From assembly GCF_963455295.1 (NCBI RefSeq), contig NZ_OY734020.1, forward strand, positions 1,984,001 through 2,048,000: DNA of 64,000 nucleotides. The letters are read 5' to 3'. The position numbers and the translations under genes are program-made. Position 1 is the first letter of the stretch. The number at the start of each line of letters is the position of its first letter. This document shows positions 1-64,000 of the stretch, piece by piece. This DNA is from Candidatus Thiodiazotropha sp. CDECU1. GTDB lineage: Bacteria; Pseudomonadota; Gammaproteobacteria; Chromatiales; Chromatiaceae. The notes beneath the pieces were generated by a model. The model was not told the origin of the DNA and made no database searches. It worked only from the letters and a program-made list of their open reading frames with translations.

Positions 1-545
1 CGCCTCAGGTATCGAGAGAGCTGGCGCTGAAGATGGGTGGTTACTACCGGATAAGTGACTGGACCATGCAGCATCGCAACTTTTTTGCCGCGTTACAGAC
101 GGAAAAACGCATGATGAGCATCATTCTCTCCCTGATCGTGGCTGTTGCCGCCTTCAACATCGTCTCCACCATGGTGATGGTGGTGACCGATAAACAGTCC
201 GATATCGCTATTCTACGCACCCTGGGGGCATCGCCCGGGTCCATCATGGGTATCTTCATGGTGCAGGGCGCAACCATCGGTATCGTCGGTAATATACTCG
301 GTATGATCGGTGGGGTATTGCTGGCGATCAATGTGGAGGAGATCGTCAGCTGGATTGAATCCGCTTTCGAAATCGATTTTCTCGATCCCAGTATCTACTA
401 CATCACCAAGCTGCCTTCTGAACCACAGCTTTCCGATGTTTTGTTTATCGGAATTATCGCTTTCATCATTACCCTCGCTGCAACACTCTACCCTGCCTGG
501 AAGGCATCCCGTACCCAGCCCGCCGAGGCATTGCGCTATGAGTGA
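1..545 (+). CDS. lolC: LolC/LolE-type lipoprotein-releasing permease, C-terminal part
   Basis: This is the 3' end of an ABC permease that works with LolD to release outer-membrane lipoproteins from the inner membrane; the 5' part lies outside the window. The reading frame is open from base 3 to the stop at 543-545. The visible part has the FtsX/MacB-type permease layout: a membrane segment with the motif [12 protein letters not shown], the family motif [16 protein letters not shown], then two more hydrophobic helices, ending in [17 protein letters not shown], which is typical of LolC/LolE. The gene overlaps lolD by 8 bases, so the two are translationally coupled. Whether it is LolC or LolE cannot be decided from the C-terminus alone. 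Confidence 0.9.
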
Positions 546-1236
546 CAATGAGATCGTTCTAGCGGCGAAAAACCTGGTGAGAACCTTCACCCAGGGGGAT
601 CTTCATGTGGAGGTGTTGCAGGGGGTCGACCTGGCAATCAGACGGGGTGAGCGGGTGGCGATCATCGGCGCCTCGGGTTCAGGTAAAAGTACGCTGCTGC
701 ACTGTTTGGGTGGATTGGACCAGCCCGATTCGGGGCAGGTGTTGTTACATGGCAAAGATCTGCTTGGCCTGAATGAGCGGGATAAGGGGCTGCTCAGAAA
801 CCGGCATATGGGTTTTGTCTACCAGTTCCACCACCTGTTACCTGAATTTACGGCATTGGAAAATGTAGCCATGCCCCTATTGATCGGGGGGGAATCGGTA
901 ACCAATGCCAGGGCAACAGCCAGGTCGATGCTGCAGCAGGTCGGTTTGGAAGCGCGGATAGAGCATAAACCGAATGAGCTCTCCGGTGGAGAGCGACAAA
1001 GGGCTGCATTGGCGCGAGCAATGGTACATCAGCCCGCATGTGTATTGGCGGATGAACCGACAGGAAATCTGGATAGAAAAAGCGCCGAGCAGGTGTACGA
1101 GCTGATGTTGCGATTGAACCGGGAGAGTAGTACGAGTTTTGTGGTGGTCACCCATGATACTGAACTGGCGGCAAGGATGGATCATACCTGGCAGTTGGTG
1201 GACGGAAAATTATCCATACCCGAGCCGGAAACCTAG
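538..1236 (+). CDS. lolD: Lipoprotein-releasing ABC transporter ATP-binding protein LolD
   Basis: This is the ATPase of the LolCDE complex that extracts lipoproteins from the inner membrane and hands them to LolA. It has 232 residues, the usual LolD length. Visible motifs are Walker [10 protein letters not shown] (about residues 44-52), the Q-loop region [17 protein letters not shown], which is very LolD-like, the signature [15 protein letters not shown] and Walker [12 protein letters not shown] followed by the switch histidine in VVVTHD. The ATG at 538 is chosen because it overlaps the lolC stop and gives the family N-terminus; an in-frame extension upstream would run back through lolC. It is the last gene of the lolC-lolD unit and faces a convergent DUF2062 gene. 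Confidence 0.96.
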
Positions 1237-1265
1237 CTGCGCAGGGGTAGATTGGCAGCCGAATT

Positions 1266-1814
1266 TCAAGTCGAGGGGGTAGTGGGCGTTCGCTGGGCTT
1301 TTTTTCTGAGACGCCGGGCCTTCCATTTCTCCACCACATGCCAGCGCCAGATCCACAGAATCAAGCCATAGCCCAAGATTGAGGAGACCGTGGCACAGAT
1401 CAGGCTGCCGATGAGGAGTGGGGGCCAGATCTCGTTAAGACCTCCATTCAGTAGCCAATCCAAACTGAACTGGAATGGCTCCAAAGCGACCGTTTCGCCG
1501 GTGACCAGGGTACCGACCCAATAGGCGAAGAAGAACATCGGGGGAATGGTGATTGGATTGGTGATCCAGACCAGGGCCACGGATAGCGGCAGGTTGACGC
1601 GAAACAGGATAGCTGCGGCGGCAGCGAAAACCATTTGAAAAGGGAAAGGCATGAAGGCCATAAACAGGCCTACGGCAAAGGCACCTGAGACAGAATGCCT
1701 GTTAAGATGCCAGAGATTGGCATCATGCATAAGTGAGCCGAAAACCCTCAAATGTTTATGATTGCGTACCTTGTCATGATGAGGTAACAGGCTTTTAATA
1801 AATCTCTTAGGCAT
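1266..1814 (-). CDS. DUF2062 family membrane protein
   Basis: This is a 182-residue inner-membrane protein of the DUF2062 family. Family hallmarks are the segment FAVGLFMAFMPFPFQMVFAA, the motif VWITNPITIPPMF and a final hydrophobic helix followed by a strongly basic tail (RKKAQR). About four membrane segments can be seen. The N-terminal stretch PHHDKVRNHKHLRVFG is also typical. The biochemical function of the family is unknown. It is convergent with lolD and divergent from comEC and appears to be a single-gene transcription unit. Confidence 0.88.
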   Translation of the reverse strand: MPKRFIKSLLPHHDKVRNHKHLRVFGSLMHDANLWHLNRHSVSGAFAVGLFMAFMPFPFQMVFAAAAAILFRVNLPLSVALVWITNPITIPPMFFFAYWVGTLVTGETVALEPFQFSLDWLLNGGLNEIWPPLLIGSLICATVSSILGYGLILWIWRWHVVEKWKARRLRKKAQRTPTTPST

Positions 1815-1965
1815 GAGTCACTGAAATTATCTGCGCAGACCGCTGATGCTGATCTTAAAGTGAAGTACCTGAATCGGCATCAATACTGAAGCATGTTTAA
1901 GCATAGTACAACTTGGATCAATGGAATTACCGGCTATGCACTAGAGACTATCGACAGGGAATGTC

Positions 1966-4248
1966 ATGAATTTAGTTCTGATCAGTTTTGTGGTCGGTGT
2001 AACACTTTTTCATCAACTTCAGGTTCTACCTGCCAGTTGGTGGGCTGTTGCACTCATACCACTCTCCTTTTTCTGGCGTGAGCGTCGATTACGACCTCTG
2101 ATAGCGCTTCTGCTTGGTGGCGGATGGTCGCTTTTGAACGCGACCCATCAGCTGCAGCACAGACTTCCTGCCGATTTCGAGGGCGCCGATTTACTCCTGG
2201 AAGCCGTCATCACTTCCCTACCGAAACGTCAGGGGCGATTGACCAGCTTTCAAGTGGAGGTGAATCAGCTGCAAGACAGTCAAGGCAATCCGCTGGCCCT
2301 GTCCCGTCTGCAACTCAGCTGGTATGGCCCTGGAGAGACGCTGCGTGTGGGAGATGCTTGGCGTTTGAAAGTAAGACTGAAAAGGCCCAGGGGGACACAT
2401 AACCCGGCAGGGGCTGACCAGGAACGCTGGATGTACAGCCAAGGCATACAGGCCAAGGGGTATGTCAGAAAGTGGCATGGTAACAAGATCTTGGAAAGCC
2501 GGGCATGGCACGCATGGGTCGACAGGTTGCGCCAGGTGATAGCCTGGCAACTGGACCATGTGGTGCATCAAACTAGTGCAGTGTCCCTGATAAAGGCCTT
2601 GGCGATTGGCGATAAACGGGGCTTTGGCACGGCAGAGTGGCGTGTATTCAATGTCACCGGCACCAACCATCTGGTGGCCATATCGGGTCTCCACATCGGC
2701 ATCGTTGCAGGTTGGTTGCTATTCGTCAGCCAATGGTTCTGGCGCCGTAGTGAGCGCCTGACTCTTAGGGTTCCAGCGCTCAAGGCAGGTTCGGTTATGG
2801 CGTTACTTGGGGCGCTCATCTACGCTGCGCTGGCGGGATTTTCGCTCCCAACCCAGCGTGCACTGCTGATGCTGCTCACAACCCTTGGCAGCCTTATACT
2901 TGGACAACGGATTCAACCGGGGCGAAGTCTGTTGTTGGCTATGTTTCTGGTGGTTTTGTGGGATCCCCTAGCTACACTATCGGCTGGTTTTTGGCTCTCA
3001 TTCGGTGCAGTAGCCGTTATACTGTTCTGCGTAGACGGGCGCATCTCATCCTGGACAGGGTGGCGGCAGATGCTCCGCATACAGTGGTTTGTCACCCTCG
3101 GGCTGGTCCCGGTTCTGTTGCTGTTTTTTGGCCAGGCGTCACTGATTTCACTGCTTGTGAATTTGATTATGGTGCCCTGGTTTACCCTGATTCTGGTTCC
3201 CATGGTGCTGTTTGGTCTACCGCTGCTGACGCTGCCGCTGGCATCAGGTTGGTGGTTCAGCCTGCTGGGCTGGCTGACCCTTCATACCTATCAATTGCTG
3301 GTCTGGTTTTCCACCCTCCCTTACGCAGTCTTCACCCTGCCTGACGCTGCGCTTTGGTTTTGGATTGTGGCAATTCTCGGTTTTTTGCTATTCATCTTCC
3401 CTGCAGGCATACCGGGCCGGGGCTTGGGAATATGGCTGATCGCTCCCCTGTTTTTGCTGAAACCGGCTCGTCCTGCCCATGCTGAGCTTTGGTTTACCCT
3501 ATTTGATGTTGGTCAGGGTCTGGCCTGCGTCATCGAAACCAAGGATCATCTTATGGTCTATGATACAGGCCCTGCGTATAGCTCCGGATTCAATACGGCT
3601 GATTCGGTGCTGATCCCTTATTTGCGCTCGAGAGGATACACCTCCATCGACCGGTTAGTGCTGAGTAATGGTGATAGTGACCACGCAGGTGGCTATAGTG
3701 CACTCAAACAAGCCGTCATGGTTGATGATATCCTGGCGGGAGAACCCGAACGCTTGCAGCAGGCAAGGGCCTGCCAGGCAGGAGAGGGCTGGCATTGGAA
3801 CGGTGTTTCATTCGCCATTTTGCACCCAAGTGGGCATGAAAGATTCAATCACGCGAACGATCGCTCATGTGTGGTACAGGTTGCTGTCGGAGAGTGGCGC
3901 ATACTTCTGCCGGGTGATATCGAGTCCCGGGGGGAGGGGTCTTTGTTGGCACGCTATGTCAAGGATCTTCGGTCAGACATCGTGGTTGCGCCGCACCATG
4001 GTTCGGCCACATCCTCCACACTGCCGTTCGTGAACGCGGTGGATCCTGACTGGGTACTTGTCTCGAGCGGATATAGAAACAGCTATGGTTTCCCAAAACA
4101 TGAAGTGGTGCAGCGTTGGCAGCGACAGGGTGCAGTTTTGCTGAACACGGCCGAAACAGGGGCGATACAGTTTCGCATCAACAGGGGGGAGACAGATTTA
4201 GCGCCTCGCCTCTATCGCGAGCTCAACAGTCGCTATTGGAGCGACTGA
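1966..4248 (+). CDS. comEC: ComEC/Rec2 family DNA uptake channel
   Basis: This is a 760-residue polytopic inner-membrane protein of the ComEC/Rec2 family, which moves single-stranded DNA into the cytoplasm during natural transformation. The architecture is complete. It has N-terminal membrane helices and a soluble OB-like region, then the competence core with GTNHLVAISGLHIGIVAGW and SLPTQRALLM, then a C-terminal metallo-beta-lactamase-like domain starting at LWFTLFDVGQGLACVIE, with SNGDSDHAGGY and VAPHHGS. The ATG at 1966 follows a purine-rich AGGGAA. In gammaproteobacteria comEC is commonly next to exbB-exbD-lpxK, as here. Confidence 0.94.
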   Translation: MNLVLISFVVGVTLFHQLQVLPASWWAVALIPLSFFWRERRLRPLIALLLGGGWSLLNATHQLQHRLPADFEGADLLLEAVITSLPKRQGRLTSFQVEVNQLQDSQGNPLALSRLQLSWYGPGETLRVGDAWRLKVRLKRPRGTHNPAGADQERWMYSQGIQAKGYVRKWHGNKILESRAWHAWVDRLRQVIAWQLDHVVHQTSAVSLIKALAIGDKRGFGTAEWRVFNVTGTNHLVAISGLHIGIVAGWLLFVSQWFWRRSERLTLRVPALKAGSVMALLGALIYAALAGFSLPTQRALLMLLTTLGSLILGQRIQPGRSLLLAMFLVVLWDPLATLSAGFWLSFGAVAVILFCVDGRISSWTGWRQMLRIQWFVTLGLVPVLLLFFGQASLISLLVNLIMVPWFTLILVPMVLFGLPLLTLPLASGWWFSLLGWLTLHTYQLLVWFSTLPYAVFTLPDAALWFWIVAILGFLLFIFPAGIPGRGLGIWLIAPLFLLKPARPAHAELWFTLFDVGQGLACVIETKDHLMVYDTGPAYSSGFNTADSVLIPYLRSRGYTSIDRLVLSNGDSDHAGGYSALKQAVMVDDILAGEPERLQQARACQAGEGWHWNGVSFAILHPSGHERFNHANDRSCVVQVAVGEWRILLPGDIESRGEGSLLARYVKDLRSDIVVAPHHGSATSSTLPFVNAVDPDWVLVSSGYRNSYGFPKHEVVQRWQRQGAVLLNTAETGAIQFRINRGETDLAPRLYRELNSRYWSD

Positions 4249-4390
4249 GTGCTTGAGAGAGGCATTGCTGACTGCTGCAGTTCAAAGTGGTTGCAAGTTT
4301 GCTACTGTCTGTTTCAGATTGCACTCCTCATCAAGTATGATATGCGGCAGGAAATCTTCACTTCATGAAAGAATATAGGACGCATATAAG

Positions 4391-5005
4391 GTGCTAGAAC
4401 TGGTAAAGTCAGGCGGATGGCTCATGCTGCCCATCATTGCATGTTCCATTGTCGCGTTGGGGATCGTCATAGAGAGGTTGCGGTCACTGCAGAGGAAACG
4501 GGTCATGCCCGAATACCTGATGAGGCAGATTCTGCAACTGCACAAAGACGACAAGCTCAAATTGGCGGATCTCGAAAAACTGAAAAGCAGTTCTCCCCTG
4601 GGGAGGATTCTGGCTGCTGGCCTGGTCAACAGGGATCACAATAAAGAGGTGATGAAAGAGGCCATTGAAGAGGTAGGACGGCAGGTGGTGCATGACCTTG
4701 AACGCTATCTCAATACCCTTGGAACCATTGCCTCTATCTCGCCGTTGCTCGGTCTGCTGGGTACCGTAATAGGCATGATCAAGGTATTCAGTGTCATCGT
4801 GACTGCCGGGGTGGGTGATCCAGGGGTGCTGGCGGGTGGTATTTCAGAGGCATTGATCACCACCGCTGCCGGTCTCTCGGTGGCGATTCCGAGTTTGATG
4901 TTTCACCGCTATTTCAGTGGTCTTATAGATCGGCTCGTGATCGGTATGGAAGAGCAGGCACTTAAGCTGGTCGAGGTGATCCACGGGGAGCGGGAGCTGA
5001 GATGA
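4391..5005 (+). CDS. exbB: MotA/TolQ/ExbB proton channel family protein
   Basis: This 204-residue inner-membrane protein is a proton-channel subunit that couples the proton motive force to outer-membrane or periplasmic work with its ExbD partner. The first helix is in SGGWLMLPIIACSIVALGIVIE, and the conserved core TIASISPLLGLLGTVIGMI is followed by GGISEALITTAAGLSVAIPSLM. The start is a GTG at 4391; no nearby ATG gives the family N-terminus. It overlaps exbD by 4 bases (ATGA). The position before lpxK is a conserved gammaproteobacterial arrangement. No TonB gene is adjacent, so its energised partner is unknown. Confidence 0.93.
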   Translation: MLELVKSGGWLMLPIIACSIVALGIVIERLRSLQRKRVMPEYLMRQILQLHKDDKLKLADLEKLKSSSPLGRILAAGLVNRDHNKEVMKEAIEEVGRQVVHDLERYLNTLGTIASISPLLGLLGTVIGMIKVFSVIVTAGVGDPGVLAGGISEALITTAAGLSVAIPSLMFHRYFSGLIDRLVIGMEEQALKLVEVIHGERELR

Positions 5006-5421
5006 ACCTGCGTCCGTCGCCGCGCAAGTCCCCTGAGGTCGATATTACACCACTCATCGATGTGGTCTTTTTACTCCTCATTTTTTTCATGGTCTCCACG
5101 ACTTTCGAGCGTGAGAGCCAGATCATGATCGAACTCCCCGAGGCAACGGGGGAAGAGGTCGAACACCAAAAAGATGAGCTGGAAATCACGATCAACATAT
5201 CCGGTACCTTTTTTGTCAACCAGCGTGAAGTTGTGAATACGGAAATCGAGACCCTCAAGCAGGCGATCAGGAATGCCGTTGGCGAACGGCAGAATCTGCC
5301 CGTCATCATCAATGCGGATGCTCGAAGCCCGCATCAAGCAGTGATGACGGCAATGGATGCGGCAAGTCAGTTGGGATTGACGAAGATGACATTTTCCGCC
5401 CATCGTCCTGTCACCGAGTGA
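5002..5421 (+). CDS. exbD: ExbD/TolR family biopolymer transport protein
   Basis: This 139-residue protein has one N-terminal membrane helix and a periplasmic domain. The key motif PEVDITPLIDVVFLLLIFFM carries the membrane aspartate needed for proton coupling. The rest matches the ExbD/TolR periplasmic fold, with VIINADARSPHQAVMTAMDAA near the C-terminus. It begins inside the last codons of exbB and is followed 13 bases later by lpxK, so the three genes are probably co-transcribed. Confidence 0.94.
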   Translation: MNLRPSPRKSPEVDITPLIDVVFLLLIFFMVSTTFERESQIMIELPEATGEEVEHQKDELEITINISGTFFVNQREVVNTEIETLKQAIRNAVGERQNLPVIINADARSPHQAVMTAMDAASQLGLTKMTFSAHRPVTE

Positions 5422-5434
5422 GGAAGGCCGGCAC

Positions 5435-6430
5435 TTGAACGCGATTCAGGCATCCTGGCGTGGCTGGAGTGGCCTGACCCTGGTATTGCTACCCCTGACT
5501 GGATTGTTCTGCCTCGTTAGCGCTATCCGTCGATTGTTGTTTCGTCTAGGTCTGCTGCGTGTAGTCACTCTCGACGTGCCGGTTATCGTGGTCGGCAACA
5601 TTAGCGTGGGGGGGACGGGTAAGACGCCACTGGTCATATGGTTGGCCGAAAAGTCGCAACAGTGGGGATTCAAGCCGGGTATAGTCACCCGGGGATATGG
5701 CGGAAAATCGGATCGATGGCCCTGTGAAGTAGAACAGCAGACAACTGCCGCGCAGGTGGGCGACGAGGCAGTGCTGCTCAGGCGGCGAACCGGCTGTCCG
5801 GTCTACGCAGGGCCCGACAGATCCACAGCGGCGCGACAGCTGTTGGCTGATCATGAATGCGACCTGATCATCTCCGACGATGGTTTACAGCACTATGCAA
5901 TGGCGAGGGATGTGGAGATTGCGGTCATTGATGGTAATCGCCGATTTGGTAATGGTCTCTGTCTTCCGGCAGGATCCTTGCGTGAAAGGAGAGGGCGACT
6001 TGCTGAAGTTGACCTGATCATCGTCAATGGGGCAGCGAGGGTTGGGGAGTACGGCATGCAGCTTAAGCCCGCGGAAGCAGTCGCATTGGATGGCCGGGGA
6101 GAAACGAAAAAGTTGACCGGATTCATACCGGATCGGGTGCATGGGATTGCTGGAATTGGCCACCCGGATCGGTTTTTCAACATGCTGGAAGGACTTGGAT
6201 TGAATCTTGAGCGACACCCCTTTTCCGACCATCACACCTTTTCCAACGAAGATTTACAACCATTTTCAAACCAGACGGTTCTCATGACAGAGAAAGATGC
6301 GGTAAAGTGCGAGCAGTTCGCACAACCAAGTCACTGGTACGTGCCTGCCACGGCTGAGGTGGATGATGGTTTTGAAAACGCACTGATGACACTGATAAAT
6401 AGGCTGAAAGATGGACAGAAAACTGCTTGA
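5435..6430 (+). CDS. lpxK: Tetraacyldisaccharide 4'-kinase LpxK
   Basis: LpxK phosphorylates the 4' position of the lipid A disaccharide precursor at the inner membrane using ATP. The 331-residue protein has an N-terminal membrane anchor, the P-loop [19 protein letters not shown] (about residues 51-69), [31 protein letters not shown] and the C-terminal [10 protein letters not shown] and [10 protein letters not shown] motifs, all diagnostic of LpxK. The start is a TTG at 5435 downstream of GAGGAAGG; no upstream ATG fits. Its end overlaps the next gene by 20 bases, and it sits in an exbBD-lpxK-Trm112-kdsB outer-membrane biogenesis unit. Confidence 0.96.
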
Positions 6431-6608
6431 TATTCTGGTTTGCCCGCTATGCAAGGGGAAGCTGACCTACAGAAAAAAAGCTGGCGAGCTCATCTGTGCC
6501 GTGGACCGGATGGCATTTCCGATCCGGGATGATATTCCGGTAATGTTGGAGGAGGAGGCCAGAAAACTCGCTGCAGACGAAGAGATTAACCCAGAAGGCG
6601 ATAATTGA
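6411..6608 (+). CDS. Trm112/UPF0434 (YcaR-like) small protein
   Basis: This 65-residue protein starts [18 protein letters not shown] and belongs to the Trm112/UPF0434 family. Its single CPLC pair and the following segment [19 protein letters not shown] are the family signatures. In E. coli the homologue ycaR lies between lpxK and kdsB exactly as here. The molecular function is not established; eukaryotic Trm112 proteins are methyltransferase partners, and transferring that role here would be speculation. Confidence 0.93.
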
Positions 6609-7363
6609 TGCAGTTCAAGGTGGTCATTCCGGCACGCTACGCCTCGGTTCGGCTACCCGGCAAACCCCTGTTGCAGCTGGCGGGTAAGCCGATGATACAG
6701 CATGTTTATGAGCGGGCGATTGAAAGTGGCGCCAGTGAGGTTGTGATTGCCACGGACGACCGGCGTATTGCTGATGCATGTGGTGACTTTTCCGCTGACG
6801 TCTGTATGACAGCTGATCACCATCGCAGTGGATCGGATAGGATTGCCGAGGTGGTGTCGATACGTAACTGGTCTGATGATGAAATAGTCGTCAATCTGCA
6901 AGGTGATGAGCCTTGTATGCCGGCTGAGTTGTTGATTCAGGTGGCTAAGGACATGGATAGCCATGAGGCAGCTGCTGTGACGACACTATCTGCCAGCATC
7001 ACTGAACGGGGTGAACTGTTCGACCCTCATCTGGTCAAGGTTGTCACCGACGAACTAGGGTATGCGCTCTATTTCAGTCGTGCACCGATTCCCTGGCACA
7101 GAGATGAGTTTATTAACAGCGATTCACCCCTCCCCAGGGATATCGGATTTGCCCGTCATATCGGCCTCTACGCCTATCGATCGGGCTATCTTGCCCGGTT
7201 CGTCACCCTGGATCGGTCCCCCATAGAGCGAGCGGAGTCGCTGGAACAATTGAGGGTCCTGTGGCATGGCGACAAAATTCATGTCAGCCAGGCATTGATT
7301 GAACCTGGCCATGGTATCGATACCCGAGACGATCTAACCCGAGTCGCCGAACTATTCAGCTAG
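6608..7363 (+). CDS. kdsB: 3-deoxy-manno-octulosonate cytidylyltransferase KdsB
   Basis: KdsB activates KDO as CMP-KDO for transfer onto lipid A in the cytoplasm. The protein of about 251 residues begins [21 protein letters not shown], the CTP-binding motif of the family. It continues with GRVV-type segments such as EVVIATDDRRIADAC, NLQGDEPCMP and the C-terminal ERAESLEQLRVLWHG with GIDTRDDL. The ATG at 6608 is preferred over the in-frame TTG at 6605, and it overlaps the stop of the preceding gene by one base, indicating coupling. It is the last gene of the outer-membrane biogenesis run. Confidence 0.96.
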   Translation: MQFKVVIPARYASVRLPGKPLLQLAGKPMIQHVYERAIESGASEVVIATDDRRIADACGDFSADVCMTADHHRSGSDRIAEVVSIRNWSDDEIVVNLQGDEPCMPAELLIQVAKDMDSHEAAAVTTLSASITERGELFDPHLVKVVTDELGYALYFSRAPIPWHRDEFINSDSPLPRDIGFARHIGLYAYRSGYLARFVTLDRSPIERAESLEQLRVLWHGDKIHVSQALIEPGHGIDTRDDLTRVAELFS

Positions 7364-7721
7364 GGTAGATTTGTCACAATTCACTAATAAATACTGCATG
7401 AGCTGTCAAGTGAATCTATCAATGTCAGTGTAAGGAAATGTAAATTTTTTCGACACAGTACCTAAAATAGGGCATATAACCTATGTGGCAGTAGGAATTT
7501 ACCCCCCTTTTTGTCGGAATAGTTTACAGAACAATTTCCTTATTTATTATAAGAAATATCACATGGCCGTGATAACTAATTGTTTAATATGCAATTAATA
7601 GGTGTTTGGCACGATCAATGCATTGTCTTCAAAACAAAATTCAATAATTGTGATTTGAATCACTCATAAATACTCAGTCGAAGCAGGCTTAAAGAATTGA
7701 GTAAAGCAAAGGGCATTGTGG
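7364..7721. other. Intergenic region upstream of the sensor kinase gene
   Basis: These 358 bases are AT-rich and contain no credible gene. The only ordered element noticed is the CRP/FNR-like palindrome at 7649-7664. A purine-rich AAAGGG at 7708-7713 serves as ribosome binding site for the following kinase. The base composition changes sharply from kdsB, which marks the left boundary of the accessory region. Confidence 0.6.
7649..7664. promoter_or_regulatory. CRP/FNR-family-like palindrome
   Basis: The sequence TGTGATTTGAATCACT is a near-perfect inverted repeat with the CRP/FNR spacing (TGTGA, 6 bases, TCACT). It ends 57 bases upstream of the kinase start. Whether CRP, an FNR/ANR protein or another family member binds cannot be told from the site; FNR proper prefers TTGAT half sites. 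Confidence 0.4.
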
Positions 7722-8570
7722 ATGACTTTAGTAAAAGATAAATATCTCGATTACTTGGGGCAATCGCTGCAAACTCTCTCCGTCTCTTCGATCACACCGA
7801 ATACCAACACTGCCAAGACTTCCACAACCCAGGACAGAATACCCTTACTCAATTCTCAGCACATAGTTGGCCTGTCGGATCTCCTGGATTTCGCAAAATT
7901 TTCAACAAACAGGATGAGTGTCGAGGAGGCGGAGAAGAAGCGAATCTCAAGGGAACTGCACGACGGTTTGGGACAATTGCTAACCAGCATGAATCTGCAC
8001 ATCCAAAAATGCCTGGATGGGTGTGATGCTCAAGTTGTGGAAAGTGTGCGGCAGGAAGAACACAAGGATTCTTTGCATGCACTCTCGTCCATGGTCAAAC
8101 AAGCAATGAATGAAGTAAGGACCATATGCAGTGCAATACGCCCTGCCATTCTGGATGACCTGGGAGTGATTGCTGCCGTAACCTGGCAGTGCCGACAGAT
8201 ATCTCAGATTAGCGCCAATTTCGATGTGGTTACCGATATAAGCATCAATGAATCTGATATCCACGAAGAGTTGAAGACTGCTATCTATCGAATAGTCCAG
8301 GAATCTCTAAACAATGCATTGAAGTATTCGCAAGCAAAGCAGGTCAAGGTTAGCCTGTTGCACGTTCACAACGCCATCCAAGTCATTGTTAAAGATGATG
8401 GTGTAGGCTTTGATCCTGCTGAGATAAAAGATAGATTGGGTATGGGCTTGATGAGCATGCGTGAGAGGGCTGAGTCGGTAAACGGTACCCTGCAAGTGAA
8501 TGCGGGCGTTAATAAGGGAGTCGAGATTTCTGTTTACTTTCCTGTGAAAAAGATTGCTCTCAACGGTTGA
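7722..8570 (+). CDS. Soluble NarX/DegS-type sensor histidine kinase
   Basis: This cytoplasmic HisKA_3-type histidine kinase of about 282 residues has no membrane segments. The first 65 or so residues have no recognisable sensor domain. The dimerisation/phosphoacceptor motif KKRISRELHDGLGQLL has the phospho-histidine at residue 80. The ATPase domain is intact, with N-box IVQESLNNALKYS, G1 box VKDDGVGFDP and the GMGLMSMRERA lid region. The ATG at 7722 is preferred over the TTG at 7716 because AAAGGG lies 8 bases upstream. Its natural partner is the LuxR-type regulator encoded tail to tail, with an 11-base overlap of the 3' ends. Confidence 0.88.
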   Translation: MTLVKDKYLDYLGQSLQTLSVSSITPNTNTAKTSTTQDRIPLLNSQHIVGLSDLLDFAKFSTNRMSVEEAEKKRISRELHDGLGQLLTSMNLHIQKCLDGCDAQVVESVRQEEHKDSLHALSSMVKQAMNEVRTICSAIRPAILDDLGVIAAVTWQCRQISQISANFDVVTDISINESDIHEELKTAIYRIVQESLNNALKYSQAKQVKVSLLHVHNAIQVIVKDDGVGFDPAEIKDRLGMGLMSMRERAESVNGTLQVNAGVNKGVEISVYFPVKKIALNG

Positions 8571-9228
8571 TAATTCCCTTATCGAGCGCATAAGTCGTTA
8601 GTGCGGAAACGCTGTGCAAATCGAGCTTTTTCATCAGATTTGCCCGGTGCTTTTCCACTGTCTTTACACTGATACAGAGATATTCCGCCATGCTTTTGTT
8701 GGTATGGCCCTCGGCAATGAGCTTTAGAATCTGCCGCTCTCTTTGAGTTACAGTATCCCAACGCGTCACCGGCTCCTGACTGACATTGTTTGTGTTGAGG
8801 TAACTGTTGACCACCTTTTCGGTGATTTCCGCGCTTAAGTAAGTCTTGCCGTTCAGAACCCGCTCTGCAGCGGTCATTAGTTCATTTTGCGTAGCATCCT
8901 TCAATACATAACCATTGGCACCGGCTTTCAGACTGGCCAAAACATACTCTTCTTCGTTATGTACTGTCAGGACCAGCGTTTTGATCTCCGGCATACGCTC
9001 TTTTATTTCCCGTATCGCATCCATTCCATTCAGACCCGGCATATTCAGGTCCATAATTACCAAGTCGGGTTTAAGCTCGATTACACGACGTATTGCGTCT
9101 CGGCCATTGTCGGCCTCGCCAACCACGTCAAACTGGGGATTGGAAGTTAGCAGTGCCTTGAGACCTGCACGCAGAATATTGTGGTCTTCAGCGATGATGA
9201 TTCTTTTATTGTCCGTATTCATTGTCAT
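8560..9228 (-). CDS. NarL/FixJ-family response regulator
   Basis: This two-domain regulator of about 222 residues has a receiver domain beginning KRIIIAEDHNILRAGLKALL, with the phospho-acceptor aspartate in DLVIMDLNMPG and the conserved lysine in NGYVLKDAT, and a C-terminal LuxR-type helix-turn-helix (RERQILKLIAEGHTNKSMAE, then VKTVEKHRANLMKKL). An in-frame TTG at 9267 would add 13 residues that do not resemble the family, so the ATG at 9228 or 9222 is favoured. Its 3' end overlaps the kinase 3' end on the other strand. It is divergent from the giant gene at 9810 and may regulate it, which is inference from position. Confidence 0.9.
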   Translation of the reverse strand: MTMNTDNKRIIIAEDHNILRAGLKALLTSNPQFDVVGEADNGRDAIRRVIELKPDLVIMDLNMPGLNGMDAIREIKERMPEIKTLVLTVHNEEEYVLASLKAGANGYVLKDATQNELMTAAERVLNGKTYLSAEITEKVVNSYLNTNNVSQEPVTRWDTVTQRERQILKLIAEGHTNKSMAEYLCISVKTVEKHRANLMKKLDLHSVSALTTYALDKGIINR

Positions 9229-9579
9229 CTTAAACCAGTCTTCAATCCCAAAAAGTAAATGATTCAAAAGCGTATTGTATTTAGTTTTTAGATCTCAACT
9301 AAGTTTAGGTCTGATTGTTAATGATGCAAACATTCAATGAATGATTTCATCCATAAAACTTTTTAACTTCGATAGATTCACCATGACATAAAAAAGGCTT
9401 TGAATAAACCCTGGTATCGACTTTGGAGAATGGTCGACAACAATCCACATCAAAATTGCGCCTGAAGAGCAGGCTGTTAGAGGTCGTCATCTGCAGTTTT
9501 TTATTTACCTGATACAACCATTTTTGTCGAAAAAATCAAGCTACTTACATTTCTTGAAAGCGACTCTAAATCCTATTTA

Positions 9580-9609
9580 AAAAACCCTACCTGTCCGGGT
9601 AGGGTTTTT
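9580..9609 (+). terminator. Orphan intrinsic terminator or leader attenuator
   Basis: A 12-base perfect stem (AAAAACCCTACC with GGTAGGGTTTTT) encloses a 6-base loop and ends in five T. It looks like a textbook intrinsic terminator and is symmetrical enough to work on both strands. No gene ends near it: the regulator gene starts 350 bases to the left on the minus strand and the giant gene starts 200 bases to the right on the plus strand. It therefore either ends a small RNA or attenuates the giant gene. Confidence 0.65.
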
Positions 9610-9624
9610 GCTCCTGACAAAATA

Positions 9625-9657
9625 CTCAATCGGCTCCTGTGCGGGTAGGAGATTGAG
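9625..9657 (+). other. RNA hairpin downstream of the orphan terminator
   Basis: CTCAAT pairs with ATTGAG around an inner CTCCT/AGGAG stem with an 8-base loop and a three-base bulge (CGG). It has no T tract. The inner stem contains an AGGAG that is buried in the fold. It lies in the presumed leader of the giant gene. Confidence 0.45.
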
Positions 9658-9731
9658 TGGATAAATAGCGTAGTTTCACGCAAAGACCCTTCTTATATGA
9701 GGATGTAATCTTTGCTGCAAGTACTGATAAA

Positions 9732-9769
9732 GGGATTCGTGTGTTTGCATCGCCTGATTGGCGAATCCC
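9732..9769 (+). other. Inverted repeat just upstream of the giant-gene start
   Basis: GGGATTCG at 9732-9739 and CGAATCCC at 9762-9769 are perfect 8-base complements separated by 22 bases. The structure ends about 27 bases before the GGAG ribosome binding site (9797-9800) of the giant gene and could influence translation. Confidence 0.4.
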
Positions 9770-9809
9770 AGGAAAGTTGAATGACCATTTGGGGTCTGGA
9801 GAAAAAACC

Positions 9810-12800
9810 ATGGTAAATGAGAGTCAGGGTTACAAAAAAAGCAGTGTGATCACCATTGTCACGCTAATACTGCTAACTCTAGCCAGTAGCGCTTTGAATG
9901 CTGCGCAATTTGTCCTCGATGTTGTAGATGCCGATGGCAACGCTGTTAGTGGATTCCGCTATATGCTGCAGGAGGATACAACCTTCAACGTGGATCCTAC
10001 AGACCCTGCTACCACGGCTGATCCCACAGCAACATCCGATGGTCTGTTGTCACTGAGTTTTCATAAAAGCTATCATCCATTAGGACAGGCGCAAACCACA
10101 GCGGCTGGCTTGAGTGGGAACACGGATGGATCCAGCGTCAACATCACGAGTGTACCGCCGGGTCGCTACTACGTCTCTGTTCTGCCCTATGCCGGTCATA
10201 GCATCAGTGGTGGTTCGGTCGAGGTGCTGCCAAATGCACAGGATCCGAATCAATCACTGGATAACCTGACGGTAACGGTTCAGGCTCATCCTATTCCGAC
10301 TGCCCAGATTTCAATCTTCCTGTTCCAGGATACATTTCCAATCAACGGCGCACCAGATGTACCCCAAGAGATCAATCCTGCTCCAGGCGAGCCCGGCCAT
10401 GTGGACTGGAGGCAGTTTTCCCTGTTTCTGGAAGAGCCCGGTGGTCGTTACGGCATAGCGGGTGGCCAGGTCATCCAGGATGCCTTCGCCAATCCCCTGG
10501 GCACCAAGTATCTTGATACCTGTGATGTGAATGGTGCCAGCGATGCCGATCCTTTCACCAATTTCATCTGTTATGGCGTCGATGGCGCACCTGTTGTCGA
10601 TAGCCTTGGCGACGGTACCCTGCGTCCCGATATCAACGGTCTGCTGCAAGTTAAAAACATCGCCCCCGGCAAATATGGCGTGGTTATCATTCCACCCGCC
10701 AAACAGGCCGGTGAAATTGCCGGGTGGTCACAGACCAGTACCATCGAAGGATCCAAGGTCATTGATGCCTGGGTAAAAGCAAATGAGCCTGCTGCGTTCG
10801 TCGAGTTTGGTCCTCCAGGCCCGCATGTATTCGTGGGTTTTGTGAAAGCGACCGCCGACGACGGCTTCAGTCCTTTGCCTGCACCACAAACCGGCCAACA
10901 GGTCGCCACAGTCAGTGGTACTGTCAAAGACATTCATCTATCCCGCCCACCGCTTACCCAGTTCACCGCCGGTCGTCCCTTCCCCGGTTGCTGGATCGGC
11001 CTGAATAACATGGCCGCCGATGGCCAGGGTGTCTATGCGGCACCTTGCGACGACACCAGCAGCTTTAACATTCCCGACGTTCCACCGGGCAGTTACCAGT
11101 TGGTGATATGGGATGCCAACAATGATGCGGTCATCAGCGCTCAACCACTGACTGTCGATCCCACAGGCGGTACCTGTAATGGTGGTGCTACTTGTGAATT
11201 GGGTGATGTAGGTGTCTTCAACTGGTTTAGCCGCATCAATGCCGGTATCTTCAACGACGATGACCTGGACGGTTACTGGGACGACACCGAACATGGTATC
11301 GGTCCGGAGAGTCAGGACGTGAGTCTGCGCTGGCGTGATGGCACCATCTATCAGAACTTCGCCACCGACAGTGAAGGCTTCGCTCCCTTCGATGAGGTGT
11401 TCCCCTTCTTCCATTGGCTGGTTGCGGAAGTCAGTTTCGCCAACAAGAAGGCAACCGGTGCCACCTTTGTGGTGGATGCGGGAGGCGCGATCGATTTCGG
11501 CCTGCCGGCCAACGCCAATGGCGAGTTCCCCACCTATGGTGAGCTGGTGGCGCAACCCCAGGTTTGTACCACAGCCCAATCCGCGAATCCGGATGATCCG
11601 AATTTCGGTTGTGTTGTCGGCAATCCCATCATCAATCCCAATACCCTTGATAACCTGTCAAACACGGAAACCGGTCAGGTCTTGACCGCGGGTGTCCAGG
11701 GCTTTCTCGGCCAGACCAGTGTGATGCAGTTCGGTAAGACCGACTATGTCGCCTACACCGATCCGATCTTTCCGCCTCCCCCAGGTGGTCCGATTCAGTA
11801 TGTGGGTGAAAACGGTGGTATCTCCGGTATTGTCTACTACGCCACCACCCGTGCGGAGAATGAACCCCAGTTCGCTGCCGCCGAAGAGTGGGAGCCCGGT
11901 GTACCGCGGGTACAGCTTGCGCTCTATGCCGATGGCGATATCGATTGTTTCCCACAGGGTAACTTTCCCGTTGATGACTGTGATATCGACTGGAACGCCA
12001 ACGGTCTGCTCGACGCTGATGACGGTCTCATCGACGATGTGAATGGCAGCGGCGGGATTGATTATGCGGATGTGGACAACTATCCGTTTGGCAACTTCCC
12101 CGGTCCGGAAGATGTGGACAATCATCCGGCTGATACCGACTTTAATATGGGTGACGCGCTGCAGGTCACCACAACCGACAGTTGGGATGATAGCCTGCCC
12201 GAGGGTTGTCAGGGTCAGAACAACGTAGCCGGTGTTTCTGTGATCGATCCACCCATTGACGACGATCGCTGCTTCGACGGCCTGCGTAACTTCAACCAGA
12301 TTCGTCCCGCGGTGTTCGATGGCGGTTTCGCCTTCAACGAGTACGCTACCGGGTCATTGCCTGTGGCTATTCAGGACAAGCTGAACGCCTTCTATACCGA
12401 TAGAATCACCCTGGTCGGTCAATCGAGCGCAGGTATCGACAGACTTCCTGCAGAGTGGATTCTGCCCGGTGACTACATCGTCGAGATGGCGACGCCTCCC
12501 GGCTACGAGCAGCTGAGAGAGGAGCACAAGAACGTCGACTTCGGTGACGAGTACAAGCCCAATGAGGATCAGGATGCCGCCTCGGCAACCGCCATGGCGC
12601 TGCCCCCCGCCTGCGTGGGCGACGGCCATACGGTCCCTCAGTACATGACCATGGTCACCAAGGATGGCAGCGGCACCGATCCGGGTGACGGCACCAATCT
12701 GGTGGATCCCGGTCTGCTCGGCGATGAGGGCGTATTCGCACCTTTCGCCGGTGACACGCGACCGCTGTGTGATCGTAAACAGGTACCCCTGTCGGCCGGT

Positions 12801-15797
12801 CAGAATGCCGCCGCTGAGTTCTTCCTCATGACCCATGTGCCGAAAGCGGCCAATATATCGGGTATCGCCCTGAATGACTTGGCAAATGAGTTCAATGCCG
12901 CTTCACCGAGTTTTGGTGAGAAGTACGCACCACCGCATATCCCGATCGCCTTCTATGATTGGAACGGCAACGAAGTGAACCGCATCTATTCGGATCGCTG
13001 GGGACGCTTCAATGCACTGGCGCCTTCCACCTTCACCGCTAATCTGCCCATGCCTTCCGGTATGTCGCCGAACATGCTGATCTCTTGCATGAACGATGCG
13101 GGTCCGATCCCGAATCCGGCCTATGATCCAGCACTGGATACTGATGGCGATGGCATCGACAGTAATGGCGCCTCTGCCAAGATCATCGATCCCTTCTTCG
13201 ATGCGCAGTACAGCCAGTTCTGTTACACCTTCCAATATATGCCTGGCACCATCACCTATCTGGATACTCCGGTGGTGCCGATTGCGGCCTTTGCCAGCGA
13301 GGGTCAATTCCCTCTCGATTGTGAAGCGTCCACCAATACGCCAGTGATCTCTTCGGTTACTCGCGTTACCGGTGGCGGCGGTCCGTTCGGGCTGCCAGGT
13401 CAGCAGATCCGGATCAACTCCATGGGCAGCAATGTGGTGGTACCCAATCCTGAATGGGACGGTATCGATCATGCCAACAGGACGATCACCCGTGATTACA
13501 GCTTCCAGCCCGCGGCTCGGGTCTTCCTGGTGGAGATCCTGCCAAATGGCTTTGGCGCTTACAATCCGCTGCTTAACTACTCTGTCGATGCATCCGGTAA
13601 TTTCATGACAGGTGATATCCCGGCTGTACCACCGGCCGACTATCAGCTCGTCGTGTCACAGGGAGGCGTTGAATCACCACTGGGTGTTACCTTTACCGTG
13701 GGTGTGGATGACAACGGTACTGAGAGAGGCGTTCGGCCAAACGGTGGCTTCTATGATATCCATCGCATCCCGGAAGATTTCGCATCGATTCAGGAAGCGA
13801 TCGGTAATCCGACTCTTGGTCAGAATGGTGTGGCCGCCGGCGATATGATCCTGGTGGGCCCCGGCACCTATGACGAGATGGTGATCATGTGGAAGCCCGT
13901 CAAGCTACAGGGTTGGGGAGCTGGTGCGGTGACGATTAACGCCAGACAGTCCCCCACAGACAAGATCATCGCCTGGCGTGATCTGAGCCAGCTCCTGGTG
14001 GATGAAGGTATGATCACCCAGCTGCCTGGACAGACCAATGCACCGTTTGGTTTCGCAGGGCTTCTCGGTGGCACATTCCCCACTGAAGAGGGTGCGGGTG
14101 TCTTCATCGCCGGCGTACGCAACGGTCCCAATCGCTTCAACCGGTTGGCCAACCGCGGCGCACGGGTCGATGGTCTGACCATCGTCGGGGCGAGCACAGG
14201 CGGCGGCATCATCGCCAATGGGTATAATCAATACCTCAGCGTCTCCAACAATCGCCTGACCGCGAATGCGGGTTTCAATGGCGGTGCGATTCGTCTGGGC
14301 CATCCCGACCTGACCCATACCATCGCCAATGAGAACGATCCGAGTTACGTTGACGGTAACGATAATCAAGCGGTCGGCGCCCTGGTCTATGACGATGCCA
14401 AGAACGACCGTGCCCGTATCCATCACAACATGGTCATCAAGAATGGTGGTCTGAACGGATCGGGTGGCGGTATCTCGCTCTATACGGGTGCCGATGCCTA
14501 CCGGGTGCAGAACAACTGGATCTGCGGCAACTTCAGCCAGGGTAACGGTGGCGGTATCGCCCATCTGGGTCTCTCCAGAGGCGGCATCATTGAAGACAAC
14601 ACCATTATCTTCAATGAGACCTTCCGCCAGACCCCCGGCAGTTCACCCGCAGGTGGTGGTATCTATATCGGTGGCCAGATTGCGCTGATACCCGAGGCTG
14701 AAACCGGTCTGATGTTGTCCCCCGGCAGCGGTAACGTAACCATTGATGCCAATCTGATTCGAGGCAACCTGGCTGGCGCCGGTGATGGCGGCGGTATCAT
14801 GCTGGATAGCATCAATGGTCAGGATATCGGTCAGAACACGGACTCATTCGGTTCCTGGTACGGCGTCGGTGTCTACAACAATATGATCGATAACAACGTT
14901 GCGGGCGTGGCCGGTGGCGGTATATCACTGTTGGATGCGCCAAGGACCTTTATCCGCAACAACACTGTTGCCAACAACGACTCGACGTCGACCGGCTCTC
15001 AAGCCTTCGCTACCAACTCACCCAACCAGTCGACTCCGCTGCCTGCAGGTATCGTCTCGCGACTGCATGGTACCGTGATGGCTCAGTTGTTGAACATCGA
15101 CGAAGACAATGGCGATGTGTTTCTGGAAGATGGCGTCCTGGGTGCTAGAGAAGATCAGCGCTCCCGCTTCTCCGATCCGGTTCTGCGTGACAGCATTATC
15201 TATCACAACCGTTCGTTCTTCTGGACCAACTACGATGTTGCCGGTACGCCGGTGGTTGAAAACACACTGGTTCCGGTCACCTGTCTGACACCGACCGATC
15301 CGGCCAGTGATACGACCTGTGATATCGCTACCTACGCACCTGACTTTGATGCGGTCTCAAGGGACCTGGGTGTATTGGACGGTATTGTCGTGACTGGCGA
15401 TCTGCTCAATCCCAGGCAGTCGCTGCTGTTGGCAGGTACGCCGTACCACACGAGTAACACATTCACTACCGGTAATACCGGGTTCGTGAATGGCTACTTC
15501 AATGATGGCCGTGACAACACACTGCTGTTCAACGAACCCGTAGGTCTGGCGACGGCGGCAGCCCTGGACGAGGGTGGTAACTTCATCCAGGTCTCCTTCG
15601 GCCCCTTATCCCTGGTCGAGCCTGACCAGATTGTCGGTAATGCGGAAGGTCCGCTGTTCGACTACCACCTGACCGGGGCTTCCGATGCGGTTGATGCCGG
15701 TGGCAACACCCCAGGAACGGGTCGGTTGAGTGTGGATTTCGACAATCAACCGCGGCCTACGTCAAGCCTGTCTGATATCGGCGCTGATGAGCTGTAA
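9810..15797 (+). CDS. Giant secreted protein with Ig/Cna-B-like modules and a beta-helix
   Basis: This exported protein of about 1995 residues has no assigned function. The ATG at 9810 is chosen because GGAG lies 9 bases upstream and a signal peptide follows (hydrophobic VITIVTLILLTLASSALNA, cleavage before AQF). The N-terminal two thirds contain prealbumin/Cna-B-like modules, seen as repeated PPGRYYVSV, APGKYGVVI and PPGSYQLVIWD turns, with several Asp/Asn-rich calcium-type stretches (DDDLDGYWDD, DIDWNANGLLDADDG). From about residue 1330 to 1730 there is a right-handed parallel beta-helix of the pectate-lyase/NosD type (IQEAIG, GTYDEMVIMWKPVKLQGWG, then many NN and GGGI turns). The C-terminus SDIGADEL is a choice-of-anchor-Q-like ending. 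It directly precedes the copper-oxidase trio and probably shares its operon. Confidence 0.85.
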   Translation: MVNESQGYKKSSVITIVTLILLTLASSALNAAQFVLDVVDADGNAVSGFRYMLQEDTTFNVDPTDPATTADPTATSDGLLSLSFHKSYHPLGQAQTTAAGLSGNTDGSSVNITSVPPGRYYVSVLPYAGHSISGGSVEVLPNAQDPNQSLDNLTVTVQAHPIPTAQISIFLFQDTFPINGAPDVPQEINPAPGEPGHVDWRQFSLFLEEPGGRYGIAGGQVIQDAFANPLGTKYLDTCDVNGASDADPFTNFICYGVDGAPVVDSLGDGTLRPDINGLLQVKNIAPGKYGVVIIPPAKQAGEIAGWSQTSTIEGSKVIDAWVKANEPAAFVEFGPPGPHVFVGFVKATADDGFSPLPAPQTGQQVATVSGTVKDIHLSRPPLTQFTAGRPFPGCWIGLNNMAADGQGVYAAPCDDTSSFNIPDVPPGSYQLVIWDANNDAVISAQPLTVDPTGGTCNGGATCELGDVGVFNWFSRINAGIFNDDDLDGYWDDTEHGIGPESQDVSLRWRDGTIYQNFATDSEGFAPFDEVFPFFHWLVAEVSFANKKATGATFVVDAGGAIDFGLPANANGEFPTYGELVAQPQVCTTAQSANPDDPNFGCVVGNPIINPNTLDNLSNTETGQVLTAGVQGFLGQTSVMQFGKTDYVAYTDPIFPPPPGGPIQYVGENGGISGIVYYATTRAENEPQFAAAEEWEPGVPRVQLALYADGDIDCFPQGNFPVDDCDIDWNANGLLDADDGLIDDVNGSGGIDYADVDNYPFGNFPGPEDVDNHPADTDFNMGDALQVTTTDSWDDSLPEGCQGQNNVAGVSVIDPPIDDDRCFDGLRNFNQIRPAVFDGGFAFNEYATGSLPVAIQDKLNAFYTDRITLVGQSSAGIDRLPAEWILPGDYIVEMATPPGYEQLREEHKNVDFGDEYKPNEDQDAASATAMALPPACVGDGHTVPQYMTMVTKDGSGTDPGDGTNLVDPGLLGDEGVFAPFAGDTRPLCDRKQVPLSAGQNAAAEFFLMTHVPKAANISGIALNDLANEFNAASPSFGEKYAPPHIPIAFYDWNGNEVNRIYSDRWGRFNALAPSTFTANLPMPSGMSPNMLISCMNDAGPIPNPAYDPALDTDGDGIDSNGASAKIIDPFFDAQYSQFCYTFQYMPGTITYLDTPVVPIAAFASEGQFPLDCEASTNTPVISSVTRVTGGGGPFGLPGQQIRINSMGSNVVVPNPEWDGIDHANRTITRDYSFQPAARVFLVEILPNGFGAYNPLLNYSVDASGNFMTGDIPAVPPADYQLVVSQGGVESPLGVTFTVGVDDNGTERGVRPNGGFYDIHRIPEDFASIQEAIGNPTLGQNGVAAGDMILVGPGTYDEMVIMWKPVKLQGWGAGAVTINARQSPTDKIIAWRDLSQLLVDEGMITQLPGQTNAPFGFAGLLGGTFPTEEGAGVFIAGVRNGPNRFNRLANRGARVDGLTIVGASTGGGIIANGYNQYLSVSNNRLTANAGFNGGAIRLGHPDLTHTIANENDPSYVDGNDNQAVGALVYDDAKNDRARIHHNMVIKNGGLNGSGGGISLYTGADAYRVQNNWICGNFSQGNGGGIAHLGLSRGGIIEDNTIIFNETFRQTPGSSPAGGGIYIGGQIALIPEAETGLMLSPGSGNVTIDANLIRGNLAGAGDGGGIMLDSINGQDIGQNTDSFGSWYGVGVYNNMIDNNVAGVAGGGISLLDAPRTFIRNNTVANNDSTSTGSQAFATNSPNQSTPLPAGIVSRLHGTVMAQLLNIDEDNGDVFLEDGVLGAREDQRSRFSDPVLRDSIIYHNRSFFWTNYDVAGTPVVENTLVPVTCLTPTDPASDTTCDIATYAPDFDAVSRDLGVLDGIVVTGDLLNPRQSLLLAGTPYHTSNTFTTGNTGFVNGYFNDGRDNTLLFNEPVGLATAAALDEGGNFIQVSFGPLSLVEPDQIVGNAEGPLFDYHLTGASDAVDAGGNTPGTGRLSVDFDNQPRPTSSLSDIGADEL

Positions 15798-15810
15798 CGG
15801 AGTGAGTGAC

Positions 15811-15945
15811 ATGAAAATCTCATGCGAACGCGACCTTCATTACCCCGCCCCCAGTTATGTGCTGGGAGTGGGGCAAACAGAAGTCATCGAATCTACGGTA
15901 ATCCAATCAGGCAGTTACATGATTACGAGGAGTAACGCCCAATGA
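15811..15945 (+). CDS. Candidate 44-residue small ORF coupled to the copper oxidase
   Basis: A short frame starts at the ATG at 15811, with GGAG about 8 bases upstream, and ends in a TGA that overlaps the ATG of the next gene (ATGA at 15942). It encodes 44 residues beginning MKISCERDLHYPAPSYVLG. It has no signal peptide, no membrane segment and no recognised family. The overlap suggests translational coupling, but the downstream gene also has its own GAGGAG site and a strong hairpin lies inside this frame, so it may be non-coding. Confidence 0.3.
   Translation: MKISCERDLHYPAPSYVLGVGQTEVIESTVIQSGSYMITRSNAQ
15843..15873 (+). other. Intercistronic hairpin before the first copper oxidase
   Basis: CCCC plus CCCAG on the left pair with CTGGG plus GGGG on the right around a 7-base loop, with wobble pairs and one mismatch in the middle. 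It has no T tract, so it is more likely an mRNA-stability or processing element than a terminator. It lies between the giant gene and the multicopper oxidase gene. Confidence 0.5.
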
Positions 15946-17252
15946 AAATCTTTAGCAAAAACACGCTGGCAGGCGCTATCGCTCTCACTTTGTTGGGCGT
16001 CGTGGGTTCCGCAAGTGCCGTGGTCAATGTTCAGTGTCCAGGGGATACAAATGGTGATGCTGTCATCGATGTACCTGATCCGGCGCATCCGAATGCGAAG
16101 TGTATGCATCTGATCGCCGGCGACAGCTTCGCGGTCATGTCCGACGGTAATCCCTTATACACCTTCGGTTTCGGTGACAAGACGGGTGGTGGTAATCTGC
16201 CAGACGTAGTGATCGGTAACGGTATACTCGCTGCAGAGTGGCCTGGACCCACTATCGAGTTGGACCAGGGTGATGAGTTCTTTCTCAGCCTGACCAATGT
16301 GGGAACAGTGATGCGCCCGGATCTGTTCGATCCCCATACGGTCCATTTCCATGGTTTTCCCAATGCGTCGGCGGCATTCGACGGCGTGCCGGAGGTCTCG
16401 ATCTCGATCAACATGGGTTCGACCCTGACCTACTACTACAACATCGTCGAGCCCGGCACCTATATCTACCACTGTCATGTGGAGGCGACCGAGCATATGG
16501 AGATGGGCATGTTGGCCAACCTCTATGTGCATCCCGCTCAAGATATGAGCGGCTGTGTTGATGAGAATGGCGTATCCACCGGGGCCTGTCCTGTTTCCCA
16601 GCGAGGAGGTAATGCGACGGGGCCGGGAGGCTACGTCTATAACGACGGCGACGGTACCACGGCCTGGGATGTGGAAGTGGCACTGCAGTTCTCCAGTTTC
16701 GATGCCGAATTCCATGATGCCAGTCTGTTTGTGCAACCGCTGCCTTTTGCACACCTGCACGGTAACTATCCACAGATCAACGGCCGGGGTTATCCAGATA
16801 CGGTAGTACCCGGAGACCTGCCGGCACCGACAGACAACGCAGTGCCCGTTGCGGGTCACCCGGCAGGTAAAGTGACCGGTAATCCGGGAGAGGTACTCAA
16901 CAACGGCGATCCCACCCAAACCATGGATTCGGTGATTGAAGTCGACCAGGGTCAGCGGCTGTTACTGCGCCTGTCGAATGTAGGTCTGGACCGCTTCTGG
17001 ACCATCACCGCCATGGGTCTGAAGATGAAGCTTGTCGGTGCCGGTGCACGTCAGATGCGGGGTAGCGATGGTAAGAATCTCTATCGTGAAACAGCTTCGC
17101 TCAACTTCGGCGGCGGTGAGACCACCGATGTGATAATCGATACCACCGACGTGGCGCCAGGCACCTACTTCCTGCATGCCACAGAAGTCCACCAGATGAG
17201 TAATGCAACGCAGTTGGATGGCGGCATGATCACAGAGATCGTCGTCAACTGA
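15942..17252 (+). CDS. Exported two-domain multicopper oxidase subunit with the type 1 site
   Basis: This protein has 436 residues, a clear signal peptide (cleavage near SASA at residue 26) and two cupredoxin domains. Domain 1 carries PHTVHFHG (H132, H135, H137) and YHCHVEATEHMEMGM (H177, C178, H179, H185, M190). In multicopper oxidases these supply a complete type 1 copper site (H132, C178, H185, M190) and four trinuclear-cluster histidines (H135, H137, H177, H179). Domain 2 has only weak remnants (AHLHG near 270, LHATEVHQM near 411) and no HPxHxHG or HCH pair, so the protein alone cannot form a complete cluster. The spacing HCH-x5-H differs from the usual HCH-x3-H. It overlaps a candidate small ORF and is followed 26 bases later by a complementary subunit. 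Confidence 0.88.
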   Translation: MKIFSKNTLAGAIALTLLGVVGSASAVVNVQCPGDTNGDAVIDVPDPAHPNAKCMHLIAGDSFAVMSDGNPLYTFGFGDKTGGGNLPDVVIGNGILAAEWPGPTIELDQGDEFFLSLTNVGTVMRPDLFDPHTVHFHGFPNASAAFDGVPEVSISINMGSTLTYYYNIVEPGTYIYHCHVEATEHMEMGMLANLYVHPAQDMSGCVDENGVSTGACPVSQRGGNATGPGGYVYNDGDGTTAWDVEVALQFSSFDAEFHDASLFVQPLPFAHLHGNYPQINGRGYPDTVVPGDLPAPTDNAVPVAGHPAGKVTGNPGEVLNNGDPTQTMDSVIEVDQGQRLLLRLSNVGLDRFWTITAMGLKMKLVGAGARQMRGSDGKNLYRETASLNFGGGETTDVIIDTTDVAPGTYFLHATEVHQMSNATQLDGGMITEIVVN

Positions 17253-17278
17253 GGCAGCCGAACTAGGAGATGAGATTA

Positions 17279-18655
17279 ATGAAAAGACTACTCAAACAAC
17301 CTGGACGGCTCATGGGCCTCCTGTTATTGGGACTCAGCGGCTTGCTGGCTGTGCCTCAGGCTCAGGCCGTGCACGATATCCGCGGTCTTACGCAAGCGAC
17401 CCCCAGTGGTGCGTTCAATCTGTATGCGTTTCCCTTCAATATGAACCTGCCGGAGGGTACCAGCCTCTACATGTGGGGTTTCGGTGACATGGACATGGGC
17501 GCGGGCAGTACACATCCTGCTCAGGGTGACGGTTATGCCTTACCCCAATATCCGGCACCAACTCTGATTGTCACTGAAGGTGAGGCCGTTACCATCAACA
17601 TGACCAACTATGGTGTGCCTGATCCGGTATCGATTGTGGTTACCGGCCATCACGTGACTGCCTCAGGGGGAAGTGCCGGCCTGGTCACCAATGCGGCGGA
17701 CCTGAACCAAACGGTCACTTATACCTTCACTGCAGGCTCTCCAGGCACCTATGTCTACCACAGCCTGAATGGTGACAGTCCCGGACTGCACACCGAGATG
17801 GGTCTGCTCGGGGTCATGATCGTTAGACCTAACGACAACAGTCGCACCGCCTATGGCGCCGGAACGGGTACCGACTACGATCAGGAAAACCTCTACCTGA
17901 TGACCGAGATCGATCCGGATATCCACATTCAGATGGAGAAGGGCCATTTTGCCCACTTTACCAATGCGGATCGTCACGCCAAGATCTGGTTCATCAACGG
18001 GCGAGTCTTTCCCGACCTCTTTCAGGGCGATTTCAACTCCCTGTTTCCCAACCAGCCTTATGAATCACTGGTGCTGGCCCAACCGGGGGACAAAGTGTTG
18101 GTGCGTAATGTCAACGCCGGTCATGATTCCCATCCCATGCACTACCACGGTGAGAATCTGAGATTCATCGGTCGCGATGGCAAGATGCTCACTTCAGATG
18201 GCCTGGTTTCCGACCTGGGACGTTCCGACAACACCATCAACTCCGCGCCGAAACAGACCGTGGATGCCATCTGGACATGGACAGGTAAGGGTTTGAACTG
18301 GGATATCTACGGCCACGATACCGCGCATGTCTGCATTGATAATGACGGCGATGATTTTGGTGATGTTGAGGCCGGGTCTACCTATGATCACGAATATTGC
18401 CCAGATCACGGGAAACCCCTGCCGGTCACCATGCCTGGTGTGGGTGATCTTACCCTGGGTGGTTGGTGGAGCGGCAGCCCATTCCTCGGCGATACCGGCG
18501 ATCTACCGGTGGGCGAGGGCGGACTCAACCCCTTCGGCGGCTACTTCCTGGTATGGCACTCCCATGCGGAAAAAGAGCTGACCACATTCGATATCTTCCC
18601 TGGCGGCAGCCTGGGAGCCGTGGTTGTGTTACCTCCCGGTACACCCATCGAATAA
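17279..18655 (+). CDS. Exported multicopper oxidase subunit with the complementary trinuclear half-site
   Basis: This is a cupredoxin-fold protein of about 458 residues with a signal peptide. The ATG at 17279 is preferred over 17270 because GGAG is 9 bases from it. Domain 1 is degenerate (VTGHHVTASGG, TYVYHSLNGDSPGLHTEMG). Domain 2 has HPMHYHG (H285, H288 and H290 from the chosen start) and VWHSHAEKELTTFDIFPGG (H427, H429), giving four trinuclear-type histidines. The HSH lacks cysteine, so there is no type 1 copper. The HSH...DIFPGG ending resembles, from memory, the C-terminal copper motif of large MnxG/MofA-type oxidases; I could not check this. The ligand set complements that of the previous gene, suggesting a heteromer. 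Confidence 0.85.
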   Translation: MKRLLKQPGRLMGLLLLGLSGLLAVPQAQAVHDIRGLTQATPSGAFNLYAFPFNMNLPEGTSLYMWGFGDMDMGAGSTHPAQGDGYALPQYPAPTLIVTEGEAVTINMTNYGVPDPVSIVVTGHHVTASGGSAGLVTNAADLNQTVTYTFTAGSPGTYVYHSLNGDSPGLHTEMGLLGVMIVRPNDNSRTAYGAGTGTDYDQENLYLMTEIDPDIHIQMEKGHFAHFTNADRHAKIWFINGRVFPDLFQGDFNSLFPNQPYESLVLAQPGDKVLVRNVNAGHDSHPMHYHGENLRFIGRDGKMLTSDGLVSDLGRSDNTINSAPKQTVDAIWTWTGKGLNWDIYGHDTAHVCIDNDGDDFGDVEAGSTYDHEYCPDHGKPLPVTMPGVGDLTLGGWWSGSPFLGDTGDLPVGEGGLNPFGGYFLVWHSHAEKELTTFDIFPGGSLGAVVVLPPGTPIE

Positions 18656-18673
18656 GCGCGGGAGTGCATGAAC

Positions 18674-21600
18674 ATGAAAAGGTCTAATATCATGAAGCTG
18701 AGAATCAAACCGATCGTCGCCGCCTGTGCATTGGCCATGGCCGCCGGGCAAGCGGGCGCTATCGACTACTATCTCGCGGCAAAGCAATACGATAAGGTGC
18801 TGATGCCAGGTACACCCTTGGAAACGACGGTTCCTATGTGGGGGTATGTTATCGATCCCGATAACGGTGCCAACAATGTTGGTGATTGTTATGAAGCGGG
18901 CGATGCGGCTGCACGCCAGTTGTGCGTGGACGGGTTGCCTGATCCCGCTGTTCCGGGACCACAGCTGAGCATGCCGTCCACCGACAATCAGTTGAGGATA
19001 TTCCTCTCCAATGGTTTGCCCGAAGCGACCTCTATAGTGATACCCGGTCAAGAACTGCCTTGGTCAAATAATAATAACGGTCCGACCTTTGTCCGTCCGA
19101 ACGGTACGCTGAGGATCGGTAATCGAAATGGTATGAACCAGAAAATGCGTTCCTACGGTCGAGAGGCCGCAGCGAATGGTGGTATCAGGAGTTACCGATG
19201 GACCAACTTCCGTGCCAATCCCATTAACGAAACCGGCACCTTCATCTATCATACGGGCACCCATCCCCAGAAGCAGCTCTACATGGGGCTGTTTGGAGCG
19301 GTTACCAAGGATTTCATCCCCGGTGAAGTCTATGAAGGTGTGCCGTACGCTTCCGATACCACCCTCTTCTACAGTGATATCGACCCGGCATTTAACGCAG
19401 CGGTGGTAGCGGGTACCCTCGAGACAGCCATCGAGCGCCATCCAAGCTGGTTCCTGATCAACGGTGAACCCTATGTGCCCGGCACCACGCCGGATATATT
19501 GGGTATGGCCACCAATCAGCCCAATCTGATTCGTTTCGCAAGTGCCACAACCGAGAAGCACGTACCTGTGCTGCAGGGTCTCTACGGCACCATCCATGGC
19601 GAGGACGGCATACAGTACAACTGGCAGGACAGTGTGGCCAATACCACGACACCTGCACCGATTCAGCAGTACTCGATCGGCCTGCCCCCCCTCAAGACCA
19701 AGGATGTGATTGTCAATCCTGCCGCTGCAGACAGGTATGCAATCTATGACGGTAATGGCTACATGACCAATCCGAGCGATCCGGACAATGAGGCCGTGGG
19801 TGATACAACCGGTGGTATGCTGCGTTTCATCAGCTTTACCCAGGGTGCCAATCAGCCGCCAGTTACCGTGGCGGATCAGGTGGAGATTTCCATACCGGAA
19901 CTCGCAGCCGGAGCTGTCTCAGTGGATGTGGATGTGTTGATCAACGATTCAGATCCTGAAGGCGCAGCACTGGGTGTTCTCGACACGGTTGATCAGTTTG
20001 TCGGCACCAATCTTGTCATCGATTGGACATGCTCCTCCACAACCGACAACTGTACCGCTGTAGCGACCGCCACCGATCCCTGGACCTCGCCGGTGGTAAA
20101 TGATTTTGCCTATACGGCTACAGATTCCAATGCAGCAACAACTGACACGGCAGGAACCGTCACAGTGACTGTGGTGCAGAATATGGCACCTGTCCCAGCT
20201 GACGATACCCTCGCGGCCGTGACAGATGCGCCGATCAACTTCAACCTCTACACCGATCTGGTGCTGCCCAACGACACAGATGCTGAAGACACCCTGTCGG
20301 TTACAGCAGTGGATGTGAATGCAGCCACGGATCTGGATGCAGGTGTGGTGAGCTGTCCCGATCTGGTGCTGGGCGATTGTACCTACACACCGCCTGACCC
20401 GTTACCGGCAACCATACCTTTCGACAAGACCTTCACCTATACAGTGTCTGATGGTGTGAACCCTGACTCTGCACCGGTGACAGTCACCATCAATGTGGAT
20501 CTGCCGGGTGATCCCGCAATAGCCAATGACGATCCCTTGTATGCAACGGATGAAGACACAATCCTGAACGTCGATGCACTGACGGGTGTGCTGGCCAACG
20601 ATACGGATAGTGCCAGCGGACCATTGGCAGGAACCGAGACGGCCGTGTTGGTTGCCGGTAGCGGACCATCCAATGCCGCCAACTTTGTCCTCAATAGCGA
20701 CGGTTCGTTCGACTATGAGCCGTTTGTCGACTTTAACGGTACCGACAGCTTTCAGTATGTGGTGAATAACGGTGTCGACAGTCTGCCTGCCACGGTGACC
20801 ATCACGGTTAATCCCGTGGCTGATCCACCGGTTGCAGTTGCTGACAGCTTTGTGATGGCTCAAAACGCAGTGCTCGATGAAGCGGCGCCGGGCGTCCTGG
20901 TCAATGATACAGACCCGGAAGACGATCCGCTGACTGCAGTGCTGGTGAGCGGCCCAAGCTGTGCCTGGACTACCGGACCGAATGGGGCCAACGCATTTGT
21001 GCTCAACGCTGACGGTTCATTCCACTATGAACCGATTCCGGGTTGGAACAGCACATTGCCGGATACCAATACCATCTGTCCGGGTGTCACAGGTGATGAC
21101 TCATTCACTTATGTGGCAAATGACGGTGTGGACGACAGTGCAACTGCTGTGACAGTGACTATCAGCGTCAATCCTCAGACAGCACCGACGGCAGTCAATG
21201 ACACGTTCATTCTGGATACGCCGGTCGATACGATCTTTACCTTTGAGGGTGAGCTCGTCAATGCGTTGTATGAGATCCCGGCTCCTGGCGTGCTCGATAA
21301 CGATACCTATATCCCGCCGCAGACGCTGACCGAAGTAAATGATCCGGATAATCTGACGCCATCATTGGCGGATGACGGAACCATCAATTTCGAGATTGAC
21401 AATATCGATACGGGCATTATCGCCACGCTGGAGTATCAGATTACAGATGACACCGGTGCGACGAGTAACATTGCTCAGGTGGATCTGGTCAGACAAATCG
21501 CCGTGGAGAAAGCGGGATTCAACCTGAACGAAGATGGCGGTATCGAAGTCGGCGGTAATCCAGCCAATGACGACTGGCGGATTGAAGGTACTGTAGATCC

Positions 21601-21898
21601 CACGGTGATTCCGCTAGGCACTGAGATCTACGCGTTCATCATCAGAGAAGGCGTTGTCGATCCTATCCCGATCAATACCCCAGCGGATATCGACGGGAAT
21701 AATGATAATGGCACTGTCTTTGACGAGAATAGCTGGAGAATCCTGATCAACGACGTAGGCATCGACGGACCGCGGGGCGATTCACCCCCTGTCAACGGTG
21801 TTAGTGACAAGATCCGTATCGAGGCCCATGTGGTTAACCCCGATACCAGTATCACTGTCATTACCTATAATAATGTGACGATCAGTGTAGTAGACTAG
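18674..21898 (+). CDS. Cupredoxin-fold protein fused to about five Ig/cadherin-like domains
   Basis: This is an exported protein of about 1074 residues (signal peptide ending AAGQAGA). The ATG at 18674 fits the GGAG at 18661-18664. Residues up to about 395 look like two cupredoxin domains of the same lineage as the two preceding genes, with TGTFIYHTGTHPQKQLYMG and the shared phrases WFLINGEPY and MPGTPLETTVPMWGY, but most copper ligands are absent. From about residue 397 to the end there are about five tandem bacterial Ig/cadherin-like domains with repeated VLANDTD, NSDGSFDYEP and FTYVANDG phrases. The catalytic capacity is probably lost, and a structural or surface-attachment role is inferred. 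It ends the copper-oxidase run and is followed by a strong terminator. Confidence 0.82.
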   Translation: MKRSNIMKLRIKPIVAACALAMAAGQAGAIDYYLAAKQYDKVLMPGTPLETTVPMWGYVIDPDNGANNVGDCYEAGDAAARQLCVDGLPDPAVPGPQLSMPSTDNQLRIFLSNGLPEATSIVIPGQELPWSNNNNGPTFVRPNGTLRIGNRNGMNQKMRSYGREAAANGGIRSYRWTNFRANPINETGTFIYHTGTHPQKQLYMGLFGAVTKDFIPGEVYEGVPYASDTTLFYSDIDPAFNAAVVAGTLETAIERHPSWFLINGEPYVPGTTPDILGMATNQPNLIRFASATTEKHVPVLQGLYGTIHGEDGIQYNWQDSVANTTTPAPIQQYSIGLPPLKTKDVIVNPAAADRYAIYDGNGYMTNPSDPDNEAVGDTTGGMLRFISFTQGANQPPVTVADQVEISIPELAAGAVSVDVDVLINDSDPEGAALGVLDTVDQFVGTNLVIDWTCSSTTDNCTAVATATDPWTSPVVNDFAYTATDSNAATTDTAGTVTVTVVQNMAPVPADDTLAAVTDAPINFNLYTDLVLPNDTDAEDTLSVTAVDVNAATDLDAGVVSCPDLVLGDCTYTPPDPLPATIPFDKTFTYTVSDGVNPDSAPVTVTINVDLPGDPAIANDDPLYATDEDTILNVDALTGVLANDTDSASGPLAGTETAVLVAGSGPSNAANFVLNSDGSFDYEPFVDFNGTDSFQYVVNNGVDSLPATVTITVNPVADPPVAVADSFVMAQNAVLDEAAPGVLVNDTDPEDDPLTAVLVSGPSCAWTTGPNGANAFVLNADGSFHYEPIPGWNSTLPDTNTICPGVTGDDSFTYVANDGVDDSATAVTVTISVNPQTAPTAVNDTFILDTPVDTIFTFEGELVNALYEIPAPGVLDNDTYIPPQTLTEVNDPDNLTPSLADDGTINFEIDNIDTGIIATLEYQITDDTGATSNIAQVDLVRQIAVEKAGFNLNEDGGIEVGGNPANDDWRIEGTVDPTVIPLGTEIYAFIIREGVVDPIPINTPADIDGNNDNGTVFDENSWRILINDVGIDGPRGDSPPVNGVSDKIRIEAHVVNPDTSITVITYNNVTISVVD

Positions 21899-21909
21899 CT
21901 GAGTAACAG

Positions 21910-21946
21910 CCGCCACGCCTCTGTCAGGGAGGGGTGGCGGTTTTTT
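21910..21946 (+). terminator. Intrinsic terminator after the copper-oxidase cluster
   Basis: CCGCCACGCCTC pairs with GAGGGGTGGCGG and is followed by TTTTTT at 21941-21946. It lies 12 bases after the stop of the cupredoxin/Ig protein and marks the end of the giant-gene/oxidase operon. Confidence 0.88.
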
Positions 21947-21956
21947 CTTATTTAGC

Positions 21957-22583
21957 ATGTATAATCAACAGCATATGAAAATCGATAGCAGTAAAGATGG
22001 TTATAAAGTAAAGCAGGATGATGAGGAGTTGTTACCCCAGGGTAATCCGATCATTGTTCTGTTCGTCCTGTTACTCTGCATGTCCCTCCTGTTTTTCCTG
22101 ACTTCTTCTATCGCAGAGAGTGCCGAGTCACCGCTGCCGGTGAAGGGGGCTGAGACAGGACAAAAAGTTGTAGCCAAGTGGAAGCCACCCGTTGCGCCCA
22201 AGGTCACAATGCCTGAACTGGTAAGTGATGAATTGGCAAAAGAGTTCGCAGACAAGTGGGGCATCGAGCTGATTAGCCTGAGGTTAACCGCTGCTGGCTA
22301 TATGATCGATTTTCGGTTTCGCGTGTTGGATGTAGAGAAATCGAAGCCCTTTTTCGATCACAGGATAAAACCGCATCTGGTGGTTGAGCGTTCCAATGCT
22401 AAACTACCAATACCCATGGCGGCCAAGGTAGGTGGATTCAGAACCACCAATCGGGGTCAAAACATCAAACCCAACAAGACCTACTATATGGTGTTCGGTA
22501 ATCCTGATGCCCACGTCAAGTCGGGTCAGAAGGTGACCATGGTTATCGGTGGCTTCAAAGCCAAGCATTTGAAGGTTCAGTAA
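21957..22583 (+). CDS. Small membrane-anchored protein of unknown function
   Basis: This is a 208-residue protein with a short polar N-terminus, one hydrophobic helix (about residues 28-50, PIIVLFVLLLCMSLLFFLTS) and a soluble domain of about 150 residues rich in beta strands. Notable segments are ADKWGIELISLRLTAAGYMI, DFRFRVLDVEKSKPFFDHRI and TYYMVFGNPDAHVKSGQKV. I do not recognise the family with certainty. There is no clear ribosome binding site for the ATG at 21957; the second ATG at 21975 is possible. It follows the oxidase terminator by only 11 bases and precedes the Calx-beta gene by 20, so it may read from its own promoter within the terminator region or by read-through. Confidence 0.75.
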   Translation: MYNQQHMKIDSSKDGYKVKQDDEELLPQGNPIIVLFVLLLCMSLLFFLTSSIAESAESPLPVKGAETGQKVVAKWKPPVAPKVTMPELVSDELAKEFADKWGIELISLRLTAAGYMIDFRFRVLDVEKSKPFFDHRIKPHLVVERSNAKLPIPMAAKVGGFRTTNRGQNIKPNKTYYMVFGNPDAHVKSGQKVTMVIGGFKAKHLKVQ

Positions 22584-22603
22584 TTTCACTAAGAGATGGA
22601 GCT

Positions 22604-25600
22604 ATGCTTGATATAAAATCCGTGGTTCGTTTTTTACCTCTGCTCATGTTGCTTGTTCCATTTCAAAGTGGAGCGGCAGTGACTGTCTATTGCTGTGATG
22701 CAACCGCGGAAGCGCAGTACATCCAGGACCTCAATGCACTTCAAACGGTCTCAGTCGATCTGGCAACCGAGAGTTTTGAAGGGGATGCATGGAACAATAC
22801 CCGAACAACGCCTCAGCTGACTGTTACAAATCAAAGCATCACCTGGGGGGCCACTTCGAATGAGGTTGCGGGCATCAGGACCAGTACAGGTGGTGGGGAT
22901 ACCCACGAAGGCAGCTATATTCTGTTTGCGGTAGATCAGGATAATGCCCATTTGACACCTGACAATATCACTCTGACCGCCAACGGCATTACGCTGTATG
23001 GCGTTGGAGGCTGGTTTCGGAGTTCCGGTGGTCCCGAAATAGTCTTCACTACGGATGGGGATGCTGTCGATTTCACAGGACAGCAATCCAGCGTGTTTGA
23101 CTGGACATTTCTCGGATTCATCGACGACGGTGGATTCACAACCCTGCTCATCGATACCGCGGATACGATTGGCGATGATATTCGCATCTTCTTTTCCGAC
23201 GATTTCACCATCGCCGCACAAGCCGGGGCCTTCCCTGGGCAGAATCTGCAATTCAGCAGTGTGAGTTACAACGCCAGCGAAAATGCGGGTTCCGCCGCAA
23301 TCACCGTGACACGCTCCGGTGGCAGCAGCGGCGCGCTCTCAATCGATTACGCCACCACCGGTGACGGAACAGCGACGCCAGGTCAGGACTTTACCACAAC
23401 CTCCGGTACACTTGACTTCGCGGAGGGCGAAACCAGCAAACAGTTTACCGTTGAGTTGCTCGATGATGCCATTTTCGAAGGTGACGAGACCGTCGGTCTT
23501 CTGCTCACCGGCAGCAGTGTTGGTGCGCTCAATACCGCTACCTTGACGCTCACGGAAAACGATGCACAGCCCTTCGGCAGTGTGGAATTCAGTGGCTCAA
23601 ACTATCAAGTGGGTGAGGATGCCGGGAGTCTGACCGTCAGTGTGCAGAGAAACGGCGGCAGTGTCGGTGCCGGATCTGTCGACTACAGCGTAAGTGACGG
23701 TACGGCTACTGCAGGGAGTGATTATTCAGCCACATCCGGATCTCTGGCCTTTACCGACGCCCAGATCAGCGGCACTTTTACCATAGACATTCTTGACGAT
23801 GCATTACAAGAGGGTACCGAATCAATTATCCTCAGTTTGAGCAATGCAGTCAGTGTTTCACTCGGTGCTGGAGACTTCGCGGAAGTCCATATCGTGGATG
23901 ATGAGCCTACACCGGCCATGGGCAGCATTCAGTTCAGCGGTTCTGCGTACAGTGTTTCTGAAACTGCCACTGAGATCGCAATTCCTGTGGTAAGAATCAG
24001 CGGTAGCATGGGGGCTGTCAGTGTCACCTGTACTACCACGGATTCCAGTGCCACGGCTGGCAGTGACTACGTGGCGACACAAAGTACGATCAACTTTGCA
24101 GCAGGCGAGACCCTGCAGAACTGTCGTATACCGATTACCGATGACAGTGCATATGAAAATGACGAGGTGTTCAATGTCACCCTTAGTGCTCCTGCCGGGG
24201 GAGCGGTTCTGGGTACAACTTCGTCAGCAAATGTAACCATCGAAAGCAATGATTCCGCACCAGCCGCAGGCAGTCTTCAATTCGGATTATCCAGTTTTGA
24301 GCAGGTAGAGAACGGGTCGGTTGCCACCATAACAGTCGCGCGTAGCGGTGGCAGCAGCGGAACGGTAACGGTGGATTATGCCACTGTGAACGGTACCGCC
24401 ACCGCAGGCAGTGACTACACCGCAGCCAGCGGCAGTCTCACCTTTGCAGACGGGGTGACATCCAGCTCATTCCAGGTTTCGATTCTTGATGACAACAGCT
24501 ATGAGGGTGACGAGACTGTTTCTTTACAGTTGAGTAATCCGGGTGGCGGTGCCGTGATCGGAAATGTAGGAAGTGCTGTACTCACACTTCAGGATGATGA
24601 GCAAGCACCTGCCTCAGGCACGTTGGTCTTCGAGCTGGATGGTTTTTCAGCGAATGAGTTTGACGGTAGTGTCAGGATCAATGTCGTACGTCAGGGCGGC
24701 AGCAGCGGCGCGGTTTTGGTCAATTACGCCACCAGTGACGGTACCGCCATGGCTGGCAGCGACTATTCCGTAGCTAGTGGCACGCTCTCATTCGCGGAAG
24801 GGGAGATTTCACAGGGCTTCGATGTGACGCTTGCAGACGACGCGGATTTTGAAGGCAGCGAAACCATTAATCTGACCCTCAGTGATCCCTTCGGTGCCGT
24901 TCTAGGGAGTCCGTCTTCAGCGACGATCACACTCTCTGACGATGATGATCCTCCAGCAGGTGGCGCCTTGGATTTTTCTGCCGGGAACTACACCGTTTCC
25001 GAGGATGGAACCAGCGTCACAATATCCGTAACCCGCAGTGGCGGATCCACCGGAGCTGTTTCGGTTGACTATGCCACTTTGGATAACAGCGCGGTGGCGT
25101 CGTCAGACTATACCTTTGCTACCGGCAGTATCAGTTATGCTGACGGTGAATCGGGCAGCAAGTCGTTCGATGTTCAAATCGTTGATGACACAGATCTGGA
25201 AGGGAATGAGCTGGTCAATCTGGTGCTTACCAATGTACAGGGTGGTGCAGTGCTGGGTGGACAGAGTCAATCTTTCCTCACTATCACTGATGATGAAGCG
25301 CAATCCGCTTCGGCAGTACTCGGTTTTTCGGTGAACAGTCTCTCTGTCAGTGAAGACTCGGGCAATGCATCCATCACCATCACTCGAACCACTTCAACAT
25401 CAGGCACCATTACTGTTGATCTTTCTGTAGACTCCTCAGATGCGACGGCGGGAATCGATTACAACGTCACCACTGGAACCCTGCAATTCAATGACGGTGA
25501 AACTGAAAAGGTTTTCACAGTCCAGATCCTTGACAATACCGTAACCGATGGCAATAGAACGATTACCTTCACACTTGGTAATGCAACTGGCACTGCTGTC

Positions 25601-25792
25601 ATCGATTCCAACAATGGTACCCTGACTTTGACGATCGTTGATGACGAATCAAGTTCCGGTGGTGACTCCGGAGGCGGTGGTGGTGGAGGAAGTCTTGATC
25701 TGCTCGTGCTGATGCTGATGCTGGTGATCGTCCTCCAATACAGTCGATTGTATGATTACTCCCTATTGCGGAGATTATTTCTACAACGATAA
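22604..25792 (+). CDS. Secreted seven-repeat Calx-beta protein with GlyGly-CTERM-like tail
   Basis: This 1062-residue protein has a signal peptide (cleavage after QSGAA). The N-terminal ~200 residues resemble a choice-of-anchor domain (ATESFEGDAW, GVGGWFRSSGG, FDWTFLGFIDD). From about residue 220 there are seven Calx-beta repeats, each with an F/YSVSEDAG-type start, RSGGSSGAVSVDYAT, TATAGSDY and DDxxxEGDET motifs, which normally bind calcium. The last 47 residues are Ser/Gly-rich (SSSGGDSGGGGGGGS), then a hydrophobic helix, then Arg-containing residues. This layout matches GlyGly-CTERM, a signal processed by rhombosortase in type II secretion substrates. The type II cluster lies 7 kb downstream. 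Confidence 0.85.
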   Translation: MLDIKSVVRFLPLLMLLVPFQSGAAVTVYCCDATAEAQYIQDLNALQTVSVDLATESFEGDAWNNTRTTPQLTVTNQSITWGATSNEVAGIRTSTGGGDTHEGSYILFAVDQDNAHLTPDNITLTANGITLYGVGGWFRSSGGPEIVFTTDGDAVDFTGQQSSVFDWTFLGFIDDGGFTTLLIDTADTIGDDIRIFFSDDFTIAAQAGAFPGQNLQFSSVSYNASENAGSAAITVTRSGGSSGALSIDYATTGDGTATPGQDFTTTSGTLDFAEGETSKQFTVELLDDAIFEGDETVGLLLTGSSVGALNTATLTLTENDAQPFGSVEFSGSNYQVGEDAGSLTVSVQRNGGSVGAGSVDYSVSDGTATAGSDYSATSGSLAFTDAQISGTFTIDILDDALQEGTESIILSLSNAVSVSLGAGDFAEVHIVDDEPTPAMGSIQFSGSAYSVSETATEIAIPVVRISGSMGAVSVTCTTTDSSATAGSDYVATQSTINFAAGETLQNCRIPITDDSAYENDEVFNVTLSAPAGGAVLGTTSSANVTIESNDSAPAAGSLQFGLSSFEQVENGSVATITVARSGGSSGTVTVDYATVNGTATAGSDYTAASGSLTFADGVTSSSFQVSILDDNSYEGDETVSLQLSNPGGGAVIGNVGSAVLTLQDDEQAPASGTLVFELDGFSANEFDGSVRINVVRQGGSSGAVLVNYATSDGTAMAGSDYSVASGTLSFAEGEISQGFDVTLADDADFEGSETINLTLSDPFGAVLGSPSSATITLSDDDDPPAGGALDFSAGNYTVSEDGTSVTISVTRSGGSTGAVSVDYATLDNSAVASSDYTFATGSISYADGESGSKSFDVQIVDDTDLEGNELVNLVLTNVQGGAVLGGQSQSFLTITDDEAQSASAVLGFSVNSLSVSEDSGNASITITRTTSTSGTITVDLSVDSSDATAGIDYNVTTGTLQFNDGETEKVFTVQILDNTVTDGNRTITFTLGNATGTAVIDSNNGTLTLTIVDDESSSGGDSGGGGGGGSLDLLVLMLMLVIVLQYSRLYDYSLLRRLFLQR

Positions 25793-25827
25793 ACAGCGGC
25801 GGTGGATCCTTTCGATAGAAGGTGGTA

Positions 25828-26622
25828 ATGATGTCGAAAAAAGCGTGGAGAAGTGAGACGTTAAACAATAGTTTACGTTTCATGCTAAAGACTCTGGTGT
25901 TCTCATGTGTACTATCCACTTCGCTGAATGGAGTCGCAGAGGAGCTACCGAGCATCGCGAAGTCTGAAAATGACAAGCCGAGCTTCATCCCGCCATTCAA
26001 AATGGACTGCGTAACGAAACCGACCAAAAGCCCGACTCTTGGTGAGCGCTTCAAGCTGGTAGCAAACATGGATGACCATTCCCATCATGACCATGCCAAG
26101 CATATGAAAATGATGGAGAGCAGGAACTATAAGCTGAATTCTGCGAGTTACTCAGTTCCTGATGTGGAGTTGACTTCGCACAGAGGAGAACAGAAGCGAT
26201 TGTCTGATGTGCTGAATAGCGATAAGCCGATCATGTTGAATTTCATATTTACCACCTGCACGACCATCTGCCCTGTCCTTTCGGCCAGTTTTCACCAGGT
26301 TCAGGAGATTCTCGGGGAAGAGAGCGACAGGGTTGATATGGTCTCGATTACTATCGATCCTGATTACGATACGCCGGAACAGCTGATGAAGTATTCGAAA
26401 CGGTTTAAGGCCGGTGATCAATGGCAGTTCTTTACAGGAAGCTACCAGGATGTGGTAATGGTGGAGAAGGCCTTTGATATCTTCCGTGGTTCAAAAATGA
26501 ACCATGAACCAATCACCCTCATACGCGATCGAAACGGGGAACAGTGGACTCGTATCAATGGCCTGGCCAGTGCTGAGGATATTGTAAAAGAATACCGTAA
26601 AATAACAGCAGGAAGCCAATGA
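25828..26622 (+). CDS. SCO1/SenC-family copper chaperone
   Basis: This is a membrane-anchored periplasmic protein of about 264 residues in the SCO1/SenC family, which delivers copper to oxidases. The thioredoxin-like domain has the copper/redox motif TTCTTICP (C144 and C148 from the ATG at 25828) and the distal ligand histidine in GSKMNHEPITLI (about H226). Unusually, a His/Met-rich loop DDHSHHDHAKHMKM (about residues 83-96) precedes the fold and is a candidate extra copper site. An ATG at 25831 is equally possible; the ribosome binding site is GAAGGTGG. Its stop overlaps the next gene by 4 bases. Its place right after the copper-oxidase genes suggests it metallates them, which is inference. 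Confidence 0.88.
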   Translation: MMSKKAWRSETLNNSLRFMLKTLVFSCVLSTSLNGVAEELPSIAKSENDKPSFIPPFKMDCVTKPTKSPTLGERFKLVANMDDHSHHDHAKHMKMMESRNYKLNSASYSVPDVELTSHRGEQKRLSDVLNSDKPIMLNFIFTTCTTICPVLSASFHQVQEILGEESDRVDMVSITIDPDYDTPEQLMKYSKRFKAGDQWQFFTGSYQDVVMVEKAFDIFRGSKMNHEPITLIRDRNGEQWTRINGLASAEDIVKEYRKITAGSQ

Positions 26623-28253
26623 GTAATTATCTCAAAGGGATTGTAAAATTATCGATCATCGTTTGTACTTTTTTCTACTCAACTGCATCCTTTAATGATG
26701 TTGAGGTGGGTTCCCGGGACTATGTCGTCGGGAAGGAGCTGTATAGCAAAGGTATCCTGCCTAACGGCAAACTGGTGAAAGCGACCATCCAGGGCGATAT
26801 CGCCGTGGAAGGCGATCAACTGATTTGTGAAACCTGCCATCGAAGGAGCGGACTGGGTTCGACCGAAGGTCAGCAGGTGGTACCGGCGATTGCCGGCAGC
26901 GTGTTATTCAAGCCTTTGAGAATTCCAACCAGTAAACCACCAGAACCACCAACCTACCGCGAAGCTTATACAAAAGAAACCCTGATGAAGGCGATCAGGG
27001 ATGGTATAGATGCCAATGGTGATCCTTTGGATCCATTCATGCCCAGGTATGAGATCGATGGCCAGGCGTTGGACGGCCTCATGGCGTATGTCAATACTTT
27101 GTCGAAAACGCCATCACCAGGTGTTACCGAAAATACCATTCACTTTGCAACGATTATTTTGTCGTCGAATAACGCGACGGATAATAAGGCTCTGCTTGAT
27201 GTGATGGAGCAATATGTCCAGCAGAAGAATATAGAAACAAGATATGAGAGCAAAAGAGCGAAAAATGCCCCTTGGCATAAGGCATGGTTGTTTGAGCCTT
27301 ACAGAAAGTGGCAGATCCATACCTGGGAGTTAAAAGGTGAGAAAGAGACCTGGCAGGCTCAATTGGACGCCTACTATACGCAACAGCCTGTATTCGCTTT
27401 GATCAATGGTCTTGTGCCCACAGGTTGGGAATCTATCAATGATTTTTGTGAAGGCTATGGCATACCCTGTCTGTTTCCCACAACACAACTTCCTGTGATC
27501 GATGATAACAATTTCTATACCATATACATGACCAGAGGAGCCGTGCATGAGGCAGAGGCGGTTGCTTCTTATATCAAGAAGAATCCCGCATCAGGCGAAG
27601 TCGTCCAGTTTTTCGACAATACCGATCAACAGAGTACAGTGGCAGCCAAATCGTTACGGATCGAATTGCAGAAGAGCGGTATCAAGGTGATGGATGTAGC
27701 GGTGGACAAACATCTTGACACCGCTGGTCTCTCTTCCGGCCTGGATGCGAAGCAAACTGTGGTTTTATGGTTGGATAAGCGTGCTTCAGATGAGCTGCTC
27801 AGCAGCGCCGCTATGTCGCAGACTGCTCCCAAGGTTGTATTGTCAACTCAATTTTATGGAACGGACAGCCTGCATATACCCCGAGAAATAGAGAAATCCC
27901 TTGTATTCGTGCATAGCTCAGAAATGCCCGGCCATCTGAACAGGCTGCTGTTGCGATCGACTGGGTGGTTCAAATCCAAGAGAATCTACAATTCTGCTAC
28001 AAGAGAGATTCAGGCCAACGCCTATTTTGCACTTAAGGTGGCTGGAGACGCCACAAAACATATTCGCGGCTATTTCTTTCGCGACTACTTCATCGAAAAG
28101 ATTGAGCATATGATCGATGATCTGCCCTATACATCCATCTACCCGAGAATAGGTATGGCGCCAGATCAGCGTTTTGTGTCCAGAGGATATTACCTCGCAA
28201 AAGTTGACGGAAAAGGAGGAATACGGAATATTACCGAGTGGATAACCCCATAA
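26619..28253 (+). CDS. Cytochrome c domain fused to a type 1 periplasmic-binding domain
   Basis: This is a 544-residue exported protein (signal-like N-terminus to about residue 25). The first domain is a class I cytochrome c, with CETCH at residues 70-74 and a likely axial Met in DPFMPRYEIDG, ending DGLMAYVNTL. The second, from about residue 165, resembles a type 1 periplasmic ligand-binding fold (TIHFATIILSSNNATDNKALLDVMEQY, later KTVVLWL-like strands and KSLRIELQKSG). Such a fusion joins electron transfer or redox sensing to ligand binding. It overlaps the Sco gene by 4 bases and precedes a membrane sensor kinase by 40, so it could be the periplasmic sensor input of that kinase. Confidence 0.8.
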   Translation: MSNYLKGIVKLSIIVCTFFYSTASFNDVEVGSRDYVVGKELYSKGILPNGKLVKATIQGDIAVEGDQLICETCHRRSGLGSTEGQQVVPAIAGSVLFKPLRIPTSKPPEPPTYREAYTKETLMKAIRDGIDANGDPLDPFMPRYEIDGQALDGLMAYVNTLSKTPSPGVTENTIHFATIILSSNNATDNKALLDVMEQYVQQKNIETRYESKRAKNAPWHKAWLFEPYRKWQIHTWELKGEKETWQAQLDAYYTQQPVFALINGLVPTGWESINDFCEGYGIPCLFPTTQLPVIDDNNFYTIYMTRGAVHEAEAVASYIKKNPASGEVVQFFDNTDQQSTVAAKSLRIELQKSGIKVMDVAVDKHLDTAGLSSGLDAKQTVVLWLDKRASDELLSSAAMSQTAPKVVLSTQFYGTDSLHIPREIEKSLVFVHSSEMPGHLNRLLLRSTGWFKSKRIYNSATREIQANAYFALKVAGDATKHIRGYFFRDYFIEKIEHMIDDLPYTSIYPRIGMAPDQRFVSRGYYLAKVDGKGGIRNITEWITP

Positions 28254-28293
28254 TCTATGTTTAGAGAACTAAAAACAGCTCTATACGCGAAAG

Positions 28294-29694
28294 ATGACAT
28301 CAGCAATGGCCAACAATATTGATGAAAACGCCAAGGTCTATGGAGCGGACTATCAACTTGCCAAGCGCTACGGTGTCACGAGTTTTATCGCCATTATCCT
28401 GATCGCCGCCATCATCCTTCTCCTTTTCCGTTACGAATCATCACGCATTATTCAAGAGTCTGCGAAACAGAGCAACGAATCGCTGACCATTGCCACTGAG
28501 TATGCGCTTAATGATCACTTTGTGATGTACCTGAATCTTATCAAGCTCAACAAAAAGAAACGGGGTGAGATGCCATTCGATCCTTTGCTCGCGCGTGCCA
28601 TACATAAAATGATCAAGAACACCAATGTGGACAGGGTAAAGCTGTACGACACAAAAGGGCAAGTGGCGTACTCCTCCGATCCGAAAGCCTACGATGATGA
28701 TGACGAAGACAACGATGGTTTTAAATCAGCCATGGCAGGCTTTCCGCGAACTGTTTTAAATTATCGTGACAGTTTTACACTTTTCAGCGACAACGATAAG
28801 GATGTCAATCTGGTGCAGACGTTTGTCCCAATTCGGGTAGATGATAACTCACCAGTACTGGGAGTAATGGAGATCTATTACGATATCAGCGACTACATCA
28901 GTCATGCGATGAGAACAATCATTATCCTGATGTTGACAACTTTGTTGCTGATGCTTTTTCTGTATACCTTTCTGCTGATGCATATCAAACGGTCTGAAAG
29001 GATAATTGAAGATCAGAACCGGATCACGAGAGAGAAAAAGGCGCTACTGGAATTTCTCACTGCCAAGATGATTAACGCTCAGGAAGATGAGAAGAAGCGC
29101 ATAGCATTCGATCTGCATGAAGATGTGGTGCAGACCCTGTCCGGCGTCAAGATGCAGCTGGAAAAATATATGTTGACTCTCGATCAGCAGGAAGAAGAGG
29201 GTGAGGTCAACCAAATCTCCACGGAAATCGTACCAATGCTGCAGAACGCTGCCCATAAAATAAGATCGGTGGCAATCGATCTACGTCCGCCGAGTCTTGA
29301 CGATTTTGGTCTGAAGGCGGCACTGAACTCATTGGTTTCAGAGTGCCATACTGAGATGACAGGCCTAGAGGTAGTGGTCGAGTTCTTAGTCGAGGAAGAA
29401 GATATCTCTACAGAGCGTAAAGCGATTCTGTATCGCCTGGTTAAGGAAATATTGAAGGCGATCTGTTTTGATCAACAAATGACTGGCAAGGTGCGATTCG
29501 TTTTTGAGCGGATTACCGGTGGGCTTAGTATGACTGCAGCGGTTGCCAGTGAACAGCTCAGTGATCTTGATGATGCAGACATGCCGGAATATTTAAACCT
29601 GATGGAAGAGAGGTCGATTCTGTCCGGCGGTGAATTTTCCAGAAAACCTAAATATGGTAATACCTTTGAAGTGAGGTCAGTATGGGAGTTATGA
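28294..29694 (+). CDS. Membrane HisKA_3-type sensor protein with decayed ATPase domain
   Basis: This 466-residue protein has a first helix at about 28-46, a periplasmic sensor region to about 205, a second helix, and a cytoplasmic HisKA_3 segment with the phospho-acceptor motif KKRIAFDLHEDVVQTLSG (H275), then IRSVAIDLRPPSLDDFGLKA. The ATPase domain that should follow is abnormal. The N-box position reads LVKEILKAICFDQ instead of a QEALNNxxKH pattern, no DxGxG box is present, and only the end, LMEERSILSGGEF, resembles the normal fold. It may be a pseudokinase, or a phosphatase or dimer partner of another kinase. It follows the Sco and cytochrome/binding genes and has no adjacent response regulator. 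Confidence 0.82.
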   Translation: MTSAMANNIDENAKVYGADYQLAKRYGVTSFIAIILIAAIILLLFRYESSRIIQESAKQSNESLTIATEYALNDHFVMYLNLIKLNKKKRGEMPFDPLLARAIHKMIKNTNVDRVKLYDTKGQVAYSSDPKAYDDDDEDNDGFKSAMAGFPRTVLNYRDSFTLFSDNDKDVNLVQTFVPIRVDDNSPVLGVMEIYYDISDYISHAMRTIIILMLTTLLLMLFLYTFLLMHIKRSERIIEDQNRITREKKALLEFLTAKMINAQEDEKKRIAFDLHEDVVQTLSGVKMQLEKYMLTLDQQEEEGEVNQISTEIVPMLQNAAHKIRSVAIDLRPPSLDDFGLKAALNSLVSECHTEMTGLEVVVEFLVEEEDISTERKAILYRLVKEILKAICFDQQMTGKVRFVFERITGGLSMTAAVASEQLSDLDDADMPEYLNLMEERSILSGGEFSRKPKYGNTFEVRSVWEL

Positions 29695-29732
29695 GCAATC
29701 TGGCCAATTGCGAATGCTGTTATGTAGAAGAT

Positions 29733-32630
29733 TCAGGGTTGTTCTGCAGGTGATTCTGACAGAACGGTTTCGGATATTGCTTCACTGTTAGCGCTATCTT
29801 CTGCCTTCATTGGTGTTTGCTGTGAATCTGTAGGTGTAGCAGTCTCAGTCTCATCACTGGTGACGCTGCATGGGCCTGCATCTGCAGAGTCAGCGGCGCC
29901 GCACTCTGAACCCTTGTGGTTTTCCGAATTCTCCTCCATGGCATCGTCCCTTGCTTGATTCTTCGAACCTTGCTTTAGGTCGTGCAAACCGAGTTGATCT
30001 AAAAGGGTGCCGCTGTTGTAACCCTTGAGAGATAGATCAAATATCTTGAGCGATGAACCGGTGCCTGGTTCATTACCCGGTTGGTTCAGCTTGGAATTCT
30101 TTTTCCGCGCCGCACCGGATTTCGATAATCCCGAAGTCAGACTGTTGCTACTGCTGCTGGGAGCTGTGTGGATTGAGACAAAAGGCAGGGAATCGTCATC
30201 GATGATCCTGATGATTGCCGCAGATGGATTGGTAATGCTGGTATTTCCGCTTGCATCAGAGAGTTGCAGCGTGAAACTGCTCTCCTGTTCATAGAGGCCA
30301 TCATTTATAATTTCGATAGTGAGAGTTCGACGTGTCACGCCCGCTGAAAAAGTCAGGGTGCCGCTTATTGCGTGGTAGTCCGCTTTATTCGTTGCAGACC
30401 CGTCCACTGTCGTATATTTAACCGATGCACTGGTTTCAAGGTCCCCTGATCGAATCACTGATAATGTAACTTTACTGCTCGACTCATTGACCTCATAACT
30501 GACTGCATCCAGATAGATGGATACGCTATCTGTGTCCGGATCATCATCAAGGATGGTGACTGTGGTGGAGGCGGGTTCAGCAATGGATGCGCCGTCACTG
30601 ACTGATGTAAGGAGTATTTGAAAGGTCTCGTTGCCTTCATATAGCTTGTCATCGACCAGTTCGATGTGAATCTGCTTTTGAGTTTCTCCCGTTCGAAAGC
30701 GAATGGTTTCGCTATCAGCAATATAGTCGACACCGGCATCGGCGCTTTTTGCCAGCAGCTGGTATTCAACATCCACCACACCGGTAGTGCCTTCCGTGCG
30801 TATCACATCAATGATCGCTTGCTGTTTTGATTCGTTGACGGCATAGGCAACAGTACCGAATGAGATTGCACCGGCCCCGTCATTATCCAGAATAATTACT
30901 TTGGCCTCTGCTTCATCCCCAAGGGTGGCGTTGCCATCTACATCCGATAGGGCGAGGTAGAAGGATTCGTTCTCTTCATCTATTTCATCATCATGAATAG
31001 AAACTTCGAAACTGCGTAGTGTCTCTCCTTCGTGAAATTGCAGTGTGCCCTTGCTGATGGAGTAGTCACGACCTTGCTTGGCTTCATCCTCGATAGTTGT
31101 GTATTCAACCCTGACTTCTCCTTTGCTGCCACCAGAGCGTCGCACAGTGACTATCAGTTTTTGGGTATCCTCATCCACGCTATAGAGCGATTCGCTGAAT
31201 TCGATTCGGCTGTTGTCATTTGATGCGTAGGCATTCTCAAGCAACGCGTACGCTGCAGCTACATCCAACATTCCATAGCCGTAATTGTCATCTGTGCCTG
31301 TTTCACCAAGATCGACTGCAGAGTCATAGAGTGCTGTTTCAATCTGGGACAGGGATACATCGGGAAATGCGCTTTTAAGCAGTGTCATTGCACCTGTCAC
31401 ATGGGGTGCGGAGAATGAGGTGCCGGAGACTATGTTATAGGCATTGGGAAGCAGATCTGTGGTAAAGATCAGGCTGCCAGGGGCAACCAGTTTGGGGAAT
31501 ACTCCGCCGTCACAGGCCCCGGGGCCGCGGCTGCTGAGTAGATCGATTTCATTGGATTGATCCACCGATCCGACAGAAACCGCGCCAGGGTCGTTGGCCG
31601 GGCTGATGCTCGATTCATCGGAAGGACCGAAGTTACCGGCAGAGAAGACGACCCCGATGCCGGCCTCACGGAGTATCTGGATATCCTCGCTGAACTCCTG
31701 GAAACATTGATTGATGGTAGTGGAAAAGCCCCATGAATTGTTGACCAGGTCGGGGGCGTCATCAGTGAGCGGGTCGCCGTCCGGATCGAGTATCCACTGG
31801 AAGGATTCATGGATCGCGCTGAGTGTGGACTCGTTGGCGTTATCGAATATCTTTGCGGCAATCCATTTTGCTTCGGGTGCCATGCCGATTTGATAGCCGC
31901 TCTCATCACCGCCCAGTATGATGCCGAGGGCCTGGGTACCATGGCCCACTGTATCGGTGGGTTGCTCATGTTGCTGATAGGGGTCGAACCAGCTATTCGC
32001 ACCGCCGCGCCATTTACCGATCAGGTCGGGGTGATTGAGCTCCACACCGGAATCCATGATGGCGACAGTGACACCTTCACCAGTAACACCTTGCTGCCAG
32101 AGCTGATCGGTCCTGATGTTGATGAGATTCCATAGGGGATCGGTGCTAAGTCCTTCGACCCGGTTCTCGTTCATGCTCAATCGCATATCGATTGTGATTC
32201 CCTCGACCTCGGCCATTGCGGCGATCTCGGGTACGAGATCGGCAGGCAGTTCGAGGGCCACGGCATTGATGGTCCAAAGGGATTTCAGGCGTGTCTTCAC
32301 ACCATGGTTGTGCAATTTTCTGACAAGCGTCGCTTTGGGTTTGGCAAGTTGTTCTTTGAGGCCGTTCAACAGCCTCTTGCGAAATATCTTTTTTTGTCTG
32401 GATTGTGACTTGCCAAGTGCCGGCTCATATTGATGTTTTTTATTAATTATGTCGCGAAAGTCATTGATATTGTATTCTTTTTTAAATTTTACTATGACAG
32501 GTATAGTGGAGGTGTGTTTGATTTGTGCGGCCAGCTTATCCACATCCGCAGTTAATCCTGCCGCACCATTGAGCACGGGCAGATAGAACAGCCCCGCCCA
32601 GATTACGGCAGTAAAAAGTCGCTTAAGCAT
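29733..32630 (-). CDS. Secreted subtilisin-like (S8) protease with three Calx-beta repeats
   Basis: This 965-residue protein has a signal peptide (ending LNGAAG). Residues about 40-150 form an I9-like pro-region, and the S8 catalytic domain follows with D193 in VAIMDSGVELNHPDL, H230 in TVGHGTQ, N333 in VFSAGN and S405 in SGTSFSAPH. All the catalytic residues are present. Three Calx-beta repeats follow from about residue 478 (IEFSESLYSVDEDT, ISFGTVAYAVNES, YEVNESSSKVTL). The C-terminal ~130 residues are low-complexity and acidic and carry no GlyGly-CTERM tail. It converges on the sensor gene. The repeats are the same type as in the Calx-beta protein nearby, suggesting a common secretion or processing pathway, possibly the downstream type II system. 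Confidence 0.92.
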   Translation of the reverse strand: MLKRLFTAVIWAGLFYLPVLNGAAGLTADVDKLAAQIKHTSTIPVIVKFKKEYNINDFRDIINKKHQYEPALGKSQSRQKKIFRKRLLNGLKEQLAKPKATLVRKLHNHGVKTRLKSLWTINAVALELPADLVPEIAAMAEVEGITIDMRLSMNENRVEGLSTDPLWNLINIRTDQLWQQGVTGEGVTVAIMDSGVELNHPDLIGKWRGGANSWFDPYQQHEQPTDTVGHGTQALGIILGGDESGYQIGMAPEAKWIAAKIFDNANESTLSAIHESFQWILDPDGDPLTDDAPDLVNNSWGFSTTINQCFQEFSEDIQILREAGIGVVFSAGNFGPSDESSISPANDPGAVSVGSVDQSNEIDLLSSRGPGACDGGVFPKLVAPGSLIFTTDLLPNAYNIVSGTSFSAPHVTGAMTLLKSAFPDVSLSQIETALYDSAVDLGETGTDDNYGYGMLDVAAAYALLENAYASNDNSRIEFSESLYSVDEDTQKLIVTVRRSGGSKGEVRVEYTTIEDEAKQGRDYSISKGTLQFHEGETLRSFEVSIHDDEIDEENESFYLALSDVDGNATLGDEAEAKVIILDNDGAGAISFGTVAYAVNESKQQAIIDVIRTEGTTGVVDVEYQLLAKSADAGVDYIADSETIRFRTGETQKQIHIELVDDKLYEGNETFQILLTSVSDGASIAEPASTTVTILDDDPDTDSVSIYLDAVSYEVNESSSKVTLSVIRSGDLETSASVKYTTVDGSATNKADYHAISGTLTFSAGVTRRTLTIEIINDGLYEQESSFTLQLSDASGNTSITNPSAAIIRIIDDDSLPFVSIHTAPSSSSNSLTSGLSKSGAARKKNSKLNQPGNEPGTGSSLKIFDLSLKGYNSGTLLDQLGLHDLKQGSKNQARDDAMEENSENHKGSECGAADSADAGPCSVTSDETETATPTDSQQTPMKAEDSANSEAISETVLSESPAEQP

Positions 32631-33137
32631 CGTTGTCTGGTGCCTGGTGATGCGTTTATTTCCCCAGCAGGGGAAACGATGGATAAAATTTGAGTAAAAT
32701 CATCTGATTATCAACTATATTCTTTAACACCTCATACTTTAATGCGTGTTACTACTACCAGTTGATGAGGTATGTTACTACCATGACTGAATGGCCGAGG
32801 CAGTAGAATCCTAAACTCCAGTCATGCCAGAAGCTAAGATCCGGCAGCTATCAAGGCAGTTATTGTTCGCTGATCTAGTCTCTCTAGGATTGATTATCCT
32901 ATTCATTTAACAGGTGGTTCGCGCCACTTCGGTGCGATCCTGGCTGGTGGTGATAGAGACAGTAGTTCCCGTGGTAGGGTTTTTATCCACTAAAGGTATG
33001 GAATCACCCCATCAATAAATACACCGTCCCATCAATCTCATTAATCGGGGAAATCTGCTGTTATTGTATGAGCCATATTCAGCCTTACCTATTGTCGATC
33101 AGGATATGGAAATAAATATGGGATTATTGGAAATCAG
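32631..33137. other. Divergent intergenic region between the protease and gspD
   Basis: These 507 bases hold no credible gene. A short hairpin TTTCCCC/GGGGAAA (32659-32676) lies in the presumed leader of the protease gene. Two direct copies of GTTACTAC (32748-32755 and 32774-32781) lie about 120 bases from the protease start and could be a regulator site. The rest is AT-rich and probably holds both divergent promoters. Confidence 0.5.
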
Positions 33138-35366
33138 ATGAGCAAGAGAGAACACAATCTGCTGACTCGGCTTTTGCCAATGGTAGTGTCACTACTGTTG
33201 GTATCATGCGCCCAGCAACCCGAAATCGATCAAACATCCGATGGCAGCAGAGTGATAACTCCCTATCCGACGGAGAGGCCACCGGTCACTGTTTCCGGCG
33301 ATGATGATGAACAGGAGTTGGTGCTTTCCCAGCAGGCCGTGCAGGAGCCTGAGTTCTTTGTTCGCGAGGGAAGTGGCAGGTTTCTCAAACAGGGGCAGTC
33401 GACTAAAAAAACAGCTCAGCCGGCGCGTGGCGATATCACGCTTAATTTTGAAGGCGTGGATCTGCGTGAAGTGGTCAAGGTCATCTTCGAGGAGATACTG
33501 CGGGAAAACTATCTGATCGATGACAAGGTTCAGGGTCAGGTGACCATCCATACAACCTACCCGGTCAGCACCGATGCGGTATTGCCGATTCTTGAGAATA
33601 TCCTGCAGATGAACGGTGCTGTGATGGTGCGCAACGGCGCACTCTACAAAATCCTGCCCGCTGCAGATCTGAAGGGCATGGCCCTGAAACCATCGGTCGG
33701 TCAGGGTAAGGCCAGGATGAAGGCGGGCCAGGGGGTGCAGATAGTGCCCTTGAGATATATCACGGCCACCGAAATGAAGAAGGTATTGGAGAGCTTCGCC
33801 TCTCCCACGGAACAGATCCGTATCGATAAAGGCCGGAACCTGCTGATTCTCACCGGCTCCTTCCAGAAGATCAATAATCTGCTGCAGACCATCGAAATGT
33901 TCGATGTGGACTGGCTCAGTGGTATGTCATTTGCCTTGATACCGTTAAAGGCCACCGATGCCAAGACCATCACGGATGAGCTTAAACATATTGTTGGGGA
34001 AGGCGAGGCGTCACCCCTGGCCGGGATGATCAAGCTGATCCCTATCGATCGCCTGAACGCGGTGATGGTGATCAGTCAGCAGCCCAGGTATATCAAGGAC
34101 GTGCGCAGATTGATCAGCCAGTTCGATCAGGGTAGTGACAAATCACCCGATCGCCGTCTCTATGTCTATCACCTGAAAAATGGCAAGGCGGAGAATATAG
34201 CCGCTATCCTGCAGAATATATTCGGTAATGAGGTTTCAACCCCGGCCTCGTCTGGTGGTTTGAGCAGCAGTGATCCGCTGTTGCGTTCAAATGTCCGTTC
34301 CCCCACTACAACCGGGATCGATCTGAAAAACAGCAATGCCGACAGCCAGGCCGCGCTGACCAAGGATCAGCCAGTCGCTACCGCGGCAGCCACCACCACT
34401 GCCGGTATAGCCAGCTCGGCGTCCCAAGGTGGATCGGACGCCACGGCGACCATCATCGCCGATCCGGATAACAACGCTATTCTGGTGATGGCCAGTCCGA
34501 AGGATTATCAGAAGATCAAAGCAACCATCAACCGCTTGGATGTGTCGCCCAAGCAGGTGCTTATCGAAGCGACCATCGCCGAGGTGCAGTTGAGCGACAA
34601 TCTGAGTTACGGGGTGCGTTGGTTCTTCAATGGCTCCACAGGGAGCGGTCGGCCCTATAAAGGCGCATTGGGCACCCTGCCCGGCGATGTATCCGGTGGC
34701 GATGGATTTTCCCTGGGGCTCTTCAACAACGCCAGCGACCTGAAGGTATTCTTCGATATCCTGGAGACCGAGTCCTCGGTGAAGTTTCTCTCGGCACCGC
34801 AGATTATGGTCATCGACAATCAGACGGCCAGTTTCCGGGTGGGTGACCAGATACCAATCGTGACCCGTTCATCCCAGAGTACTACCGATCCCGATGCCCC
34901 GATTGTGTCAGAGGTACAGTTCCGGGATACCGGCACCCTATTGCAGGTCACACCACGTATCAATGAAGGTGGGATGGTCACCCTCGAGGTCAGCCAGGAG
35001 GTCAGTACCCCGGGTACCGCCCCGGCTATCGGAGGTGGTGGCAATGTCTCCATTTCCCAGCGCACCATTGAGAGTACTGTCATCGTCCACGATGGTCAGA
35101 CAGTGGTCCTGGGCGGCCTGATTCGCGAAAGCAGCTCTGGTGGCAAAACTGGGATCCCAGGTTTGATGCATATTCCCCTGGTTGGTAACCTCTTTGGCAG
35201 CACCACCAAGGATGTCAGCCGTACCGAGTTGATCGTGACATTGACTCCAAAGGTGGTACGCAACCCACAAGAGGCCTACGATATATCTCAGGAACTGCGA
35301 GAAAAGATCCGCGACGCCGCACTGTTTCACGATGACTTTCAACGGCGTCGGGCATCCAGCAAGTAA
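33138..35366 (+). CDS. gspD: Type II secretion outer-membrane secretin GspD
   Basis: This 742-residue protein forms the outer-membrane channel of the type II secretion system. The N-terminus is a lipoprotein signal with lipobox LLVSC, so the protein is probably lipidated, unlike many GspD proteins. N-domains follow (INTH-like TLNFEGVDLREVVKVIFEEI, then several N1-N3 repeats with NLLILTG and DPDNNAILVMAS). A Ser/Ala/Thr-rich linker lies at about residues 375-435. The secretin domain includes VLIEATIAEVQL and VVLGGLIRESSSGGKTGIPG with IPLVGNLFGS. It opens the gsp cluster and has its own upstream region. Confidence 0.96.
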   Translation: MSKREHNLLTRLLPMVVSLLLVSCAQQPEIDQTSDGSRVITPYPTERPPVTVSGDDDEQELVLSQQAVQEPEFFVREGSGRFLKQGQSTKKTAQPARGDITLNFEGVDLREVVKVIFEEILRENYLIDDKVQGQVTIHTTYPVSTDAVLPILENILQMNGAVMVRNGALYKILPAADLKGMALKPSVGQGKARMKAGQGVQIVPLRYITATEMKKVLESFASPTEQIRIDKGRNLLILTGSFQKINNLLQTIEMFDVDWLSGMSFALIPLKATDAKTITDELKHIVGEGEASPLAGMIKLIPIDRLNAVMVISQQPRYIKDVRRLISQFDQGSDKSPDRRLYVYHLKNGKAENIAAILQNIFGNEVSTPASSGGLSSSDPLLRSNVRSPTTTGIDLKNSNADSQAALTKDQPVATAAATTTAGIASSASQGGSDATATIIADPDNNAILVMASPKDYQKIKATINRLDVSPKQVLIEATIAEVQLSDNLSYGVRWFFNGSTGSGRPYKGALGTLPGDVSGGDGFSLGLFNNASDLKVFFDILETESSVKFLSAPQIMVIDNQTASFRVGDQIPIVTRSSQSTTDPDAPIVSEVQFRDTGTLLQVTPRINEGGMVTLEVSQEVSTPGTAPAIGGGGNVSISQRTIESTVIVHDGQTVVLGGLIRESSSGGKTGIPGLMHIPLVGNLFGSTTKDVSRTELIVTLTPKVVRNPQEAYDISQELREKIRDAALFHDDFQRRRASSK

Positions 35367-35434
35367 TCGACTTTGAACTGGTGACCCTTGGCTGTGTGTT
35401 GAGGGTCAGCCCAGCCACCTGAGAGGTCACGCGT

Positions 35435-37180
35435 GTGAGACAGGAGAACAGCCAGATCGCCAGGGAGAACCCCGCTTCCGAGGATGATGCTGGCACACTC
35501 AGATATTTGGAATATCCCCTCTCTGTCGCCCTGGTGGAGGGTGGTCGACTCAGCGCCACTGATGCTGAACGTGCTGTTCGCCTGAGAGAGAATCAGCAGA
35601 GTGACCAGTCAATTGGCACCATCCTGTTACAGCTGGGCCTGATTTCCGACCGGGATCTCGCCGTAACCCTGGCCACGCTCTGTGGTGTACCGGTTATCGA
35701 AAAGAAGGCCTATCCCGATCTTGCCCATATCAGCGAGAATATCTCTTCCAACTTCCTCAAACAGCACCGCTTGGTGGTGTTTGAGGAGCAGGAGGACCAC
35801 CTGGTGGCGATCATGGTCGATCCCACCGACCGGTACGTCATCGATGCGCTGGAACTGATCAGCGGCAAGCAGATCAGGTTGGTGATCGGTATCGCCTCCG
35901 AGATCGACGAGGTGATCCAGACCCTGTTCAGCGAGCTGATGAAGGAAGAGGGGGGGGATGATGATGGGGGTACGGAACATCAGTTGCTGCTGGATGATGT
36001 GGAGCAGCTCAAGGAACTGGCCAGTGAAGCGCCGGTCATCAAGATGGTCAACCAGATTATCCAGCGGGCGGTCTCATCCAAGGCGTCGGATATCCATATC
36101 GAGCCCTTCGAAAATAGCCTGAAGATACGCTATCGGGTCGACGGTCTGCTGCGCGAAACCGAATCAACCGCGGTCAACCTGGCCCCGGCACTGATCTCAC
36201 GCATCAAAATTATGGCCAATCTCAACATCGCGGAACGCCGCCTGCCACAGGATGGGCGTTTCAAGGTCAGGGTGCACGGCGCCACCCTGGATATGCGTGT
36301 CTCCACCGTGCCCACGCTGCATGGCGAGAGCATGGTGCTCAGATTACTCCAGCGGGATCATGTGAATCTCGATTTTGCCAGCCTCGGTTTTGACAGCATG
36401 CTCGAGCAACGGCTATTGGAGATACTCGATCGTCCCCACGGTATCGTGGTGGTGACCGGTCCTACCGGCAGTGGTAAGACCACTTCTCTATACGCCGCGC
36501 TCAACTATCTCAATCGACCGGAACGAAAGATCCTCACGGTGGAGGATCCGGTGGAATACAACATCGAAGGGGTCAATCAGATCCAGGTCAAGCCGAACAT
36601 CGGCCTCAACTTCAGCTCTGCCCTGCGGTCCATCGTGCGCCAGGATCCGGACATCATCATGATAGGTGAGATTCGTGATCAGGAGACCGCGCAGATCGCC
36701 GTCCAGTCGGCGCTTACCGGACACCTGGTCCTCTCCTCGCTGCATACCAATGATGCGGCCGGCAGTATCACCCGGTTTATTGATATGGGAATCGAGCCAT
36801 TCCTGCTGACCTCAACGGTGAATGCCGTGGTGGCGCAACGCCTGGTTAGAAACCTCTGTCCCGATTGCAAGCAGCCCTATGATCCTCCACCGGAGGTGGC
36901 GGCGCGCTTCGAGTCATTCCCGGGTGGAGCGACCCTTTATAAGGCTGTAGGTTGTGAGCACTGCAGTGGCAGTGGATATCGTGGGCGTAGCGCGATTATC
37001 GAAATGATCGAGCTGTCGGAGGGATTACGCTCGCTGATTCTGCAGGGCGGGGATAAGAATGCTCTGGCTGAATGCGCAAAACGCGAGGGTGCCCGTTCCA
37101 TGTACGAGGATGGTTTGTTAAAAGTGATGCAGGGTATCACCACCCTTGAAGAGGTGCTGAGAGTCACTCAGGAGAACTGA
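35435..37180 (+). CDS. gspE: Type II secretion ATPase GspE
   Basis: This 581-residue cytoplasmic hexameric ATPase powers pseudopilus assembly. It has an N-terminal MshEN/GspE domain, the core with Walker A GPTGSGKTT (about residues 342-350), the Asp box, Walker B IIMIGEIRDQETAQIA, the His box LSSLHTNDAAGS and the zinc tetracysteine (CPDC and CEHC) near the C-terminus. The start is a GTG at 35435; no suitable ATG is nearby. It follows gspD by 68 bases. Confidence 0.96.
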   Translation: MRQENSQIARENPASEDDAGTLRYLEYPLSVALVEGGRLSATDAERAVRLRENQQSDQSIGTILLQLGLISDRDLAVTLATLCGVPVIEKKAYPDLAHISENISSNFLKQHRLVVFEEQEDHLVAIMVDPTDRYVIDALELISGKQIRLVIGIASEIDEVIQTLFSELMKEEGGDDDGGTEHQLLLDDVEQLKELASEAPVIKMVNQIIQRAVSSKASDIHIEPFENSLKIRYRVDGLLRETESTAVNLAPALISRIKIMANLNIAERRLPQDGRFKVRVHGATLDMRVSTVPTLHGESMVLRLLQRDHVNLDFASLGFDSMLEQRLLEILDRPHGIVVVTGPTGSGKTTSLYAALNYLNRPERKILTVEDPVEYNIEGVNQIQVKPNIGLNFSSALRSIVRQDPDIIMIGEIRDQETAQIAVQSALTGHLVLSSLHTNDAAGSITRFIDMGIEPFLLTSTVNAVVAQRLVRNLCPDCKQPYDPPPEVAARFESFPGGATLYKAVGCEHCSGSGYRGRSAIIEMIELSEGLRSLILQGGDKNALAECAKREGARSMYEDGLLKVMQGITTLEEVLRVTQEN

Positions 37181-37274
37181 CCCGCACTTCTCACCAGGCG
37201 GACCCTACCAACATTAGTAAACAGGTGGCTTCCTTTCATGATAAGACGTTTATCGGACAGAATGCGGGTTAAGC

Positions 37275-38495
37275 ATGGCCTCGTTTCAATATAAGGCTGT
37301 CGGTGCGGATGGTGAGGTGGTGGAGGGTGAGCTGCAGGCGGTCAGCCGTGATCATGCGGTCAACCAGATTCACCTCAAGGGCCAAGTACCGATCCGCATC
37401 GAGGAGAATCGACAAAAGAGCCGGCGTACAACACCCAGGAGTTTTCAGCGAAAATCGGTCTCTATCGACCAGATCGCATCATTCACCCGGGAATTGGCAA
37501 CCCTGCTGAAGTCGGGCCAACCCCTCGATGGGGCGTTATCGATCCTCATCTCCATTGCAGGTGCGGATTCCCTGTTCAGTCAACACCTGACCAGTATTCG
37601 GGATAGTCTGAAGGGCGGCAACTCCTTTGCCGATGCCTTGGCGAAAGAGGCGGGGCTGTTCAATAACTTCTACGTGCAGATGGTAAGGGCAGGGGAGTCC
37701 GGGGGTGCATTGGAGAGTGTCCTGGCACGATTGGCAGTACATCTGGAGCGGGCCAAGGAAGTACGCAGTTCACTCATATCGGCGCTGATCTACCCAGCGA
37801 TCCTGCTGTTTGTGGCGATCACCTCGATTCTGATTCTACTCACCTATGTGATCCCCCAGTTCAGTGAACTGTTCAGTGATATGGGACAGGCCCTGCCGAT
37901 GTCGACCCGCATTACCATGGGGATTGCCGGATTCCTGCAGGATTACGGTTGGCTGATGGCCTTGCTGACGATTCTGTTGATCTTCTATTTCAAGTGGCAG
38001 ATGAGTCGCAGATCGAGCGCCAAGCGATGGCATGCCAGACTGCTGCTGTTACCGATCATTGGACCGATCATCCAACAGGTGGAAGCGGCGCGATTCTGCC
38101 GTACCCTGGGAACCTTGCTTGAGAATGGCGTGCCGATGCTTAAATCGGTGGCAATCGTGAAGGATACCATCAGCAACCATGTGATTGCCGATGGCATGGA
38201 TCAGGTTGTGAGCAACCTGAAATCGGGACAGCGCCTGGCCGATCCCCTTACAGAGCATGCCCAGTTCCCCCCCTTTGCCTTGCAGATGATTCGGGTGGGT
38301 GAGGAGTCCGGACAGTTGGAATCGATGCTGATGCAGACCGCGGAGATTCTCGATCAGGAGACACAAACCCTGATCAAGCGCGCATTGAGCCTGGTGGAAC
38401 CGGTGATGATACTGGTGCTTGGCCTGATCATCGCGGGTGTCGTGATGTCGATTCTGGTGGCTATCCTGGGCGTGAATTCATTGGTAGCACTATGA
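37275..38495 (+). CDS. gspF: Type II secretion inner-membrane platform protein GspF
   Basis: This 406-residue protein has two repeated T2SSF domains and three main membrane helices. It starts MASFQYKAVGADGEVVEGEL and continues with FTRELATLLKSGQPLDGAL and the second-domain copy FCRTLGTLLENGVPMLKSV. It forms the platform with GspL and GspM and contacts GspE. Its stop overlaps gspH by 4 bases. The 94 bases between gspE and gspF contain no gene. Confidence 0.96.
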   Translation: MASFQYKAVGADGEVVEGELQAVSRDHAVNQIHLKGQVPIRIEENRQKSRRTTPRSFQRKSVSIDQIASFTRELATLLKSGQPLDGALSILISIAGADSLFSQHLTSIRDSLKGGNSFADALAKEAGLFNNFYVQMVRAGESGGALESVLARLAVHLERAKEVRSSLISALIYPAILLFVAITSILILLTYVIPQFSELFSDMGQALPMSTRITMGIAGFLQDYGWLMALLTILLIFYFKWQMSRRSSAKRWHARLLLLPIIGPIIQQVEAARFCRTLGTLLENGVPMLKSVAIVKDTISNHVIADGMDQVVSNLKSGQRLADPLTEHAQFPPFALQMIRVGEESGQLESMLMQTAEILDQETQTLIKRALSLVEPVMILVLGLIIAGVVMSILVAILGVNSLVAL

Positions 38496-38980
38496 GGCAG
38501 ACATTTATCAAGGGCTTTACCCTTATCGAAGTGATGTTGACGCTGGTGGTGTTGGCGCTGCTGGTCAGCCTGACACCACCGCTGTTTCAAAAGGCATTCC
38601 CCTCCCTGAAACTCAAGGCTGCGACACGGGATCTGGCCCAGGAGATTCGCTATATCCAGCAAACCGCAATTCTCACCGGCGTGCCATCGAAGGTACAGTT
38701 CGATCTGCAAAACAATGCCTATCAAAGCGATCATGTCAACGGTGGTGAAGTCAGGCATCTGCCTGATGGATTGAATTTTGCCTCGGATAACTCTCGATCA
38801 TCGGCAATTGGCGAGTCGGTTATGGTGCTTGAATTCTTCCCGGACGGCAGTTCAAGTGGAGGGCTATTGATTCTCGATAACGGTGGACGGCGATTTGCGA
38901 TTAGCGTGGATTGGCTGACGAGTCGGGTCAGAGTCGTTGATCCGCAAGAGTTGAAAGCAAATGAGCCGTTGCAAGTCTAG
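38492..38980 (+). CDS. gspH: Type II secretion minor pseudopilin GspH
   Basis: This 162-residue pseudopilin is cleaved and methylated by prepilin peptidase. The processing site is KG then FTLIEVMLTLVVLALLV, with the conserved Glu at mature position 5. The body resembles GspH (LKAATRDLAQEIRYIQQTAILTGVPSKVQFD), a minor tip subunit. A GspG major pseudopilin would be shorter, with a calcium site near its end, and is not found here. It overlaps gspF by 4 and gspI by 20 bases. Confidence 0.9.
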   Translation: MRQTFIKGFTLIEVMLTLVVLALLVSLTPPLFQKAFPSLKLKAATRDLAQEIRYIQQTAILTGVPSKVQFDLQNNAYQSDHVNGGEVRHLPDGLNFASDNSRSSAIGESVMVLEFFPDGSSSGGLLILDNGGRRFAISVDWLTSRVRVVDPQELKANEPLQV

Positions 38981-39359
38981 CGGGATGTCGCTGATCGAGG
39001 TGCTGGTGGCCTTTGTCATACTCAGTATGACCATGAGTGTGATCCTCAGGATCAACGCCACAACCCTGCGCAATCACGAGGTAACCACTGACTACCTCAA
39101 GGCTGTGCAGATTGCCCAGTCGCGGCTCGATCAAATGGCTGTCGATAAGCGAAACAGCATTTTAAATGAACAAGGGACCGAGCAGGGGCGATTCAGATGG
39201 CGATATCTGCGACAGCCCTATGCTGGCTGGGTTGCAGAGAAACAGCTGGCAGTGCCTCTGCTTCCTGTGGAGGAGACAATTTCCATCGCCTGGGAAGCGC
39301 CGGGCGGTGAAAGAGAGGTGAAATTCTCACGCATAGGGCTTGTAGATGACAAACCCTGA
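38961..39359 (+). CDS. gspI: Type II secretion minor pseudopilin GspI
   Basis: This 132-residue protein has a short leader ending SG, then MSLIEVLVAFVILSMTMSV, with the prepilin glutamate. The following ATTLRNHEVTTDYLKAVQIAQSRLDQM is typical of GspI. It forms part of the pseudopilus tip with GspJ and GspK. It overlaps both neighbouring genes, which indicates tight translational coupling. Confidence 0.9.
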   Translation: MSRCKSSGMSLIEVLVAFVILSMTMSVILRINATTLRNHEVTTDYLKAVQIAQSRLDQMAVDKRNSILNEQGTEQGRFRWRYLRQPYAGWVAEKQLAVPLLPVEETISIAWEAPGGEREVKFSRIGLVDDKP

Positions 39360-40065
39360 GCGAATGTTCCTTGAACAAGCGGCGAACATAGATACTTCCA
39401 CAAGGGGTAGGAAGCAGACTGCAATAGTTCACCGAAGTGATGGCTTCACCCTGTTGGAGGTTATGGTCGCGATGCTGCTATTGGCGGTCATCATGACTAC
39501 ATCAGTGAGCATGCTGTTTATCAATCTCAAGGGCTGGGAGAGATTGACAGAGCATAGCGATGCCATCCTGGAAGAGCACTTGATAACAAAAAGGGTGAGA
39601 TCCATGATTCAGCATCTCGTGCCTCTGGTTTGGCGGGATCAGAAGCAACGGGTATTGGCCTTGAGTGGGGAGACCCAACTCCTTCAATTCCTATCGAAGG
39701 CGCCGCAACAGCATAATGCGGGTGGCTTGTTCGAGTATCTTTTGGTCCAGGAGCGTGCACCTGAACAGGGGTATAGTCTGGTGCTCTATTTTAGCCCATT
39801 GAATCCGACAGCCACAGGGTTGTCTCTTCCAGAAAATGGAGCACGCAGGGTCCTGTTGACAGGGTTGGAAGAGATACAATTTGCATACTACGGTAGTAAA
39901 CAGGAGCGGTCGAATATTGGCTGGCACAATAGTTGGGAAGCAGTATCGGTACGTTATCCAGAACTGATCAGGTTGACCCTGCGTTATCCTGGGGATGAGG
40001 GGAAAACCCAGGAGAGCTATTTCCATATCCAACAAAACAACCCGGCGATTGTACAGCGAAAATAG
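39346..40065 (+). CDS. gspJ: Type II secretion minor pseudopilin GspJ
   Basis: This is a 239-residue protein. The prepilin motif DG then FTLLEVMVAMLLLAVIMTTS is preceded by an unusually long leader of 33 residues; starting at the ATG at 39364 would shorten it to 27. The body with EEIQFAYYGSK and LIRLTLRYPG fits GspJ. It overlaps gspI by 14 bases and lies 2 bases before gspK. Confidence 0.88.
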   Translation: MTNPERMFLEQAANIDTSTRGRKQTAIVHRSDGFTLLEVMVAMLLLAVIMTTSVSMLFINLKGWERLTEHSDAILEEHLITKRVRSMIQHLVPLVWRDQKQRVLALSGETQLLQFLSKAPQQHNAGGLFEYLLVQERAPEQGYSLVLYFSPLNPTATGLSLPENGARRVLLTGLEEIQFAYYGSKQERSNIGWHNSWEAVSVRYPELIRLTLRYPGDEGKTQESYFHIQQNNPAIVQRK

Positions 40066-40067
40066 TC

Positions 40068-40943
40068 ATGAGAGAGAACAGGAAGTACCATCGACAGCAG
40101 GGTTTTGCACTCGTCTTGGTGTTATGGCTTGTCGCCTTGCTGACCATCGTCGCCGCCAGTTTCTCCACCCATTCCAAAGTCGAAACCAGGCTCACAGGAA
40201 ACGCCATCGACGCACTTCACTCCAGATTGCTGGCGCAGAGCGGTGTCAATCGCGCGATTCTTGAATTAATGGTGAGCGACCCGCAACAACGCTGGAACAG
40301 TAATGGCCAGATTTACCAGATTGAAACTGACCAGGGTAGAGTCAGCATCTCGATTCGCAACTCATCCGGCCTGCTCGATTTGAATAAGGCGCCAAGAGAT
40401 CAGTTGGTCAAGCTATTAGCCTTGATAGAGGATGATATTCAAGAACGGGAGGCGCTTGCCGATCGATTGATTGATTGGCGTGACAGTGACGTTTTACGCT
40501 ATCTCAGCGGGGCAGAGGATGCCGATTATCATAGCGCCGGATATCCCTATGGCACAGCAGGGCGTGATTTGGTGAGCATCGACGAACTTGCCTATGTAAT
40601 GGGATTTAATGCAGACAGGGTTGAGAGATTGCGTCCCTATATCACCCTCTATTCCAATACGCAAAATGTGGATTTGCGCTATGCACCGGAAGTGCTGGTA
40701 TCTCTGCTGAAAGGTGGGCTGGAGACAAATGAAACACTATCAGAGGTGCTTGATTACGTTGACAGTGACCTGGCGGATCTCGAGCTAGGTGGCAGCGGCG
40801 GTCAGGCTGCCGGTGCTGATTATCGCGTTTGGGTGGAAGCGGTTTCTGCTCAGGGTGCAAGGACACAATTACTGGTCGATATTGACCTGAGAAGTCAGGA
40901 CGACGCACCTTATTCCATTCGTTCCTGGCATGATTCGTTATGA
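40068..40943 (+). CDS. gspK: Type II secretion minor pseudopilin GspK
   Basis: This 291-residue protein has the pseudopilin helix QG then FALVLVLWLVALLTIVAA and, as usual for GspK, lacks the glutamate at mature position 5. The larger globular domain has the GspK/helix-hairpin-helix phrases SSGLLDLNKAPRDQLVKLL and DLVSIDELAYVMGFN. It caps the pseudopilus tip. Confidence 0.9.
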   Translation: MRENRKYHRQQGFALVLVLWLVALLTIVAASFSTHSKVETRLTGNAIDALHSRLLAQSGVNRAILELMVSDPQQRWNSNGQIYQIETDQGRVSISIRNSSGLLDLNKAPRDQLVKLLALIEDDIQEREALADRLIDWRDSDVLRYLSGAEDADYHSAGYPYGTAGRDLVSIDELAYVMGFNADRVERLRPYITLYSNTQNVDLRYAPEVLVSLLKGGLETNETLSEVLDYVDSDLADLELGGSGGQAAGADYRVWVEAVSAQGARTQLLVDIDLRSQDDAPYSIRSWHDSL

Positions 40944-40969
40944 ACACCGAAACCCGTTAAAATCATCTG

Positions 40970-42046
40970 ATGGCAACGCAATCCTTGAGATATCAAATAA
41001 GAAACTTCTGGTTCTGGTGGAGCGGTGAGATCAGTATGCTTCTGCCGGAGAGGATTCGCACACTTTTACGAGGCGGTAAACCAGCGCAATTACTTTTCAA
41101 GGATGAAACCCTGCGTATTGTCAATCAGGGTTTAAGTGGTGCAGAGGTGGCTGAGAACTATCTCCGAGTCATTGACTTCGATGATTCGGAACATAGAAGG
41201 GTACTCAATTCCGCAAGCGAAATCCGGCTATGTCTGGAGAATAAAAAGTATCTCTTCAAGAAGGTGACACTGCCTATCGAGACGGAAGAGAACCTGCGTG
41301 AAGTGCTTGCATTCGAGATGGATCGGCAGACCCCGTTCAGCGTAGACCAGGTCTACTATGACTATGTTGTCAACACCCGGGACAAGCAGAATCGTACCCT
41401 CGATATCACCTTGATACTTGCCCCGATCGACAAAATCTCTCTGGCGCTGAAACAACTCGAGGAAAATCGTGTAAGAATCAACGCCATTTCCCCCTGCGAG
41501 GAGATCGACCCGAATTTAAACGAGGTCAATCTTCTGCCGCCGGAAAAGCGCGAAAAGCCACACAAACGCTATCGACTGATCAACCTGACGCTGTTTCTGT
41601 TCCTGCTGCTGCTGTTTACAGGAAGCCTGATGCTCCCTCTATGGCAAAAATCCACCTTGCTGAAACAGCTGGAAACCGAACTGGATGAGTACAAGTCCAA
41701 AGCTACCCAAGTGGCTGCCCTGCGAGAACAGGTGACATCCGCCAGGGGTGAAACCCGCTTTTTGGAAGAGAAAAAAATCAACTCCAAGCCGGTTCTTGAC
41801 ATACTCTTGGAGTTGACCCTGCTACTACCTGACGATACCTGGGTCAGCAATTTCGAAGTCAGAGAGAATACCGTTCATCTGCATGGCCAATCGACGGCAT
41901 CCGCCTCGCTGATTCCAATTCTCGAGACCTCAAAGCTGTTTCAAAATGTCTCTTTCAGATCGCCGGTCACACGGAGCAAAAAAAACAATACGGAACGGTT
42001 TCATATATCGGCAGATCTGGCGGGCAACAGGGAGGGTAAGGGTTAG
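40970..42046 (+). CDS. gspL: Type II secretion protein GspL
   Basis: This 358-residue protein has a cytoplasmic actin-like domain (about residues 20-185), then a KRYRLINLTLFLFLLLLFTG membrane helix, then a coiled-coil and PilN-like periplasmic domain. GspL recruits the ATPase GspE to the platform. It is shorter in the cytoplasmic part than classical GspL, so it resembles a PilM/PilN-type fusion. The gene directly abuts gspM with no spacing. Confidence 0.82.
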   Translation: MATQSLRYQIRNFWFWWSGEISMLLPERIRTLLRGGKPAQLLFKDETLRIVNQGLSGAEVAENYLRVIDFDDSEHRRVLNSASEIRLCLENKKYLFKKVTLPIETEENLREVLAFEMDRQTPFSVDQVYYDYVVNTRDKQNRTLDITLILAPIDKISLALKQLEENRVRINAISPCEEIDPNLNEVNLLPPEKREKPHKRYRLINLTLFLFLLLLFTGSLMLPLWQKSTLLKQLETELDEYKSKATQVAALREQVTSARGETRFLEEKKINSKPVLDILLELTLLLPDDTWVSNFEVRENTVHLHGQSTASASLIPILETSKLFQNVSFRSPVTRSKKNNTERFHISADLAGNREGKG

Positions 42047-42643
42047 ATGTTCACCTCTCTGACACCCCGGCAATCACGCATCTCGGCAATCGCTATTTTA
42101 ATCCTATTGGTGATGGCGGTGCTGATCTTGGCGATCTACCCCATATGGACGATGAATACGGCGTACAATGCGCAGATTGAAGATGCGCGGTTTCAAATTC
42201 TGCGCTACCAGCGTATTGCCAAGCAGGATGCTCGGTACCAACAGGAGTTCAGTAAACTCAAACGGAGTCAGCAGTCTGATTTGCGCTATCTGCAAAGCAA
42301 GACCGATTCGCTGGCAAATGCAGAGCTACAGAGAAGAATCAAACAGGTGGCTGCTGCAGGTGGTGGGGAAATTATCAGTACCCAGACCGTACAGATATCC
42401 CAGGAAGAGATGCTGAACAGGGTTGCAATTCGGGTCAGGATGAAGAGTACGCTGGAGAATCTCACAAAGATACTGCATCAACTTGAAACCCAGAAACCCT
42501 ATCTGTTTGTGGAAAATATCAGTCTTCGCAGCAGACATCTTCCCAGGAGGAGGCTACCGAAAACAAAAGATATACAAAAAGCCATACGCAGCCTGGATCT
42601 GGAATTTCTGCTGGTGGGTTATATCAAGAGTGACGGTATATGA
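42047..42643 (+). CDS. gspM: Type II secretion protein GspM
   Basis: This 198-residue bitopic protein has an N-terminal membrane helix (SAIAILILLVMAVLILAIY), a coiled-coil (about residues 40-90) and a small ferredoxin-like C-terminal domain, matching GspM. It stabilises GspL. Its stop overlaps the last gene of the cluster by 4 bases. Confidence 0.82.
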   Translation: MFTSLTPRQSRISAIAILILLVMAVLILAIYPIWTMNTAYNAQIEDARFQILRYQRIAKQDARYQQEFSKLKRSQQSDLRYLQSKTDSLANAELQRRIKQVAAAGGGEIISTQTVQISQEEMLNRVAIRVRMKSTLENLTKILHQLETQKPYLFVENISLRSRHLPRRRLPKTKDIQKAIRSLDLEFLLVGYIKSDGI

Positions 42644-43203
42644 ATAACTGGAAACACAGTTTCAATACCATGACTCTGCTACTGTTGTTGGCAATAGGTG
42701 TGATGAGTGCATACATCTACTACCGCTGGAGTACGCCTTTTAATGATACGCCTTTTATGACTGATCAAGCAGCCAATACGGAAGCTTCAAAGGCCAGCGA
42801 TGGTAAAGGGGAAACAATCAGATTTGTACCTATTTCCTTGAAGGCATATGAAGAGATCAATGACAGGCCGTTGTTTGTCGAAGGCAGACTGCCGCCAGCC
42901 GAACCGGTGCAGAAAAGGGTTAGCCGTATGCCCCGCAAGCCACTGCGACTGAAATTGGAAGGTGTCGCCATGATGCCGGATCATAAGGTTGCCATCATCC
43001 GCGATTTGGATAGCAATGAACTGCTGCGTGTTTCCCAGGGTATGAATAAATATGATTGGAAGGTTGAGTCTGTCGACAGTCAAAGCGCAGTCATCACAAG
43101 AAAGGGCGAACGGCTGGAACTGAAATTGGAAATGGATGACCCTGCAGTCAATAAGAGCAAGCTACCGAAGAGAAGGCTTCCATTCAGACCATCGAAACGC
43201 TGA
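42640..43203 (+). CDS. GspC/GspN-like inner-membrane protein with an HR domain
   Basis: This is a 187-residue protein with one N-terminal helix, a Pro/Lys-rich linker and a small beta domain (LKLEGVAMMPDHKVAIIRDLDSNE, then VESVDSQSAVITRKGERLEL) that resembles the homology region (HR) of GspC, which contacts the secretin. The PDZ domain of classical GspC is missing and the C-terminus is basic. In classical clusters gspC comes first; here the gene is last. It could be called GspN by position. Confidence 0.7.
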   Translation: MNNWKHSFNTMTLLLLLAIGVMSAYIYYRWSTPFNDTPFMTDQAANTEASKASDGKGETIRFVPISLKAYEEINDRPLFVEGRLPPAEPVQKRVSRMPRKPLRLKLEGVAMMPDHKVAIIRDLDSNELLRVSQGMNKYDWKVESVDSQSAVITRKGERLELKLEMDDPAVNKSKLPKRRLPFRPSKR

Positions 43204-43256
43204 CCTGATCAACAAAGCAGCAATAGATCAAAACTACTGGTAACATATTTAGCCCT

Positions 43257-43748
43257 ATGAATGACAATAAAAAGATTCACATCCTTTTCGTTTGCATGGG
43301 CAATATCTGCCGTTCACCCACTGCCCAGGGGGTGTTTCGGGACATGGTCGAAAAGCAGGGTATGGGGGATTTCATTGCCACCGACTCAGCGGGTACGATC
43401 GACTATCATAGCGGCTCAAAACCGGATCGCCGGGCCCGCGAGACGGCGCTCAAGCGGGGGCTCGATCTAAGTGATTTGCGGGCCAGGATCGTTACCGCGG
43501 AGGATTTCGAGCAGTTTGACTATGTGGTCGCCATGGACAAGGCCAATTATGCCGACCTGCAGGCACTCTGCCCCCCCGGTAGGGAGGAGCGGTTGCACCT
43601 GTTTCTCGATTTTGCTCCCCAACAACCGATACGTGAAGTGCCCGACCCCTACTATGGCGGTGTGGCGGGCTTTGACCGGGTATTCGATCTGGTGGAAGAG
43701 GCCTCCCGTGGTCTCTTGGAACAGATTGTGAGTCACCATTTCGCCTAG
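43257..43748 (+). CDS. Low-molecular-weight protein-tyrosine phosphatase
   Basis: This 163-residue cytoplasmic phosphatase has the P-loop FVCMGNICRSP (C13 nucleophile, R19) and the general-acid loop REVPDPYYGGVAGFD with Asp near residue 130. The length matches the family. It is not linked to exopolysaccharide kinase genes here, so the substrate is unknown. A strong terminator follows. Confidence 0.94.
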   Translation: MNDNKKIHILFVCMGNICRSPTAQGVFRDMVEKQGMGDFIATDSAGTIDYHSGSKPDRRARETALKRGLDLSDLRARIVTAEDFEQFDYVVAMDKANYADLQALCPPGREERLHLFLDFAPQQPIREVPDPYYGGVAGFDRVFDLVEEASRGLLEQIVSHHFA

Positions 43749-43804
43749 TGGGCCAAGCGGGAAGTTCTGTAATTCTCAGAGCCCATGATTCAATGCCGGG
43801 AGAG

Positions 43805-43837
43805 CCTTGCTCCATCAAGATGGAGCAAGGTTTTTTT
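43805..43837 (+). terminator. Intrinsic terminator after the phosphatase gene
   Basis: CCTTGCTCCAT pairs with ATGGAGCAAGG around a 4-base loop and is followed by seven T. It lies between the convergent phosphatase and rne genes. The T tract is on the plus strand only. Confidence 0.9.
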
Positions 43838-43839
43838 AA

Positions 43840-46593
43840 TCACTCGCCATTGCCGCTATCGACACTTTTCTCGCTGCTCTTGGCCTCGGAAACCGGGGCC
43901 TTTGCTTGCGGACTGTCCGCTTGAGTCGTGGCCGCAGGTGGGATGCCTGGCTGGGCCTTCTCAGCCGCGGCCGGTTTACTGGCTGCCGGGTCAGGTTTTG
44001 CTTCAGTCTGCTTGGTCATAGGTCTTGCAGCGGGTCTGGCGGTCTCTACCTGCTGTAATTTTACTGGCTCCGGTTTTTTCTCAGGAGCAACGGGTGGTGC
44101 CGGTTTTTTTTCCATCGCCGGCGATGAAGGTTTAGGGGCATCGCTCGCGGCGGGTGCTGGGGAGACCTTCGGTTTCGCATCGGCAGGCGATTTTTTTCTC
44201 TGTTGCGGTTTGGTCTCAATCTGTACCAGTTTCGGGCCTGATTCAGTACCCTGCTTCTCCTGCTTCTCCTGCTTAACCGCTTCAGGTGCGGTTGCCTTGC
44301 TGGCAGCCGGCGACCCTTGTTCCCGTTTCGGCTTGGCCTTTGCTGCCGATCTCTTTTTGGCGGCGCTGGCCGGCTTCTTGGCATCAGTCTGAGGCTTGCT
44401 CTCTGGTTTGGCCTCGCTCTTCTTCGGCGCTTGTTTCACCTCATCCTTGGGTTCATCACCCTTCGCGCTATTTGCGGCTGAGTTATCAACCTCAGCTGCG
44501 CTGTTGGCCGCTACCTGTTCACTGCCTTTCTCGGCACTGGAACGGCGTCTGCGTCCACCCCGGCGACCACGGCGGGAGCCCTTGGGCTTGGGTGCTTCTC
44601 CGTTCCCCTTGTCGGCCTGAGCGTTGCTCTTGTCCTGGGGCTTGTTATCAGGCGACTGTTTTTCAGCTGTTTTCTTCGATGATTTTTGCGGTTTGCGTTT
44701 GCCGGTCGTCGCGGCATCTTGGGTACGACGCTCCGATCGTTCACCGCGCCTGCTGTCACCGGACCCGCCTTTACCACGACTGCTTGCCGGCCTTTTACGT
44801 CCTTTGGCGGCGCCTGTCGATTGGTTGCGATTACCTGTCTGGCGGGGTTTGGTCTCCTTTTTGACCGGTTCCTCAGTGGCAGGTTCGGCTGCCTTTGATG
44901 AGAAGATACCGAAGATCTTCTTCAAAAAGCCGCCCTCGCCACTCTCCGTCACCTCGGCCACAGGTTCGCTTCTCTGTGGGGCAGGACTCGCCGGCGCGAT
45001 GGATTTTACTGCAGGTTTTTCAGCTTGCGGTTGTTTCGCCTTACCGAACTCTACACTGGTCTGTTCACTTTCGTCGCTGACCATCTTGTAGCTCGATATG
45101 GCATCATCACCTGTGGGTAGGTCGCTGACGCGTACCCGCTCAAGGGTGTAATTTGGGGTGTCGAGATGAATGTTAGGTACCAGCATCACTTCGATAGTCT
45201 GGCGTCTTTCGATGTCATGAATCGCCTGGCGTTTCTCATTCAGCAGAAAAGTGGCAATGTCCACCGGGAGTTGGGCAACGATACGGCCGGTATTCTCCTT
45301 CATCGCCTCTTCTTCGATGATGCGCAACACAGAGAGGGAGAGTGATTCCACACCACGGATGGTGCCGTGACCCTTACAACGGGGGCAGACCTGCTCACTC
45401 GCCTCACCCAGGGAGGGGCGGAGACGCTGGCGTGACATCTCCAGCAGTCCGAATCGGGAGATTCTGCCGATCTGTACCCGGGCCCGATCCTGTTTAAGGG
45501 CCTCCTTGAGTCGATTCTCAACCTCACGCTGGTTGCGTGAGGGGGTCATATCGATGAAATCGATGACAAAAAGTCCCCCCAGGTCCCGCAGGCGCAACTG
45601 GCGGGCGATCTCATCCGCCGCTTCCAGGTTGGTATTCAGGGCGGTCTCCTCGATATCCGCACCCTTAGTGGCTCGGGCGGAGTTGATATCGATGGAGGTC
45701 AGGGCCTCGGTGTGATCGATGACAATGGCACCGCCAGAGGGAAGGCTGACCTCTCTTCGGAATGCGGATTCGATCTGACTCTCGATCTGATAGCGGCTGA
45801 AGAGTGGAACCTCGTCATCATAATGGCGTAGCTTCTTGCCATATTGGGGCATCACCTGGTTGATGAAACGTTCTGCCTGGTTGAAGACTTCACCGTCATC
45901 GATGACGATCTCGCCGATATCAGCTCGCAGATAGTCTCTGATGGAGCGGATGATGACATTGCTCTCCTGATAGATCAGGAAAGGGGCGGGCTTTTCGGCG
46001 GAGTGTTCAATTGCCTGCCACAGCTGGATCAGGTAGTCCAGATCCCACTGCAGTTCCTCGCTGTTCTTGCCGACCCCGGCAGTGCGCACGATCAATCCCA
46101 TGTCATCGGGTATCTGCAGCTCGCTCATGGCCTCGCGCAATTCGGTCCGATCCTGACCCTCGATTCTGCGAGAGACACCGCCGGCGCGGGGATTGTTCGG
46201 CATCAGCACGAGATAGCGTCCGGCCAGGGAGATGAATGTGGTCAGGGCAGCCCCTTTGTTGCCGCGCTCCTCCTTCTCGACCTGGATGATTACCTCTTGG
46301 CCCTCTTTGATCACCTCTTGGATATTGACTCTGCCTGAGGAGGCCTTGGCTTTATCCGAGAAGTAGGTCCTGGCGATCTCTTTGAGGGGAAGAAAACCGT
46401 GACGCTCGGAACCGTATTCGACAAACGCGGCTTCCAGGCTGGGTTCGACGCGGGTGATGCGGCCTTTATAGATGTTGGCCTTTTTCTGTTCCCGGCCGGG
46501 AACCTCTATATCCAGATTGAAAAGTTTTTGACCATCAACGATGGCGACACGCAACTCTTCAGGTTGAGTTGCGTTGATTAACATACGCTTCAT
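43840..46593 (-). CDS. rne: Ribonuclease E
   Basis: This 917-residue endoribonuclease is central to mRNA decay and rRNA/tRNA processing. The catalytic half has the S1 domain ([24 protein letters not shown]), the 5'-sensor and DNase I-like regions with the metal-binding aspartates in [13 protein letters not shown] and FVIDFIDM, and the zinc link CPRCKGHG. The C-terminal ~400 residues are Lys/Ala/Pro/Glu-rich and disordered, the degradosome scaffold. An RNA-binding Arg-rich block ([13 protein letters not shown]) is present. The C-terminal half diverges in sequence between species, as expected. Confidence 0.96.
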
Positions 46594-47140
46594 TATTTAT
46601 GTATCCATACAGCCATCCAAGGTCTTCACCTGGTACTACGCGGAGATGTCATCATCGATTGAACAGGCAATAGCCTTTCCTGCTCGACGACAATAGAGCA
46701 TCACTACGCGAACCCAGGGAACCGGGTTCGATCCCAGGCTAGAAAACTAGCTCAAATGGCTGAAAAACTGTTAAAGTTCGCCGCTTGGGATCGGCTGCTG
46801 ATCGAACTGAAAAAATGGCGCTCAAAGCATGGGAGAGCAACATGGCCAAGATAATCTGGCCCGGCTTCATTCCCGGAGTCTGGTCCCATCATAGGACTCA
46901 CACTCGACAGCTGCTATGGCGCGGAGGGTTCAGATTAAGAGCCAGATATCCAAAGGGCACCTGTGCGCTTGGCTGGATAACCGCTTGCGCCGTAAAGCAA
47001 TTTATTCGGCAGCAGGCGGTTACATACCGCGCGGATACCGGCATGAATGGCTATCCACATGCCGGTACCTGAAAACTGTTGGTGAATATAGCAACCTTCA
47101 ACCCGAACATCAATCGATACGCATAAATAATCGACGCTAA
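46594..47140. other. Divergent leader region of rne and rluC
   Basis: These 547 bases separate the divergent rne and rluC genes. No frame here looks like a protein. In E. coli the rne message has a long structured 5' leader used for autoregulation, and the length and hairpins here are compatible with that, which is inference. The strongest element is the inverted repeat at 47036-47067. A T-loop-like GGGTTCGATCCC occurs at 46723-46734 without a tRNA around it. Confidence 0.55.
47036..47067. other. Perfect 10-base inverted repeat in the rne/rluC intergenic region
   Basis: TACCGGCATG at 47036-47045 and CATGCCGGTA at 47058-47067 are perfect complements with a 12-base loop that itself contains TGG/CCA. 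It could fold in either transcript. It sits 73 bases before rluC and about 440 bases upstream of rne. Confidence 0.55.
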
Positions 47141-48106
47141 ATGTCAGAATCAAAAAAGAATTCTCCATCGGTCCGGTTTGTCGAGGTGGACTCGGAATAT
47201 GCTGGTCAGCGAATCGACAACTTTCTGATGCGTCATTTGAAGGGAGTACCGAAGAGCTATATCTACCGTATCCTGAGAAAAGGTGAGGTAAGGGTCAACA
47301 AAGGCAGGGTCAAGGCCCCCTATAAGATTCAGGCTGGGGATCTGGTCAGGATACCGCCGGTCCGTACAGATAGATCGGAGGCACCTCCCCGTCCCTCAGA
47401 GCAGCTGCGCACCATCCTGGAGCAGGCCGTGGTGTATGAAGATGAGCGCCTGATGGTGCTGAACAAGCCCTCCGGCATGGCGGTGCATGGCGGTAGCGGG
47501 GTGAGTAGCGGCATCATAGAGGCGCTGCGGGTGATACGTCCCGATGAGCGACATTTGGAGTTGGTGCATCGATTGGATCGCGAGACTTCCGGATGTCTTA
47601 TGATCAGTAAGCGTCGCAGCAGCTTACGCATGCTGCATGAACTCATACGTGAAAACCGGGTCGATAAGCGGTATCTGGCGCTGCTTGCCGGGAGTTGGCG
47701 CAAAGGGGCGCGGGTGGTGGATATGCCCTTGAAAAAAAACACCTTGCAGGGCGGAGAGAGGGTAGTCAGGGTGGATGCCGAGGGTAAACCGGCAGAAACC
47801 CGCTACAAACGCCTGCAACGTTTCAAGGAAGCCACATTGGTTGAGGTGGAGCTGATTACCGGCCGTACCCACCAGATCCGTGTGCATAGCGCCTGGTTGG
47901 GTTCGCCGGTACTGGGTGACAGCAAATATGGTGAGGATGCCGCCAACAGGCGTTTCCGGGAGATGGGTCTGAAGCGGCTCTTTCTGCATGCCCATCAAGT
48001 CAGTTTCCGCTGGCCTGGGGAGAGCCGTGATTTGATGCTCAGTGCACCCCTGCCACAAGACCTCACAGCACTATTGGATGAGCTTAAGATAAAAGATGAA
48101 GTTTGA
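47141..48106 (+). CDS. rluC: 23S rRNA pseudouridine synthase RluC
   Basis: This 321-residue enzyme makes pseudouridines at 955/2504/2580 (E. coli numbering) in 23S rRNA. It has an N-terminal S4 domain (QRIDNFLMRHLKGVPKSYIYR), then the RluA-type catalytic domain with the aspartate in VHRLDRETSG, and the C-terminal GRTHQIRVHSAWLGSPVLGD. The divergence from rne and the following HAD gene are typical for gammaproteobacteria. It overlaps the next gene by 11 bases. Confidence 0.95.
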   Translation: MSESKKNSPSVRFVEVDSEYAGQRIDNFLMRHLKGVPKSYIYRILRKGEVRVNKGRVKAPYKIQAGDLVRIPPVRTDRSEAPPRPSEQLRTILEQAVVYEDERLMVLNKPSGMAVHGGSGVSSGIIEALRVIRPDERHLELVHRLDRETSGCLMISKRRSSLRMLHELIRENRVDKRYLALLAGSWRKGARVVDMPLKKNTLQGGERVVRVDAEGKPAETRYKRLQRFKEATLVEVELITGRTHQIRVHSAWLGSPVLGDSKYGEDAANRRFREMGLKRLFLHAHQVSFRWPGESRDLMLSAPLPQDLTALLDELKIKDEV

Positions 48107-48746
48107 ATTGTTAATCTTTGATTGGGATGGAACTTTGATGGATTCAGAGGCCCACATAATTGAGTGTGTCGAAGCTGCGGTGCGAGACCTGAATCTGCCC
48201 TTGCCCGGCCAGGATGCGATTCGAGATATCATCGGGCTTGGACTGCAGGAAGCCGTCAATACCCTCTTTCCCAGCGGCAGAGAGGGACTCCATCTGGAAG
48301 TGGCGGCCCGCTATCGGGCCCATTTTTTCAAGCGCAAAGAAACCCCATCAGAGCTTTTCGAGGGAACCCGCGAGGTGCTCGATGAACTGTTACAGCAGGG
48401 TTACCTGCTTGCCGTTGCCACCGGTAAAGGCCGCAAAGGGTTGGACTATGCCTTGGAGTCCACCGGCTTGGGCGAGTTTTTTCACCTGACCCGATGTGCA
48501 GACGAGACCTTTTCCAAACCGCATCCGGAAATGTTGCATCAGATACTTGAACAGACGGGGGTGGAACCGCGACAGGCACTGATGATAGGGGATACCGAGT
48601 ATGATCTGGAGATGGCTGTGAACGCCGGCGTGCCCTCGTTGGGTGTGACCTATGGCACCCACAGCCTGGGACGCTTGCTCAAACACAACCCCCTTGCCTG
48701 CGTGGATCGTGTTACGGAGATTCCTGCCTGGCTGAACAGGGGCTAA
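48096..48746 (+). CDS. HAD-superfamily IA hydrolase
   Basis: This 216-residue phosphatase of the Gph/YjjG type has the nucleophile motif IFDWDGTLMDS (D9, D11), motif II in AVATGKGRKG, motif III lysine in FSKPHPEML and motif IV IGDTEYDLEMAVNAG. The substrate is not predictable. It lies between rluC and sppA, a common gammaproteobacterial gene order. Confidence 0.93.
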   Translation: MKFELLIFDWDGTLMDSEAHIIECVEAAVRDLNLPLPGQDAIRDIIGLGLQEAVNTLFPSGREGLHLEVAARYRAHFFKRKETPSELFEGTREVLDELLQQGYLLAVATGKGRKGLDYALESTGLGEFFHLTRCADETFSKPHPEMLHQILEQTGVEPRQALMIGDTEYDLEMAVNAGVPSLGVTYGTHSLGRLLKHNPLACVDRVTEIPAWLNRG

Positions 48747-48803
48747 TCTCATTGTTCTATTTAAAAAGTTCTAACTTTTATAATTTGTTAAAGGGTATTT
48801 TTC

Positions 48804-49793
48804 ATGTCGGAAAGCAATAATGGAGCGCATAGAAATCAGTCCGAACCCAGTCGTTGGGAAAGGGATTTACTGAACCGGATGGTAATGGCGACCGTTACGG
48901 AAAATCGTCGCGGTCGTCGCTGGGGGATCTTCTTCAAACTCCTCACCTTCGGCTATCTGTTTCTGATCCTGGGGGTGTTTCTCTGGGGGGATAAGCTGCA
49001 GGTGGCGCAAACCACCGCAGAGGAGTACACCGCCCTGGTGGAAGTGAAGGGACTGATCTCCTCGGAGACCAAGGCGAGTGCGGACAATATCGTCACCGGC
49101 CTGCGCAATGCCTTTGAGGACAAAAAGACCAAAGGGGTCATCCTGAGGATGAATACCCCGGGAGGCAGTCCGGTACAGTCCCGCTATATCAATCGTGAGA
49201 TCAGTCGCTTGAGAGAGAAATATCCCAAGATCCCAGTGTATGCAGTGGTTGCGGATATCTGTGCCTCCGGTGGCTACTATATCGCCGCCGCGGCGGATAA
49301 GATCTATGCGGATGAGGGCAGTCTCGTGGGTTCGATCGGGGTATTGATCAACGGATTCGGTTTCGTCGATGGCATGCAGGAGTTGGGGATAGAGCGACGC
49401 CTGCTGACCGCGGGGGAGAACAAGGGCATTCTCGATCCCTTCTCACCCTTGGATGAGACCCATAAAGAGCATATCCAGCAGATGCTGGATCAACTCCATG
49501 AGCAGTTTATCGACAGCGTAAAGGAGGGCAGGGGAGAGCGCCTCAAGGTTGCGGACAACCCGGAGCTCTTCAGCGGTCTATTCTGGAACGGGGAGAAAGC
49601 CAAGGAGATGGGCCTGGTGGACGAATTCGGCAGCAGCAGTTATGTGGCCCGGGAGGTCATAGGTGCAGAGGAGATAGTCGATTTCACACCGAAAGAGGAT
49701 GTATGGGAGCGCTTTGCCCGGAATATCGGTGCAGGGGCAGCGGAGGTCTTGGCGACCTTCAGTGGACTGGATCTTGGACCCAACCTGCGTTGA
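48804..49793 (+). CDS. sppA: S49 signal peptide peptidase SppA-type protease
   Basis: This 329-residue protein has one N-terminal membrane helix (FKLLTFGYLFLILGVFLWG) and a periplasmic S49 domain. The catalytic serine lies in ICASGGYYIAAAA and the lysine in AGENKGILDPFSPL. VILRMNTPGGSPVQS is also conserved. It degrades cleaved signal peptides. It is the short single-domain form, not the fused E. coli SppA. Confidence 0.94.
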   Translation: MSESNNGAHRNQSEPSRWERDLLNRMVMATVTENRRGRRWGIFFKLLTFGYLFLILGVFLWGDKLQVAQTTAEEYTALVEVKGLISSETKASADNIVTGLRNAFEDKKTKGVILRMNTPGGSPVQSRYINREISRLREKYPKIPVYAVVADICASGGYYIAAAADKIYADEGSLVGSIGVLINGFGFVDGMQELGIERRLLTAGENKGILDPFSPLDETHKEHIQQMLDQLHEQFIDSVKEGRGERLKVADNPELFSGLFWNGEKAKEMGLVDEFGSSSYVAREVIGAEEIVDFTPKEDVWERFARNIGAGAAEVLATFSGLDLGPNLR

Positions 49794-49858
49794 TCTTCAA
49801 TCAGTGCCAAGGGTGTGGACTCACAGCATTTTTTGAAGCTTTGTAACAACCTGTGAAG

Positions 49859-49881
49859 GATTCCCGCACACGGCGGGAATC
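49859..49881. terminator. Probable bidirectional terminator hairpin
   Basis: GATTCCCGC pairs perfectly with GCGGGAATC around ACACG. It lies between the convergent sppA and autotransporter genes. The T content after the stem is weak on both strands, so termination efficiency is uncertain. Confidence 0.6.
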
Positions 49882-49885
49882 TTCA

Positions 49886-52800
49886 TTAAAACTCTATCCT
49901 GAGACCGGCATTAATCATATGCAGGGTAACATCATCCTGATCAAGTCGGGTTTCATAAAAGAGATAGCCGGACCTGCCCCGGGCAAAAACAGCTGATAAT
50001 CCGATACCCAGATTAAAGTAGTCGCTATCTGCCTCGTCGGTTTCGATACTGATTAGGGAACTGGTCGGATCGTTCACGAATCTGGCGTTGATGAAGCGTG
50101 AATCATCCTCGAATTCGTGTTCCCATTCGAAACGGAGTTGCGGCATGAGAACCGCGTTTGCTGTGCTAATGGTGTATGAGACGTTTCCACCTACAACCAA
50201 CACCATCGATTTGAGTTCCTGATCCTCGATGCGTAGCACCGATCCAAAGCCGGCTGCAGCGGGATTGGACGCCTGTTCCGTATAGGCGTCTATCTCGGCG
50301 CTGGTATAGGAAAGTCGGCCGTATGGTGTAAGGATCAAGGCATCCCGGCGATACTCATAGCCAGCACTGAGATTGAACGCATATTCCATACCGTCTGTAT
50401 CCCCCTGACCGAATTGATCAGGTTCGCCAGCTGTACTGATACGGCGTCGCGTGTCATAGCTGTTCGACCCTAGTTGGATCAGTGCATCAATATAGATGTT
50501 GTTATCCTGATAATAGGTGCCATAGGCAGACAGGCTCCAGGCATCCATTTCAAGATTGCCTGCTGCATCATTGTATTCGGAATCATATCTGGAAAAACCC
50601 AAGGCACCACCTGCGACGAATTTATCGCTGAACCTGTAATCAAGCCCCAGGGTGATGCCACTGGTATCAAAGTCAAATCCCGTCTCCCGTTGAGTTTCAT
50701 CTTTCTCACCGAAATTGACATTACCATTGATGAAGGCACCCCAACGTCCCTGCAGCTCATCAGAATCACCAGCCGCGCCGCCTAGGGCCTTTTTATCTTG
50801 AGGGTACAGGCCATCGAACAGTCTCGAATTTAGAGCTATATCCTTGATGTTTACAGTCAGTCCTTGAAGATTCAGGCCGATATCACCTCTACGCAACGCC
50901 ACGAGCCGTGTGCGAATATTGGTGTGTTGAGTGCTGGCGGCTTCTATGGAAGCAGTGCCCTGAGCCGCAACCTCCTCTGGAGCCAAGCGGGATAGGGTGC
51001 TGGCTGCACCGGTATCAGTGACAAGAGTGTCGCAGGTCATCAACAAATCCTGCTCGGCCGGAGTCAGATTACCGGTAGCTTGTTTTTCAGCGAGGGATGG
51101 ACATAGGTTATCCATGGTCGAGCCAATAGCTTGCTGGTTATCCGTTAATCCCGGTATCTCGGCGATGCTGTTGACAGTGAACTCAACAGTCGTGACATTG
51201 GTCAGGGTTGCAATGAGTTTAATTACACTTGTTTGCTGGATGGTCATGTTGGTAGATGCCTGACCATCTTGATCGGTGGTGGATTCGCTGTCACTCAGGG
51301 TGGCAGCGTTCGCAGGTGTGATGCTCCAGACAATGGTTCTGTCGACAACCGGTGAGCCACTGAGATCGACCAACTGTACGGTAAAGGGTCCTACCGTCTC
51401 ACCGGAACTGCCGGTCAGATTGCTGCCTGAGATGATTTGCAGTTGTTTCTCTTCACCACGTATGGTGATCGTCACCTGATCTTGATGGGTCAAGCCAACA
51501 TCGTCGGTGACCCTCAGGGTGAGGGTATGCACCCCAACACTGAGCACTACAGTGGGTGTGGCACCTGTCCCTATTTCGTTGCTTCCCTCTAACCATTGGT
51601 AGCTGACGATTGAGCCATCCGGATCTGTCGAGCCTGCACCATCAAGCGCCACGGATGCCGAACCATCGTCATCCGTATCCACTAGGGTCTGATCGGGACC
51701 AGCATTTGCGATAGGCGCAAGCGTGTTGGAGATAATGGAGATGATCACTTGGTCTTCAGCGACTAAATCGTCATTGTCGGTGACACGCAGGGTTAATGTA
51801 TGGTTTCCCTCTGGAAGGGTGATTGTCACTGTCGCACCGCTGGCGATCTCAGTCCCATTCTCGAACCATTGATATGAGAGAATATTGCCGTCAGGATCCG
51901 ATGAGCCGGTAGCGTCGAGGTTGACCTGTTCACTGCCGTCGCCATCTGTGTCGGTCAAAGTCTGGTCCTGGCCCGCGTTGGCAATCGGTGCGTTTGATGT
52001 CGCCGCCACGGAAATCAACACCTGATCCTCGCTGAAGAGACTACTGTTGTCTGTCACACGCAGGGTAATGGTGTGCTCCCCAACAGCTAAGGCCACCGTT
52101 GGGGTCGCGCCGGTGGCAATCTGACTGCCCTGCTCAAGCCATACATAGCTCACGATAGTACCATCCGAATCCATTGAGCCTGTGCCATCCAGCAGGACAT
52201 CCTCCAAGCCGTTGTTATCGGCATCGGTCAATTGCTGATCGGGTCCCGCATTTGCGTTAGGCGCATTGGGCGCGGGCAGGATAGTAATCACAACCTGATC
52301 CTCGGTTACCATGCCATCGTCATCGGTGACACGAAGGGTGAGATTATGTGTACCTACAGCCAGGGCAATGGTAGGCGTTACTCCCGTGGCAATTGTGCTG
52401 CCCTGGATATCGAATTCAAACCATTCATAGCTGATGATGCTCCCGCCCACATCACTGGAGCCGGAACCGTCGAGTGCCACATTTTCCGAACCGCTGTTAT
52501 CGGAATCGATCAGGCTCTGATCAGGACCGGCGTCTACCTCAGGATAGGAGAGTACGTGTATGGTGAGGCTGTCTATATCGGTTAGCCCATGGTTGTCTGT
52601 AACCTGTAAGTCCAACGTATGGTCACCGGGAGTTAGTGTTGTGTATTGTATGGTGCAGGTAGACGAGACTAAGAAAGCACCGGAATCCAAGCGAAATTCG
52701 CAACTGTCGATGTTACCGTCTGAATCCGTTGATGAGAGTCCGTTGAAGCTGATCGGGAATTGGGTCGTTTCATCCACATTCACGGTTGGCCCTGCGGGAT

Positions 52801-53389
52801 TCAGAACTGCGCTGGGATAGGCGCCGACCATGGTTGTTGTGGAGATAGAGGTGCCGAGAGAGGTGCAAAAGACAGGTGGTGTCTGAGCCGGAACCAACTG
52901 GCACGCCGCCTCAAAGGTCACGGTATGGTTGCCGGGGCTCGGATTATTCCAGGTGAACGAGGGCGTCTGAGTCCCTCCCTCCTGGAGATCATTACAAGCA
53001 AAGTATTCAGGGAAGCTAGTGTCTAGTGAGCAGCCAACGGCGTCGATCTCACCGGAATCGGCCCTGATAACCGTACCGTCCACCCTCATTCTGATGCTGA
53101 TGCCGATAGCACTGGCCGGATTGATGCCATCATCGACATTGCTTGTCGTCAGACTATAGGTGATGGGTATCCCAACAGAGACTGAATTGGGTGGTGATTG
53201 GGAGAGACCGGATAGCTGGATGTCATTGGCTTCAAGGCTGCTTGGAAAGCTGTAAAACAGCAATAAGCTGAACAGGCTTGTCAGACAAAGCGTGCAAAAT
53301 GTGGCAGGTTTACTTCTCCAAGATCTGCTTCTGTGCCGCCATACCCAGGTACTGCACCCTGTTCGCAATGACCGCGAATTTGCACGCAT
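49886..53389 (-). CDS. PKD-repeat autotransporter with Big-1-like domain
   Basis: This is a 1167-residue protein. The N-terminus has a long basic segment, then a hydrophobic signal (FCTLCLTSLFSLLLFYSF). Four PKD repeats follow (NAGPDQ...DPDGxIxSYxW...TLRVTDN), with calcium-loop-like DTDGDGS stretches, then a Big-1-like domain (VVDRTIVWSITPANAATLSD) and a short linker. The last ~300 residues form an autotransporter beta-barrel (RWGAFINGNVNFGE, GLDYRFSDKFVAGGALGFS), ending in LRIEF with terminal Phe. No protease or lipase motif was seen in the passenger. It is probably a surface adhesin. The start at the ATG at 53389 may be too long. Confidence 0.88.
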   Translation of the reverse strand: MRANSRSLRTGCSTWVWRHRSRSWRSKPATFCTLCLTSLFSLLLFYSFPSSLEANDIQLSGLSQSPPNSVSVGIPITYSLTTSNVDDGINPASAIGISIRMRVDGTVIRADSGEIDAVGCSLDTSFPEYFACNDLQEGGTQTPSFTWNNPSPGNHTVTFEAACQLVPAQTPPVFCTSLGTSISTTTMVGAYPSAVLNPAGPTVNVDETTQFPISFNGLSSTDSDGNIDSCEFRLDSGAFLVSSTCTIQYTTLTPGDHTLDLQVTDNHGLTDIDSLTIHVLSYPEVDAGPDQSLIDSDNSGSENVALDGSGSSDVGGSIISYEWFEFDIQGSTIATGVTPTIALAVGTHNLTLRVTDDDGMVTEDQVVITILPAPNAPNANAGPDQQLTDADNNGLEDVLLDGTGSMDSDGTIVSYVWLEQGSQIATGATPTVALAVGEHTITLRVTDNSSLFSEDQVLISVAATSNAPIANAGQDQTLTDTDGDGSEQVNLDATGSSDPDGNILSYQWFENGTEIASGATVTITLPEGNHTLTLRVTDNDDLVAEDQVIISIISNTLAPIANAGPDQTLVDTDDDGSASVALDGAGSTDPDGSIVSYQWLEGSNEIGTGATPTVVLSVGVHTLTLRVTDDVGLTHQDQVTITIRGEEKQLQIISGSNLTGSSGETVGPFTVQLVDLSGSPVVDRTIVWSITPANAATLSDSESTTDQDGQASTNMTIQQTSVIKLIATLTNVTTVEFTVNSIAEIPGLTDNQQAIGSTMDNLCPSLAEKQATGNLTPAEQDLLMTCDTLVTDTGAASTLSRLAPEEVAAQGTASIEAASTQHTNIRTRLVALRRGDIGLNLQGLTVNIKDIALNSRLFDGLYPQDKKALGGAAGDSDELQGRWGAFINGNVNFGEKDETQRETGFDFDTSGITLGLDYRFSDKFVAGGALGFSRYDSEYNDAAGNLEMDAWSLSAYGTYYQDNNIYIDALIQLGSNSYDTRRRISTAGEPDQFGQGDTDGMEYAFNLSAGYEYRRDALILTPYGRLSYTSAEIDAYTEQASNPAAAGFGSVLRIEDQELKSMVLVVGGNVSYTISTANAVLMPQLRFEWEHEFEDDSRFINARFVNDPTSSLISIETDEADSDYFNLGIGLSAVFARGRSGYLFYETRLDQDDVTLHMINAGLRIEF

Positions 53390-53542
53390 GATCCCGTTCC
53401 CCCGATGTTATTTTGTCACGTTCTATCTGTTGAGTGATCGATACAGCATTGCCCCTCAATCTAAACGGATCTTTATCACTTACATTATTTAGGAAATTTT
53501 TTCCTCTGTTATTGACAGAGGTCAACGGGAGCTTGTGTTTCA

Positions 53543-54568
53543 CTAACAAATTCGAGGCAGTGGATCATCCTCCAGCTCTTCCAGGATGCGGGCCCCGCCC
53601 AGCTCAGTCTCTAAGATGACGTAGGGATCTTCTTGTTGCGTCTCACCGATCAGTGCCGCCAGTTCACCCCCTGGCAGATCTCGCCAACGCGCCAGGACCT
53701 GGTCTGCCTGTTCGGGTGCGACCACGGCTACGACGCGCCCTTCACAGGCCAGAAAGAGAGGATCATAGCCCAGCATTTCGCACACTGAAGTCACTGGGTC
53801 ACGTACCGGAATGGCGGTTTGATCGAGTCTGACCTGCATGCCGGTGGCGCGGCAGATTTCATGGGCCACCGTCGCGACACCGCCGCGGGTGGGATCGCGC
53901 ATGAAGCGTAGTCCCGACATATCGAGCAGGGACTGAGTGAAGGGTAGAACTGAACCGGCGTCGGATTGTACATCCCCCCTTAATCCGAACTGTTCCCGGG
54001 CGAGCATTACCGCAATCCCGTGGTCACCAACAGGACCGCTTACCAATATTCTGTCCCCCGGCTTGATCATGTTCATCCCCAACTTCAGGTGGTGATCACG
54101 CATTCCGATACCTGCTGTTGCCAGATAGATCCCACTGCCTTCACCACGTCGCACCACTTTGGTATCCCCTGCAACCACTTGGACATCCACAGCGCTTGCG
54201 GCGTCGGCGATGCTCTGAATGATGCGTTGTAACTGGGCAACCTCGAATCCCTCCTCGATAAAGGCGTTGAGACTCAGATACTTAGGCACCGCACCACTCA
54301 CTGCCAGGTCGTTGGTCGTGCCATGCACGGCCAGGGATCCAATGTCGCCTCCGGGAAACTCCAGGGGTTGGACAGTGAAACCGTCGGTGGTGAAGAGCAG
54401 ATCACCATCGGTCAAACCGGGCAGCAGGGCGGCATCCGCCTGGATATCCAGATTGGGGTTTTGCAAATAGCGGGCAAACAGGGATTCGATCAGTTCCCGC
54501 ATGTAGCGCCCACCGTTACCATGGGCGAGTGATATATGTGTGTCCTGAACAGTCGTGGTTGTTTTCAT
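53543..54568 (-). CDS. hypE: Hydrogenase maturation protein HypE
   Basis: HypE dehydrates a carbamoylated C-terminal cysteine to make the cyanide ligands of [NiFe]-hydrogenase iron. The 341-residue protein begins with SLAHGNGGRYMRELIESLF and has DRILVSGPVGDHGIAVML and DPTRGGVATVAHEI. The C-terminus ends PRIC with the reactive cysteine, so the protein is complete. No other hyp or hydrogenase genes are in the window, so its partners must be elsewhere. Confidence 0.95.
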   Translation of the reverse strand: MKTTTTVQDTHISLAHGNGGRYMRELIESLFARYLQNPNLDIQADAALLPGLTDGDLLFTTDGFTVQPLEFPGGDIGSLAVHGTTNDLAVSGAVPKYLSLNAFIEEGFEVAQLQRIIQSIADAASAVDVQVVAGDTKVVRRGEGSGIYLATAGIGMRDHHLKLGMNMIKPGDRILVSGPVGDHGIAVMLAREQFGLRGDVQSDAGSVLPFTQSLLDMSGLRFMRDPTRGGVATVAHEICRATGMQVRLDQTAIPVRDPVTSVCEMLGYDPLFLACEGRVVAVVAPEQADQVLARWRDLPGGELAALIGETQQEDPYVILETELGGARILEELEDDPLPRIC

Positions 54569-54599
54569 GGGCCGCCAGCTTAAGCCATTATCCAGGCAT

Positions 54600-54627
54600 A
54601 AAAAACCCCGCCATAGGGGCGGGGCAA
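54600..54627 (-). terminator. Terminator of the sulfur-globule-like gene
   Basis: On the minus strand CCCCGCC pairs with GGCGGGG around a five-base loop, followed by TTTTTT. It ends the glycine-tyrosine-rich gene and separates it from hypE, 32 bases further on. Confidence 0.85.
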
Positions 54628-54649
54628 GTTTTTATTGGGTGGTTTGTAA

Positions 54650-54976
54650 TTATTGGCTTTCTGCTGGTGCCGCCGGTGCAGCAGGGGCTGCCGGGGCGGC
54701 ATAGGGATAGCCATAACCGTAGCCGGGATAGCCGCCGTATCCATAGCCGGGATAGCCGTAACCATAGGCGGGATAGCCATAGCCATAGCCGGGATAGCCG
54801 TAACCATAGCCGGGATAGCCCCATGGACCACCGCCGTAGGGCCCCCAGGGACCACCATAATAATCATCATCATCGAACCAATCAAAAGGACCCCAGAAAG
54901 CCTGAGCGGGTAGGGTTGTCAACAGAGCGGATCCGGTGATAGCAGCTACAGCAGCAATTTTTAAGGTTTTTTTCAT
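54650..54976 (-). CDS. Sulfur-globule envelope-like Gly/Tyr/Pro repeat protein
   Basis: This is an exported protein of about 108 residues. The ATG at 54976 has AAGGAG 10 bases upstream. A signal peptide MKKTLKIAAVAAITGSALL leads to cleavage at PAQA, then AFWGPFDWFDDDDYY, then about seven GYGYPGYGYG-type repeats and an Ala/Pro tail. This is the layout of sulfur-globule proteins that coat internal sulfur in purple sulfur bacteria and relatives, though such composition is not unique to them. The repeats make the identification moderate. Confidence 0.65.
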   Translation of the reverse strand: MKKTLKIAAVAAITGSALLTTLPAQAFWGPFDWFDDDDYYGGPWGPYGGGPWGYPGYGYGYPGYGYGYPAYGYGYPGYGYGGYPGYGYGYPYAAPAAPAAPAAPAESQ

Positions 54977-55176
54977 GGCAGAATGTCTCCTTCGTATCAC
55001 TTTCTAATATTTCTCAGGTGGCGAGTCACCACCCAGCCTCAACACCCCATTATTTTATTATATGGGTTCAGGGTCAGATGCGGGGCTGCGCCTTGAACCT
55101 CATAATTACTATATGCCAGGGATAATTTTTTTGCTTGATTTAAATCATTAAATTATCGATCTTTAATATTCTAGGA

Positions 55177-56304
55177 TTAGAGTAGTGCCGACAAGCGCTT
55201 GAATGCGGTCTCTATCTCTGATTCAGTGTTGTAAAAGTGGGGTGAAAAACGAATCCCACCACCCCGGTATGCGCACATGACCTGCTGCTGCATAAGGCCT
55301 TGATAGAGGACCTGATTATCTCTCTCCGGCACCTGGAATGTGACGATTCCTGCCCGCTTGTCAGGGTCTCTCGGGGTGAGTAATTCAAAACCGGCTGCGT
55401 CAACCTGGTCGATCACAAGGTCGGCATTCCTGGTGATCTTGGTTGCGATTTCAGTCAACCCGATCTCGTGGATAAGCGAGAGGCTCGCATGCAGCGCGTG
55501 GATACCAAGCATATTGGGACTGCCGCATTCAAAGCGTCTCGCACTCTGGGCGGGTTGCCAATCGGTGCGATCAAAATCCCCCATGGATTCCACCATGTGC
55601 CAGCCAAACTGATGCAGTTTGAGCTGCTGTCGGAGTGCTGCCTGGCAATAGAAGAGGGCCACACCCTCTGCCCCCAGCATCCATTTGTGACCGTCCGCCA
55701 CGACTATATCGGCATGACATTGCGTCAGATCGAACGGAATTGCCCCCAGACTCTGAATGGCATCGATGACGAAGATCACATCATGAGTCCTGCAATAATC
55801 CCCCAGGCTTTCAAGCTGTAGCCGTTCTCCTGTTGCATACTGAACAGAACTGACTGAGAGCAGACGGGTTTTATGGTCGCAGAGTGCTATCAGATCGTGT
55901 TCAGGATCACGACTGTGGTTCAGATCCAACAACCTTAGCTCGACACCGTGAGGCTCGAGTGACTCCCAGACGATGCGATTGGAGGGAAACTCCTGGGCAA
56001 TGGAAACAATATTGTCCCCTGGCAGCCAATCGAGGCCGTAGGCGATAGCCGACAGGCCTTCGGAGGTGCTTTTCAAGAGTGCGATATCATGCTCAGATGG
56101 CGCATTTATCAACTTGGTCATCAGCCTGCGCAGCTCAGTCTCGACACCTAACCAGCGCGCATAGTGGGAAGAGCCAAGGAAGCCGTTTTCTCGCGCAAAT
56201 CGCACCACTTCAGCGACAGTGCGTTCAGGCCAGGGCGCAACAGCGGCGTGGTTCAGGTAGACAATAGCCGGATCGAGTGAAAATTGAGACACGTGTGACC
56301 TCAT
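55177..56304 (-). CDS. Class V aminotransferase (PLP-dependent)
   Basis: This 375-residue PLP enzyme of the class V/cysteine-desulfurase fold has the PLP lysine at K207 in VVADGHKWMLGAEG, and YLNHAAVAPWPERT, LLSVSSVQYATGE and FECGSPNMLGIHA. There is no conserved catalytic cysteine loop as in IscS/SufS, so it is more likely an isopenicillin epimerase-like or kynureninase-like aminotransferase. The substrate is unknown. It shares a 15-base divergent gap with the cupin gene. Confidence 0.9.
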   Translation of the reverse strand: MRSHVSQFSLDPAIVYLNHAAVAPWPERTVAEVVRFARENGFLGSSHYARWLGVETELRRLMTKLINAPSEHDIALLKSTSEGLSAIAYGLDWLPGDNIVSIAQEFPSNRIVWESLEPHGVELRLLDLNHSRDPEHDLIALCDHKTRLLSVSSVQYATGERLQLESLGDYCRTHDVIFVIDAIQSLGAIPFDLTQCHADIVVADGHKWMLGAEGVALFYCQAALRQQLKLHQFGWHMVESMGDFDRTDWQPAQSARRFECGSPNMLGIHALHASLSLIHEIGLTEIATKITRNADLVIDQVDAAGFELLTPRDPDKRAGIVTFQVPERDNQVLYQGLMQQQVMCAYRGGGIRFSPHFYNTESEIETAFKRLSALL

Positions 56305-56319
56305 CAGCAGGAGACTAAT

Positions 56320-56700
56320 ATGCAGGCAAAAATCTTACGGCATGATGCGTCAAAGGAGTACTTTTTCCAAGAAGGGTGTTTTATCAACGAGCTATCGAAT
56401 CACCCGGGGGACAGTGAGCTATCCATCGCTCAAGCCAGGGTTGAACCCGGTGTGACGACCCAACTGCATCGTTTGCATCAAAGTGCCGAGCGCTACTGCA
56501 TAATCGCAGGTGAAGGGATGGTTGAGATTGAGGGATTGGGTCCTCAGTCTGTTACTGCCGGAGATGTGGTTCTCATACCCCCGGGATTCTCTCAACGCAT
56601 CAGAAATAGCGGTGATGAGGACCTGATATTTCTTGCGCTCTGTACTCCACGCTTCGAACCCCAGGACTATATGGAGCTCGAGGAGAGTGAAAATCCATAA
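56320..56700 (+). CDS. Cupin-domain protein
   Basis: This 126-residue single cupin barrel has a first motif with His residues (TTQLHRLHQSAERYCIIAGEG) and a second, GDVVLIPPGFSQRIRNSGDEDL, where the usual histidine is replaced (Gln in FSQRIRN). Metal binding may therefore be altered. It is divergent from the aminotransferase with only 15 bases between starts, so the promoters overlap the opposite coding sequences. Confidence 0.85.
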   Translation: MQAKILRHDASKEYFFQEGCFINELSNHPGDSELSIAQARVEPGVTTQLHRLHQSAERYCIIAGEGMVEIEGLGPQSVTAGDVVLIPPGFSQRIRNSGDEDLIFLALCTPRFEPQDYMELEESENP

Positions 56701-56720
56701 TCCCTGCGGGATTTGGCTTT
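56699..56720 (+). terminator. Short intrinsic terminator after the cupin gene
   Basis: AATCCC pairs with GGGATT around a three-base loop and is followed by TTGGCTTTT. The short stem makes it a moderate candidate. Confidence 0.5.
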
Positions 56721-57106
56721 TATGTTTAAAAAATTAGTAAAAACAAATAGATATATATACTTGTGCAAATAAAGTACAGATAGATGATGGAACAACCCCA
56801 GACTGGTGTAGTTAGATCAGGGAAAAGCAATGATTACATGGGTAATTTATAAAAATATCTTTATTAATCAGTAAGTAAGATATCAATGCCAGCTCATGGT
56901 GATTGGGGATCTGGATCACGAAAGCTACAAAAATATGCAAAAAAGGTATATAATTATTTTAGAAACTATTAATATAGCCGCTAATTATTGATAGAGAGGT
57001 TGATCCTCAACTGAGTTTCAGTAGCGATTGAGAATTATCAGTGATTATGAAAGATTCATTTGACATTATATTATCAATGACTAATACGCGAGTAGTGAGG
57101 TGTATC
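56721..57106. other. AT-rich intergenic region
   Basis: These 386 bases are strongly AT-rich and contain no credible gene. Nothing ordered was recognised except a ribosome binding site GAGGTG just before the small membrane protein at 57107. Confidence 0.5.
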
Positions 57107-57337
57107 ATGTCATTTCTCAACTGTAAACATCTGCGCAAAGTCGTCACCCTGGCAGGTGTGCTTCTGATTGGCGGAATTCTGCTAGAGGTCGTCGCACACT
57201 GGCTAGCTTCCAACATCGGACTATTGATCATCCAGCCAGTAGCATTGGGTATGGTTCTGTTCAGCCCCGTGGTTATGCTGCTTGCAATGATCCTCAGTCT
57301 GATCCCCGGTAAGAGTTTCAAGGACTGTATGCAATAA
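57107..57337 (+). CDS. Small two-helix membrane protein
   Basis: This 76-residue protein begins MSFLNCKHLRKVVTL. The ATG at 57107 is chosen because GAGGTG lies 5 bases upstream; a longer frame from 57041 has no such site. Two hydrophobic helices are seen (LAGVLLIGGILLEVVAHWL and LLIIQPVALGMVLFSPVVML). Family unknown. It converges on the NapC-type gene. Confidence 0.65.
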   Translation: MSFLNCKHLRKVVTLAGVLLIGGILLEVVAHWLASNIGLLIIQPVALGMVLFSPVVMLLAMILSLIPGKSFKDCMQ

Positions 57338-57373
57338 CGGCAGTTCAGGCATCAGGGCTCAGTAGTGTCTCAT

Positions 57374-58012
57374 CTATTGAGACAGTAGTTGCTCTGCGCT
57401 CCCTGGTGCCAGACCAAACTCCTCTTCCACCATTTTCTGCCAGCGCTCTTTTTTGAAGGTCTTTTCGTCCGGCACCTTTCGGTGCACCAGATTGATGTGG
57501 CAGTCGATACAGCTCTTGCCTTGAGTCTCTTCTGTGTGGATGGAGTTGGTGTTTGCCCGCATCCCCTGTATTGCCTCGAGCAGGTGACAGCGTTTACAGG
57601 TGGCCGAGTCTGTGGACTTGAACCATTTTCGGGCCTCGAATGCGGCGCCTGGCAGATGCAGTGCATTGATCACCGGGTCGTCATAGTCGGGGCCGAATAT
57701 CTTTCCCGATATCTGGGCCAACAGATCCTTACCGCCCATGATGTGATCCCAGGTGGCGGCGAAGATCCCCTCGGATACATGGCAGTCACCGCATGAGGCG
57801 CGAACCCCCGATACCGGATTATAGTGGGTCGATTCCCGGTAGGCCTCAGCGGCAATCTCCATGGAGTGGCAGGTGGTGCAAAATTCCTCAGAACTGGTCA
57901 GATGGTCAAATTCGATCAGGAACAGCATGAAAACGATCCCGGCGATGCCTCCAATGACCAGTGCATAGATTATGTTGCGGGAAATAAAGTGGAGCGGTCT
58001 CTTACTATTCAT
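57374..58012 (-). CDS. NapC/NirT-type membrane tetraheme cytochrome c
   Basis: This is a cytochrome of about 212 residues, anchored by one N-terminal helix (IIYALVIGGIAGIVFMLFLI), that passes electrons from quinol to periplasmic reductases. Four CXXCH motifs are present (CTTCH, CGDCH, CKRCH, CIDCH), the usual NapC/NirT number. The ATG at 58012 overlaps the octaheme gene stop by 8 bases and is preferred over an upstream start. As the second gene after an HAO-family octaheme gene it forms the quinol-linked pair described for hydroxylamine/nitrite reduction in some Campylobacterota. Confidence 0.92.
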   Translation of the reverse strand: MNSKRPLHFISRNIIYALVIGGIAGIVFMLFLIEFDHLTSSEEFCTTCHSMEIAAEAYRESTHYNPVSGVRASCGDCHVSEGIFAATWDHIMGGKDLLAQISGKIFGPDYDDPVINALHLPGAAFEARKWFKSTDSATCKRCHLLEAIQGMRANTNSIHTEETQGKSCIDCHINLVHRKVPDEKTFKKERWQKMVEEEFGLAPGSAEQLLSQ

Positions 58013-59468
58013 TTTCCGTTTTCCCAGTGCTGACTGACCCTCGATCATATCCGAGGATTGGATTGGTCTTTTGGGGTTGCTTCATCCACTGGTGATGCTC
58101 GGAGGATCCGATGGTTTTCTGGATCAGTTCATCTGCCCTCTCTTTCCCTGCAATCTGCTTCACTTGGGGGAGGAAATGGGCATAGAAATTCCTTCCGACC
58201 AGATACATGCCCTCCCACCAGGTGTGGTTGGCGCTGGCCATGGAGGCACCATGCCGGGCACGGGCCCCCTCGTCATGCCACAATTCCCAGTAGATGAACT
58301 CGATTGGCTCATCAAAGGGGGTGGGGGTTAACAGACCTTCCGCGTAGAGGGCTTGCATGATCTGCGTTGCCGGTATGCCAAATTTTTCATTGAACAGATT
58401 CACGACAGCGTCGAACTGGTCCATGAAGCTCTTGGTAAATGCCTTGCTATGGCACTCAAGACAAACGAGTTGCATGGCTTGGCGTCTGCGCTTTGGTGTT
58501 GCGACGGCCTTGACCTTACCCATGCTGCCATCGGCCTTTGTGAGTTCGCTGCCTCGCTTGGGAGGGGCTTCGGACGCGGGTAGTTCCAGCTTCTCGCCAT
58601 CCTCGAACACTACCAGGTACTGTTTTGTCGAAACGGGTGTGTTGAGACTCCAGGCATTACGCATACCAACATCATGGTTGGCCTTCAATTTTCCCGCGGC
58701 GCCCATGTGACAGGTAACACAGGTGGGTGCGGCCACATAGTCCTTCCCCGCGATCCAGCTATCGCTGTCCAGGGCCATCTCATCCCGGTGTGACACAAAC
58801 AACATGCCATGCTTGGACGCCTCGTATATCCCCTTGTCCGGTGAATCCGGTCCTGAATGGCATCTCACGCAGGCACTGGGTTCCCTGGCCTGGGCCTTGG
58901 AAAAGCGATGTTTGCCATGACAGGATGAGCATGAGCCCTTGGATCCGTCAGGGTTGATCCGGCCGATACCGGAATTGGGCCAGGTACGTGGATCCAGGGA
59001 ACCATCGCCGCGTACTTCGACCTTCGAGCCATGGCACTGATCACAACCGGCAGCCACAATGGCGTCGCCGCCCACATGTCCGGCCAAGGCCGGGAGCCTG
59101 TTTTCGATCAGGCTTACCGCCTCGGAATGGACGGATCCCTTCTGTTGCTCATATTCCACCGTATGGCAGCGTGAGCAATCCAGGGGGGATACGATGGTGG
59201 CGATGACCTGTCCTTCATGGGTGATCGCATCGATGTCGTCAACGGATGCCTTGTGACAATCCAGGCAGTTGACGCCGGCCTCGGCATGGGCACTCTTGTG
59301 CCACTGTTGTGCCAACCCGGACGAGCTCTTCTCATGACAACTGACACACTCCTCGCCAAGCGGATCACCCCATTCGCTTGGGTCGATGCTGACCTTGGCA
59401 GCAAAGGATATAGCGTGGGTGCAAATGAGAATACAAAACAGAAACTGCCTCATACAGGATGGATTCAT
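58005..59468 (-). CDS. HAO-family octaheme cytochrome c
   Basis: This is a 487-residue periplasmic protein (signal peptide ending ISFA) with eight CXXCH motifs (CVSCH, CLDCH, CSRCH, CDQCH, CSSCH, CVRCH, CVTCH, CLECH). The C-terminal region ASANHTWWEGMYLVGRNFY matches the hydroxylamine oxidoreductase family. In HAO a tyrosine from a neighbouring subunit cross-links to the catalytic heme; whether the tyrosine here does so is undecided. Paired with the NapC-type gene it is more likely a reductase. The start has AAGGAG upstream. Confidence 0.9.
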   Translation of the reverse strand: MNPSCMRQFLFCILICTHAISFAAKVSIDPSEWGDPLGEECVSCHEKSSSGLAQQWHKSAHAEAGVNCLDCHKASVDDIDAITHEGQVIATIVSPLDCSRCHTVEYEQQKGSVHSEAVSLIENRLPALAGHVGGDAIVAAGCDQCHGSKVEVRGDGSLDPRTWPNSGIGRINPDGSKGSCSSCHGKHRFSKAQAREPSACVRCHSGPDSPDKGIYEASKHGMLFVSHRDEMALDSDSWIAGKDYVAAPTCVTCHMGAAGKLKANHDVGMRNAWSLNTPVSTKQYLVVFEDGEKLELPASEAPPKRGSELTKADGSMGKVKAVATPKRRRQAMQLVCLECHSKAFTKSFMDQFDAVVNLFNEKFGIPATQIMQALYAEGLLTPTPFDEPIEFIYWELWHDEGARARHGASMASANHTWWEGMYLVGRNFYAHFLPQVKQIAGKERADELIQKTIGSSEHHQWMKQPQKTNPILGYDRGSVSTGKTENE

Positions 59469-59605
59469 TAACGGTCTCCTTAAGCTGGAGTGTCAATTCG
59501 TGCATCCTAGCCAGATACTGCATGAGGCATTGTTCGATTTGGAATTTTAGATGACGACCCAGCTATATTGTTCTTTTTTCCGCATACCTTCGCTAAAGGT
59601 TATTG

Positions 59606-59623
59606 CATGATAATCGTATCATG
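59606..59623. promoter_or_regulatory. Perfect palindromic operator candidate 1
   Basis: CATGATA and TATCATG are perfect 7-base complements with a 4-base spacer. No known consensus was matched with confidence. Confidence 0.45.
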
Positions 59624-59629
59624 AAGACC

Positions 59630-59645
59630 TGTCATTCCCATGACA
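59630..59645. promoter_or_regulatory. CRP/FNR-superfamily-like operator candidate 2
   Basis: TGTCATTCCCATGACA is a perfect inverted repeat with the TGTCA-N6-TGACA layout used by some CRP/FNR-superfamily regulators. The specific regulator is not known. Confidence 0.45.
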
Positions 59646-59662
59646 TATATCATTCAAGGAAA

Positions 59663-59679
59663 CTCTGATGAATTCAGAG
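59663..59679. promoter_or_regulatory. Palindromic operator candidate 3
   Basis: CTCTGA and TCAGAG are 6-base complements around TGAAT. It is the third palindrome within 75 bases. Confidence 0.35.
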
Positions 59680-59950
59680 CTGCAGTGGATGGCTTACATA
59701 GGAGTGGTTTTTTGAGGCCTGTCAAAATATTAACACACAATTCGCTTATATAGATTGGGCATATGCCTAAACTACCAATAAATAACAGGGTAATTACTAA
59801 TCAGGTCGATTAATCAACTGCGCTCAATCAACTTCGATCATGTTTTTTATTTGGCATCTCACTCCATATGTGTATTATTCTCTGCTGAGAAGAATAAAAA
59901 GTAGTTAGTTCTTTCTCACTAAGAAACAGTAAAAAATAAGGAGGGATACC

Positions 59951-61246
59951 ATGGAAGCAGCCTTCGCTTCAAGGGCGGTTCTTGCCCTAAGTCTGCTATT
60001 TTCATCATTGATTCTGTTAGGGGTTTCCTCAGGTACCTTGGCGGGTACAGAGGAGCAAATACATCACGTCTCATCAGAGGTTTGCAAAAACTGCCACAAA
60101 GAGATCTACAAGCAGTGGAAAGGGTCGATGCATGCCCAAAGTACGGCATTGAAGGATCCGATCCATGCCACCTTCTACAAGAAGGTTGTCGGCAGCCCGG
60201 TGGAAGAGGGTGTGAAACACAAGGCATCCGGCAAATATCCTATCTGTTTACAGTGCCACGCACCCAACGCGGCGGTTGACAAGACAACCAAGCTCGATGC
60301 CAAACCCGCCTATTCCGAGGGAGTCAACTGCGTTGCCTGCCATACCCTGGCCAAGTTCAAGGGTACCAGTGGTAAGGATGGAAAGCTGTTGTTGGGTCTC
60401 AAGGCTTATGAGCGTAAGAATGAACTGCAAGGGCCGCAAGGCTTCAATCAGGGATTGGCAAAACTGACTGCAGCCGACGACATGTTCGGTGGTGCAGGCA
60501 GTGACGATGACTCAAAACCCAATCCTCACACCGAGGGTGAGGTGGAGCTGGATGGCAAGAAGATCCAGGCCCTGCCGATGGCTGGAAACCCGGGACTGTT
60601 GAAAACCAATGCGGCCTGCATGGGCTGTCACGACAAGCGTAACAATCCTCACGGGGTTCCACTCTGCCAGACTGGCAACGAGTACGCGGGAAGTAACGTC
60701 AACTGTCAGTCCTGTCATATGCCTGTCGCTGGCGGCATGGTGGATCATGGTATGGGCGGCGGACATAATAATGCCATGTTGAAGCGCAGTGTCGTGTTCA
60801 CCCTGGATGCAGTGAAAAATGGTGATGGCCTGAATGCCACTGTGAAGTTGAAGAACATGCAGCCTCACAGTCTTCCCACTGGCGCGCCGTTCAGAAACAT
60901 CTATCTGAAACTCGCCGCTTACGATGCATCAGGCAATGTGATTTGGCAGAACGCTGAGGGTCATCCCGCGAAGAGCGATTCCAAGGCCTATTTCGCCTAT
61001 CTGCTGGCCGATGACAAGGGTGATCCGGCGTTGCCGCCGAAAGCGACCCAACTCGGTGTCGATTCACGCCTCAAGCCCTATGAAGAGCGTATCCTCTCTT
61101 ACACCATCCCTGCCAAGGATGCCGTATTGGTAAGAGGAGAGCTGTTCTACAATCTGCTCTGGCCCGTGCTAGTAGAAAAATTCAAACACCTGCCGGAAGA
61201 TTTGGTGGCGCCAGCGTCGATCGCTATCGCAGAGGTTAGTCTTTAA
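59951..61246 (+). CDS. Cytochrome c554-like pentaheme cytochrome
   Basis: This is a 431-residue periplasmic protein (signal peptide near residue 31) with five CXXCH motifs at residues 45, 99, 127, 223 and 252 (CKNCH, CLQCH, CVACH, CMGCH, CQSCH). The N-terminus SSEVCKNCHKEIYKQWKGSMHAQS is typical of the cytochrome c554 family, an electron carrier in nitrifiers. The last ~150 residues form a beta-rich domain without heme. AAGGAGGG precedes the ATG. It starts the plus-strand operon with the octaheme and b561-like genes. Confidence 0.9.
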   Translation: MEAAFASRAVLALSLLFSSLILLGVSSGTLAGTEEQIHHVSSEVCKNCHKEIYKQWKGSMHAQSTALKDPIHATFYKKVVGSPVEEGVKHKASGKYPICLQCHAPNAAVDKTTKLDAKPAYSEGVNCVACHTLAKFKGTSGKDGKLLLGLKAYERKNELQGPQGFNQGLAKLTAADDMFGGAGSDDDSKPNPHTEGEVELDGKKIQALPMAGNPGLLKTNAACMGCHDKRNNPHGVPLCQTGNEYAGSNVNCQSCHMPVAGGMVDHGMGGGHNNAMLKRSVVFTLDAVKNGDGLNATVKLKNMQPHSLPTGAPFRNIYLKLAAYDASGNVIWQNAEGHPAKSDSKAYFAYLLADDKGDPALPPKATQLGVDSRLKPYEERILSYTIPAKDAVLVRGELFYNLLWPVLVEKFKHLPEDLVAPASIAIAEVSL

Positions 61247-61257
61247 CCAAGCAAAGT

Positions 61258-61285
61258 CCTCACACCGGTGACTCCCGGTGTGAGG
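61258..61285 (+). other. Intercistronic hairpin between pentaheme and octaheme genes
   Basis: CCTCACACCGG pairs perfectly with CCGGTGTGAGG around TGACTC. The following CATTATTATTA is only weakly T-rich. It may be a partial terminator or mRNA-stabilising element giving more pentaheme than octaheme protein. Confidence 0.65.
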
Positions 61286-61317
61286 CATTATTATTACAAT
61301 TTGGTTCGGGGGGCGTT

Positions 61318-62922
61318 ATGTGCTCATTCAAGAGCTGTACACTACGTCCGTTCTTACTGTTGCAGTTCGTCTCATTCCTGATGATTAGCATTACCCTGGA
61401 AGCATCAGAGGAGATAATCAGTTCAACGGCCGATCACACTAAGTTCGAGGCACTTCAACAGACCTTCAGTTCAGGTCCTGAAGTGACAAAGGCCTGTCTG
61501 GAGTGTCATACGGAGGCGGCCAGGCAGATCCACAAAACCAAGCACTGGAACTGGAAGTTCACCCACCCGGAAACTGGTGAGAAGCTGGGCAAGCAGACGA
61601 TTGTGAATAACTTCTGCGGTGGCATAGAGACCAACTATGCCCGCTGCACCAGTTGCCATATCGGGTATGGGTGGAAAGACAACAGCTTCGACTTCAGTTC
61701 TGAAACCAATGTTGATTGCCTGGTCTGTCACGACACCACAGGCACCTATAAGAAATTCCCGACCGGGGCCGGGCATCCACCCTATGTGGATAAGCCCTTT
61801 CCGCCAAAGAGTAAAAAAATCTGGAAGGCCCCAGACCTGTCACAGGTTGCGCAAAAGGTCGGTAAGACTAGCCGGAAAACCTGTGGTGCCTGCCACTTCT
61901 ATGGCGGTGGCGGTGATGGCATCAAGCATGGTGATCTCGATTCGAGTATGACCGATCCTAACAAATCCCTGGATGTCCATATGGGTACGGATGGATTGGA
62001 TTTTGTCTGCAGCACATGCCACCAGAAAGATGGGCATGATGTGTCGGGTAGTCGCTATACCACCCAGGCCAAGGATACCCATGGCATCGATGTGCCGGGG
62101 CGGGACGACAATATTCGTTCAACCTGCGAGTCCTGCCATGGTCTGAAGCCCCATGCAGCGACTGTGAATGACAAGCTTAACGATCATGCCAACAAGGTTG
62201 CCTGTGCAACCTGCCACATACCCACCTACGCTCGGGGCGGCAGACCCACCAAGACATGGTGGGACTGGTCCACGGCAGGACGTATGAGCAAGGATGGCAA
62301 ACATATCAAAACTAAGGATGCCCAGGGTTATGTGGACTATGTGACCAAGAAAGGATCTTTCGAATGGGGTGAGAACCTGATACCCGAATACGCCTGGTTC
62401 TCAGGTAATATTCGTTATAAACAGCTGGATGAAAAGATCGATCCCAGCAGTGTCGTGGCCATCAATACCTTCGAGGGGAGCTATGCAGATCCCGATGCCA
62501 GAATCTGGCCGTTCAAGGTGATGCGGGGTAAGCAGCCCTACGACAAAGGCAATAATACCCTGGTAACCACCCATCTGTTCGGCAAGGACAGTGATGCCTA
62601 TTGGAAATCCTTTGACTGGAACCGGGCGATCAAGGCAGCCATGCAGGCCAGCAATGCCGACTACAGCGGTGAGTATGGTTTTATCGAAACCACCTACCAT
62701 TGGCCATTGGCGCATATGGTGGCACCCAAGGAGGAGGCCCTCGGTTGTGAGGCTTGTCACGCGAAAGAGGGGCGGCTGAGTAAACTCACCGGGTTCTATA
62801 TCCCCGGACGGGACAGTTACTACTGGCTCGATCTGATCGGTTGGCTGGCTGTTTTAGGTACTGTGGGGGGCGTCTCCATCCACGGACTGGGCCGGCTCCT
62901 CTCGAAATCCAAGCGGGGATAA
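61318..62922 (+). CDS. Octaheme tetrathionate reductase-like cytochrome c
   Basis: This 534-residue protein has a signal peptide and eight CXXCH motifs (CLECH, CTSCH, CLVCH, CGACH, CSTCH, CESCH, CATCH, CEACH). NFCGGIETNYARCTSCHIGYG, CLVCHDTTGTYKKFPTGAG and the long C-terminal region match the octaheme tetrathionate reductase family, whose Shewanella member reduces tetrathionate, nitrite and hydroxylamine in vitro. The C-terminus adds a hydrophobic helix (LDLIGWLAVLGTVGGVSIHG) and a basic tail, so it is anchored. It is followed by a cytochrome b561-like gene after 4 bases, a likely quinol-oxidising partner. Confidence 0.92.
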   Translation: MCSFKSCTLRPFLLLQFVSFLMISITLEASEEIISSTADHTKFEALQQTFSSGPEVTKACLECHTEAARQIHKTKHWNWKFTHPETGEKLGKQTIVNNFCGGIETNYARCTSCHIGYGWKDNSFDFSSETNVDCLVCHDTTGTYKKFPTGAGHPPYVDKPFPPKSKKIWKAPDLSQVAQKVGKTSRKTCGACHFYGGGGDGIKHGDLDSSMTDPNKSLDVHMGTDGLDFVCSTCHQKDGHDVSGSRYTTQAKDTHGIDVPGRDDNIRSTCESCHGLKPHAATVNDKLNDHANKVACATCHIPTYARGGRPTKTWWDWSTAGRMSKDGKHIKTKDAQGYVDYVTKKGSFEWGENLIPEYAWFSGNIRYKQLDEKIDPSSVVAINTFEGSYADPDARIWPFKVMRGKQPYDKGNNTLVTTHLFGKDSDAYWKSFDWNRAIKAAMQASNADYSGEYGFIETTYHWPLAHMVAPKEEALGCEACHAKEGRLSKLTGFYIPGRDSYYWLDLIGWLAVLGTVGGVSIHGLGRLLSKSKRG

Positions 62923-62926
62923 GTCA

Positions 62927-63529
62927 ATGAGTGAAACCTACTATTTTACGCTGTTCGAACGACTCTGGCATTGGTCCCAGGCCCTGCTGATTATCGGCAT
63001 GTTGATCACCGGATTTGAAATCCATGGTAGCTATCATTTATTGGGATTTGAACAGGCAATCGACCTGCATACGATCATGGCATGGGTATTGATCGGTCTC
63101 TGGCTGCTTGCGCTATTCTGGCACACAACAACCGGGGAGTGGCGCCAGTATGTACCGAGCGATCCCGACTCTATGCTGGCATCGGTCAAGTACTATGCCA
63201 TCGGTATCTTTCTTGGAGCACCACACCCCTTTCACCGCAGGCGGGCGGAGAAACACAATCCTGTACAAAGGATGGTTTATCTGATGTTGACCATGGTCAT
63301 AACGCCCATCATTTGGATCAGCGGTTTGCTTTATCTGTTCTATCAATACTGGGCAATGATCGGTATTCAAGGTGTGCCACTGGGATTCGTGGCTGTGATA
63401 CACACCATTGGTGCCTTTGCCATGCTCTGCTTTATACCTGTACATCTCTACATGTCTTTAACAACCAGTGAGAAGCCATTTGGTTATCTGTTTGAAATGA
63501 TATTCGGTCATGAAGCCAACAAAAACTGA
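62927..63529 (+). CDS. Cytochrome b561-like membrane diheme protein
   Basis: This 200-residue protein has four hydrophobic helices and conserved histidines placed as in cytochrome b561/FdnI-type subunits (ERLWHWSQALLIIGMLITG, IDLHTIMAWVLIG, ALFWHTTTGEW, VIHTIGAFAMLCFIPVHLYM). It probably passes electrons between the quinone pool and the anchored octaheme cytochrome upstream. It is the last gene of the operon. Confidence 0.9.
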   Translation: MSETYYFTLFERLWHWSQALLIIGMLITGFEIHGSYHLLGFEQAIDLHTIMAWVLIGLWLLALFWHTTTGEWRQYVPSDPDSMLASVKYYAIGIFLGAPHPFHRRRAEKHNPVQRMVYLMLTMVITPIIWISGLLYLFYQYWAMIGIQGVPLGFVAVIHTIGAFAMLCFIPVHLYMSLTTSEKPFGYLFEMIFGHEANKN

Positions 63530-63582
63530 TACCTGAACCTGGCAATGGATAAGAAAGAGAAAATCAGCAATAAATAGCTTAT

Positions 63583-63618
63583 TTCATATAGGGTGCGGTA
63601 AGCCGTACCCTATATGAA
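63583..63618. terminator. Long hairpin after the b561-like gene
   Basis: TTCATATAGGGTGCGG pairs with CCGTACCCTATATGAA around a 4-base loop, with one G-T wobble. It is 53 bases after the operon end. No T tract follows on either strand, so it could be a weak terminator or a repeat element. Confidence 0.5.
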
Positions 63619-63665
63619 CTACCGGTATCAATCCGTGGAATACTTTTTTACCGGGTTGATCAGGT

Positions 63666-63845
63666 TCATTCTCTTGATGCGGGCACAACGCGTAGAGATA
63701 CAGATTTCCCACTTCTTAATACCCTCATCTCAGTCTCTTCTCCAGGCTTCAAATCCGCCAGTGCATTCATGAAGTCGTGGATCGTCTCTATCTGAACACC
63801 ATAAAGCCCACACAATTCTGTGCCGGCGAGTTGGAAGTGACCATC
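63666..63845 (-). pseudogene. Decayed PDZ-domain fragment
   Basis: On the minus strand a 59-residue frame preceded by an in-frame stop ends ...GVQIETIHDFMNALADLKPGEE, then VLRSGKSVSLRVVPASRE and a TGA. This is the C-terminal half of a PDZ domain as found at the end of periplasmic proteases. Upstream the coding frame is interrupted and no start, catalytic domain or signal is visible in the window. A 5' part could lie beyond the window edge with frameshifts between. Confidence 0.4.
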
Positions 63846-64000
63846 TTATCTTGGAGTCCGGCCGCGATGTTCTATCCGTCGGTTCTGGGAACTGGAGCCA
63901 AATGCGTGGCTGTTGTTTGATCACTTCAGGGTAATACACATTTATCCAGGTTCTTTTGGTAAGGACGATTACATATCCATTTTGTGCCGGTAAAATCAAG

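Follow-up and report, generated by a model that had tools for sequence, protein, structure and literature searches.

Three adjacent genes in a 64,000-nucleotide stretch of the genome of Candidatus Thiodiazotropha sp. CDECU1 (hereafter the window) encode proteins that resemble multicopper oxidases (MCOs), and the copper ligands are distributed over two of the three. These genes raise the question of whether a single oxygen-reducing copper site can be built from different gene products. We designate the three proteins P1, P2, and P3 (Table 1). P1 matches the Pfam families Cu-oxidase_3 and Cu-oxidase. The Cu-oxidase match of P3 lies slightly under the Pfam threshold (20 bits vs a cut-off of 21), and P3 also has Big_9 and Cadherin matches. 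Among the neighboring genes, P8 scored 25.6 bits for Peripla_BP_6, under the Pfam cut-off of 31.7, and its CxxCH motif is present in all 16 homologous loci listed. The named record whose P2 is closest to the P2 of the window (97% identical) is from a symbiont of the lucinid Ctena orbiculata; the close P2 matches are mostly titled Candidatus Thiodiazotropha, a lucinid-clam symbiont. In an annotated Paraburkholderia record, all three proteins are labelled "hypothetical protein".

Table 1. Positions of the three oxidase-like genes, their copper-ligand segments, and neighboring genes, numbered from the first letter of the window.
Feature	Position	Strand	Description
P4	9741..15797	+	Large protein 5' of P1; weak beta-helix and carboxypeptidase-regulatory-like matches
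P1	15942..17252	+	436 aa, two-domain cupredoxin; open frame with start and stop
P1 H132 to M190 ligand stretch	16335..16511	+	Type 1 and trinuclear half-site
P2	17270..18655	+	461 aa, two-domain cupredoxin; open frame with start and stop
P2 H288-H293 (HPMHYH)	18131..18148	+	Contains the first half-site pair, H291/H293
P2 H430-S-H432	18557..18565	+	Second half-site pair
P3	18668..21898	+	1076 aa, two-domain cupredoxin unit followed by cadherin/Big_9 repeats
P5	21957..22583	+	Small conserved protein, function unassigned
SCO1/SenC-type copper chaperone	25822..26622	+	Pfam PF02630, E 6.8e-20
P8	26619..28253	+	One CETCH heme motif and a weak periplasmic-binding-like match; reminiscent of MofC

The N-terminal cupredoxin domain of P1 includes (i) all the type 1 copper ligands (H132, C178, H185, and M190) and (ii) four trinuclear-type histidines (H135, H137, H177, and H179), residue for residue as the original prediction had it. 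The second domain of P1 has no HxH pairs in either the profile alignment or the joint alignment. The half-site of P2, composed of H291, H293, H430, and H432, is confined to the C-terminal domain. The motifs HPMHYHG and HSH and the missing type 1 cysteine of P2 had been read correctly in the original prediction, but the numbers given there for the four histidines (288, 290, 427, and 429) are three too low; position 288 is the first histidine of HPMHYHG, and position 290 is a methionine. The P2 and P3 rows of the joint alignment contain no type 1 cysteine. P3 had been described as a cupredoxin homolog with few ligands, which agrees with its Cu-oxidase score and with the alignment, where none of its 18 rows has a conserved copper ligand set or either half-site.

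For ligand conservation, we kept the rows with a profile score above 250, dropped identical rows, and counted the window as one row. None of the eight P1 ligands varies among the aligned rows (69 of 69). In P2, histidine occupies positions 288, 291, and 293 in 70 of 71 rows and positions 430 and 432 in 68 of 71; the one and the three rows left over have gaps there, which stem from truncated or broken copies. The conservation of the half-sites exceeds chance. Both halves occur together in one chain in none of the 17 P1, 16 P2, and 18 P3 rows of the joint alignment, that is to say, no aligned P1 or P2 row has the full eight-histidine set, and the complementarity proposed for the two proteins is upheld. 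In the controls, a three-domain MCO of the same genome (G000:C1:2146027) carries every motif in one chain; the printed segments of 3g5w and 2zwn contain the first-domain (D1) set together with the first second-domain (D2) pair on the same chain; the profile alignments with P1 and P2 show the second D2 pair of both as well. When 3g5w was compared with the P1 profile, its first-domain set aligned in full and its second-domain pairs faced non-histidines in P1. The comparison with P2 gave the reverse pattern, with the second-domain pairs matched and the first-domain ligands missing in P2. The ligands missing from the second domain of P1 and from the first domain of P2 are thus retained by 3g5w and 2zwn.

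These features might be explained by degenerate or broken MCO genes, either an artefact of assembly or annotation or a decaying operon. Broken copies do exist in some relatives, including an in-frame stop in P2 of L067, frame breaks in P3 of L036, P3 of L041, and P2 of L070, and a partial duplication in L049. However, the three genes of the window are open frames with start and stop (lengths in Table 1), the same arrangement is found in independent genomes, including the record of Cupriavidus metallidurans CH34 (L145), and the ligands are invariant, so that we regard this explanation as hardly credible.

P1, P2, and P3 are homologous by profile comparison. The hhalign probability is 100.0% for P3 against P2, with both domains covered, and 99.5% for P3 against P1. 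The best PDB profile matches of P1 and P2 are 3g5w (a blue copper oxidase of Nitrosomonas europaea) and 2zwn (a metagenome laccase), both of which we take to be type C two-domain oxidases, an assignment that fits the observed ligand positions. Type C two-domain oxidases were also the top structural match of the predicted P2 unit of two relatives in VIA-align, which covered mainly the P2 part; the fold of P1 is based on sequence profiles. AlphaFold models of joined chains were obtained for P1-P2-P3 of L064 (pLDDT 71.9, pTM 0.56) and P1-P2 of L060 (pLDDT 75.9, pTM 0.53). The units were predicted in both models, and neither model gave a confident docking; both have low pLDDT in the region of the P1 HxHG or immediately behind it. 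In Foldseek, the first rows for the two models include ceruloplasmin, coagulation factors, and MnxG (ranks 17 and 22), all with TM scores by query length of at most 0.29, and laccases and ascorbate oxidase follow shortly after. The superposition of the whole models on ceruloplasmin is poor (TM by query length 0.23–0.29, rmsd 14–18). We take these matches as the sign of a common multi-cupredoxin make-up and not of a matching ring.

A scan of genome contigs for P2 relatives gave 39 named loci, the record titles of which point to seven phyla. The titles include Gammaproteobacteria (among them Thioploca, Thiorhodococcus, and Thiohalocapsa), a Thiobacillus MAG, a Rhodospirillales MAG, Nitrospirae, Verrucomicrobia, Planctomycetes, Myxococcales, Desulfosarcina, another deltaproteobacterium, and Holophagae. 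The adjacent pair at the center of the original prediction recurs in these genomes, and P1 and P2 also occur together. Within the order, P1 (cut-off E 1e-40) was found in 34 of 210 genomes and P2 (cut-off E 1e-10) in 35, the 34 genomes being the same and the extra P2 genome (G162) having a weak match to the two-gene family described below. P1 and P2 are present in the same 13 of 245 genomes of the Nitrospirota group, and P1 is present in all 15 genomes chosen for having P2. In the class, where a looser cut was used, the P2 profile matched 19 of 369 genomes, about half of them through the two-gene family only; it also matched 2 of 294 genomes of the Planctomycetes group and 11 of 117 genomes of the family of the Thiobacillus MAG; each of these last three counts includes the center genome.

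Alternatively, the two proteins could act separately, with P1 carrying electrons on a mononuclear type 1 site and P2 being a copper protein in its own right; the histidine pairs would then be relics or bind other metals. The missing confident P1-P2 contact in the AlphaFold models would suit this alternative. Against it, neither protein shows variation at any of its four trinuclear-type histidines over loci whose record titles point to seven phyla, and the equivalent positions in the other domains have been lost; for relics, such perfect retention in both proteins and in the same genomes would hardly be expected. We consider the alternative improbable. By far the simplest reading is a heteromeric MCO with one site contributed by P1 and P2. 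We assign a probability of roughly 75% to such a shared site, with P1 and P2 presumably in physical contact. Activity would probably require assembly of the different proteins.

Whether P3 belongs to the same assembly is less certain. In 37 of the 39 named loci, the genes are ordered P1-P2-P3 on a single strand, a few with broken copies and one (L059) with P1 truncated where the contig begins. The remaining two are cut by contig ends, L072 having P2-P3 and L070 stopping after P2. One alternative is that a P1-P2 complex, or mixed trimers of, for example, two P1 and one P2, shares the trinuclear site and that P3 is a separate scaffold; on the shared site itself, this alternative overlaps with the reading preferred above. 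Of the three units, P3 is conserved least, with a mean pairwise identity per domain of 43–47% vs 54–65% for P1 and P2, and the two-gene family described below has no third unit within the fetched flanks. In a divergent genome (L096), P1-P2 stand without P3 in the fetched flanks, and P3 may therefore not be essential. By contrast, 37 of the 39 named loci have P3 directly after P2, the other two being cut or lacking the flank, a P3 unit adjoins P2 in 19 of 20 further regions, and P3 matches P2 over both domains. We judge a P1-P2 complex with P3 as a separate scaffold less likely than not. A three-unit 1:1:1 ring that includes P3 is plausible but less sure than the shared P1-P2 site, and we give it about an even chance.

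The surroundings and the fusions of the three genes are also conserved to different degrees. P4 lies 5' of P1 in 36 and P5 lies 3' of P3 in 38 of the 39 named loci; within the limited flanks, SCO1 is near in only 17 and the MofC-like P8 in only 14. Four of the 39 loci (L058, L063, L064, and L069) encode P4 and P1 as one in-frame fusion, as do L107 and L110, the latter being a second copy in the L069 genome. A similar P4-P1 fusion in L106 was rejected because P4 is in another frame there. P4 is fused in frame to P3 in L093, L094, L095, L101, L103, and L105, as well as in L145 (Cupriavidus metallidurans CH34) and L146 (a Paraburkholderia). That P4 is joined to P1 in some genomes and to P3 in others is compatible with a single complex. 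No fusion of P1 to P2 was found among the loci read; the fused single-chain homologs sought for the pair did not appear there, and the weaker matches were mostly split too.

These weaker matches, 16 two-domain proteins, had been fetched as would-be complete single-chain controls. Fifteen of the 16 have only one half: 12 the D2 half, and 3 the D1 half, the latter with the full first-domain set including the type 1 ligands. The remaining one (L126) is a complete, longer MCO. In 13 of the 14 regions with flanks, the split proteins are encoded by a neighboring pair, gene B (D2 half) followed by gene A (type 1 and D1 half); the 14th region is cut by a contig end. Neither a third unit nor P4, P5, SCO1, or P8 was detected within the fetched flanks of the two-gene regions at the cut-offs used. 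The regions are from the class of the window (Gammaproteobacteria) as drawn by GTDB, and similar B-A pairs exist on plasmids of Indioceanicola profundi and Arthrobacter sp. FW305-BF8.

In a tree of 88 units, P1, P2, P3, A, and B each form one group; the P2 and P3 groups join (99/94), as do A and P1 with the complete oxidases (100/97). In the 88-row alignment, the second D2 pair failed to align, and its presence in the two-gene family was judged from the joint alignment and the motifs. The complete oxidases in this tree are partial sequences, A_L144 and B_L144 have long branches, and 3g5w, 2zwn, and one P3 row have an odd composition. The grouping may reflect either an old split or a shared loss of the type 1 site. 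Taking the three-gene P1-P2-P3 and the two-gene B-A layouts together, we lean towards an unrecognised class of MCOs, spread over many phyla and with at least these two layouts, in which one site is distributed over different gene products.

We propose that P1, P2, and P3 arose as copies of a type C-like two-domain MCO and then diverged, and that these different proteins occupy the places of the identical protomers in a trimeric two-domain oxidase. P1 would contribute the type 1 copper, through which electrons enter, and four histidines from its first domain, and P2 would contribute the remaining four histidines from its second domain, so that P1 and P2 would jointly build one oxygen-reducing site. 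P3, having lost both half-sites, would probably be the third unit and an anchor through its repeats. The enzyme is likely secreted or at the surface and may act with P4, perhaps after loading by the SCO1 protein. Given that some of the loci have the MofC-like gene nearby, metal ions such as Fe(II) or Mn(II) would be the likeliest substrates. On the wider reading of a class with distributed sites, the three-gene form would serve to oxidize metals at the surface, and the change from one-chain homotrimers to heteromers would have freed the remaining subunits for surface anchors and partner domains.

Read singly, these genes look like odd or incomplete oxidases, and an oxygen-reducing copper enzyme may be overlooked in its candidate carriers, which include sulfur-oxidising symbionts, Nitrospirae, and the metal-tolerant Cupriavidus metallidurans, whose laboratory strain CH34 has the genes. 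If the proposal is true, the locus is a natural example of a homotrimeric enzyme that became a heteromer and kept a single site, and it would be a testable candidate for Fe(II) or Mn(II) oxidation at the surface.

Among the known systems, the copper nitrite reductase NirK forms trimers of two-domain chains with the type 1 copper in D1 and a copper site between protomers. The eight trinuclear-type histidines of P1 and P2 are presumably not found in NirK. The identity with NirK was rejected; the scores for the NCBIfam equivalog TIGR02376 are 32.3 bits for P1 and 46.8 bits for P2 vs a cut-off of 296.3.

Among the open-licence PMC papers listed, none described an MCO with a divided trinuclear site in its title or the opening of its abstract, and to this extent the claim that no oxidase divided in this way has been described still stands. 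It needs qualification in that a 2017 paper (PMC5566968) noted three tandem MCO genes with similar neighbors in Sideroxydans lithotrophicus ES-1, with no mention of a split site in the portions of the text consulted. The ES-1 cluster, like the window, has three MCO-like genes, SCO1, and a CxxCH protein with a periplasmic-binding-like part; the genes are described in those portions as three MCOs of unclear function, predicted to be extracellular (PMC5566968). By gene content, the ES-1 genes are probably the same system as that in the window. The MofA/OmpB clusters also have neighboring SCO1 and MofC-like genes, as in the window (PMC5566968, in part), but their activity is placed on a single MCO protein, a description that sets them apart. 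In other texts, "heterotrimer" is used only for a reaction product in the excerpt of PMC10673308, copper terms are absent from PMC8788666, PMC10734462 has only a BLAST remark on manganese oxidases, and the Cupriavidus genes are not mentioned in the excerpts of PMC11886801 or PMC10304878. Two "novel MCOs" in Ca. Manganitrophaceae are mentioned in passages of PMC9040806. In the heterodimeric laccases of fungi (Pleurotus POXA3 and others), an MCO likewise acts with a second protein, but the partner is a small protein, and the copper sites are not described as divided in the portion of PMC3129051 consulted.

The original prediction had likened the three proteins to a six-domain oxidase of the MnxG/ceruloplasmin type, a likeness that is not borne out by the position of the type 1 ligands in the first domain, as in type C oxidases. 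According to the available part of PMC3600357, six-domain MCOs (ceruloplasmin, Fox1, and MnxG) combine six cupredoxin domains with a single trinuclear site, as would P1, P2, and P3 together. However, these MCOs are one chain, with the trinuclear site between D1 and D6 or D2 and D3 and the type 1 copper in even-numbered domains, whereas here there are three chains and the type 1 ligands are in the first domain of P1 (PMC3600357). MnxG requires the partner proteins MnxE and MnxF, which are without similarity to MCOs (PMC5622069, in part).

The two-domain MCOs are closer. Their trinuclear coppers are coordinated by residues of two protomers, and the type C enzymes have the type 1 site in the N-terminal domain (PMC13151041, in part). 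P1, P2, and P3 have two cupredoxin domains per chain, as type C enzymes do; the N-terminal type 1 ligands are present in P1 (69 of 69 rows) and not in P2 or P3, and the trinuclear half-sites lie in D1 and D2, as they do in P1 and P2 taken together. The difference is that both halves are in one polypeptide in type C oxidases, whereas here they are on different gene products and the third unit has neither. Judged from these ligand patterns, the system looks like one that works as a multicopper oxidase and descended from the two-domain kind, departing from it in the one-chain feature, and the simplest reading of the arrangement would be a homotrimer turned heteromer rather than the MnxG/ceruloplasmin layout.

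The N-terminal region of P1, the two-domain cupredoxin protein that carries the type 1 copper set and the trinuclear half-site of the first domain (D1), contains 2 cysteine residues, C32 and C54, each of which was conserved in 35 of the 39 rows. This pair possibly forms a disulfide with a calcium loop. Relatives of the large Calx-beta repeat protein neighbored the P1-P2-P3 triad in the Thiodiazotropha loci examined. The oxidase proteins could be exported by the type II secretion system encoded downstream.

Features of P1 and of the region downstream of the oxidase genes
Feature	Position in window	Description
P1 C32 to C54	16035-16103	Cysteine pair flanking a DTNGD stretch near the P1 N-terminus
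Large Calx-beta repeat protein	22604-25792	After P5, the small conserved protein
Subtilase with Calx-beta repeats	29733-32630	Opposite strand; past the SCO1, P8 (CETCH heme-motif protein) and kinase genes
Type II secretion gene cluster	33138-42046	Secretin, GspE, GspF, T2SSJ- and T2SSK-like, PilN-like; downstream of the oxidase genes

Some homologous loci in other genomes carried damaged copies of the triad: (i) P2, which holds the other trinuclear half-site, was interrupted by an in-frame stop in L067 (8884-10170) and had a frame break in L070; (ii) the frame of P3, which has no ligand set, was broken in L036 and L041; and (iii) P1/P2 were partly duplicated in tandem in L049. In a divergent Nitrospirota-group genome (L096, 7266-10145), a P3-like gene was not found within the fetched flanks of P1 and P2. 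The triad was also present on the megaplasmid of Cupriavidus metallidurans CH34 (L145, NC_007974.2 1336097-1355488), where P4, the large protein upstream of P1 in the window, was fused to P3; this region was without annotation in the sequence collection used.

A two-gene split multicopper oxidase family, distinct from the triad, comprises gene B, with the half-site of the second domain (D2), and gene A, with the type 1 site and the D1 half-site (L129-L141, L143, L144, and L147). Some B proteins (L139, L143, L144, and L147) have HCH as the second of the two histidine pairs in the D2 half-site, and the cysteine of this motif could indicate a further type 1-like site. The 2 genes were adjacent in B-A order in 13 of the 14 regions (window's class), and B-A pairs were also plasmid-borne in Indioceanicola and Arthrobacter.
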